A DNA stretch of 32,589 bases from a virus. The notes below the pieces were generated by a model, which worked only from the letters and a program-made list of their open reading frames with translations, made no database searches and was not told the origin of the DNA. Both the position numbers and the translations under genes were made by a program. Positions 1 through 32,589 of the stretch are shown here, one piece after another (the stretch's first letter is position 1; the number at the start of each line of letters is the position of its first letter). The stretch spans positions 1 to 32,589 of IMG/VR virus record IMGVR_UViG_3300022208_000020. One strand, 5' to 3'.

Positions 1-180
1 CTTCCTGCGGATCAGCTTGAGCAGTTCGTCGTCAATGGTGGTTTCGGTGGCGCTGGCGTACTCCTCGAAATAGTCGAGGATCGTGTCGGTCACACGGATC
101 GCCAAGCCCTTGGCGAACGGCGTGCCGTCCTTCGCGATTTTGGTCACCAGCTCCAGGCAGAGGTACACGTACTTCAACAT
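1..180 (-). CDS. Small hypothetical phage protein, C-terminus beyond window edge
   Basis: Partial leftward gene: the frame opens at an ATG at 180 and runs without a stop to the left edge (60 codons seen). The start is preceded by GAAAGGAGTC at good spacing, the same ribosome binding site style as its upstream neighbours. The visible protein begins MLKYVYLCLELVTKIAKDG and continues with charged, probably helical sequence. There is no membrane segment, cysteine motif or recognisable domain. It is the last visible gene of the leftward early operon, about 130 bases after the previous stop. Function unknown. Confidence 0.6.
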   Translation of the reverse strand, partial: MLKYVYLCLELVTKIAKDGTPFAKGLAIRVTDTILDYFEEYASATETTIDDELLKLIRRK

Positions 181-310
181 GGTAAGACTCCTTTCTCTTG
201 CTTGCTTCCTTGCGAAGCGGCCCGCGGAGCGCGGCTACGCCGCCGCGCCCCCGGTTCGCCAGAGTGTGTCAGTGCTTGCAGTCGCCAAGTTTCTGCGGGC
301 CGCGAATCAG

Positions 311-484
311 TTATTGTCCGGCCGCATCCCAGCGGCCGATGCTATCGGAGACCTCCGTGCCAGCCGACTTGATTTCCTCGTCGGTGACAGGGTTCCCGCT
401 CAGCGCGCGCCTCGCCAACTCCAGCATCTTGAACGCCCAGGCGAGGAGCAGCATCCCTTTCTCAAAATCACTCATTTGGCTCAT
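311..484 (-). CDS. Small hypothetical protein (57 aa)
   Basis: A 57-residue protein starting MSQMSDFEKG. The start at 484 is chosen because AGAAAGGAGG lies 8-9 bases upstream, inside the 3' end of the preceding lipoprotein gene; a second ATG at 475 is possible. The first half (MLLLAWAFKMLELARRAL) is an amphipathic or weakly hydrophobic helix, followed by an acidic tail. The gene overlaps the lipoprotein gene by 17 bases, so translation is likely coupled. It matches no family I recognise. An accessory to the neighbouring lipoprotein is possible but only inferred from the overlap. Confidence 0.55.
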   Translation of the reverse strand: MSQMSDFEKGMLLLAWAFKMLELARRALSGNPVTDEEIKSAGTEVSDSIGRWDAAGQ

Positions 485-806
485 TTGGCTCGACCTCCTT
501 TCTGTGGTACTCCTGGAGGGCTTCCAGGATGGTTTGGAATTGGTCGCGGGCACCTGGCGACTGTTGGCCCGCCAGGACCCGCCACTCCCAGGTTGCGAGG
601 AAGTCCCCGCCCTGGTGGATGATGATGTTGAGCCGCTCGATCTGGGCCGCGTCGAAGTCGCCCGCTTGCCGCATGAGGGTCAGCGTATCGACCGTCGCCG
701 CGAAGAGCTTCTGTGAGGCCAACAGTTGCTCGCGTTCGTTGGCTGCGCAGCCCGGCAGGAGGAGCAGGATCGTCAGTGTCGCGAATGTCACAATCGGTGT
801 TCTCAC
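468..806 (-). CDS. Phage-encoded lipoprotein (112 aa)
   Basis: Predicted lipoprotein. The N-terminus MRTPIVTFATLTILLLLPGCAAN is a signal sequence ending in a lipobox (LPGC), so the mature chain should begin at the cysteine with a lipid anchor. The mature part is about 90 residues, helical, with no further membrane segment. The start is a GTG at 806 with GAAAGGAG upstream. It overlaps the stop of the HTH gene by four bases (GTGA). Small phage lipoproteins can be outer spanins or surface proteins that modify the lysogen. No inner spanin partner is visible here, so the role is open. Its place in an early operon argues against a simple lysis role. Confidence 0.7.
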   Translation of the reverse strand: MRTPIVTFATLTILLLLPGCAANEREQLLASQKLFAATVDTLTLMRQAGDFDAAQIERLNIIIHQGGDFLATWEWRVLAGQQSPGARDQFQTILEALQEYHRKEVEPNEPNE

Positions 807-1216
807 GAGCAGTGACTCCTTTCAGCGCGCGGTTGGAGATAGGAAATGGCAGCCTGCCCGGCGATCGCGCGCCGCACCGCCGTCAGGTTGAACAGGTATT
901 GCCGGCCCGCCCGAAGGCAGGGGATTCGCCCGTGGAGGGCCTCTCGTTTCAGCCACGAGAAGCTGATGCCGAGTTGGCCCGAGAGTCTGGCGAGGCTCAC
1001 CAAATCGGTCTCTCGCGGCGGCTCCTTCGGCTCGCCAGGCAGTTCATCCTCCGCCTGCTGGTGGAGCAAGTCCCTGGCCGAGTTTTGCCGGCTCACCGGC
1101 CGTCCGTCGCCCATGATCTCGACGCAGGGGCCATCCGGGGCCCGGGTCAGGCCGACGGCCGCGACCATCGGGTCATCGTTCCGCCGCTGCTGGTAGGGGT
1201 TTTCAGGCACGTTCAT
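803..1216 (-). CDS. Excisionase/MerR-like helix-turn-helix protein (137 aa)
   Basis: DNA-binding protein candidate. Residues about 70-120 (SLARLSGQLGISFSWLKREALHGRIPCLRAGRQYLFNLTAVRRAI in outline) have the layout of the excisionase/AlpA/MerR-type winged helix: an HTH (LSGQLGISFSWLKREA) followed by a basic wing (GRIPCLRAGRQYLF). The N-terminal 60 residues are polar and probably disordered. The ATG at 1216 is used because GAAAGGAGTC is correctly spaced before it; an in-frame ATG at 1240 has no such site. The gene follows the TOPRIM gene by 12 bases and overlaps the lipoprotein start. It could be the excision directionality factor for the integrase, but it lies 6.5 kb away, so transcriptional regulation is equally possible. 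Confidence 0.65.
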   Translation of the reverse strand: MNVPENPYQQRRNDDPMVAAVGLTRAPDGPCVEIMGDGRPVSRQNSARDLLHQQAEDELPGEPKEPPRETDLVSLARLSGQLGISFSWLKREALHGRIPCLRAGRQYLFNLTAVRRAIAGQAAISYLQPRAERSHCS

Positions 1217-1227
1217 ATCGACTCCTT

Positions 1228-2118
1228 TCAGGGTTTCCACTTCGGGTCTTCTTCGAGCCGCTCCGCGATTCCCGCCAACTGCTTGCGGCCCGCGCGCTGC
1301 TTACGTTCTTGCGCCTTGAGCTTGGCCAGGTTCGTCAAGGGCAAAATGGCCGCCAGAATCGTGTTGCGCAGGGTCCGTGGATCGAGGGCGTCCAGTTCCC
1401 AGCAGTCGTCGCCATACTCCTGAACGTAGCTTGCGTAGCGGCTATCGGTAATCTTCGCCGGGTTCGGCGGCGGCGAGTACTCCTCGATCTGTTCCATGGT
1501 CAACGCGATACGCTGAACGTCCACCCTCGTGCCGAAGGTTAGATTGAGACGCTCGCGAATGTCTCGCGTCATATCGATGCCGGAGGGGTCGTGATCGCCC
1601 AAGTATACCAGGACGCAATCCTGCGACCGTCGGTGTCCGAACCGCAGCGCCCCCTGCCACAGGGCCGACTGAGACACGAAGCCGCGACAGACCAAGCAGG
1701 CAACATCCAACTCTTGGCACAGAGGCACGACCACGCCAGCGAGCGCATCCTTCTCGACCCACACCTCGATGTAGTAGGGTTGGTCCGCCCGGACGTCGAT
1801 GCGATACTCCTCGGCGCACGTGCGGACGATGTCAGCCGGGCCGTCCCAATGGGATAGTTGCCGGACTTCGCGCGTCCGGTCCACCATCAGGTTCCAGTGG
1901 AGTAGGCCAGCAAGTCGGGCCTTACTGACCACGCTTCCGAGCTGCTTGTAATTCCGCTCGGTATTCACGAGCAAGCCGCGCGCGACGAACTGGTAGTAGA
2001 GTTGTCGCAAGGTGAGGTCGAAGCCCTCAGCGGCGTACTCATCCATGATCGCCTCCGCCTGCTCGATCATCCGCAGAGAGTCGGCCCGGAACGCGTGTCT
2101 TTCGTAGCAGTACTTCAT
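1228..2118 (-). CDS. TOPRIM-domain protein, topoisomerase VI A/Spo11-like fold (296 aa)
   Basis: A phage protein of a recurring hypothetical family. The N-terminal half (SLRMIEQAEAI, then LTLRQLYYQFVARGLL and an SHWD motif) is followed by a TOPRIM-like metal-binding core. The acidic residues are in place: Glu122 in VWVEKDAL, then Asp175 and Asp177 in YLGDHDPSGIDM. The glutamate plus DxD arrangement is that of topoisomerase VI A/Spo11 and OLD-type nucleases. A DNA or nucleic-acid phosphotransfer role fits the RecT/exonuclease operon, but no catalytic tyrosine domain could be confirmed by eye. The ATG at 2118 follows GATGAGGA. The C-terminus is strongly basic. Confidence 0.65.
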   Translation of the reverse strand: MKYCYERHAFRADSLRMIEQAEAIMDEYAAEGFDLTLRQLYYQFVARGLLVNTERNYKQLGSVVSKARLAGLLHWNLMVDRTREVRQLSHWDGPADIVRTCAEEYRIDVRADQPYYIEVWVEKDALAGVVVPLCQELDVACLVCRGFVSQSALWQGALRFGHRRSQDCVLVYLGDHDPSGIDMTRDIRERLNLTFGTRVDVQRIALTMEQIEEYSPPPNPAKITDSRYASYVQEYGDDCWELDALDPRTLRNTILAAILPLTNLAKLKAQERKQRAGRKQLAGIAERLEEDPKWKP

Positions 2119-2121
2119 GGG

Positions 2122-2340
2122 TCAATCCTCATCTTCGTCGTCCAGAACGTCGCGATGCCACTTCCAACTGTGGCCGTGACGTTTGCGCAGGGCCCGGCCC
2201 AGCTCGATCTCCGTAGCGTAGAGCTTCTGCCATCGCGCCTTGCGTTGGTCCGTCGTGCCGCAGAGGGGGCGATCCGTGCCGCGACTCCGGCGGTACTCCT
2301 CGTTGGTCAGCCGGCCGGTGGGCAGGTTCGTCAGGACCAT
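2122..2340 (-). CDS. Small basic hypothetical protein (72 aa)
   Basis: A 72-residue basic protein starting MVLTNLPTGRLTNEEYRRSRG. The start at 2340 follows GGGAGG seven bases upstream, within the end of the SEC-C gene, and the stop is three bases from the TOPRIM gene's start. The middle (KARWQKLYATEIELGRALRKRHGHSWKWHRD) is rich in Arg, Lys, Trp and His, and the tail is acidic (DEDED). No known domain is recognised. Nucleic-acid binding is plausible from the charge but not shown. Confidence 0.6.
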   Translation of the reverse strand: MVLTNLPTGRLTNEEYRRSRGTDRPLCGTTDQRKARWQKLYATEIELGRALRKRHGHSWKWHRDVLDDEDED

Positions 2341-2341
2341 G

Positions 2342-2662
2342 TCAGGACCTCCCACAGCACTTCTTGTACTTCTTGCCGCTGCCACAGGGGCAGGGTTGAT
2401 TGCGCTCGCGGTTGGCCATTCGCATCCGCGCGAAGGCGGCCTCGACCTTCCGGCTGGAGTCGCCCTCCAGGGCCGCGACGTAGTCGCGCTCGCTGATTCC
2501 CCGCGCGGAGATCCCGAAGTCGCTGATCGTCTCGACCATGAAGTGGCAACTCCGCACGCGGAAGACGTCGCCGACGGTCACGACGTTGCGATGGCCGCCG
2601 GCGAGGAATTTCTCGAACTGCTCGGCGTTGATTTTCGTCATTCTGCCGTCAGGCTCTTGCAT
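2342..2662 (-). CDS. SEC-C motif protein (106 aa)
   Basis: A small protein ending in a textbook SEC-C zinc-binding motif: PCPCGSGKKYKKCCG at about residues 90-104, with the four cysteines in the CxCx8CC pattern. SEC-C motifs are best known from the SecA C-terminus, but in phages and bacteria they often end otherwise unrelated small proteins. The N-terminal 80 residues (KINAEQFEKFLAGG, then RVRSCHFMVETISDFGIS) are not recognised. The ATG at 2662 follows AAGGGAG. It lies between RecT and the TOPRIM gene in the leftward operon. A link to protein export is not implied. Confidence 0.7.
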   Translation of the reverse strand: MQEPDGRMTKINAEQFEKFLAGGHRNVVTVGDVFRVRSCHFMVETISDFGISARGISERDYVAALEGDSSRKVEAAFARMRMANRERNQPCPCGSGKKYKKCCGRS

Positions 2663-2735
2663 GGGTGACTCCCTTCACTCAGGCCCGGCCGGCGTCACGG
2701 CGTCACCGACCGGGCCATTCGGAAACGCCTGCTCG

Positions 2736-3929
2736 TCAACCGCCGAGAGGCTGGATCTTCTTGGTCAGGCACACCGGGCAGAGTCCCCACTGCGTACCTG
2801 CGGACGGCTTCGCCTGGCTGAGAGGGAACTTGTGGCCCTTGTTCAGGCACTGGAACATCGGATCGTCAGTAGGCGGCGGCGGTGAACCGGCAGGCGGTGA
2901 CTCGATAGCGTCGCCGGCGGGTCCGGTTGCCGGCTCGGCGGGCTCGGCCGTCGTAGGGTCCGACGGTTCGGGCTCGACGTCCGGCTCCGTGATCGACGGG
3001 TCCGGCTCCGGGATGCCGAGCAGCTCCGTCCGAATGATGTTGAAGGAACCGCACTCCAGATCCGGGCAGTGGGACTTGCCCTTGTTCTTGCCCTTGTGGC
3101 ACGGGACCGGGTTGTCGAAGGTCTGCCCGCAATCCTGGCAGGTGTACGCGCCGAGTTTTTCGGGCTCGACGGTCGGCTCGGGCGCAGGCGCGGTGATGGG
3201 CGGTTCCTCCGGCGTCTCGGCCGGTGTGCCGCTGAGCTTCTCCAGGACGGCGGCCGCGCCCAACTTGACTTCGTGGGACGCCACAGCGTGCCGCTCCCCG
3301 AGGTCCTCCAACTCGTCGGTCGTCAACATGCCCATTTTGATCTCGGGGCAGTGCATACTCGCGAACCAAGCAGCGGCCCGATAGGTAAACATCAACTCCG
3401 GAATGGTCAGCCACTTGGAGCCTTTCTTCTTGTCCCATTCCTCACCCCGGACGACCTTCCACGTGATCCAGGGGCCGTAGAGGACCTTGCTGGTGCTCTT
3501 GCGAGTGGCGAAGGCGCGGACCGCGTAATCGTCCTTGGACGGGTCCTTGCCCACGACCTCGTAGTCGAGTGGGTCCGTGAACAAGCCGGATTGATTCAGG
3601 AGCGTGATTACCAACTTCGCCTCCATGCCCGGCTGGCCATAAACGACGTAGGAGCCCTGGAGGAAGGCGATGGGATGCACTCGCAAGCGGAGAGCCATGT
3701 CGATGGCGATAAAGCAGTCATCGACCTGGCCCTGCCATCGTTCCGGGACCAATTTCGTATTGGCCAGCCGGCGGGCGTACCAGTACGCCTCCTCAATGTT
3801 CCGCGGGTCGAACCCCCGCGGCGACATCGCAAACTGGCCTTGTGGGGCGATGGGGTTCTTCGGTAAGGTCACCCCATTGCCGTTCCCCTGCTGCTCTTTT
3901 TCTGTTCGTTCTTGGGTTGGCGTTTCCAT
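2736..3929 (-). CDS. recT: RecT-family single-strand annealing protein with C-terminal zinc ribbons (397 aa)
   Basis: RecT-type annealase. Residues about 40-220 carry the family pattern: AYWYARRLANTKLVPE, then DCFIAIDMALRLRVHPIAFLQGSYVVYGQPGMEAKLVITLLN, YGPWITWKVVRGEEW and PELMFTYRAAAWFASMHCPEIKMGMLT in outline. It would anneal complementary single strands made by the neighbouring exonuclease. Unlike most RecT proteins (about 270-330 aa), it continues with an acidic, Pro-rich linker holding a Cys-rich ribbon (Cys264, 267, 277, 288, 293) and a second one at the very C-terminus (FQCLNKGHKF... CPVC). The ATG at 3929 follows GAAAGGA. Its start is four bases from the exonuclease stop. Confidence 0.85.
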   Translation of the reverse strand: METPTQERTEKEQQGNGNGVTLPKNPIAPQGQFAMSPRGFDPRNIEEAYWYARRLANTKLVPERWQGQVDDCFIAIDMALRLRVHPIAFLQGSYVVYGQPGMEAKLVITLLNQSGLFTDPLDYEVVGKDPSKDDYAVRAFATRKSTSKVLYGPWITWKVVRGEEWDKKKGSKWLTIPELMFTYRAAAWFASMHCPEIKMGMLTTDELEDLGERHAVASHEVKLGAAAVLEKLSGTPAETPEEPPITAPAPEPTVEPEKLGAYTCQDCGQTFDNPVPCHKGKNKGKSHCPDLECGSFNIIRTELLGIPEPDPSITEPDVEPEPSDPTTAEPAEPATGPAGDAIESPPAGSPPPPTDDPMFQCLNKGHKFPLSQAKPSAGTQWGLCPVCLTKKIQPLGG

Positions 3930-3933
3930 AGAG

Positions 3934-4821
3934 TCATTGTCCTTTCTTGAATCGGGGCATCCGGAACTCGGTGGGTTCCACGACGTACCCCTTTCGCGTT
4001 TCGATCTTGTAGGTAAACACGCCCGCCGGGGCCTTCGTGCCGTCCGGCAGGGTCAGGGCCGGATACTGCCCGGCCTCGGCGTCGCCCAGAGCGACGATGA
4101 GATTGTTCATCGCCGCTTCTTTGGCCTTGTCCGCTTCCCGAGCTGTCGTCTGAGCAGCGATGGCGGCGGCCACGACGTCCGGGTCCAGCGGTACGGTCTT
4201 GTCGAGTTGGCGGATGCGGCGCTTCAGGTACTCCGTGTGAGGACTTGAATCTTCCGGCGGCGTGTCTTTCAGGACGTAGCCGTTCCAGAAGGCCAAGACC
4301 TTCTCGATGATAATGTCGCTCAGTTCCCGGCTGTGGCCGATAGTGAACAGGCTAAAGCCCCGTCCGGTGATGAAGGCGGGGACGTGACACACGTCTCGCT
4401 CGCAGGCCCGCGCCTGCGTTATGGCCTGAATCAGGACCCGGTGGGGCACCTCGTCAGTGCCGGACTCGCCCCAATCTTCGGGCACCCAGCCGCCCAAGCC
4501 GGTCGTCTTGCACTCGACCGGTTCGCGACTGGCGAACACCAGGGCGTCACAGTGGACCAAGATCGGCGTGCCCTCAATCCGCCGCTCCGTGCCTCGGCGG
4601 TCGAGTCTCCCCAATTCCTCCTCGGCGTAGGTCAAGACCGCGTCCTCGAAGATTCGCCCGGCCTTCGTCAACTCCGTGTCCTCGCGAGGCTCGACCTTGC
4701 CGGTCTTTTCCAGCCACAGATCGTAGGCGCTCACCCAGGGCGATAGGCCCAGGATCGCCGCCACGTCCGATGCCCCGATGTTCTTTTGCCGCTCCGTGAT
4801 TTGTGTCGCCGTCAGGGTCAT
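3934..4821 (-). CDS. YqaJ-type viral recombinase/exonuclease (295 aa)
   Basis: Lambda-exonuclease-fold nuclease of the YqaJ type, expected to resect dsDNA 5' to 3' and hand single strands to RecT. The diagnostic N-terminus is present (RQKNIGASDVAAILGLSPW, residues 11-29). The metal-binding set is visible: Glu59 in GRIFED, Asp92 in VHCDALV and the ExK pair Glu103/Lys105 in PVECKTT. A helix with a QAITQ-like sequence follows. The start at 4821 overlaps the previous stop as ATGA, and the C-terminal region (residues 220-295) is charged. Upstream in-frame codons are rejected because they overlap the preceding gene. Its place next to RecT supports the assignment. Confidence 0.82.
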   Translation of the reverse strand: MTLTATQITERQKNIGASDVAAILGLSPWVSAYDLWLEKTGKVEPREDTELTKAGRIFEDAVLTYAEEELGRLDRRGTERRIEGTPILVHCDALVFASREPVECKTTGLGGWVPEDWGESGTDEVPHRVLIQAITQARACERDVCHVPAFITGRGFSLFTIGHSRELSDIIIEKVLAFWNGYVLKDTPPEDSSPHTEYLKRRIRQLDKTVPLDPDVVAAAIAAQTTAREADKAKEAAMNNLIVALGDAEAGQYPALTLPDGTKAPAGVFTYKIETRKGYVVEPTEFRMPRFKKGQ

Positions 4822-5180
4822 GGTGTCACCTCGCTTTCTCGTTTCGCTTGGATCGCCGCGTGGACCACATCGAGCAGGCCCCAGGGCCTCGGCACTTTGA
4901 GGCGCGGCCCGCGATGCTTCGGGTCGATATAGATTCGCTGGGTGATCGGGTACAGGTTGTAGCACCACCGAAACATGCCGGAATCGTAGACTCCCGTTCC
5001 ATAGACTCGAAGTTGATAATGGCTGCCAGGAACACATTGATTCAAGACCAACTCGTGCTTCTCGGCGAATGCGAGTCTGCGAGCCATGGGGCAGGTCGCT
5101 ATCGCGCGGAACGCCCGCTGCCCCTTGCGCTGCTCGCGCTTTTCCCTCATTCGGCGGAACATATCGCCCATGTTGCCCAT
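4818..5180 (-). CDS. Hypothetical protein (120 aa)
   Basis: A 120-residue basic protein beginning MGNMGDMFRRMREKREQRKG, with a helical, highly charged N-terminus. The rest looks like mixed alpha/beta sequence with many aromatics (MFRWCYNLYPITQRIYIDPKHRGPRL). No motif is recognised. It is coupled to the exonuclease gene by an ATGA overlap and starts three bases after the previous stop, so it is part of the recombination operon. A nuclease partner role is only a guess from position. Confidence 0.6.
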   Translation of the reverse strand: MGNMGDMFRRMREKREQRKGQRAFRAIATCPMARRLAFAEKHELVLNQCVPGSHYQLRVYGTGVYDSGMFRWCYNLYPITQRIYIDPKHRGPRLKVPRPWGLLDVVHAAIQAKRESEVTP

Positions 5181-5183
5181 TGA

Positions 5184-5612
5184 TTAGCCCGCCTTTCTGC
5201 TGAGCAGTTGCACGCGGATCATCGGCCTGTCGCTCGAGGTGAAGTCCACCTGCATCGCGAGCCCATCCTCAGTCTCGACCTCATGCGGGTTCTCGTTCGG
5301 CCAGTAGCCGTCGCCCATGAGGATGCTGAGGAATCGGTCCTTGATCTCGCCATAGGTCACGCCCCAGTAGTAACGGCAGGTACAATCGTCATCACAAAAC
5401 CGGCCATCCATGTAGCGGCGCACGCTCAGGCATTTGGAGCAGCCGGGACGCCCGCACTGCGCGCAGTGCTCGATCTCCTCGGCCGACACGTCCTCGCCGC
5501 AGGTTGGGCAGGGATTCAACCCGGCGTCAACGGCGATGGCCTCGGCCTTGCGCCCCTCACGATCCTGGTCGTGGCGCTCGCGGTCCAGTTGTCTGTCGAT
5601 CTCGGTTTTCAT
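5184..5612 (-). CDS. Zinc-finger-like Cys-rich protein (142 aa)
   Basis: A 142-residue protein with a basic coiled N-terminus (MKTEIDRQLDRERHDQDREG) followed by paired cysteine knuckles: CPTCGED, CAQCGRPGCSKC and CDDDCTC between about residues 35 and 79. The spacing suggests a two-zinc, treble-clef or RING-like fold. The remaining 60 residues look globular (YWGVTYGEIKDRFLSILMGDGYW). The ATG at 5612 follows GTGAGGA. It matches no family I can name. It lies between the SbcC-like ATPase and the exonuclease, so protein or nucleic-acid binding in recombination is likely but inferred. Confidence 0.6.
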   Translation of the reverse strand: MKTEIDRQLDRERHDQDREGRKAEAIAVDAGLNPCPTCGEDVSAEEIEHCAQCGRPGCSKCLSVRRYMDGRFCDDDCTCRYYWGVTYGEIKDRFLSILMGDGYWPNENPHEVETEDGLAMQVDFTSSDRPMIRVQLLSRKAG

Positions 5613-5621
5613 GGCGTTTCC

Positions 5622-5810
5622 TCACTTTCGCTTGAGTTTCACGCTGGCGGCGCGCGGGGTGTACTCTCGGTGGACGCCCCAATGGATATCGATTTCGTGC
5701 AGTTGACGGCAGCCCGGGCATCGCAACTCAATGTGCGTCTGCACCGGTTCCAAGCCCCGACGCTCGTTGGATCGTCTACATGCGGAACAGAACCAATGCA
5801 ACGTTGCCAT
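5622..5810 (-). CDS. Small zinc-ribbon protein (62 aa)
   Basis: A 62-residue protein with two CxxC knuckles, CSAC (near residue 8) and CPGC (near residue 31), followed by HEID and a basic tail ending KLKRK. The 20-odd residue spacing fits a zinc ribbon. The start at 5810 lies ten bases after the ATPase stop; the ribosome binding site is weak (a GTGAG-like stretch), so coupling to the upstream gene is likely. Small zinc ribbons of this type are common in phage early operons, and their roles are mostly unknown. Confidence 0.55.
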   Translation of the reverse strand: MATLHWFCSACRRSNERRGLEPVQTHIELRCPGCRQLHEIDIHWGVHREYTPRAASVKLKRK

Positions 5811-5819
5811 GTCACTATC

Positions 5820-7013
5820 TCACAATCCGGCTCGAACGCTGCCGTCTTCGATCACGACGCCGATCTTGCCGCTTTCGTCCGTCTGCTCCACCCACAGCTG
5901 ATAGTCTTGCCCGACCGCCATCTGCTCGATCCTCTGCTTTGTCTCCGTGTCGAGGGCGTTCCCGTCGATGAGCATGACGCGGAGGGTCGGGTTCAGGGCC
6001 ATCTGAATGGCCATGCTGATCTCCAGTTGCTTGGCGTGGTTGACCTGCGCCAGGGGGATGCCGTCGTAGGCCACCCCATCGTCCGTGACGGTCAGTCCGT
6101 CCACCGGCATCTTCATCTGGGCCAGGGCCCCCGCCTTGGCCGCCTCCGCCGCCTCCAGGGACTCGTGCGACTCGCGGATCAAGCCCGTACACTGCTCGAC
6201 CAGGGCGGCCACTTCGTCATACCGTCGGTTGGCCCGGACACAGCGGTTATCATCCTCCGCGGTCGCCAGTCGCTGTCGCAGGTCGCTCGGGTCCTGCTGT
6301 GGGGTGTCGGCCAGCGTGTCCTTCGCTTGGGCGATCTTCTTCTCCAGGCTGACCAGTTCGGCCAGGAGATCCCGCTGCTTGGCAACCATAGCATCCAGGG
6401 ATGCCGTGAGTTGTCCGCGTGTGGTGTTGTGCGCATCGACCCGCCGCAACTGTTCGGCGATCTCGGCGACGGAGACCTCCTCGGCTGGCGCATCCGGGTA
6501 CTTCCTCAGTTGCGCCAGTTCGTCACTACGACGTTTCTTCTCCGCGAGCAGCTCGGCGCGGTACGACCGGCACTTTTCGATCTCGGCGTCATGCGCGCCC
6601 AGGTCCACACCGAGCAGCTCGATCAATATCTGCCGCTGCTGCTTCTCCGTCTGGCGGATGAAGGCCAGGGGATCAAAGGCGATGTCGCCGACGAATGTGT
6701 TAAGCAGCGCCTGTGGGGAAGACACCTTGTAGCCCTGCGCGGTAGTGACCTCCAGGTGGGAGCCCGCGCCGGTGAACTGGCGAGTGATGACGTACTTCTC
6801 CGTCTCCAAGACGACGACGGCCTTCGTCTCCCCGTCGCGGATCGGCTTCTTCGGGGACGCCGCCTTGCCGCCGAGCGCGGCGGGAATCGCGTCCAGGACG
6901 CAGGACTTGCCCGCGCCGTTCTTGCCCGTGATCGTAACGACGTGGCCGTCCGGCTTGATCTCGACCGCGACCAGTCGCTTGAAATTGCTTGCCGTGAGTC
7001 GAATGATCTTCAT
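5820..7013 (-). CDS. SbcC/RecF-like AAA ATPase (397 aa)
   Basis: SMC/RecF-type ATPase in a compact phage form. Walker A is GKNGAGKS at residues 30-37 after a start typical of the class (MKIIRLTASNFKRLVAVEI). Residues about 130-300 are a heptad-rich, charged coiled coil. The C-terminus carries a signature-like helix (NHAKQLEISMAIQMALNP) and a Walker-B-like LRVMLIDG near 344-351, where glycine follows the aspartate as in related phage ATPases. It probably acts with the exonuclease and RecT in end processing. The start at 7013 follows AAAGGAG; the in-frame ATG at 7031 sits on that ribosome binding site and is rejected. Confidence 0.8.
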   Translation of the reverse strand: MKIIRLTASNFKRLVAVEIKPDGHVVTITGKNGAGKSCVLDAIPAALGGKAASPKKPIRDGETKAVVVLETEKYVITRQFTGAGSHLEVTTAQGYKVSSPQALLNTFVGDIAFDPLAFIRQTEKQQRQILIELLGVDLGAHDAEIEKCRSYRAELLAEKKRRSDELAQLRKYPDAPAEEVSVAEIAEQLRRVDAHNTTRGQLTASLDAMVAKQRDLLAELVSLEKKIAQAKDTLADTPQQDPSDLRQRLATAEDDNRCVRANRRYDEVAALVEQCTGLIRESHESLEAAEAAKAGALAQMKMPVDGLTVTDDGVAYDGIPLAQVNHAKQLEISMAIQMALNPTLRVMLIDGNALDTETKQRIEQMAVGQDYQLWVEQTDESGKIGVVIEDGSVRAGL

Positions 7014-7100
7014 GGTTATGGCTCCTTTCAAGCCCTGCCGGGGCCGGCCAGAGTGCCCGGCGCGGGCGAGAACCGGCCCCGACGTGCAGGGTCAAGTCGC

Positions 7101-7360
7101 TTAGGTGCTCATCGCCTCGGTCATTGCCTGCCGGTATGCGGCCTCAGCCTCCTCCAACTGAACCCTCAGATGGTCCTCAAGGAGCGCGCACACCAATCGC
7201 CAGATGTACTCCGGCAAACCAGAGAACCCCTTGTTGGTGCACTTGAAAAAATCGTGTCCCCGCTCGGGGAGAGATTCTGGATCGCCTTGCGAAAACTCGA
7301 TTGTTCCTCTTTCGCACGTTCGACCTTACTTGCTGCGGATCGTACCTTCTCTGTTTCCAT
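7101..7360 (-). pseudogene. Small gene, probably read through a frameshift at an A6/T6 run
   Basis: An ATG at 7360 with GAAAGGG upstream opens a frame beginning METEKVRSAASKVERAKEEQ, a charged helix, which by itself ends at 7166. A different frame, with no start codon of its own, is open from 7325 to a stop at 7101. It reads well as protein (FKCTNKGFSGLPEYIWRLVC, then a helix ending EAMST). The two join if one base is added in the A-run at 7246-7251 (T on the coding strand), giving an 86-residue protein. Either the sequence has a homopolymer error, the gene is broken, or slippage makes the product. Function unknown; it is the first gene of the leftward early operon. Confidence 0.45.
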
Positions 7361-7684
7361 GACTTGACCCTTTCACTTTCAATGATGGTGGTTGATAGAA
7401 TCCCCGCCCGCGTCGTGCGGCAGGGCGGCAACGAGGGCGGGGTGGTGAGAGGCAAAAACGCGGGCTCGTGCGCGCCCGCGTTAAGGAGGAATGTAGATGA
7501 AACGCATCGGTATGATGACTTGAAGGGAGGCAGGGGACCGCGCCAAGCGAAGTCCCCAGCCCTATCCGACGTGAAACGATGGTTTGCCGTTCGCGCCGGT
7601 TGTGTGTATGATCTGACTCTCTGCGAAGCGCACTTCTGACCGTCTGATGTGACGATTCAGCGTCTGTGCTTTACACGCAGAGGG
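7361..7684. other. Intergenic region between early operon and integrase
   Basis: No convincing protein gene. The region holds the integrase terminator (7454-7482), one arm of the inverted repeat flanking the integrase (7498-7512), a small hairpin (GGGGAC at 7533-7538 with GTCCCC at 7552-7557) and the start of the tRNA-like sequence. It also has an 8-codon plus-strand frame (MKRIGMMT, 7497-7523) behind a strong AAGGAGG. The promoter of the early operon should lie in about 7380-7450, but I see no good -35/-10 pair. Confidence 0.5.
7454..7482 (-). terminator. Rho-independent terminator after the integrase
   Basis: A perfect 9-bp stem (AACGCGGGC at 7457-7465 with GCCCGCGTT at 7474-7482) and an 8-base loop. 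On the minus strand it runs into TTTTT (7454-7458). It lies between the integrase/att region and the early operon, so it should stop leftward integrase transcripts before the recombination genes. Confidence 0.8.
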
Positions 7685-7711
7685 TCACAGGTTCGAGTCC
7701 TGTACCGCCCA
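7661..7711 (+). other. attP-like tRNA-Val(TAC) 3' fragment
   Basis: The 3' portion of a tRNA gene. It has a loop TTTACAC (7670-7676; anticodon TAC at 7672-7674), 3' anticodon stem GCAGA, variable GGGTC and a complete T-arm (ACAGG, TTCGAGT, CCTGT at 7687-7703). The 3' acceptor strand ACCGCCC and discriminator A end at 7711. The 5' half (acceptor strand, D-arm) is absent, and the 5' anticodon stem has two extra bases (TG) relative to a pairing TCTGC, so this is not a working tRNA. The integrase reading frame ends inside it (…QDSNL). This is the classic structure of a phage attP whose core restores the host tRNA 3' end. Confidence 0.75.
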
Positions 7712-8746
7712 ATCCGGCCTTTGATGTTCGAGTCCTGGGCCGCGTCGCTGGGCGGTAACGTACTGTGGCCGCAACAGTTGCACGCGGCCAGGGCCTTTCT
7801 TCAAGACGTTCGCGACCGTCTCATACGCGACTTGCCAATGTGAGCCTCTTACAGCCGTGTACGGGTCTAATGTCTCCCGCCTCGCATGGCCCGTCAGTGT
7901 CATCAGGGCCTTGTCCGGCAGAACCTCGGCGAGTGCGGTCGTGTACGTGCGGCGGAACTGATGCCAGTCGCCGATTTGCTGGCCGAAGGCCCGAGTCTGA
8001 ATGCCGACGAAGATCCGCCTAAAATTCAACTCAGGCAGTTTCCGCCACGGCGCCCAATCGTCGGCGGGTCGGCCCGCCTTCTGCCAGCGTAGCAGCTTCT
8101 CGACCATCGACGGTGCAACGAGTGGATACGTTCGTCCCCGAAAATACTCAAGCACATCGGCGAACTGGGGAGCCAGGGGGACGCGCCGGATCTCGCGATC
8201 CTTCGGCTCCCACTCCCAAGTGTCGTCGCTCTTGGCCTTCGGCTCGACCCAGACCATGCCGCCGCGAATGTTGGCGGCCGTCAGGTTGAGCAAAGCCCCG
8301 CGCCGCAGGCCCGTCGTCCTGGCCCCCCACAACAGGCCGAGCCAGCGGACGTCCCGGTCGGGATCGTTCGCCGTCGGCCTCGGCAGGCAGTGCAGCATCC
8401 GCTCGAATTGCCAGTCCTCGTAGATGGTCACGGGCTTTCGCGTGACGCGGAACTGCTTGACGCCCGCCAGCGGATTCGCCGGTAGGCGGTCCGTCTCGAC
8501 CGCCCAATTCAGCAACGCCTGGATCGACCGGACGTAGATGTTCGCGGTGTTCTTGTTGCGGCCGGTCTCGACCAAGTGGTTTCGGTAGCCGTCCCCGAGT
8601 TGGGGGGACAGTTCCTCGATCGCGGGCGAACCCGCCCACCGACCGAACAAGACGCACGCACGCCGAGCCGTCAGCCGGGTGCTGTGTGCCAATACAAATC
8701 GCTGCTCGCGGCAGTAGTCCGCGCACAGCGTGCTCAGTGTCGCCAT
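7685..8746 (-). CDS. int: Tyrosine recombinase/phage integrase (353 aa)
   Basis: Site-specific tyrosine integrase. An N-terminal SAM-like, core-binding domain covers about residues 1-90 (SIQALLNWAVETDRLPANPL) and the catalytic domain follows. Catalytic residues are visible: the first Arg in TTGLRRGALLNL (148), a Lys in the VEPKAK hairpin (about 170-172), HQFR (His262, Arg265), the GH of LTGHARRE (His287) and Tyr296 in DPYTAV. The last residues WAVQDSNL are encoded by the tRNA-Val-like attachment sequence. The start at 8746 follows AAAGGAGG; an upstream ATG at 8788 has no such site. It should integrate the phage into a host tRNA-Val gene. Confidence 0.9.
   Translation of the reverse strand: MATLSTLCADYCREQRFVLAHSTRLTARRACVLFGRWAGSPAIEELSPQLGDGYRNHLVETGRNKNTANIYVRSIQALLNWAVETDRLPANPLAGVKQFRVTRKPVTIYEDWQFERMLHCLPRPTANDPDRDVRWLGLLWGARTTGLRRGALLNLTAANIRGGMVWVEPKAKSDDTWEWEPKDREIRRVPLAPQFADVLEYFRGRTYPLVAPSMVEKLLRWQKAGRPADDWAPWRKLPELNFRRIFVGIQTRAFGQQIGDWHQFRRTYTTALAEVLPDKALMTLTGHARRETLDPYTAVRGSHWQVAYETVANVLKKGPGRVQLLRPQYVTAQRRGPGLEHQRPDWAVQDSNL
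7691..7737 (+). repeat. Direct repeat GTTCGAGTCCTG at the att site
   Basis: The 12-mer GTTCGAGTCCTG (T-loop and 3' T-stem of the tRNA-like core) occurs at 7691-7702 and again at 7726-7737, 35 bases apart on the same strand. Both copies lie inside the integrase 3' coding end, which therefore ends in related peptides. The second copy lacks the rest of a tRNA. Confidence 0.6.
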
Positions 8747-9108
8747 GGGAAAACCTCCTTTCGACGGCGAACGGCAAACCGCCGCCATCGTACCATGAAG
8801 GTATTGCCCTGGCCAGAACCGAGCTACCGATGCGTTTCAACCCTCTATGAACTTGTCAAAAGAGCGATAAAGGCCGGCCGCTGTCACCACAGCCGGCCTT
8901 CGATTGGGGGCTCCTGTGGTTGTGCGGCCACAGGGCCTGATGGAGCTTGAAAATCGGCCCGGGGGCAGCGGAGGGAGAGGAAAAGCGAGATAATGCCCGC
9001 CGGGCCGGAAAATCATACTGGACTCTGAGGCCACCTTGCTTTCTGGCGCGCGCCACAGGCGATGCTGGGGGCCTTCTCGACGAAACTGAGGGGTGTAAAG
9101 CGCCCGGA
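8747..9108. other. Intergenic region upstream of the integrase
   Basis: No gene I can support. The region carries the second arm of the inverted repeat (8825-8839) and the hairpin at 8870-8900. The integrase promoter should lie between about 8750 and 8860; I see no strong consensus. The stretch 8900-9108 contains no further motif that I recognise. Confidence 0.4.
8870..8900 (-). terminator. Hairpin upstream of the integrase, possible terminator
   Basis: AAGGCCGG (8870-8877) pairs with CCGGCCTT (8893-8900); the inner CTGT/ACAG extends the stem past a 3-base bulge. The minus-strand continuation is TTTATCGCTCTTTT, only moderately U-rich. It could stop leftward transcription from the Cys-rich gene before the integrase. 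Confidence 0.4.
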
Positions 9109-9498
9109 TCAACCGCGACTCGGAACTCGTTGATGCCGTGATGGTCGGGTTTCCCGCCTATGTCGGGCTTGGCATCCCCGGCAGACTCGCTGGCGATGTT
9201 CGAGAATTGCACCACAGGAACAGAGCCGTTGCGTAACGCCCCGAGCGGCGAAGGCTCGGTTGAGTTTGCCATATTCGTCGAAGAGTTTCGGCCAATCATA
9301 CTCGGTCGTCTTGTACGGGTAATCCGGTGGCCCGAGGACGGCCCGCTCGAAATAACGGCAGGGCCGGCGAGCCAACACTTCGCACGGCGGTTCGTCGATG
9401 TGGTTCTTCGCTGGATCGCCGCACAGGCCGTAATGACTGTTGTAGTTGGCGCACTGCTCTCGGACGAACCGCCCCAGAGACGATTGCGGTTTCCCCAT
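9109..9498 (-). CDS. Cys-rich, probably zinc-binding hypothetical protein (129 aa)
   Basis: A 129-residue protein with two cysteine clusters. The N-terminal one (CANYNSHYGLCGD, then PPCEVLARRPCRYFERAVLG) resembles the start of metal-binding proteins seen in mobile elements. The C-terminal CSCGAI... CRGCQARHRRE (about residues 93-115) is a compact zinc ribbon with a basic tail. The start at 9498 follows AAGGAGG at good spacing, which makes the gene convincing. It lies between the integrase and the regulator region. Nucleic-acid binding is likely; the function is unknown. Confidence 0.65.
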   Translation of the reverse strand: MGKPQSSLGRFVREQCANYNSHYGLCGDPAKNHIDEPPCEVLARRPCRYFERAVLGPPDYPYKTTEYDWPKLFDEYGKLNRAFAARGVTQRLCSCGAILEHRQRVCRGCQARHRRETRPSRHQRVPSRG

Positions 9499-9588
9499 AT
9501 TGAGCCTCCTTGCTCGATGGGGTCGGCCGGCCCTCCGTGGCCGCTACGGACATCCTTTGCCGCCGCCCCGTCAACGAGTTGTATGGCA

Positions 9589-9644
9589 AGAAAAGAGGCG
9601 GTTGCCCCCTTGCGGACGGGCCTTTCGACCCGGGTGCAACCGCC
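9589..9644 (-). terminator. Rho-independent terminator after the leftward regulator
   Basis: A 9-bp stem, GGCGGTTGC (9597-9605) with GCAACCGCC (9636-9644), encloses a 30-base loop with further pairing. On the minus strand it is followed by TCTTTTCTT (9588-9596). It would end the leftward transcript of the 75-residue regulator. The remaining 9499-9732 sequence holds no gene that I can support. Confidence 0.6.
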
Positions 9645-9732
9645 GGGATTCACTGCTGCAAACTGGTGTGCCGTGCTAACGCCGCAAGTCGTCACGATGT
9701 ATACTCCTATGCCCCGTCCATGGCGGAAAATG

Positions 9733-9960
9733 TTAATTTGGGCAAGATTCTCCTGGACTTTGCAGGATGCCGTCGCTATACTTGATCCGTCCCGCGACCA
9801 AGTCGCGGATGACGGTTCTGATGCCGTCCGAGGTGTTGCGGAACCCGAATTTCTGCAACGCCGCGTCCAGTTGCGCCCTCAAGGAGGAGGATCCCACATG
9901 GAGATTTAGGTATTCGCTTGCCCCCTTCTCCAATGTGGCTTGTGCAAATCGTCTTGGCAT
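9733..9960 (-). CDS. Ribbon-helix-helix-like small regulator, leftward (75 aa)
   Basis: A 75-residue protein with the order expected of a ribbon-helix-helix DNA-binding fold: a strand (YLNLHVGS, about residues 17-24), helix A (SLRAQLDAALQKFG) and helix B (NTSDGIRTVIRDLVAGR). These folds act as dimers that bind short palindromes, as in Arc, MetJ and many antitoxins. The start at 9960 follows AAAGGG and is served by a near-consensus minus-strand promoter at 10013-10041. It is transcribed divergently from another RHH-like gene. Phage repressor or Cro-like function is the favoured inference; antitoxin is an alternative, although no toxin is adjacent. Confidence 0.6.
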   Translation of the reverse strand: MPRRFAQATLEKGASEYLNLHVGSSSLRAQLDAALQKFGFRNTSDGIRTVIRDLVAGRIKYSDGILQSPGESCPN

Positions 9961-10012
9961 GTCACGTGCCCTTTCCACTACCGGTCTTGCTTCACCGCAA
10001 GAACCTACGCAG

Positions 10013-10041
10013 ATACTACGTGATGCTATCGGCGTTGTCAA
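10013..10041 (-). promoter_or_regulatory. Strong sigma70-type promoter for the leftward regulator
   Basis: On the minus strand: TTGACA (10036-10041), 17-base spacer, TAGTAT (10013-10018). Transcription should start near 10006, about 45 bases before the ATG at 9960. Confidence 0.7.
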
Positions 10042-10063
10042 GCGTCTCTCTGCATAATTTTAT
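10035..10063 (+). promoter_or_regulatory. Candidate promoter for the rightward regulator
   Basis: TTGTCA (10035-10040), 17-base spacer, TTTTAT (10058-10063). Weaker than the divergent promoter and overlapping both it and the operator-like palindrome, so the two should compete. Confidence 0.4.
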
Positions 10064-10066
10064 GCA
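10051..10066. promoter_or_regulatory. Operator-like palindrome between divergent regulators
   Basis: TGCATAATTTTATGCA is a perfect inverted repeat (7-bp arms, 2-base centre), ten bases upstream of the -35 of the leftward promoter. Related half-sites lie at 10101-10107 (GCATAAT) and 10162-10167 (TTATGC, over the start codon of the rightward gene). The 10-mer AATTTTATGC is shared exactly between 10056-10065 and 10158-10167. The rest of 9961-10163 holds the two promoters only. Confidence 0.65.
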
Positions 10067-10163
10067 ATGGGACTCGTTCTGGTGTGGCATGACGCCCACG
10101 GCATAATCATAAGGCTTGACTGTAAAAGGACTTGCAAGCAGGCCGGTGATCGGAGAAAATTTT

Positions 10164-10451
10164 ATGCGTATGGGCAAAAAAATCCGAACATCGGTGGTGT
10201 TGACGGCGATCGCCGAAGAGATTTTGCAGAAGTACCGCAACGGTTTCGGCCTCAAGGGGCCGCTGTCTGTCGGACTCGAACTCTTTGACGGCCTGCCCTC
10301 AGATGAGCAGTTGCGCCGGGTCACTGCTGCGGAAACGGCGGACAAGGAGGCGCGGGTTATGCGTGCCGCTGGTGAGGCCGTTGTAGAGCAAGCTGCCGCC
10401 GAAGCCCGCGAAGAAGACCGTCGAGGAAAGCGGGCTCGAAAAACTGGGTGA
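10164..10451 (+). CDS. Ribbon-helix-helix-like regulator, rightward (95 aa)
   Basis: A 95-residue protein starting MRMGKKIRTSVVLTAIAEEI. The N-terminal 50 residues fit a ribbon-helix-helix layout: a basic strand (KKIRTSVVL), a helix (AIAEEILQKYR) and a second helix (GPLSVGLELF). The rest is a long charged helix ending RRGKRARKTG. The start at 10164 follows CGGAG, eight bases upstream, and overlaps an operator half-site, which suggests autoregulation. It is divergent from the other RHH-like gene, and its 3' end converges on a small minus-strand gene. The two proteins may be the opposing regulators of a lysogeny switch. Confidence 0.6.
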   Translation: MRMGKKIRTSVVLTAIAEEILQKYRNGFGLKGPLSVGLELFDGLPSDEQLRRVTAAETADKEARVMRAAGEAVVEQAAAEAREEDRRGKRARKTG

Positions 10452-10545
10452 GTAGGAAAATCTCCAGGCGTCGCTGCTCGGCGCGGGCGTGTGGCCGGGC
10501 GGCGGCGGATGACAACTGAACGATGCGAGGCCCTTCCTCTTGCAT
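10357..10545 (-). CDS. Possible small protein (62 aa), antisense overlap with the regulator
   Basis: A 62-residue frame beginning MQEEGPRIVQLSSAAARPHA, with AGAGGAGG placed seven bases before the ATG at 10545 and a good minus-strand promoter at 10598-10625. It overlaps the 3' end of the rightward regulator by 95 bases in antisense. The sequence is Arg- and Leu-rich with no recognised motif. The promoter and ribosome binding site favour a real transcript; the protein itself is uncertain, and the transcript could instead act as an antisense RNA against the regulator. Confidence 0.4.
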   Translation of the reverse strand: MQEEGPRIVQLSSAAARPHARAEQRRLEIFLLTQFFEPAFLDGLLRGLRRQLALQRPHQRHA

Positions 10546-10577
10546 GGCGCGTCCTCCTCTGGGCCTCCACCTCGGGG

Positions 10578-10605
10578 TTGACTCCAACCTCGGCATAAGT
10601 ATAAT
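10578..10605 (+). promoter_or_regulatory. Strong promoter for the rightward accessory cassette
   Basis: TTGACT (10578-10583), 16-base spacer, perfect TATAAT (10600-10605). The start should be near 10612, upstream of the two mini membrane proteins and the lipoprotein. Confidence 0.7.
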
Positions 10606-10625
10606 CACGTAGGTTTGGCCGTCAA
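10598..10625 (-). promoter_or_regulatory. Minus-strand promoter sharing its -10 with the rightward promoter
   Basis: On the minus strand: TTGACG (10620-10625), 16-base spacer, TATACT (10598-10603). Its -10 overlaps the plus-strand TATAAT by four bases, so the two promoters face each other and cannot both be open at once. Confidence 0.6.
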
Positions 10626-10707
10626 GGGGAAAGGCGGCAAAGCCGGGGAAATAGTGGGAGAGGTCGGCAGGGGCCGAACGGGGGGAACGAAAAAGCGGGG
10701 GCGCAGA

Positions 10708-10845
10708 ATGGGATTCTGGCTAACGGTTTTGGCGACGGCGCTGGGCGTGCTGATCGCGGCGGCGGTCTTCTGCCTGTTCTGCGAGGGCTGCTCGCGGTGG
10801 TGGCCGAAGCGGTGGATCGGCGGGGCGGAGCAGGACGATGATTAG
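10708..10845 (+). CDS. Mini membrane protein (45 aa)
   Basis: MGFWLTVLATALGVLIAAAVFCLFCEGCSRWW opens a 45-residue protein with one long N-terminal membrane helix and a basic, then acidic, tail (ending EQDDD). The start at 10708 is preceded only by a G-rich stretch; longer in-frame starts would lie almost at the transcription start. It is the first gene of a rightward cassette. A holin, toxin-like or conversion peptide is possible; no family match is claimed. Confidence 0.5.
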   Translation: MGFWLTVLATALGVLIAAAVFCLFCEGCSRWWPKRWIGGAEQDDD

Positions 10846-10933
10846 CGAGTTGCTCACATGGGCGGGCGTGGCCGTGGCCCTGCTGGTTGTGGGGCCGCTG
10901 ACGGTCTACGCCTGGCGGCATCGGTGGAAGTGA
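10838..10933 (+). CDS. Mini membrane protein (31 aa)
   Basis: A 31-residue frame beginning MISELLTWAGVAVALLVVGP and ending in a basic tail (YAWRHRWK). It is essentially one membrane helix with a positive-inside C-terminus. The ATG lies inside the end of the preceding gene (8-base overlap), so translation would be coupled. The stop is 12 bases before the lipoprotein start. It is too short for standard gene finders; its layout next to another one-helix protein suggests a membrane-acting pair. Confidence 0.5.
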   Translation: MISELLTWAGVAVALLVVGPLTVYAWRHRWK

Positions 10934-10945
10934 AGGGAGGGACCT

Positions 10946-11473
10946 ATGAAGAATCTGCTGTTTTGCCTCATGTTGTGTGCGGCGGGGGGCTGCACAGGCT
11001 ATCACGCCCGAGACTGGACCGGCGGGTATACGGAGACCTGGCTGCGAAAGGATGCCCTGGTGGTCCGCTTCTACGGCAATGGGTACACCTCAATGGAGCA
11101 AGCCGAAGAGATGGCCCTGCTCCGCGCGGCCGAGTTGGCGCTCTTGCATCGCTACGACAATATCGCGATCATGGCGGGCAGCTCCTACATCGATGTGGCG
11201 CAGTGGACCACGGGCGGGGATTACTGCCAGACCCAGGGCACCGTTTACATGCCATCGAGCGGACAGGGCTACGTGGACCTGAGAAGTCAGTACGTCGAGC
11301 CGACCACGATCACCTACCGCAGGCCGTGCTCCCTCGTGGCGGTCCGCTGCTTTGATGAGCGCCCTGACGACATCCCGGACAATGCGCCGGTTCTGTCTTC
11401 ATGGTTCATCTTCGAGTCCCTGGCGCACAAGTATAGGGTGGAACGGCTCTTAGCCGCCTCGGACCGCCAGTAG
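10946..11473 (+). CDS. CC0125/CC1285-family-like lipoprotein (175 aa)
   Basis: Predicted lipoprotein: MKNLLFCLMLCAAGGCTGYH has a short hydrophobic core and a lipobox ending at Cys16. The mature domain carries the pattern of the CC0125/CC1285 family: a GGYTETWL segment, VVRFYGNGYTSMEQAEEMALLRAAELAL in outline, then a strand with AIMAGSS. The family is bacterial and uncharacterised, with YxxxGYTS-like cores. The start follows GGGAGGG. It is on the opposite strand to the late genes with its own promoter, the mark of a lysogenic-conversion gene. Its 3' end converges with the holin-like gene, overlapping by 24 bases. Confidence 0.7.
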   Translation: MKNLLFCLMLCAAGGCTGYHARDWTGGYTETWLRKDALVVRFYGNGYTSMEQAEEMALLRAAELALLHRYDNIAIMAGSSYIDVAQWTTGGDYCQTQGTVYMPSSGQGYVDLRSQYVEPTTITYRRPCSLVAVRCFDERPDDIPDNAPVLSSWFIFESLAHKYRVERLLAASDRQ

Positions 11474-11689
11474 GGTGCCCAGGACGCCGATCGCGCCGCA
11501 GGCGAGTCCGGAGGCGACCATGAAGAGCACGGCGGCCCAGTTCGGCAGACGGTTGCCGATCTCGCGGAGGGCCTCCTCGAACTTGTCGCGGCTCTCGTTG
11601 ATCGCGTCCCACTGGTCGGAATCGCTCTTCTCCAGTGTGGTTACTCGCGCCTCCAGGGCGCTTCCGACGGGACACTCACCGTTGGGCAT
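11450..11689 (-). CDS. XhlA/holin-like membrane protein (79 aa)
   Basis: A 79-residue protein with a coiled-coil N-terminal half (LEARVTTLEKSDSDQWDAINESRDKFEEALREI in outline) and one C-terminal membrane helix (WAAVLFMVASGLACGAIGVLGTLLAV). This matches the layout of XhlA-type hemolysin/holin-associated proteins, which are tail-anchored and help endolysin release. The ATG at 11689 follows AAGGAG, which lies in the last codons of the giant virion gene; the two genes are three bases apart. It is the last leftward late gene here. No endolysin is seen next to it. Confidence 0.6.
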   Translation of the reverse strand: MPNGECPVGSALEARVTTLEKSDSDQWDAINESRDKFEEALREIGNRLPNWAAVLFMVASGLACGAIGVLGTLLAVRGG

Positions 11690-11692
11690 GGC

Positions 11693-14600
11693 TCATTTCT
11701 CCTTCGGCCGCTCGGCCCGGAGGGCCCGGATTCGTTCTCGTTTGCGTTCCATCGCTTCCCGCCGCCGCTGCCGCTCGTACTCGCTGCGCCATTGGCGGAT
11801 CTCCTCGGGCTGCAAATCGGCGATCTGGGCCTTGAGTCGGGAGACGGCCTTCTCCTCGCCCTTGTGCGCCCGCCATTCCAGCGGATTGCCGCTTCGCTCC
11901 TGGTCTGCTCGATAGGTATGAGCTGCGAGGATGTCCAGCGGCTCAGCGGTCGGCGTCCAGCCTCGAACGGGCAGGACGGATCGCCAGAGGAGGTCATGGA
12001 CCTTGGCGGCATCGCCGCGCTTGGCGGCCTCGGCGAGTTGGGCCGGCGCGCCGAAGATGGTCTTGGCGACGTTCAGCGCCCGGCGCTGCCAGCTCGTGAT
12101 CCGGTAGTCGGCGATGTCCGGGAAGGTCTGTATCCCCATCGTGTCTCGCAGGACGCCCCCTGCGCCGCCAACGCTGTTGATGACGCCGAGGCCGGGGTTG
12201 TAGAGGCCGTTGCCGGCGATGCGGCAGATCAGTTCCCGAACGTCGATCAGGCCCTTCTGGTAGGCTTTGAAATCCGCCGCGGATTCGGGCACGCCCAGGA
12301 AGTTGGCCAGATCGTCGGTGGGCAGAGGCACGTACCAGACCTTGCCCTTGGCGATGATGTGGAAGTTGTACCGCCGCCAGGGGGGCAATCGCTCCTCCAA
12401 TTTCCGCCGTTCGTCGTCTGAGGTATTCCAGAGATGGGCGAGGATGTAGGGGGCGAACGCCGTCATGATCGCCCAGGCCAGCCGCCCGGCCTGTCCGCGT
12501 TTGGCGTAGGCGGCCGCCATGCGCGGCCACCAGGGGATATTCAAGTGCATCCAACGATAGAAGGGCGAGACGACCTCGCTCATCATCTGAGCGCTCTTGC
12601 CGATGGCCGCGTAGTCGAGCATGATGTCCCGGGCGATCTTCGCCGCCTGGACGTGGCCCGTCAGACCTCGGACCACCTCCACGTCCTTGACCGAGAGCTT
12701 CGTGATGTCCTTGCCGGCGTCCTGAAGGTCGCACAATCGCATGAACGTCGCATACCGGAGCCAGTCCTCGCGGCCCTGGCCGACGGCGCGGACCGTGTTG
12801 AACAGCCGCTTGGCGCGGTTCGCGGCGACTGCGGCGGCCCCGGAGATCTCCGCGCGCTCGAGCTCGGGAATGATGGATTCGAGCTTCTTGACGTCCACGC
12901 CCAGCCAGCCGGAGCCGATGACGTCGTACTGCTGCGCTTCGCCGAGCAGGGCCGGGCGTTCGCCCTTGTGGGCGGCGAGGACCGCCTTCCAATAACCGGC
13001 GATGTACTTCGGCTCAGAGGCGCTCGGCAGGGCAATAATCATTCGATGGTAGTCGCCGATGAAGTTGGTCACATGGAAGGGGATGGCGTAGAGCGGGTTG
13101 AAGAGGATCTGCCGCTTGACGAAGGTGTTGAAGGACCGCGCCGCCTTGTAGAGGGGCTGATCGCTGATCGGGGCGGTGGGCATGTCCAGGACCTGCTGGG
13201 CGATCTCCCGGCGCACGACGTAGGCCCGACGCCGGCCCAGGGCGAGCATCTCGCGGACGGGAGCCATGGCCTTGAGTCCTTGTTCCTCCAGGACCGCCTC
13301 GATGGCCGCCAGGTCCCGATTGAGCAGGGCCATGGCCAGGTCCTCCGTCACGCCGTTCGTGCGGTAGTAGAACCGGCCGGGCAGGATCGTCACCTCCTTG
13401 TATTCCGCGGGCAGGGCGTCGCCCGGCTTCCAGTTCGGATTCAGCTTGCGAAACGCCCCATGCTCCTGTTTGAAGGCTTTTTCGAGGAATCGGCTCGTTT
13501 CCACATCCCGCCGGACCTCGGCCCAGTGCTCGATCAGTCGTTCGAGAACATCGGTGGAGTAGTCGGAGCCGCCCTTGCGTTGGCGGAGGTAGCCCTTGCG
13601 GGGCTCGGCGGGCTTGCGGCCGATGCCGAAGAAGGCGTCGTTGGAGCGAAGGTACCTGATCACCTTATGAGGGAAATAGAACTCCCTGGCTCGCTCTGGC
13701 GCCAGCCAGCCCTCGGCCACGAGCATGTCCGTGACTTTCTGATTCGCTTCACGGATTCGGTCCAGGGCTTCGCGGACCGTAGGGTACTTCTCATAGAGCC
13801 GGTCGCCCTCGGCCTTCATGGCTGCCACATCGGCGGCGGTCATGTCTGCCGGCAACTTCACGCCGCTTTCGACATCCTCCATCAGATCGTCGGCGATCAG
13901 CTTCAGCTCAACGGCCTGGATGCGCTTTCTCGCCTCCGTCGCCGTGCCTTCGACGGCCTTGAGGGCCCAGCGCATATCATCGACGGAGTGAGTGTAGGCG
14001 AGTTTCGGGATTGCCAGGATGTGCCGGAACGCCTCGCGGACCTCGGCGAATTGCCGGGTGCGCGGGATCTCCGGCAGGAATCGGAAGTTGTGGGCGAAGC
14101 GGGCCAAGTGCCTGGCCGTGTTGCGGAGGGGACCCGGCCTGGTCTGGCGAGTGTACCCCTTGGTCCGCTTGAGGAAGTCATTCCCCGACTTTGAGCCGGT
14201 GTCCATCTTCTCGGCCACGATCGCACTGACGTTGGCGCGGGCCGCGCCCGGCCTGCCGCCGGCGAAGCCGCCCATCGCGCTGGGACGGCCCAAGGTCGGG
14301 TCGGATGGAGGCGTTTCCCCCTTCCCCTGCTTGCCCTTGTCGGCGGCCTGGCCGTACTTCTTGTCCCACGCCTGCTGTCGCCGAAGTTGGGCATCCCGCT
14401 TGAGGGCGCTCGCGTGTGGGTTGACCAGGGGTCGTTCCGGCGGTTTGGCCTCCGGCGTCGTCTCGGCCGCCGGCAGTCGCCGGCCCTTCGTGGCTTGGTC
14501 CCACGCCTCCTGCATTTCGGGCATGGGATTGTCTGGATTCTGGAAGAGGTCGCTCTTATCGGTGAAAGCGTCAAGGTAGAGGCTCTTGGCGTCCTTGGCT

Positions 14601-17600
14601 TTGCCGGCCTTACCGGCTACCGCCTTCGCCAGTTCCGGCTTGATGGGGACGGCCTCTTTGCCCTTCGGCGCAAACTCCAAGCCGAGTTCGCCTTGCTTGG
14701 TTCCTGTGGCTGGCCGGAAGATGGTTTGGCCGAAGACGCCGGTGTCGGCCTTCGTGACAGGGGCGGGTGGGGCCGGTTCCTCGGGGGTTACTTCTTGCCG
14801 CCGTTGCCCTTCGGGTGGAGTTGCTTGCGCTTCTGCTCCAGCTTCACGCGCCGGCGCCTCTCGATGAACTCGTTGGCCAACTGGCGGCCCCTGTCCGGCT
14901 TCTCGTTTCTGTTGAGCCTCATAGCCTTTACCCTTGATCTGCTGTGTCTCGATTATATCCGCCTGCGCCTCGGCAGACAAGGGGGTCCCGGAAAATTCAG
15001 CGAAGTCGTGAACATAGTCGGCCATCGCCTTGTTGATGTTCTCGAAGGTCTCTCCGCGCCGCAGCAACTCCCGCTTCATGGCCACGACTTCCAGCTCCAC
15101 GTCATTCGCTTGCCTTACCGCCTCCTCGAAGACGGACTCGCTGATCGCACCCTTGCCCATCTCGCGTTCGGCCTCGTAGAGTTGCTGGAGCCGCGTCATG
15201 GCCGCGTCCAAGGTCCCTTCCAGGCCGAGTTCGCTCGCCCAATCATCGTAATGCTGCGCGGCCTTGGCGTCGTGCGTGATGTAGCGCCAGAGGCCCTTGC
15301 GGCGGTCCTGGCCGGCGTAACTCTCCACGTCGGAGGCCATTGCCTCGGGCACGTAGATCATTCGCAGGCCGCCCGTCCGCGTGAACGCCTGATCCTCGCG
15401 GCCCTGGACGGCCGCTTGGTAGATTGGGTGCTCGCGAATGAAGCGCGTGGTCCTGGCCAACTCCGCCCGGTAACGCGCATCTTCTTTCTGCTTCTCCACA
15501 TCTGGCTCGGCGCGCTCGGCGGGCTCGCCGGCCCAGCGGCTGCCGTCCGGCTTGATGGCGATGCCGCCGTTCCGGTAGATGCCCCGCGCGTGCTTGGGGT
15601 TCTCGCACAGGACCGTCTTGCCCTCCAGCGTGGCCCGGATGCGGCGAACCGGCCGACCCTCCTCGTCGATCATCCGCGCCGCGGTCCCCTTGCCCCACAT
15701 GCGGTAATCCCAGGTCGGCTTGGATTGCTTGCCGGGTTTGGCCCCCTCCCGCTTCGCCAGTGCCTCGTCGGCCCACGGCTCGCCCGCAAACTCGCTCAGC
15801 ATCTCCGGCGCGATCTTCTCGCCCTTGGCGATCCGGTTCTGGATGACGTTGCGACGCCGGTTCTTCGCCTCATCCGCCAACTCCGGCGGCTTGGCCTCTT
15901 TTCGCAATTTCTGTTCCGTCTGTCGCCAACCGGCTTCCGGGCCAACAGCGTTCTCGGAAGTCTGAATTGCCTTGATCGCATCGTCAGAGAGTCCCGTGAT
16001 GTCGCGCCAGCCTCGCCAGAGAGCCATGAACGTATGGTCGCGATACGTAACTGTGTCACCGACCGATAGACTGCGTCTCAAATTCGGCTGCTCGGTCTCG
16101 CTTTGGAAGTTCCCGTAGCGGAATATCGTTTCGAGGTCTTTCCCGTACTCGCCGGTCAATTCGTCTTCTGGAATCTGGATCTCACCCAAGTCGCTCGGAA
16201 TAGCAATCAGACCTTCTGGCGTGCGTTTATGCTCCGGCATTTTTGCGGGCTTCGCTTGTGGCTCGACTGTTGGCGGCAGAGGCGTTGGCGGCTCACCTTC
16301 GGGCGTTTGGCCGGCAGGCGGTTTGCCGGGGGCCTTCTCGACCGCCTCAGCGGCTTGGGCGGCCTTGAACTGCTCGACGGTCGCGGCCTCCGGGGCGATG
16401 GGCAGGTCCTTGAGTCCGCGTGCTTGGGCCGCTTCGTCGAGCGTGCGGAGTTTCGGGGTCATCGCTTCGCCTTGGTAGGGGGCCTTGCGGCCGGGCTCCG
16501 GGGCGATGGGGGCGGCGGGTTTGGCTTGCGGCCGCGGCGGGGCGGCCTGTTGGCCGGCGGGACCCTTCGCCAACTGGGCCCGGATCATGCCCTGGTCTTT
16601 CGGACTGAGGTTCTTGAGCATGTCCGAGAACTTCTGTAGATGTTCCGCGTGCTTGCGGTGCCACTGGTCCGGACTCATCATGCCGATCTTGACTTTGTGC
16701 GTATCAATCGCCGCCTCCGCCGTGCGGTAGAGGTCCTGCTTCGGGATCTTCTGGAGTTCGGGCATGCGCCTCTGATAGTCCGTCGCCATGCTCTTGGCGA
16801 GTTGGGCCGTGTCGATAGCGGCGGCCCCGCTGAAGGCCGCCCCGACGATGCCCATTTGCAGGCCCGCTTGCAGGATCTCGCCCGCCAGGTCCTTGGCCGA
16901 GAGGTCTTCTTGGAGCGACTCGACCGCCTGCGTCGTCATGCCGACCGGGGCCGCCTGGGCGAATCCCTTGATCGTTTCGCCGGCCACGCGCATCGTCGCC
17001 GGGTATCGCGCCGCCAACTTGTCGATCCCGCCAACGGCCTTGATGAACCTGCCCGCCTTCTGCACCTGCGGAATCTGGTTGATCGCCTCACCTGTCATGC
17101 CCATGGCCTGGAACAGTTTCGGATAGATGAGCCCCCATTCGATGGCGGTGGTCCCCGCCTCGCCGGCCAGGGGCATGAGCGCCGGGCCGAAACCCTTGAA
17201 CTCCTCGGCCTCGCGTTTCAGTTCCGGCTTGACGTTTCTGAACTTCCCCCGCGCCGTCCAGACGTCCTGTGGCCCGTAGTAGTCTTCGCCTTCCGGCGCT
17301 ACGGGCAGTTTCCCAGCCAAGGTCGCAATGTACTTGCCGTACCATTTCAGGCGCGGCCCGATCTCCTTTGCCAGTTCATCGTCCGCGATCATCTGCTTGG
17401 TCGCTTGGGCGATCTCGGGCAGGCCCAGGGCCTCGCCCTTCTTGACCCACCGCTGCTGTTCGGCCGGCGTATAGAGCCTCACGCGCGGGTCCGTCTGCAT
17501 CACACCGGCCAAGCCTCGCTCGGTGAACTCCGGCCCAGCCACAGGACGCGGACCCACTGGCTGTACCGGCTCGGCGGCGCCGATCTGCTCGAACGGGCGG

Positions 17601-17683
17601 GCCTGCGGAGCAACGATGTCCTCGAAGGAGCGCGCCGGTCGCTTACCGACAATCTGCTCGAAGCTCTTGACTTCAACGGGCAT
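11693..17683 (-). CDS. Giant ejection/polyvalent virion protein (1996 aa)
   Basis: Very large virion protein, probably ejected with the DNA. The start at 17683 (MPVEVKSFEQIVG) follows AAGGGA and overlaps the previous gene by 11 bases; a 97-codon upstream extension is only an overlap frame. The N-terminus repeats a short motif (SFEQIV, SFEDIV, PFEQIG). A hydrophobic region (about residues 180-300) is followed by Pro/Gln/Ala-rich linkers. Around residues 1290-1997 it is helical and ends with a segment (LPPWRRYNFHIIAKGKVWYVPLP, about 1767-1789, then DDLANFLGVPE) resembling the large polyvalent protein-associated domains (LPD38 type). The tail is a basic coiled coil. No catalytic motif is confirmed. 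Confidence 0.7.
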   Translation of the reverse strand: MPVEVKSFEQIVGKRPARSFEDIVAPQARPFEQIGAAEPVQPVGPRPVAGPEFTERGLAGVMQTDPRVRLYTPAEQQRWVKKGEALGLPEIAQATKQMIADDELAKEIGPRLKWYGKYIATLAGKLPVAPEGEDYYGPQDVWTARGKFRNVKPELKREAEEFKGFGPALMPLAGEAGTTAIEWGLIYPKLFQAMGMTGEAINQIPQVQKAGRFIKAVGGIDKLAARYPATMRVAGETIKGFAQAAPVGMTTQAVESLQEDLSAKDLAGEILQAGLQMGIVGAAFSGAAAIDTAQLAKSMATDYQRRMPELQKIPKQDLYRTAEAAIDTHKVKIGMMSPDQWHRKHAEHLQKFSDMLKNLSPKDQGMIRAQLAKGPAGQQAAPPRPQAKPAAPIAPEPGRKAPYQGEAMTPKLRTLDEAAQARGLKDLPIAPEAATVEQFKAAQAAEAVEKAPGKPPAGQTPEGEPPTPLPPTVEPQAKPAKMPEHKRTPEGLIAIPSDLGEIQIPEDELTGEYGKDLETIFRYGNFQSETEQPNLRRSLSVGDTVTYRDHTFMALWRGWRDITGLSDDAIKAIQTSENAVGPEAGWRQTEQKLRKEAKPPELADEAKNRRRNVIQNRIAKGEKIAPEMLSEFAGEPWADEALAKREGAKPGKQSKPTWDYRMWGKGTAARMIDEEGRPVRRIRATLEGKTVLCENPKHARGIYRNGGIAIKPDGSRWAGEPAERAEPDVEKQKEDARYRAELARTTRFIREHPIYQAAVQGREDQAFTRTGGLRMIYVPEAMASDVESYAGQDRRKGLWRYITHDAKAAQHYDDWASELGLEGTLDAAMTRLQQLYEAEREMGKGAISESVFEEAVRQANDVELEVVAMKRELLRRGETFENINKAMADYVHDFAEFSGTPLSAEAQADIIETQQIKGKGYEAQQKREAGQGPPVGQRVHREAPAREAGAEAQATPPEGQRRQEVTPEEPAPPAPVTKADTGVFGQTIFRPATGTKQGELGLEFAPKGKEAVPIKPELAKAVAGKAGKAKDAKSLYLDAFTDKSDLFQNPDNPMPEMQEAWDQATKGRRLPAAETTPEAKPPERPLVNPHASALKRDAQLRRQQAWDKKYGQAADKGKQGKGETPPSDPTLGRPSAMGGFAGGRPGAARANVSAIVAEKMDTGSKSGNDFLKRTKGYTRQTRPGPLRNTARHLARFAHNFRFLPEIPRTRQFAEVREAFRHILAIPKLAYTHSVDDMRWALKAVEGTATEARKRIQAVELKLIADDLMEDVESGVKLPADMTAADVAAMKAEGDRLYEKYPTVREALDRIREANQKVTDMLVAEGWLAPERAREFYFPHKVIRYLRSNDAFFGIGRKPAEPRKGYLRQRKGGSDYSTDVLERLIEHWAEVRRDVETSRFLEKAFKQEHGAFRKLNPNWKPGDALPAEYKEVTILPGRFYYRTNGVTEDLAMALLNRDLAAIEAVLEEQGLKAMAPVREMLALGRRRAYVVRREIAQQVLDMPTAPISDQPLYKAARSFNTFVKRQILFNPLYAIPFHVTNFIGDYHRMIIALPSASEPKYIAGYWKAVLAAHKGERPALLGEAQQYDVIGSGWLGVDVKKLESIIPELERAEISGAAAVAANRAKRLFNTVRAVGQGREDWLRYATFMRLCDLQDAGKDITKLSVKDVEVVRGLTGHVQAAKIARDIMLDYAAIGKSAQMMSEVVSPFYRWMHLNIPWWPRMAAAYAKRGQAGRLAWAIMTAFAPYILAHLWNTSDDERRKLEERLPPWRRYNFHIIAKGKVWYVPLPTDDLANFLGVPESAADFKAYQKGLIDVRELICRIAGNGLYNPGLGVINSVGGAGGVLRDTMGIQTFPDIADYRITSWQRRALNVAKTIFGAPAQLAEAAKRGDAAKVHDLLWRSVLPVRGWTPTAEPLDILAAHTYRADQERSGNPLEWRAHKGEEKAVSRLKAQIADLQPEEIRQWRSEYERQRRREAMERKRERIRALRAERPKEK

Positions 17684-18539
17684 GTTGGAATCGTCCCTTC
17701 CACCGGTCGTAATACCCCCGGGCGGCGGACTCGCCTTGCTCGCCGAACAACTGTTGCACGCGGTTCTCGAAGCTCTCGACGCTGGCCGGGGCCTCCTCTC
17801 GCTGTTCCGGACCGGGGAGCATTTCCTCGCCCCACGGCTGCGCGGCTCCCGGTTGCGGCGTCTCTTGTGCCGGGGTCTTGGGCGTTCGCCGGTCCTGCCA
17901 CCGCTGCCACGCCTGCTGCATCCCTCGGATCGCATCATCGTAGCCGGCCATCGCCTCGCCGTAGCCCTGCTCATTCATCAGCGGATCGACGTGGCGCAGG
18001 CGATTCAGTTGCATGACGGCCATGTTGCTGTAGTGGTCGTACTCCATCCAGGCGGGGTCATTCTCCTTCTTCATCTTTTCGAGTTGCGCCCGCGTCTTGC
18101 TGAGGTCGGCTTCGGCCTGGTCGAGGTCGATCTGTCCGTGCGCCTTGCTTTCGCGCATCCCTTGCTTGGCGGCTCGGGTCTGGGTCTGCCGCTGGGCGGT
18201 CAGGGCCTGCGTCCCCTGCAACTCGGCCTGCGCCTGGGGGGTCGCCTGCGCGAGGCCCATGCCCGCGAGGATTTGCATGGTCTGACTGGGCGGCATGAAA
18301 CGACTGGCGACGCCCCGGAACAGTCCCGTGAGGCCCCCAGCGCCTTGCCCTTGAGCGCTCTGGGCTTGCAGGACGTCGGCGATCACCTGATCCATACTCT
18401 TGCCGGAGCTGGCGCCCTCGAGGATGACCCGAGTCAGTTCCGCCTCCTGGCGGTCGCGCTCGAGCTGCCCCCAGGTATGGAGGATGTCCGCAACGCCCTG
18501 CGCGTCCGTGGAGCCGATTTCGCCGATGTACTGAGCCAT
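17673..18539 (-). CDS. Internal virion/ejection protein, coiled coil (288 aa)
   Basis: A 288-residue, helix-rich protein. It contains GGLTGLFRGVASRFMPPS (about 69-86), then Gln/Ala-rich helices with heptads (LDQAEADLSKTRAQLEKMKKEND, about 139-161) and a Pro-rich segment before a final amphipathic helix. There is no signal peptide. It lies between the glycine-zipper protein and the giant protein, the slot of podovirus ejection proteins (P22 gp7/gp20, T7 gp15-like by position). The ATG at 18539 follows AAGGGG. Assignment is by position and composition, not by a diagnostic motif. Confidence 0.55.
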   Translation of the reverse strand: MAQYIGEIGSTDAQGVADILHTWGQLERDRQEAELTRVILEGASSGKSMDQVIADVLQAQSAQGQGAGGLTGLFRGVASRFMPPSQTMQILAGMGLAQATPQAQAELQGTQALTAQRQTQTRAAKQGMRESKAHGQIDLDQAEADLSKTRAQLEKMKKENDPAWMEYDHYSNMAVMQLNRLRHVDPLMNEQGYGEAMAGYDDAIRGMQQAWQRWQDRRTPKTPAQETPQPGAAQPWGEEMLPGPEQREEAPASVESFENRVQQLFGEQGESAARGYYDRWKGRFQHAR

Positions 18540-18551
18540 GATTCGCGCCCC

Positions 18552-19547
18552 TTAATAGCCGCCGCCGCCGTAGCTTCGACCGTAGTAACTCTCCGCGCCC
18601 TTCTGCCAGTCGGCCGTGCTGCCGCTGCCGCCGCCGAACATTTGCGAGAAGAGCCCGGCGATGTTGGAGTAGCCGCCACCGCTTTGGCCTTGATTCTGCT
18701 GGGCCTGATTGCCGCCGCCGCCGCCCCCGCCGCTGCTATTGACGTTATAGCTGTATCCGCTTTCGAGGGCTTGACCGCTTTCCTGACCCATTTGCTGACC
18801 CATCTGTGCCCCGGCCCCGCCGCCGAAGATCCCGCCGATGATCGCGCCAACCGCCGGGGCGATCTGCTGGTACATGGACGGCCGCTTGTAGACCATGTAA
18901 GGCTCGCCGCTCTGAGACAGTGTTGTGGCGGCTTGAGCTTGGTAGGTGTAGGGGAACAGGGTTTGCTGCATGTCCCTCTCGTACTGGGCGATATTGCGGA
19001 GTTGCTCCAACTGGCGGGGCAGCGAGCCGGTCGTGCTCAGGGCGTTGAGCCGATTGAGCATCCCGGACTCGCTCAGGCCGGCCAGCGATTGCGCCGCGCC
19101 CAGCCGGCGGGTCTCGGCGCCCTGCAGGTAGGGAGCCAGTGTCGCCAGGAGGGCCTGCTGGGTCTGCGTGGTGGAGCGCCCGAGCGTGTCGGCCGCGCCG
19201 CTGCTCGTGGCCCCACCCCTCAGTTGCAGGCCGCGCCCGAGCCGGTTCGCCATCTCGCCGCCCTCGCGCATGACTTCATTGAGGATCGCCTGGATCTCCG
19301 GCCGGTCCAGGATGTTCCCCTCCTTCGTGTAGGCGCGGAGCGTGTCGAGTCCTTCCATCTCCGAACCGCCGTACTGCATCACGAGCCGCTGGGCCATTTC
19401 CTCGGCCGGGGACATGCCCGCCACCTGCTCAAGGGGCAGGGACGGAGGCGGCTGCATGAACAGCGAGCCGAGAAAGGCTTCCGCCGCCCTCCGTTGCGGG
19501 GAGCGTAAGTCATGGTCTTTCAGTTCCGGCTCAAATTGTCTGGCCAT
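18552..19547 (-). CDS. Internal virion protein with glycine zipper (331 aa)
   Basis: A 331-residue protein. The first 200 residues are helical and Gln/Leu-rich (LGRGLQLRGGATSSGAADTLGRS near 103-125). A glycine-zipper membrane-active segment follows at about 226-250 (IAPAVGAIIGGIFGGGAGAQ), then a Gly/Ser/Gln-rich C-terminal region with seven consecutive glycines. This order is typical of podovirus internal virion proteins (T7 gp14-like) that insert into the host envelope to make the DNA conduit. The start at 19547 follows GAGGTG. It is 13 bases from the next leftward gene. Confidence 0.6.
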   Translation of the reverse strand: MARQFEPELKDHDLRSPQRRAAEAFLGSLFMQPPPSLPLEQVAGMSPAEEMAQRLVMQYGGSEMEGLDTLRAYTKEGNILDRPEIQAILNEVMREGGEMANRLGRGLQLRGGATSSGAADTLGRSTTQTQQALLATLAPYLQGAETRRLGAAQSLAGLSESGMLNRLNALSTTGSLPRQLEQLRNIAQYERDMQQTLFPYTYQAQAATTLSQSGEPYMVYKRPSMYQQIAPAVGAIIGGIFGGGAGAQMGQQMGQESGQALESGYSYNVNSSGGGGGGGNQAQQNQGQSGGGYSNIAGLFSQMFGGGSGSTADWQKGAESYYGRSYGGGGY

Positions 19548-19563
19548 CGCGGCACCTCAATTC

Positions 19564-19839
19564 CTATCCGGGCGTCCAGGTGGCCGCCGCCGCCGTCGAG
19601 GCGGCCGTTGTGACGCCGGTCAGCTTCCCGTCGTAAAAGGTCAAGGTCACTCGCCAGTTGGCCCCGTCGTCGAGGATCAAGGCCCCCGTCTTCGTATTGG
19701 CGAACAGTTCATCGCGGACCGCCCGATGCTCGCCCTGGAGGCATTGCCCCAGTTCGGTCAGGTATCGCCCGAGCGGGGTATGGAGTCCCAGCTCGGCGGC
19801 GGCCGGGTCGGGCAAGCGAAGGGTCTTGGGCAGTTTCAT
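19564..19839 (-). CDS. Small virion-cluster protein (91 aa)
   Basis: A 91-residue protein starting MKLPKTLRLPDPAAAELG. The middle (LGRYLTELGQCLQGEHRAVRDELFANT) is helical and the end (WRVTLTFYDGKLTGVTTA) is a beta hairpin. There is no signal peptide. It starts four bases after the gp10-like gene's stop, so it is translationally coupled. Its position between tail protein and ejection proteins suggests a minor tail or tail-completion protein; no family is recognised. Confidence 0.6.
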   Translation of the reverse strand: MKLPKTLRLPDPAAAELGLHTPLGRYLTELGQCLQGEHRAVRDELFANTKTGALILDDGANWRVTLTFYDGKLTGVTTAASTAAAATWTPG

Positions 19840-19843
19840 GGTC

Positions 19844-21436
19844 TCACCGGTCTCCGTCGAAATCGAACTCGAACACCACGCCGATCACGGCGAACGGCGA
19901 ATCGCTCTCCAGTTTGAGGCAGCAGTGACGAAACCGGGCGTCGAAGGGCACCCACCGAACGATCTCGGTGCCGTCACCGTCCGGGGTCAGGGCCACGTTC
20001 TTGAGGAAGCGATAGGAAGCCTTGGCGGCGGTCCGAATCGAAACGCTCACCATGTCACTCGCGGCGCCGGGCGCCAGGAACAGCCAGAGTCCGTGCGCCC
20101 GCTTGAACTCGGTCACGGCCCCGGAGTTCGCCAGATCCGTCGCCAGGGCGAGTCGCCCGGTATAGGCGACGCCCTTGTCCTTCGTGTCGGCGAGGCAACT
20201 GTACCCGTACCCCGCGTAGTCGCTCGCGATCAGGAGCGGATAGCCCAGCCCGCCGCCGGCGTGGTCGATGGTCGGCCAGGCGATCGTGTCGATGGTGGGG
20301 AAGGGGATCGTGTCGATCGTGTAGGCGCTCTGCGTCGTGTAGGCCCCGAAGGCGGCCACGTCCATGGGCGCGGTGTTCCAGAATCCCGTCTGGCGGTCGA
20401 GCATGAGGATCAGGTCATTGCCGGTCGAATCGAGGTTCTGGGGTACGGACCACCAGAGATGGTCGAGACCGGGGACATAGACGGCGCGGCTCTCCGACAA
20501 TTTGTCCGGGTGGAGGCCCCGCACCGTCTGGGCAATATCGGCGCTCGCCGGGCCGGAGGCGAACAGTTGCCGGATCGTCTGGTCCGTGGCCAGGAACCAC
20601 AGATTGCCGCTCGGCTCGGTGACGATACTGTCGGGGGCCGGGCAGCCGATCCCTTGGATGATGGTCTCACTGTTCCAGACGGTCACATCCTCGGTGAGCC
20701 ACATCATGTCGATCAACTTCTGCGTGAAGGTAATCACGCGCGTCGCGCCGCCGACGCTGTAGATCCCGCACGCGGAAATGACGTTGTTGGCTTCCAGGTC
20801 ATTGTAGCCCGCGTCGCCGCTCTTCGTATCGCTGGAGTCCCAGTCGGTCAGGTCGCCCCAGGAGCACCAGCGGCGCCGGTTGGGCTTGTAGGTCCCTGCG
20901 TCCGTGGTGCCCATCAGGATCAGGTAGCTCTCCGCCTCGATCAGATAGTTGGCCTTGACGCACCAGTTCGAGTCGCCGATGTCCAGGCCGTTCGTGGGGT
21001 CCCCGAGTACGGAGAACGGGTCCGTCGGCGCGGTGTCCAGCCATTTGATGACCTTGTCGATCTGGTTCGTCGCCACGATGTACGGGCCGCAATCGGCGGT
21101 GCTCCAGTGGGTGCAGGAGGTCGAGCAGGTCCAGGCGGTCACCCAGGCCCCTCCCCCGGCATTCCAGCGGTAGGCATGGTCCTTCGTGAAGGCGAAGAGG
21201 GTCTCCTCGCCGGTGTTCCGAACGTGCTTATGCCAGTGGATGATGGGGTTCGCATCCGGCGTCTGGACGGGCGAGCCGCCGGACAGGAAGGCGGGCATCC
21301 GCCCCGGAATCCGGCGCATCGCCCCCTCGCGGTAGGCCATCCACTGACTCTCCGCCAGCGCGTAGGCGGCGGGCAGCTTGATATGCGGGAATCCGACCCG
21401 CTGACCGAGAACGTCATTGACAATCCCGAACTTCAT
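19844..21436 (-). CDS. Tail stabilisation protein, gp10-like by position (530 aa)
   Basis: A 530-residue, beta-rich protein starting MKFGIVNDVLGQRVGFPHIK. It has many Trp and Asp-Gly turns, with repeated blade-like segments (for example WTCSTSCTHWSTADCGPYIV and LFASGPASADIAQTV), consistent with a beta-propeller-like tail hub. Its place after the adaptor protein matches P22 gp10/packaged-DNA stabilisation proteins. The start at 21436 is two bases after the previous stop (TAAGCATG). The same frame stays open for more than 400 codons upstream, but that part reads antisense-like and overlaps two well-supported genes, so it is rejected. Confidence 0.6.
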   Translation of the reverse strand: MKFGIVNDVLGQRVGFPHIKLPAAYALAESQWMAYREGAMRRIPGRMPAFLSGGSPVQTPDANPIIHWHKHVRNTGEETLFAFTKDHAYRWNAGGGAWVTAWTCSTSCTHWSTADCGPYIVATNQIDKVIKWLDTAPTDPFSVLGDPTNGLDIGDSNWCVKANYLIEAESYLILMGTTDAGTYKPNRRRWCSWGDLTDWDSSDTKSGDAGYNDLEANNVISACGIYSVGGATRVITFTQKLIDMMWLTEDVTVWNSETIIQGIGCPAPDSIVTEPSGNLWFLATDQTIRQLFASGPASADIAQTVRGLHPDKLSESRAVYVPGLDHLWWSVPQNLDSTGNDLILMLDRQTGFWNTAPMDVAAFGAYTTQSAYTIDTIPFPTIDTIAWPTIDHAGGGLGYPLLIASDYAGYGYSCLADTKDKGVAYTGRLALATDLANSGAVTEFKRAHGLWLFLAPGAASDMVSVSIRTAAKASYRFLKNVALTPDGDGTEIVRWVPFDARFRHCCLKLESDSPFAVIGVVFEFDFDGDR

Positions 21437-21438
21437 GC

Positions 21439-22335
21439 TTAAATCCCCGCGTCGATGCGGAGTGCGATAATCCTCAAATACCCGGTAGTCTTCTGCTGCT
21501 GCTGGGCGTTCTTGTCGTAGTAAAAGGCGAGGGCAGTCCCAGTGCGATGGGTCAGATTGGTCGCGTCCATGTCCACAACGGGGCTTGCAGACCAGCCGCC
21601 CGCACCAAACAACTGCTGGGAGATAGACACGTAATCGCCGCTGCCGTCCGATGTGTCGCTGTAGTAGACCTGGACGAACGTCGGCACGCCCGAAAGGCCG
21701 TGGGCTTTGACGTAGCTCGTGCCAACCGCGGCCGCGAACCAGCCGGAGTCGTACTTCTCGATGTGCAGGCCATCCACGCGGTCCACGTTCAGGTTGCTCA
21801 CCTTCGTGGTCGAGGTCACGATCATCGGGGTGTTGCCGTCCCCGATCTGGGAATAGAGCACTTGAGCCTTGAGGTTGTCGGAGAAGGTCTTGTCGCCGGC
21901 AAACGTCTGGTCGCCCGTCTTGACCAAGGCGCCGTCCTCGTCGGTCAGTTTCAGGGCCAAGCCGCTGCCGGTCGTCAGTTGGCGCTCGGTCCCCGCGTCG
22001 GACTCCAGCCAGATCGCCTCGTTGCTGTCCGTCAGTTTGGTGTAGAGCGCCAGTTGGCCGTCTGTCAGGGTCGGCTTCGTGCCGAGCACTTCCTGGAAGG
22101 TGACCTTGCGGTGCTTGCCCGCGTCCGCGTCCGAGACCTGGGAGCCGGCGAGCGGCCAGTAGTGATCGACGTTCTGACGCTCCTGGACGCCCAGCTTGAC
22201 CTCGCGAATCCGGTCGTCGATGATGGTCGGCGAGTCGGTGCCCGCCGGCGTCGTCGTGTCGTAGGTCGCGGTCCAGGCGATGATGAGCGCCGTCATCAGG
22301 CCCGCGATGAAGGCGCAGAGAAGGGTCTTTTTCAT
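21439..22335 (-). CDS. Signal-peptide-bearing tail-fibre-like protein (298 aa)
   Basis: A 298-residue protein. MKKTLLCAFIAGLMTALIIAW is a signal peptide or anchor. The mature part starts with TPAGTDSPTIIDDRIREVK, a recurrent phage tail-fibre entry, followed by repeats of polar beta structure with the NLNVDRVDGLH motif (about residue 174) typical of fibre shafts. The C-terminus forms a beta-rich head (WSASPVVDMDATNLTHRTG). It lies between the adaptor and the gp10-like gene. A secretion signal on a fibre-like protein is unexpected; see findings. Confidence 0.6.
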   Translation of the reverse strand: MKKTLLCAFIAGLMTALIIAWTATYDTTTPAGTDSPTIIDDRIREVKLGVQERQNVDHYWPLAGSQVSDADAGKHRKVTFQEVLGTKPTLTDGQLALYTKLTDSNEAIWLESDAGTERQLTTGSGLALKLTDEDGALVKTGDQTFAGDKTFSDNLKAQVLYSQIGDGNTPMIVTSTTKVSNLNVDRVDGLHIEKYDSGWFAAAVGTSYVKAHGLSGVPTFVQVYYSDTSDGSGDYVSISQQLFGAGGWSASPVVDMDATNLTHRTGTALAFYYDKNAQQQQKTTGYLRIIALRIDAGI

Positions 22336-22341
22336 AGTTCG

Positions 22342-22956
22342 TCACTCCTGTATGGCCGGTTCCTGTAGCATGAGGGCCCGGCGTTTGTCTTTCTCCTGGT
22401 TGTATCGGGCGCCCCAGAGGGCGATGTATCGGTCCAGGCCGTAGGTCGAGGCGACCTCGAGCGCGGCCCCGAAGAGGATGGCCCGCCGCCAGTCGTCGGA
22501 AAATTCCAGGTTCGTGCCGATCGCCCCGTGCCGACGCCAGTAGTGAATCCAGGCGATCCAGTCGGAGCTGGGGCGCGGGGCGAGAAGGAGTTGCCATTGG
22601 TCGAGCGCCGTCTGCATGGGCCAGTACATTTCCGGCGTCGAGCGGGTCGGATTGCCCTCGAAGAAGCGGTTGTGATCCTTGGCGCCGCCCGGCCAGGGCC
22701 TGAGCAGCGGCCCCCACACCCCGGCCGGGGACCGGAGTTGGATCGAGATGATCGCCTCTTCCGTGTGCAGGGCGTCGGTCGGATAGACGAGGTAGCTGCT
22801 CGTGCTGGTCAGGGTCTGCGAGCTATCGACGCCGCGCAGGCAGTGGAGGTCGGCGAGGTCATCGACCACGTTGCGAAGCTCGACGTCGATCTCCGTCTCC
22901 TCGCGATGGAGGACCTTGTTCACGAACGTCAGGATTTCCGCCTTGGTGATGCTCAT
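22342..22956 (-). CDS. Head-tail adaptor, gp4-like by position (204 aa)
   Basis: A 204-residue protein without a signal peptide: MSITKAEILTFVNKVLHREE, then VDDLADLHCLRGVDSS, a beta segment (AIISIQLRSPAG) and helical C-terminal sequence (RRAILFGAALEVASTYGLDR) ending in a charged tail. Helix-strand-helix proteins of about 160-200 residues between capsid and tail genes are usually head-tail connectors, such as P22 gp4 tail accessory factor. The start at 22956 overlaps the previous stop as ATGA. Assignment is from size, fold pattern and position. Confidence 0.5.
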   Translation of the reverse strand: MSITKAEILTFVNKVLHREETEIDVELRNVVDDLADLHCLRGVDSSQTLTSTSSYLVYPTDALHTEEAIISIQLRSPAGVWGPLLRPWPGGAKDHNRFFEGNPTRSTPEMYWPMQTALDQWQLLLAPRPSSDWIAWIHYWRRHGAIGTNLEFSDDWRRAILFGAALEVASTYGLDRYIALWGARYNQEKDKRRALMLQEPAIQE

Positions 22957-24389
22957 AGCGCCATCGCTCCCATGATGAGGCTCAGGTAATCGAAGGGGCT
23001 CGGACTCAGCTCGTAGGTGCTCGTGGCGTCCGGGATGACGTCCCATTTGCCGATGATGTCGGCCTTTTTCGTCGTGGGATTGTACTGCCTCACGACGCGG
23101 AACTGGCGAATCCCGGTGCCGCCCGTGATATGGCAGATCGCCCCCTTGAAATTCAGGGTCGTCTCGCCGGCGGCCAGGGTGATGGAGGTAGAGGTACCAC
23201 CCTGCGCCGTGCCGGAGGCGAGCGGGGTCAGGCCGGTGCCACTGCCCGTGAGCCAGGCGGCGTCGCCCCGGTCCCGAATGTCTTCCAGTTGGTCGGTGGT
23301 CTCGGAGAAGGTGGGGCCCTTGATCGAGGTCAGGTGACTGATGATCGTCGTCTGGTTCGCCGCGGTGGCGTCCCCGCCCGTGCCGGACGGGGCCTGCTCC
23401 AGGGCGTTGGTCGTATAGCGACTGACCCCGGCGTCGGACTCGACCAGTTCATTGAACAGGGCGTCGGCGGCCCCCGGCTTGGCGGCCGGATCGTAGGTCG
23501 TCTTGAAGAGATGGTCCAGGTGATTGGCGACGAGGGCGTCGTCAACCTCGGACTCGACCTGGGCATCCCACGCGGCGTTCCAGGCGAGGGCCGTGAGGCT
23601 CGCGCCGGCCGCGCCGATGCGCGCGAAGGAATCGCCCGTCTGGGCCGTATGGCCGGTCAGAGTCGTCACAGTCCCGATGGTGACGGCCGATTGATCTGCG
23701 GCGAGCGAGTAGCCCGTCTTGTCGGAGACGGTGGAGGCCGTGTAGCCCGTCTTGTCGTTGTTCGTGCCCACGGTGACGGCGCCGCTGCTCAGAGAGACCT
23801 GCCCGGTGCCCGTGCCTGGGGAGACTTTGCTGTAGCCGCTGGCGTCCGTCTGGAGACTCGTACCGCCGCCGGAGAGCTTCACAAGCTGGGCGCTGTCGGA
23901 GACGTCGACCAGCCGGACGTTGAAAACGCCGTTCGGCTCGTTGAACGCGGTCGCATAGTCCGTGTTGTAGACGTTGTTCAGGTTCGTCACGGGCGTGGCG
24001 GACCCGGCCAGTTGGGTGACGTTGGCGCTGACCACGGCGGGGCTCGTAGCGATGGTGATGGGTCGCAGGTAGACGGTGCTCGTGGTCGTCTTGGCGGAGA
24101 AGAACAGGACCTCCCCGTTCATCTCGCCGGCCGTCGTGTCGAACACGTAGCAGCCGGCGGCGTTCGTGGCGCTGGCCTCCGTCGCGCTCGTATCGGTCAG
24201 GGCCGTCACAGAGCCGCCGTCGATGGAGACGTAGGCGGTGATGTTCGCCGCGTCCCCCGTCTTGGGGGCGTTCGCCGTCGTGTCCCAGGCGTAGAAGCGG
24301 ACCTTCGAGGCCGTGTTCTTGACGTAGGCCGCCGGCAGAAAACCGCAGCAAGTTAGGACGATGAATAGGATGGTGAGGAGACGCTTCAT
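22953..24389 (-). CDS. Exported repeat-rich virion/fibre protein (478 aa)
   Basis: A 478-residue protein with a clear signal peptide (MKRLLTILFIVLTCCGFLPA, cleavage near AAYVK). The mature N-terminus is a beta sandwich (KVRFYAWDTTANAPKTGDAA, then NITAYVSIDGGSVTALTDT). A Thr/Ser/Gly-rich central part carries phage fibre-type DKTGY repeats (NNDKTGYTA, VSDKTGYSLA, about residues 197-220), and the C-terminal part has a receptor-tip-like beta domain. The ATG at 24389 overlaps the preceding stop as ATGA; ten extra upstream codons lack a ribosome binding site. Fibre or decoration protein is likely. Confidence 0.6.
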   Translation of the reverse strand: MKRLLTILFIVLTCCGFLPAAYVKNTASKVRFYAWDTTANAPKTGDAANITAYVSIDGGSVTALTDTSATEASATNAAGCYVFDTTAGEMNGEVLFFSAKTTTSTVYLRPITIATSPAVVSANVTQLAGSATPVTNLNNVYNTDYATAFNEPNGVFNVRLVDVSDSAQLVKLSGGGTSLQTDASGYSKVSPGTGTGQVSLSSGAVTVGTNNDKTGYTASTVSDKTGYSLAADQSAVTIGTVTTLTGHTAQTGDSFARIGAAGASLTALAWNAAWDAQVESEVDDALVANHLDHLFKTTYDPAAKPGAADALFNELVESDAGVSRYTTNALEQAPSGTGGDATAANQTTIISHLTSIKGPTFSETTDQLEDIRDRGDAAWLTGSGTGLTPLASGTAQGGTSTSITLAAGETTLNFKGAICHITGGTGIRQFRVVRQYNPTTKKADIIGKWDVIPDATSTYELSPSPFDYLSLIMGAMAL

Positions 24390-25009
24390 GGTAGGATGAC
24401 CTCCGATTCCACGACCCATTCTGGGGGCGGGGCGACTGCACTCTCTTCATATTCGTAAGTGAACTTGGCCCAGGCCAGGGCCCAGTTGATTCCGTCGGCT
24501 CCACCGGTCTTGACAGAGCAGTAGAGCCGGAACTGTAACCCATTCAGAAAGGTGGTCTTGTTCGAGGCGGCCGCGTACTTCGTAGCCATCGCCGACGTGT
24601 AATCTTCCGTGGTCAGGACATCCGGGAGAAGATTGGCGCTGTTGAAGGTTTCGAGGGTCTCCCAGACCGTCGTGTCGGGATTGTAGACCTGGAGAAGGTA
24701 GGTATCGTTGGCGTGCTCGTTGTTGATCTCTCGGTGCCTCACGGCGAAGGCGGTCAGCACGCCATCGGCGGCAGGAACCTGGGTGATGTTGGCGAAGTTC
24801 CCGCCGGCGTAGGTCCCCGCAACTCCAAAGTTCGTAGAGTCGGCCTCGCTGTCGTCTTCCGTACAGGCGTTGGTGGCATTGTTCCAGGTGATCCCATTAA
24901 CGACGTCGAGGGTGTCAGGCAAGCGAGATTCTGTCTCATAGGGACCTTCGCCAGAGAGAGGCCCGGCCCAGACGGCGAGGATGATCAAGATGCTCACGAA
25001 TCGTTTCAT
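24386..25009 (-). CDS. Exported protein in the virion cluster (207 aa)
   Basis: A 207-residue protein with a signal peptide (MKRFVSILIILAVWAGPLSG, cleavage before EGPY). The mature part is beta-rich and polar (WNNATNACTEDDSEADSTNF, then VLTAFAVRHREINNEHANDT), resembling a jelly-roll or lectin-like domain by composition only. It is coupled on both sides by ATGA overlaps. No family is recognised. Its position implies a virion surface or fibre-associated role. Confidence 0.6.
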   Translation of the reverse strand: MKRFVSILIILAVWAGPLSGEGPYETESRLPDTLDVVNGITWNNATNACTEDDSEADSTNFGVAGTYAGGNFANITQVPAADGVLTAFAVRHREINNEHANDTYLLQVYNPDTTVWETLETFNSANLLPDVLTTEDYTSAMATKYAAASNKTTFLNGLQFRLYCSVKTGGADGINWALAWAKFTYEYEESAVAPPPEWVVESEVILP

Positions 25010-25722
25010 GGGCGAGTCCCCATGACCGGTTCATCGGGCTCCCGGACCCAGGGCGCCGGATACGCCGCGGCGGCGGCGCCGCTCAGGTCGAGGTCGTGGA
25101 GTTGCCAATGGACGTTGCCGGAGCCGCCGGTCATTACGTTATAGGCGTGACAATACTCGAACGTCGTGCTGACGCAAGTCAGGTTCACCGTCCCAACCAG
25201 GGTGCTTTCATAGCCGCCCGTCCAGATCGTCAGGGTGGCGGTCGTTCCGGACCGCGAGAACTGCCAGTAGTAGTTTGTCGAGAGCGAGTTGATGGTAATG
25301 TCCGTGCTGTAGGTGGCTGTGCCGCCGCTGACGTTGGCGATCTGCGCTGTGTTGAGGTAGCTGCCATCGGTGCGGTAACGCACCCAGAGGCTGTCGCCCG
25401 AGGACGTGATGTTGTTCCAGTAGTCTGCCGAGGCGGCCAATCCCGTTCGGCACTCGGTCCAAGTGCTGGATTCCGCGTCGGCCGACCCGTACCAGCGCCA
25501 GGCGAAGTTGCCAAAGTAGCCGGACCCGAAGCTCTTGACGTGGTAGGCCCCGGCGCTCTCCGTCACCGCGGATTCATCCAAGAGGGAGTTCGTGTAGACC
25601 CCGAGGTTGCCGTTCGTATCGACGTGGGTCCAGCCCGAGGTGAACGTCTGGAGCGTGCCCCAGGCCCAGAGGACCGAGGCCGAAAGCAGCAGGAGCAGGA
25701 AGATGGCGCAGATTCGTTTCAT
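25006..25722 (-). CDS. Exported jelly-roll-like protein in the virion cluster (238 aa)
   Basis: A 238-residue protein with a signal peptide (MKRICAIFLLLLLSASVLWA, cleavage before WGT). The mature domain has the look of a concanavalin/LamG-type jelly roll (VKSFGSGYFGNFAWRWYGSA, then TYSTDITINSLSTNYYWQFS, and FEYCHAYNVMTGG), i.e. a possible glycan-binding module. The C-terminus is Pro-rich (PAPWVREPDEPVMG). It overlaps its downstream neighbour by ATGA and starts two bases from the previous stop. A receptor-binding or adhesin role is inferred. Confidence 0.6.
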   Translation of the reverse strand: MKRICAIFLLLLLSASVLWAWGTLQTFTSGWTHVDTNGNLGVYTNSLLDESAVTESAGAYHVKSFGSGYFGNFAWRWYGSADAESSTWTECRTGLAASADYWNNITSSGDSLWVRYRTDGSYLNTAQIANVSGGTATYSTDITINSLSTNYYWQFSRSGTTATLTIWTGGYESTLVGTVNLTCVSTTFEYCHAYNVMTGGSGNVHWQLHDLDLSGAAAAAYPAPWVREPDEPVMGTRP

Positions 25723-25723
25723 A

Positions 25724-27514
25724 TCAGGGACCGCCTCTCAGCAGCAGGTACGTTGTGGATTCCCCGAGGTCCAACTCGTCGAATCCGAGATCCGGCGTGG
25801 CGTCGCGACTCTGCGCCTCGAAGTCGGTGCTCGTATAGTCGCCGGAGACCGCCGAGCCGGCGTCGATGGCGGGCGAGCCGGCGACCAGCTTGAACGCGGC
25901 GTTCTGGTTGACGGCCCCGCCGGAAACGAGGGTCGTATCGAAGTCGGGGCCGCAGACGAAGTAGGGCGTCGTCGCGGTGGACTCGAAGATCGTGCCGTCC
26001 CAGGGCGTGGTGTAGTCGCAGTAGACGGTGCAATCGTTCACGTCGTCCATGATGCAGCTACTCCAGTTGCACCACATCGTATTGTTGTAGATCCGGCCGC
26101 CGGGGATGTAGAAGTTGCCCACGACGAGGTTGTTCGTCACGCTCCAGGTGTCTCGCAGGTTCGTCCCCGCTCTGCCCGATGCCGCGAGCGCCAGGCCGTA
26201 CCGATACCGGACGTTCGCCGGATAGTTCTGGTGCCGCCGGCTGGCGATGGTGTTGTTGCGAATGATGAGGTTGTCGCCGACGGGATACCCGCTGAAGTCG
26301 ATGCTGTAGTTGGACTGATTCCCAGGAGCGTACAGCAGGTTATTCTCGATCTTGATGTCCGTCGTGCTCGTGCCATAGCTGTAGATCATGCCGGTGCCGC
26401 CCGTGTTGTGGATGCGACAGTTGCGCACCGTGATCGGGCGGTGGATGCCAATTGCCACCGTATGCGTGTCGTCGTGGAACTTGCAGACATCATCAACGTC
26501 GATGGCCCAGGGGAAAACCGTCGAGACGGTGACTCGCCATGTGCTGCTGCCCATGTCCTCGAACGCGCTGATGGGGCGCATGGTGGATTGGGCGTCGTGC
26601 TCGATGGTGACGTACTTGTTGCCGCCGCTGGGATAGGAGCCGACGTAGTAGAACTGCGCGTTCGTGGGCGAGCCCTGCTGCGAGACGGAATCGGTCAGGG
26701 CGATCTGAGAGGCGCAGACCGTAATCGTCTTCTCCAGGTGCAGGCCGTCGAGAATGAAATCGTCCCAGGTGCCGCTGCTCGGCACGGCGGAGAACCAGAC
26801 GCACCAGCGATAGATGTCCCGGAAATGGCAGTTCTTGATGAGGACGTTCGCGTGGACCTGGCCGAGGCATAACGCACCCTTGGAGAAGAACTGGCCGTAG
26901 ACGTTCTCGAAGAGGAGATTCTTGTAACGGCCGGCGTCGGAGTTGTACATGCTAATACAGTGCTGGGTGGGTTCGTTGTCGTAGAACCACGGATCGGTCG
27001 CGGGCACATAGCCCCAGCACATGCAGTTTTTCACGGTGACATCGGCGACGGAGCCAGCGGACAGGTCGATCGCGCCGCCCTGCAAGCCGTAGGAGCCGGT
27101 GCAGATGACCGCGAAGCCCTCCACCACCAGGTATTGCGAGGTCGGGGTGTCGCCGCCGAGGCTCTGGAAGGTGATCTTGGGCGTTACGGCGTGCGTGCTG
27201 CCGGTGACTTTCTCAATGGAACCCTCATACCACCCGGCGGTCATCCCGCCGCACGTCCCCGGATCAGCCTTGTAGGTAATGGGGCTGCCGCTGGACCCCA
27301 GGCTCAGCGGGGCCATCGCCGCGTAGTCGCCCGGCTGGTACAGAAAGATGTCGCCCGGACTCGCGTCGTTGTCTTCGGCCTCCGCCTGGGTCATGCAGTT
27401 GGACCGGTCGGAGCCGGAGAGGTTCCCGCCGCCGCTCGGACTGACGTAGTACGTGGCCGCCGGCAGGGGAGCCGCCGCCAGGAGGATCAGCAGGCTTAGG
27501 ATCGCTCGATGCAC
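25724..27514 (-). CDS. Exported right-handed beta-helix protein, tailspike-like (596 aa)
   Basis: A 596-residue protein with a signal peptide (MHRAILSLLILLAAAPLPA, cleavage before ATYYV). The mature part opens with TYYVSPSGGGNLSG, the usual entry of pectate-lyase-like beta-helix proteins. It continues with repeated rungs carrying N-ladders and aromatic stacks (IKNCHFRDIYRWCVWF, ITVRNCRIHNTGGTGM, LIIRNNTIASRR). Such folds form tailspikes that bind or cut surface polysaccharides, or secreted glycosidases. No catalytic acid pair could be assigned. It lies within the late operon, so a depolymerase or adhesin in the virion is the favoured reading. Confidence 0.7.
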   Translation of the reverse strand: MHRAILSLLILLAAAPLPAATYYVSPSGGGNLSGSDRSNCMTQAEAEDNDASPGDIFLYQPGDYAAMAPLSLGSSGSPITYKADPGTCGGMTAGWYEGSIEKVTGSTHAVTPKITFQSLGGDTPTSQYLVVEGFAVICTGSYGLQGGAIDLSAGSVADVTVKNCMCWGYVPATDPWFYDNEPTQHCISMYNSDAGRYKNLLFENVYGQFFSKGALCLGQVHANVLIKNCHFRDIYRWCVWFSAVPSSGTWDDFILDGLHLEKTITVCASQIALTDSVSQQGSPTNAQFYYVGSYPSGGNKYVTIEHDAQSTMRPISAFEDMGSSTWRVTVSTVFPWAIDVDDVCKFHDDTHTVAIGIHRPITVRNCRIHNTGGTGMIYSYGTSTTDIKIENNLLYAPGNQSNYSIDFSGYPVGDNLIIRNNTIASRRHQNYPANVRYRYGLALAASGRAGTNLRDTWSVTNNLVVGNFYIPGGRIYNNTMWCNWSSCIMDDVNDCTVYCDYTTPWDGTIFESTATTPYFVCGPDFDTTLVSGGAVNQNAAFKLVAGSPAIDAGSAVSGDYTSTDFEAQSRDATPDLGFDELDLGESTTYLLLRGGP

Positions 27515-27515
27515 G

Positions 27516-28169
27516 TCAGGGCCTCCCGGTCAATAGGGCGTACAGCTTCGTGATGTTGCTCTTGTTGTCGAACAGGATGAAGGCGTGGGTCGCGCCGGCC
27601 GGCTTGAAGGTGATCTCGCCAATCCCGTTCGGTTCGCCCGTCGCACTGACGGGCCCCCGCCAGCAGTCGGCGGTCGTATGGATCGTCATCGGTCCTTCGG
27701 CCCACTTGCGGTTCGGGTCGGCGATCTGACTGGGGCGGTAGGCGGAGCCCCAGCCGGCGGCCGGATCGTGGGACAACTCCAAATCCCCGATCGCGCCCGA
27801 GAGGGCGCAGACCCGCGCCGCGGAGCCAAACTCGGTCACGACGTACAGGTTGGCGTCGAAGGTCCCCGCGTTCGGATCGCCTTCGCCGGTCCCGTCTCCG
27901 TAGGCGTAGATGCTCACGGACACGGAGCCGAGCGACCACTCCTCCGGGATGGCAATGGCGTCGTTCACGTCGTACCAGGAACTGGTCGAGGGCGTCAGCG
28001 GTGTATCGTCCGCACTGACGCCGTTGGGGCGCAAATGCTTGTAGTAGTGGGGCAGACGGTAGCTGACGGGCTGATAGCCCCCGCCCGCCTGCTCGGCGAT
28101 CCACAGGCCGAGCCCGAGCGTCAGGGTGGCGGCCGCCAGCATCCACAAGATACTTCGTTCTCGATTCAT
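27516..28169 (-). CDS. N-terminally anchored beta-rich protein (217 aa)
   Basis: A 217-residue protein: MNRERSILWMLAAATLTLGLGLWIA is a membrane anchor or uncleaved signal. It is followed by beta-rich sequence (VSVSIYAYGDGTGEGDPNAG, then NLYVVTEFGSAARVCAL) and a C-terminal ITFKPAGATHAFILFDN segment. The ATG at 28169 follows AAGGAG. It is the first gene after the capsid gene and a strong hairpin, and opens the run of exported proteins. No family is recognised. Confidence 0.6.
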   Translation of the reverse strand: MNRERSILWMLAAATLTLGLGLWIAEQAGGGYQPVSYRLPHYYKHLRPNGVSADDTPLTPSTSSWYDVNDAIAIPEEWSLGSVSVSIYAYGDGTGEGDPNAGTFDANLYVVTEFGSAARVCALSGAIGDLELSHDPAAGWGSAYRPSQIADPNRKWAEGPMTIHTTADCWRGPVSATGEPNGIGEITFKPAGATHAFILFDNKSNITKLYALLTGRP

Positions 28170-28206
28170 GGATCAGGTCTCCTTCGTCCTCAACTCTCGG
28201 CGTGGA

Positions 28207-28233
28207 GGGGCGCGGCCGAAAGGCGCGCGCCCC
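28207..28233 (-). other. GC-rich hairpin after the capsid gene
   Basis: GGGGCGCG plus GCC (28207-28217) pairs with GGC and CGCGCCCC (28222-28233, one bulged base) around a four-base loop. On the minus strand no U-run follows, so it may be an attenuator or an mRNA end that lifts capsid message over downstream genes, rather than a full terminator. Confidence 0.5.
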
Positions 28234-28261
28234 ATCCCCGCCAGAAGCAGGACCGCAAAAG

Positions 28262-29500
28262 TTAGGTCGGGATGACCTCGGTGTCGATGCAGTAGATCCC
28301 TTCATCTTCGCCCGGCGTGCTCGTGCCGTGCGCGTTGAAGATCGTCCGCTTCAACCCGTAGATCATGTCCACAATCACTCGGGGAATCCGGCCGTCGTAC
28401 CAGTCCTCGTGCCATTGGAGCATCTGAGCCCAGGCGAAACAGATCGCCTGCGCGCCCAGGAACATCGCTCGGCAGACGCTGCGCGTGTTCGCACAGGCGT
28501 CTGACGTCTCCGTTCGACCGGCATTGAGGAGGAACCCTTCCGCGAGGGTCACTCCGCCCGCCCCGGTCCGCATGGGCACTCGGTCGTACTCCATCACGAC
28601 ACAGCCGTTCCAGCTCACGGCGCCCGCCGCGAAGATGGGGTGCTTGTCGCCCCGAGCGGCGCAGGCCGCCACCATCTGGTTCCACCCGATGTTGCCCACT
28701 TCGGACCGCATCGAGTTGATCTGGTAGGGGTGAGCGAGCACCGTATACATCTGCGCGATGAGTTTCTGCGCCATTCGGTTCCGCTGGTCGAGCGAGCCGT
28801 CCGCGGAGCGGGGGGTTTGATAGAACTTGCCCAGCCGGAATCGCGGAGAGGCCGAGAGGGCCTTGGCCCGGACCGCGTTGATGACCAGCGTGCCGAACAG
28901 GTTGTTCGCCGGCGTGCCCGCCGTCAGGAGCGCGTCCGTGGCGTAGGTTGGCCCGAGCGCCGGGGTGGCGCCGATGTTCTGGCCGCCGTACCGGATACGG
29001 TTCGTGGTCGGGTAGCTCTCGTTGATGGTCTCGATGGCCGCGCCGCTGGAGTTCTCGTTGTACAGTCCGGCGGCACAGTTCACCAAGTCCTTCTCCCATG
29101 CCTCTTGGCTCCAGATCCCCAGCTTGCGCTTGGCGAACGACCGGAAGCCGGCGGTCTTGTGGATGTCCGTGCGCTGCATGGTCATCTTGCCGGCCGGTCG
29201 CGTCCCCTGCGCCCGCTCGTGGACCTCAACCTTCATGTTGCGCCGTCGCAGGGCCACTTCGTTGCCTTCGGTGGTTCCGTCGTCGCCCTGGCCGGGGTCG
29301 TTCGTGTCGTTCTCGTCGGCGCTGAACGTGATCGTGTCGCCGGGTTCGACGGTCAGGTCCTTCTTGGTGTAGATGATACTCTCCGGCGTGTTGCCCATCA
29401 GCGGCAGGAGCGCCATGTTCTGGAGGGCAAACGCCATCGTCCCCTTCGACCAGATTTTATGAGTCAAGGGGTCATTACTTGCAAACGTCGTGTTCGCCAT
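28262..29500 (-). CDS. Major capsid protein, DUF4043/N4-gp56-like (412 aa)
   Basis: A 412-residue protein whose sequence pattern matches phage capsid proteins of the DUF4043/N4-gp56 group: MANTTFASNDPLTHKIWSKG, then IIYTKKDLTVEPGDTITFSA, an acidic loop (DENDTNDPGQGDD), and RRRNMKVEVHERAQGTRPAGKMTMQRT in outline. A helix then carries KRKLGIWSQEAWEKD. These proteins adopt HK97-like folds. The ATG at 29500 follows GAGGTG. It directly follows the scaffold gene, as expected. No protease signature is seen, and the length is usual. Confidence 0.75.
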   Translation of the reverse strand: MANTTFASNDPLTHKIWSKGTMAFALQNMALLPLMGNTPESIIYTKKDLTVEPGDTITFSADENDTNDPGQGDDGTTEGNEVALRRRNMKVEVHERAQGTRPAGKMTMQRTDIHKTAGFRSFAKRKLGIWSQEAWEKDLVNCAAGLYNENSSGAAIETINESYPTTNRIRYGGQNIGATPALGPTYATDALLTAGTPANNLFGTLVINAVRAKALSASPRFRLGKFYQTPRSADGSLDQRNRMAQKLIAQMYTVLAHPYQINSMRSEVGNIGWNQMVAACAARGDKHPIFAAGAVSWNGCVVMEYDRVPMRTGAGGVTLAEGFLLNAGRTETSDACANTRSVCRAMFLGAQAICFAWAQMLQWHEDWYDGRIPRVIVDMIYGLKRTIFNAHGTSTPGEDEGIYCIDTEVIPT

Positions 29501-29531
29501 TGTCGCACCTCATGTCAGAGGCGCGCCGTTG

Positions 29532-30386
29532 TTATGTCCCCAGGTCGAAGAAGCCCCCCAGATCGCCCGCGGCACCTTCGAGTGACACGGACTCCGTGAG
29601 GATCTCTTCCCGGGTGGGCGCCTCTGCTGTCTTCTTGGCCCCGGTCTTGGGGCCGGTGGCGACAACGCGACCTGTGCGACTCGACCTGGCGGCCTTGACC
29701 GCCTGTGCGAGCAGTTTGCCCTGCGGCGTGCCCGACCGGACGGCCCTCTCCAGACATCGCTGGTAGAGGACCTCGCCGGCCTTGTCGCCGGCGCTCCGGA
29801 CGTCCAGTTGATCGCCCGGCGTCAGAAAGGCATGGCCGATCTGGAGGACCCCATCGAAGCCGAGTCCGTCGCCCATGGCCTCGTCCGTCATGGTGAGCAT
29901 GGCGACCTTGACGGCCCGAGCGGCGGCGGTCTGAGCGGAGCTTTCGCTCTGCACTTGGGCTTGACGCTGCTCCCACTGGCGCTGCTGAATCAGCACTTGC
30001 GTCGTCGGAGTGGCATCGGCGCCTTCGTCCTCGGCGAACTGCTCCAGGGGACTCTTCGGCGCTGGACCGGTCGGGGCCTGCGGAGCAGGCATCATCCGGT
30101 CCGCCTCCAGAGTGGCCAGCCGTTGGGCGGCCTCGCGCAAACGATGCTTGAGGTCCATGTGCACGGCCAGGGGCACCGTATCGGCGCCCTTCTGGGCTGG
30201 TTGAGCCTTCGGTGCCGGCTCGCCGGCCGGTGTCGCCGTGGTCTCAATCGCTTCGGCGGGGCTTGTCTCGACGGGTTCGCCCTCAGGGGCGTCGTCGCTC
30301 CCGCCATCCACAGGCTCGGGGGTCTCGGCGGCCACGTCTTGGTCGCCCAGGTCTACGTTGTCGATCAGTTCTTCAAATGCACTCAT
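29532..30386 (-). CDS. Capsid scaffold protein (284 aa)
   Basis: A 284-residue acidic, low-complexity protein: MSAFEELIDNVDLGDQDVAA, then Glu/Pro/Ala-rich sequence, a coiled coil (VHMDLKHRLREAAQRLATLEADR, about 74-96), a Gln-rich helix and a basic C-terminal segment (KAARSSRTGRVVATGPKTGA). An acidic, helical protein with a basic end directly upstream of the capsid gene is the usual profile of scaffolding proteins. The ATG at 30386 follows AAGGGAG. There is no signal peptide. Confidence 0.7.
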   Translation of the reverse strand: MSAFEELIDNVDLGDQDVAAETPEPVDGGSDDAPEGEPVETSPAEAIETTATPAGEPAPKAQPAQKGADTVPLAVHMDLKHRLREAAQRLATLEADRMMPAPQAPTGPAPKSPLEQFAEDEGADATPTTQVLIQQRQWEQRQAQVQSESSAQTAAARAVKVAMLTMTDEAMGDGLGFDGVLQIGHAFLTPGDQLDVRSAGDKAGEVLYQRCLERAVRSGTPQGKLLAQAVKAARSSRTGRVVATGPKTGAKKTAEAPTREEILTESVSLEGAAGDLGGFFDLGT

Positions 30387-30691
30387 ACGTAAACTCCCTT
30401 ATGGGACACCGGCTCGGTGAGTTGCCGGGACACCGTGGACCCCACGGCTGGGGCGGGCGCTTGGAAAACCGTCGCCCGCGCACGGGACACCCCGAAACCC
30501 CGGGGCAAAGGGGACCCGCAAGGTCCGCCGCGCCGTCGCGCGGCCCTGCGGTGGAAAAGGCGGGCGCAAACAAAAAGACCATGCAGAGGGTGTAGGCCCC
30601 CTACATGGCCTTTGGTTGTCTGCCTTGCGTCGCGAACCGATCCGTCGATCCGTTCAGCGAACCCGCATCTTCGTTCAATTGTCGAAAGAGC
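30387..30691. other. Leader region upstream of the scaffold gene
   Basis: No supported gene in this 305-base gap. It contains the terminator at 30572-30613, very GC-rich pairing stretches, and three copies of GGGACACC (30403-30410, 30427-30434, 30484-30491), the sense of which is unclear. A promoter for scaffold and capsid would be expected at about 30400-30560, but no sigma70-type consensus is seen. Confidence 0.5.
30572..30613 (-). terminator. Strong rho-independent terminator in the head operon
   Basis: A 17-bp stem (30574-30590 with 30597-30613, a few G-U pairs) and a 6-base loop (30591-30596). On the minus strand it continues into TTTTTG (U-run complementary to 30572-30576). It separates the portal/small-protein genes from scaffold and capsid, implying independent control of the two. 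Confidence 0.75.
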
Positions 30692-31090
30692 TTAGGCGGC
30701 CGGATTCGGCGCGCCCACCTTGCTTCGGATTCGCAAGTCGCTGAGTCGGTACATCGTCTCCGGCTCGACGTTCTGATTGCCCATCGCCAGTTTCTCCAGG
30801 CGCTCCAGCTCCCGCCCTTCGGCCGCCGTCAGCGGCGTCTGGAGGTACTCGGCCCGGATCTCCCGCTCGGCGGTCTTCGTGGCCGTGGCGGCCTCCTTCG
30901 CCGCATCCTGAGCCTCCATGTTCGCCACCGCGTCGCGGCGGGACTGGGCGGCCTGCCGCTTCTGCTGTTGGTCGAGGTCGTTCGCCCTCGCCGCCTGCTC
31001 GGCGGGAATGTCACGCCCGCTCGGGTCGGTGTCCTGGGGCGGCGCGTGCTCTTCGAGTTCGGGCGCCATGCGTACTTTCTTGTCAGCCAT
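30692..31090 (-). CDS. Coiled-coil head-associated protein (132 aa)
   Basis: A 132-residue, highly charged protein (MADKKVRMAPELEEHAPPQD) with a long Ala/Glu/Arg coiled coil (about 30-100: QQQKRQAAQSRRDAVANMEA, then KEAATATKTAEREIRAEYLQ). It has no cysteines or membrane segments. The start overlaps the previous stop by eight bases. It ends just before the terminator and may be a minor head or scaffold-associated protein; no family is recognised. Confidence 0.6.
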   Translation of the reverse strand: MADKKVRMAPELEEHAPPQDTDPSGRDIPAEQAARANDLDQQQKRQAAQSRRDAVANMEAQDAAKEAATATKTAEREIRAEYLQTPLTAAEGRELERLEKLAMGNQNVEPETMYRLSDLRIRSKVGAPNPAA

Positions 31091-31310
31091 CGTCGTTCTC
31101 CTTCTGCTCTTCGTCGAGCCAGCTCAAGTCGCGCGGCTCGCGGTCCAATTTGGCGATGCACTCGTCCGCCAGTCGTTTCGCCGAAGCGCGGTCCGTGCCG
31201 GCCCCGCGCGAGGAAACGTGGAACTCGGGCTCGAAGCCCACGTTGCTCATCCTCTCGATGAAGTCGCTCGTATACGGACTCGTGGGATGCGTGATCGCCG
31301 TCAGTGCCAT
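31083..31310 (-). CDS. Small hypothetical protein (75 aa)
   Basis: A 75-residue protein, MALTAITHPTSPYTSDFIER, with a short alpha/beta layout (GFEPEFHVSSRGAG) and an acidic tail (WLDEEQKENDDG). The ATG at 31310 follows GAAAGGC, two bases after the previous stop, and the stop overlaps the coiled-coil gene. An upstream in-frame ATG at 31352 is rejected because it overlaps the neighbour without a ribosome binding site. Function unknown. Confidence 0.55.
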   Translation of the reverse strand: MALTAITHPTSPYTSDFIERMSNVGFEPEFHVSSRGAGTDRASAKRLADECIAKLDREPRDLSWLDEEQKENDDG

Positions 31311-31311
31311 G

Positions 31312-31494
31312 TCACTTGCCTTTCTTCCCGGACCCGTGCCTCTTGGCCACATGCGCGTTGGCGATTCGGATGGCCTTGCCCTCGTCGCCGCTATCCTTCA
31401 GGACCCCGTTCGCGATGGACGCCCACTCCTCTTGGAGTTCGGACGTATCCGCCTTGCTTGTGTGTCGTTTCGCGTCACTCGGTGCCCAGGGCAT
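31312..31494 (-). CDS. Small basic phage protein with MPW...AxRxANA pattern (60 aa)
   Basis: A 60-residue protein of a frequent, uncharacterised phage type: MPWAPSDAKRHTSKADTSEL, then a helix with QEEWASIANGVLKDSGDEGK and the ending AIRIANAHVAKRHG with a basic tail. It is helical and basic at the C-terminus. The ATG at 31494 follows AAGGTG, four bases after the preceding stop. Similar proteins often sit near head genes; their role is unknown. Confidence 0.65.
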   Translation of the reverse strand: MPWAPSDAKRHTSKADTSELQEEWASIANGVLKDSGDEGKAIRIANAHVAKRHGSGKKGK

Positions 31495-31497
31495 AGC

Positions 31498-31731
31498 TCA
31501 CCTTGGATAGCAACTGGTTCCGCCGTCAAGAGCTTGGATCGCCTTGCCCAGTCGCATCCTCGCATCTTCCAGGTGGCGATAGGCCAGGATGATGTTCGGG
31601 ACGGCTTCGTCCGGGAAGACTTGCCCCTCGCAACTCTTGCGCAGGGCGTCGATCTGCTCTTTGCACTGCTCGATCGCCGTGCGTCCGGCAAAGCACTTCT
31701 CTTTCAGTTCTGCACTCTCTGTCAGTTCCAT
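31498..31731 (-). CDS. Acb2-like helical hairpin protein, candidate anti-CBASS (77 aa)
   Basis: A 77-residue, all-helical protein: MELTESAELKEKCFAGRTAI, a long first helix (IEQCKEQIDALRKSC), a turn, then VPNIILAYRHLEDARMRLGK and AIQALDGG. The second helix matches my memory of the Acb2/Tad1 helical-hairpin family (LE-A-M pattern). Acb2 proteins sequester cyclic-nucleotide signals and block CBASS and Thoeris-type defence, and are often encoded among phage head genes. The start overlaps the portal stop by one base (TAATG). The assignment rests on pattern memory and needs a profile search; otherwise it is a small head-cluster protein. Confidence 0.5.
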   Translation of the reverse strand: MELTESAELKEKCFAGRTAIEQCKEQIDALRKSCEGQVFPDEAVPNIILAYRHLEDARMRLGKAIQALDGGTSCYPR

Positions 31732-32589
31732 TATGCGTACCCCCTTGCGGCCAGAATCTCGTCCTTGTGCGGCAGGTCGGTGGCCTCCAGGATGACCTTT
31801 TCCGGCAGCGGCTGGTATTTGCTGGCGAGGAGGATTTCGTTGACCTCCATCAGCTCCATCAGCTCCCGCGTCCGACTGGTGAGCGACTCGGGGCTCAGGG
31901 CCACGCGGCAGTTGTAGCGCCCGCGTCGCGGGTCGCGCAGAGCGTCGATCAGGGCTTGAATGGCCATCGGCCTCGCGTGCTGGTCGATCTGCTGGATCAG
32001 GCGCTGATACGTCGCCATGTGCCGGTCGAATTGGTCTTTGATGGGCGCGAGTTGCCCCGGCCGCAGGCCCATCACCGCCAGCATGTTCGGGGGTTGGGGC
32101 GGCGGCGGCAGGACGATCCCGAGCGCGGTCGCGACCGCCTCTCGGCATTCCTGGAGCAGCTTCGGGTCGATCAGGGCCTTCTCCTCGATGATCTCTTTGA
32201 TTTCGGAGTCGGAATAGACTGGATTCGCCCGGATCACCGCGGCGGCGAGCTTGCCGAAGATGGCGAGGGAGTAGTCGAAGTTCGCCATGACGGGCGAGAC
32301 CCCGGTCAGCGCCGCCTGCTGCTTCGCCAGGATCGCTCGACCGCTCATCTGCTGCGCCTCGTGCTGAGGGCTCTCGGTCCGGATGTTGGAAACCTCCCGG
32401 ATCTCTTCGCGGCCGAGCTGGGTCAGATGCTCCAATTGCGGCATGGGGGCCGGCTCGATCTTCTCGACGTAGCCACCGAAGAGGCTCTTGTCGATCACGA
32501 TGCCGTCCTCGCCGGCGTGGTCTTCGAGCCAGCGTTTCTTGTTGCCGGCGTCCTTGCCGATCAGCCAGCCGCTGTTCGGCTGGTTCTTC
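31731..32589 (-). CDS. Portal protein, P22-like, C-terminal part (N-terminus beyond window)
   Basis: Partial gene: the frame is open from the right edge to the stop at 31731 (286 codons seen). Features of P22-type portal C-terminal regions are present: a segment on antigen-like and tunnel-loop sequence (NIRTESPQHEAQQMSGRAIL, where the SGxAI pattern is typical), a helix (KQQAALTGVSPVMANFDYSL) and a long C-terminal helical barrel region with Pro run (VLPPPPQPPNMLAV) and LSPESLTSRTRELMELMEVN. It is followed by the Acb2-like gene at a 1-base overlap. Upstream should lie terminase genes. Confidence 0.7.
   Translation of the reverse strand, partial: KNQPNSGWLIGKDAGNKKRWLEDHAGEDGIVIDKSLFGGYVEKIEPAPMPQLEHLTQLGREEIREVSNIRTESPQHEAQQMSGRAILAKQQAALTGVSPVMANFDYSLAIFGKLAAAVIRANPVYSDSEIKEIIEEKALIDPKLLQECREAVATALGIVLPPPPQPPNMLAVMGLRPGQLAPIKDQFDRHMATYQRLIQQIDQHARPMAIQALIDALRDPRRGRYNCRVALSPESLTSRTRELMELMEVNEILLASKYQPLPEKVILEATDLPHKDEILAARGYA

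Follow-up and report, generated by a model that had tools for sequence, protein, structure and literature searches.

The present analysis confirmed that the six minus-strand genes at 21439-28169 encode fibre-like proteins with N-terminal export signals and belong to a late operon of podovirus type on that strand of the window (the whole 32,589-base stretch analysed, an IMG/VR virus record). Judged from the sequences, export of these cassette proteins is very probable, and there may be an even chance that such phages send fibre, receptor-binding and glycan-active proteins via the host Sec pathway, with docking onto the particle outside the cytoplasm. An earlier note on this DNA had left two options, namely secretion of proteins active at the surface, or passage of virion parts through the envelope. 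As the signals are conserved, are present on nearly all fibre-like genes but on none of the core virion genes, are absent from homologs that begin at the mature start, and are found on a tailspike-like protein of another podophage, G302, the second option is favoured for these virion-type proteins, while the first, free action outside the cell, stays as the main rival.

The minus-strand gene order is portal, scaffold, capsid, the cassette genes for the 217-, 596-, 238-, 207- and 478-aa proteins, the adaptor-position gene, the 298-aa gene, the gp10-like gene and the ejection proteins (Table 1). The capsid family and the gp10-like protein (PF13252, phrog_334, phrog_3287) correspond to a P22-like head-tail module. 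The gp4-type adaptor is assigned by position alone; the adaptor profile picks up no adaptor of Pseudanabaena phage Pan3, the ortholog in contig L021 matches phrog_399 at E 0.019, and close relatives of the gene were not found in viral contigs. The order of portal, scaffold, capsid, adaptor, gp10-like and ejection proteins is comparable with that of Pan3, a Phage_capsid_3 podophage, although in Pan3 the capsid gene is followed directly by the adaptor gene and a signal-less tailspike comes after the ejection genes, whereas the window clade has one to five signal genes inserted between capsid and adaptor. The description of the cassette junctions as ATGA overlaps was accurate for three of them (4 nt each), but gaps of 1 nt occur at 25722/25724 and 27514/27516 and one of 6 nt at 22335/22342. 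As a sign of a moron or lysogenic conversion, a minus-strand promoter or terminator was sought by a consensus scan of low sensitivity, and none was found. A strong RNA hairpin without a T-run (28165-28275, minus strand, z -3.4) lies between the capsid gene and the first cassette gene and may tune expression downstream of the capsid gene.

Table 1. Coordinates, N-termini and supporting scores of the features discussed; a slash marks the predicted cleavage site.
Feature	Coordinates	Strand	N-terminus	Signal score and other evidence
Major capsid protein (Phage_capsid_3)	28262..29500	-		PF13252 E 8.6e-35, phrog_334 E 1.4e-48; reference point for genome comparison
217-aa protein, first after capsid gene	27516..28169	-	signal-anchor or weak signal peptide, MNRERSILWMLAAATLTLGLGLWIAEQ	8.1
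596-aa right-handed beta-helix, GTG start	25724..27514	-	signal peptide, MHRAILSLLILLAAAPLPA/ATYY	9.6
238-aa protein	25006..25722	-	signal peptide, MKRICAIFLLLLLSASVLWA/W	11.0
207-aa protein	24386..25009	-	signal peptide, MKRFVSILIILAVWAGPLSG/EG	11.2
478-aa protein, Ig-like N-terminal domain common in phages, repeats	22953..24389	-	signal peptide	10.1
Adaptor-position protein (gp4-like by position)	22342..22956	-	without signal	1.0
298-aa TYDTxTPAGTD fibre-type protein	21439..22335	-	signal-anchor	9.1; orthologs with and without signal
gp10-like tail protein	19844..21436	-	without signal	4.5; phrog_3287 E 2.6e-17
Tyrosine integrase	7685..8746	-		80% identical to G302 integrase
G302 tailspike-like protein, 881 aa	L140:3463-6108		MKNKKSKMRTVWWISLACLAALLLGFGIRAWA/VVPTTSDLVSYPCNGTST...	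11.6

Concerning the gene starts, all six are genuine open frames preceded by a Shine-Dalgarno-like site, the strength of which varies (weak for the 207-aa gene), and the GC3 of the first codons (0.70-0.90) is near the value of the remaining gene. Signals were evaluated by a home-made scorer of charge, h-region and AxA site. In its calibration with 49 kb of E. coli K-12 sequence, a threshold of 8 split all Sec/Tat-exported from all cytosolic genes; some false positives do occur (e.g. L130 5001 at 9.0). Scores below threshold for most of the proteins, the outcome named beforehand as refuting the pattern, did not occur, since all six exceeded 8 with this home-made scorer. The capsid, scaffold, portal, gp10 and ejection proteins scored below 5, and exactly the six genes named in the earlier note were marked and no other virion gene, the adaptor between them included. 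Whole-protein shuffles matched the real scores in 0-22 of 2000 trials (0-1.1%), and outside the virion module equally high scores were reached only by lipoprotein-like genes and a few mechanical ORFs. The 478-, 207-, 238- and 596-aa proteins look cleavable by inspection and have the features of Sec/signal-peptidase I substrates (charged n-region, h-region and small-x-small site), whereas the 298- and 217-aa proteins are more anchor-like. In the six proteins there was neither an RR motif nor a good lipobox, no C-terminal anchor or sorting tail was obvious, and no Pfam/PHROG match to an endolysin, spanin or holin domain was obtained. Cysteine enrichment, considered as a motive for export into an oxidising compartment, was not seen (0.69% vs 0.73%).

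The individual proteins are of several kinds. The 217-aa protein has an ortholog in L002 that is 64% identical in the mature part, with a diverged but hydrophobic N-terminus. The 596-aa protein matches Beta_helix at E 1.1e-4, under the gathering cut-off, and carries a choice-of-anchor Q domain near the C-terminus (NF041518, 25.3 bits against a cut-off of 25). Homologs of the 238-aa protein are encoded at L002 10894-11637 (50%) and in the C-terminal half of a 488-aa G302 protein (53%); for the 207-aa protein no family match in the Pfam/PHROG searches was convincing. The mature N-terminal domain of the 478-aa protein (residues 22-125) is a confident Ig-like sandwich (AF2 pLDDT 94) whose viral Foldseek neighbours include BppU-N and minor tail proteins; against solved structures, the sequence search gave weak hits only and Foldseek PDB gave general Ig folds, none with E <0.001. 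This Ig-like fold with BppU-N-like neighbours was the only docking-like feature, and no Pfam/PHROG match to a docking domain of cultured tailspikes was found in the window proteins.

Comparison with capsid relatives (31-75% identity to the window capsid) demonstrated that the pattern is not a quirk of one contig, since the search for the same gene order in other phages revealed a signal on the first fibre-like gene 3' of the capsid gene in about 20 relatives, of textbook quality in L002-L010, L013-L016 and L021. Furthermore, a search with the A1 family ('YHEVQFVDETG') yielded 14 further loci, each directly after a capsid gene and each with a signal. Across the clade and with start sites corrected, 44 of 48 cassette genes carried a signal and none of the 67 core virion genes did; before correction, the cassette count was 41 of 48 (Fisher p 3e-24), a p-value that overstates independence because the counted genomes are related. 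Gene starts in the relatives were taken from a home-made script and several records are fragments; several cassette genes seemingly without a signal proved to be wrong start calls. At a capsid identity of 31%, L019 has the adaptor directly after the capsid with no gene between, and no signal-bearing gene lies between capsid and adaptor in four cultured podophages of the same capsid family. Signal-less and signal-bearing neighbours are mixed in L130, L131 and L128.

In the A3 fibre family, the signal was found in 22 of 22 aligned members, and mean identity was 30% in the signal region vs 54% in the mature N-terminal domain, indicating that the signal character was kept while its letters changed. 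These data bear on the possibility that host secreted proteins were captured and their signals are relics without a role in the phage, as the resemblance of the beta-helix and LamG members to bacterial secreted proteins might suggest. However, retention in every A3 member despite diverged letters, together with the occurrence of signals on phage-type domains that are signal-less in their other homologs, makes relics a disfavoured and most improbable explanation. The AF2 model of the A3 fibre was of low confidence (pLDDT 56), and its Foldseek matches were set aside. The A1 fibre gene of L032 (2693-4703) is broken into two reading frames of 364 and 302 aa, and the near-identical L030 and L031 copies are unsplit.

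The signals are modular in their placement, since the signal-less relatives in four families begin at the predicted mature start. At least 123 IMG/VR relatives exist for the 478-aa protein; among those with a visible N-terminus, seven carry a signal and most others start at the mature N-terminus. For instance, the signal-less L115 protein starts with MRIASGVTDQYIYFVAVDATDFATRETGLSSFTVY, corresponding to the mature N-terminus in L045 (...APASA/HRMVSGTTDEYVYFVAVDATDYKTRETGLSSFTVY), and the same holds for L110 vs L075. Similarly, the third cassette protein of L021 begins with MKPKQILILLTVFCLACSG/MQYLKQSTAATVKLGPFVD, and its signal-less counterpart in the cultured Microcystis phage Mvi-Yong1342-1 starts with MTIYLKQSTASQEV; in the L021 gene, only the outer ATG is preceded by a ribosome site, and that site is strong. 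Eight genomes encode the TYDTxTPAGTD protein with a signal or anchor and six encode it without either (L006, L015, L021, L036, L039 and L043), a patchy distribution on the capsid tree that requires at least four to five changes, and an ordinary cytoplasmic fibre is therefore possible in those six. In appearance, the Ig-like, TYDT and tailspike members are phage proteins to which a signal was added, and those of beta-helix and LamG type resemble secreted proteins captured from bacteria.

Based on these alignments, it is improbable that the hydrophobic N-termini serve cytoplasmically made virion proteins as helices for assembly or membrane insertion, for example aiding DNA ejection, rather than as export signals. 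The 298- and 217-aa proteins and several TYDT N-termini do look like uncleaved anchors, but most members have a charged n-region, an h-region and an AxA site as in exported E. coli proteins, and the homologs without the segment start at the predicted cleavage site.

The clearest case linking a signal to a receptor-binding protein was found in G302, the record behind L045, a 41-kb podophage of 67% GC whose capsid similarity to the window is undetectable. Its cassette proteins are 33-53% identical to those of the window and 41-56% to those of L002. As cassette and integrase are common to the window and G302 and the capsids show no detectable similarity, the cassette moves as a module, and a common host pool is suggested; the window integrase likewise points to a temperate life style and to a host pool in common with G302. 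The 881-aa G302 protein is encoded after the ejection genes, the tailspike or tail fibre place in Pan3 and in Pelagibacter podophages. From residue 34 it has an N-terminal docking domain (phrog_1640 positions 3-109, residues 34-144, E 1.4e-18; also phrog_13893), followed by a pectate-lyase-like beta-helix body (PF12708 E 2.5e-8), and the GC3 of its signal codons (0.88) compares with 0.86 elsewhere in the gene.

In docking domain, beta-helix body and position, the G302 protein is like podophage tailspikes such as Burkholderia phage BcepC6B gp18, the Escherichia phage PAS61 tailspike and Cobetia phage Carin1 Dpo31, the last annotated as structurally validated, but it differs from them by a 31-32-residue Sec signal ahead of the docking domain. 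In the docking-domain alignment, which took in five phage homologs, the start codons of BcepC6B, PAS61, Carin1 Dpo31 and HTVC035P align with approximately residue 31-33 of the G302 protein. This signal-bearing tailspike-like protein stands alone as an example, and G302 is a different phage from that of the window. Nearly all large fibre-like genes of G302, G298, G299 and G301 bear a signal, the last three genomes being near-complete; some of these genomes have no other, signal-less fibre gene, and another tailspike-like gene was not found in G302. Given these docking domains and the lack of alternatives in these four genomes, the exported set probably, with modest confidence, includes the receptor-binding proteins of the particle.

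The main rival is that export takes place but the proteins work apart from the particle: as free depolymerases or lectins, they would loosen the host's coat or biofilm to help release, or they would be decoys, or surface proteins of use to the lysogen or in blocking superinfection. Members of beta-helix, LamG and GH43-like type occur in the cassettes, the choice-of-anchor Q domain is typical of secreted bacterial proteins, and an L130 neighbour combines a signal with dockerin-like, Ig and LamG domains, all of which would suit such a role. On the other hand, docking-type N-terminal domains are kept after the signal, the genes lie inside the head-tail operon directly 3' of the capsid gene, and no other tailspike-like gene was found in G302; off-particle action has, in our estimation, clearly less than an even chance.

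Among known systems, pIII of filamentous phage is a receptor-binding virion protein with a Sec signal, and its assembly takes place at the membrane; the cassette shares the Sec signal and probably a receptor-binding role, but pIII is not from a tailed phage. In the literature, which was covered in part, signal peptides on tail fibres were represented only by method mentions, lysis enzymes and gp40 of Xanthomonas phage PBR31; within that coverage, no published precedent was found, in agreement with the suggestion that the system is undescribed. The secreted/SAR endolysin Lys44 of Oenococcus phage fOg44 passes through host Sec during infection (PMC6116005); it is Sec-directed like the cassette proteins, but it is a lysis enzyme, whereas these are fibre-like with no lysis-enzyme domain found. 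PBR31 gp40 is a signal-bearing esterase similar to tail-associated hydrolases that is described alongside the spanins and interpreted as helping lysis (PMC10975493), a reading in favour of off-particle action; it shares a signal on a tail-hydrolase-like protein with the cassette, but is a single gene.

For the preferred reading, in which virion parts cross the envelope, we tentatively propose, at a little short of an even chance, a two-compartment assembly. Portal, capsid, adaptor, gp10 and ejection proteins would be made in the cytoplasm without signals, forming heads and tail cores there, and the late-operon cassette proteins would pass the host Sec translocon rather than remain in the cytoplasm. 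Most of the exported fibres would lose the signal at the AxA site, two would stay anchored, and folding would occur on the envelope side. The fibres would dock onto the particles at lysis or shortly afterwards, via their N-terminal domains, the same as those found in signal-less phages. P22 heads accept tailspikes in vitro, and docking outside the cytoplasm is therefore plausible.

Tailed-phage fibres are taught as cytoplasmic products, and a clade with Sec signals on nearly its whole fibre set, and on the apparent sole tailspike of one relative, would revise this, altering views of virion assembly, premature adsorption and phage-encoded secretion. The combination of signal peptide and docking domain offers a sequence criterion for wider searching, and the cassette may be a source of naturally exported glycan-active proteins.

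Concerning the hosts, L021 (with L027 and L028; JAQUQK010000003.1) is an integrase-bearing phage, circular by a 126-bp end overlap with NAA/YAA repeats spanning the ends. No large fibre gene was found outside its cassette, and its TYDT protein is signal-less. An archaeal host suggested by its Thermoplasmatota bin was rejected, as a scan of 293 Thermoplasmatota genomes showed the capsid profile in no further one; the contig is probably misbinned. An extra DNA match in this bin lies away from tRNA and reads as coding similarity. In L130 (3388-5004) and L131 (1365-2981), a protein with signal peptide, dockerin-like, Big_9 and LamG domains is encoded directly before a signal-less phage Ig-like protein, and the dockerin-like and LamG companions in L130 give a hint of Planctomycetota as host.

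Several further genes of the relatives were observed. The L075 phage differs in its head genes and has a tail-sheath-like gene; at 2489-7281, N-terminal signals or anchors occur on a gene run beside its head-tail connectors, so that the trait may extend beyond podophages. Between the adaptor and TYDT genes, short holin-like proteins (SKTI.GI... motif) are encoded in L041 (13761-14045), L035 (13057-13317), L037 (12559-12792) and L008 (11938-12177). The window has two small lipoprotein-like genes, at 468-791 (minus strand, LPGC box) and at 10946-11473 (plus strand, AGGC box), the latter adjoining the ejection genes on the opposite strand. Short lipoprotein-like genes also lie near the portal gene in many relatives (L008 3088-3399, L006 2534-2797, L042 6240-6524 and L021 7746-8159) and may represent another exported item of the head module.
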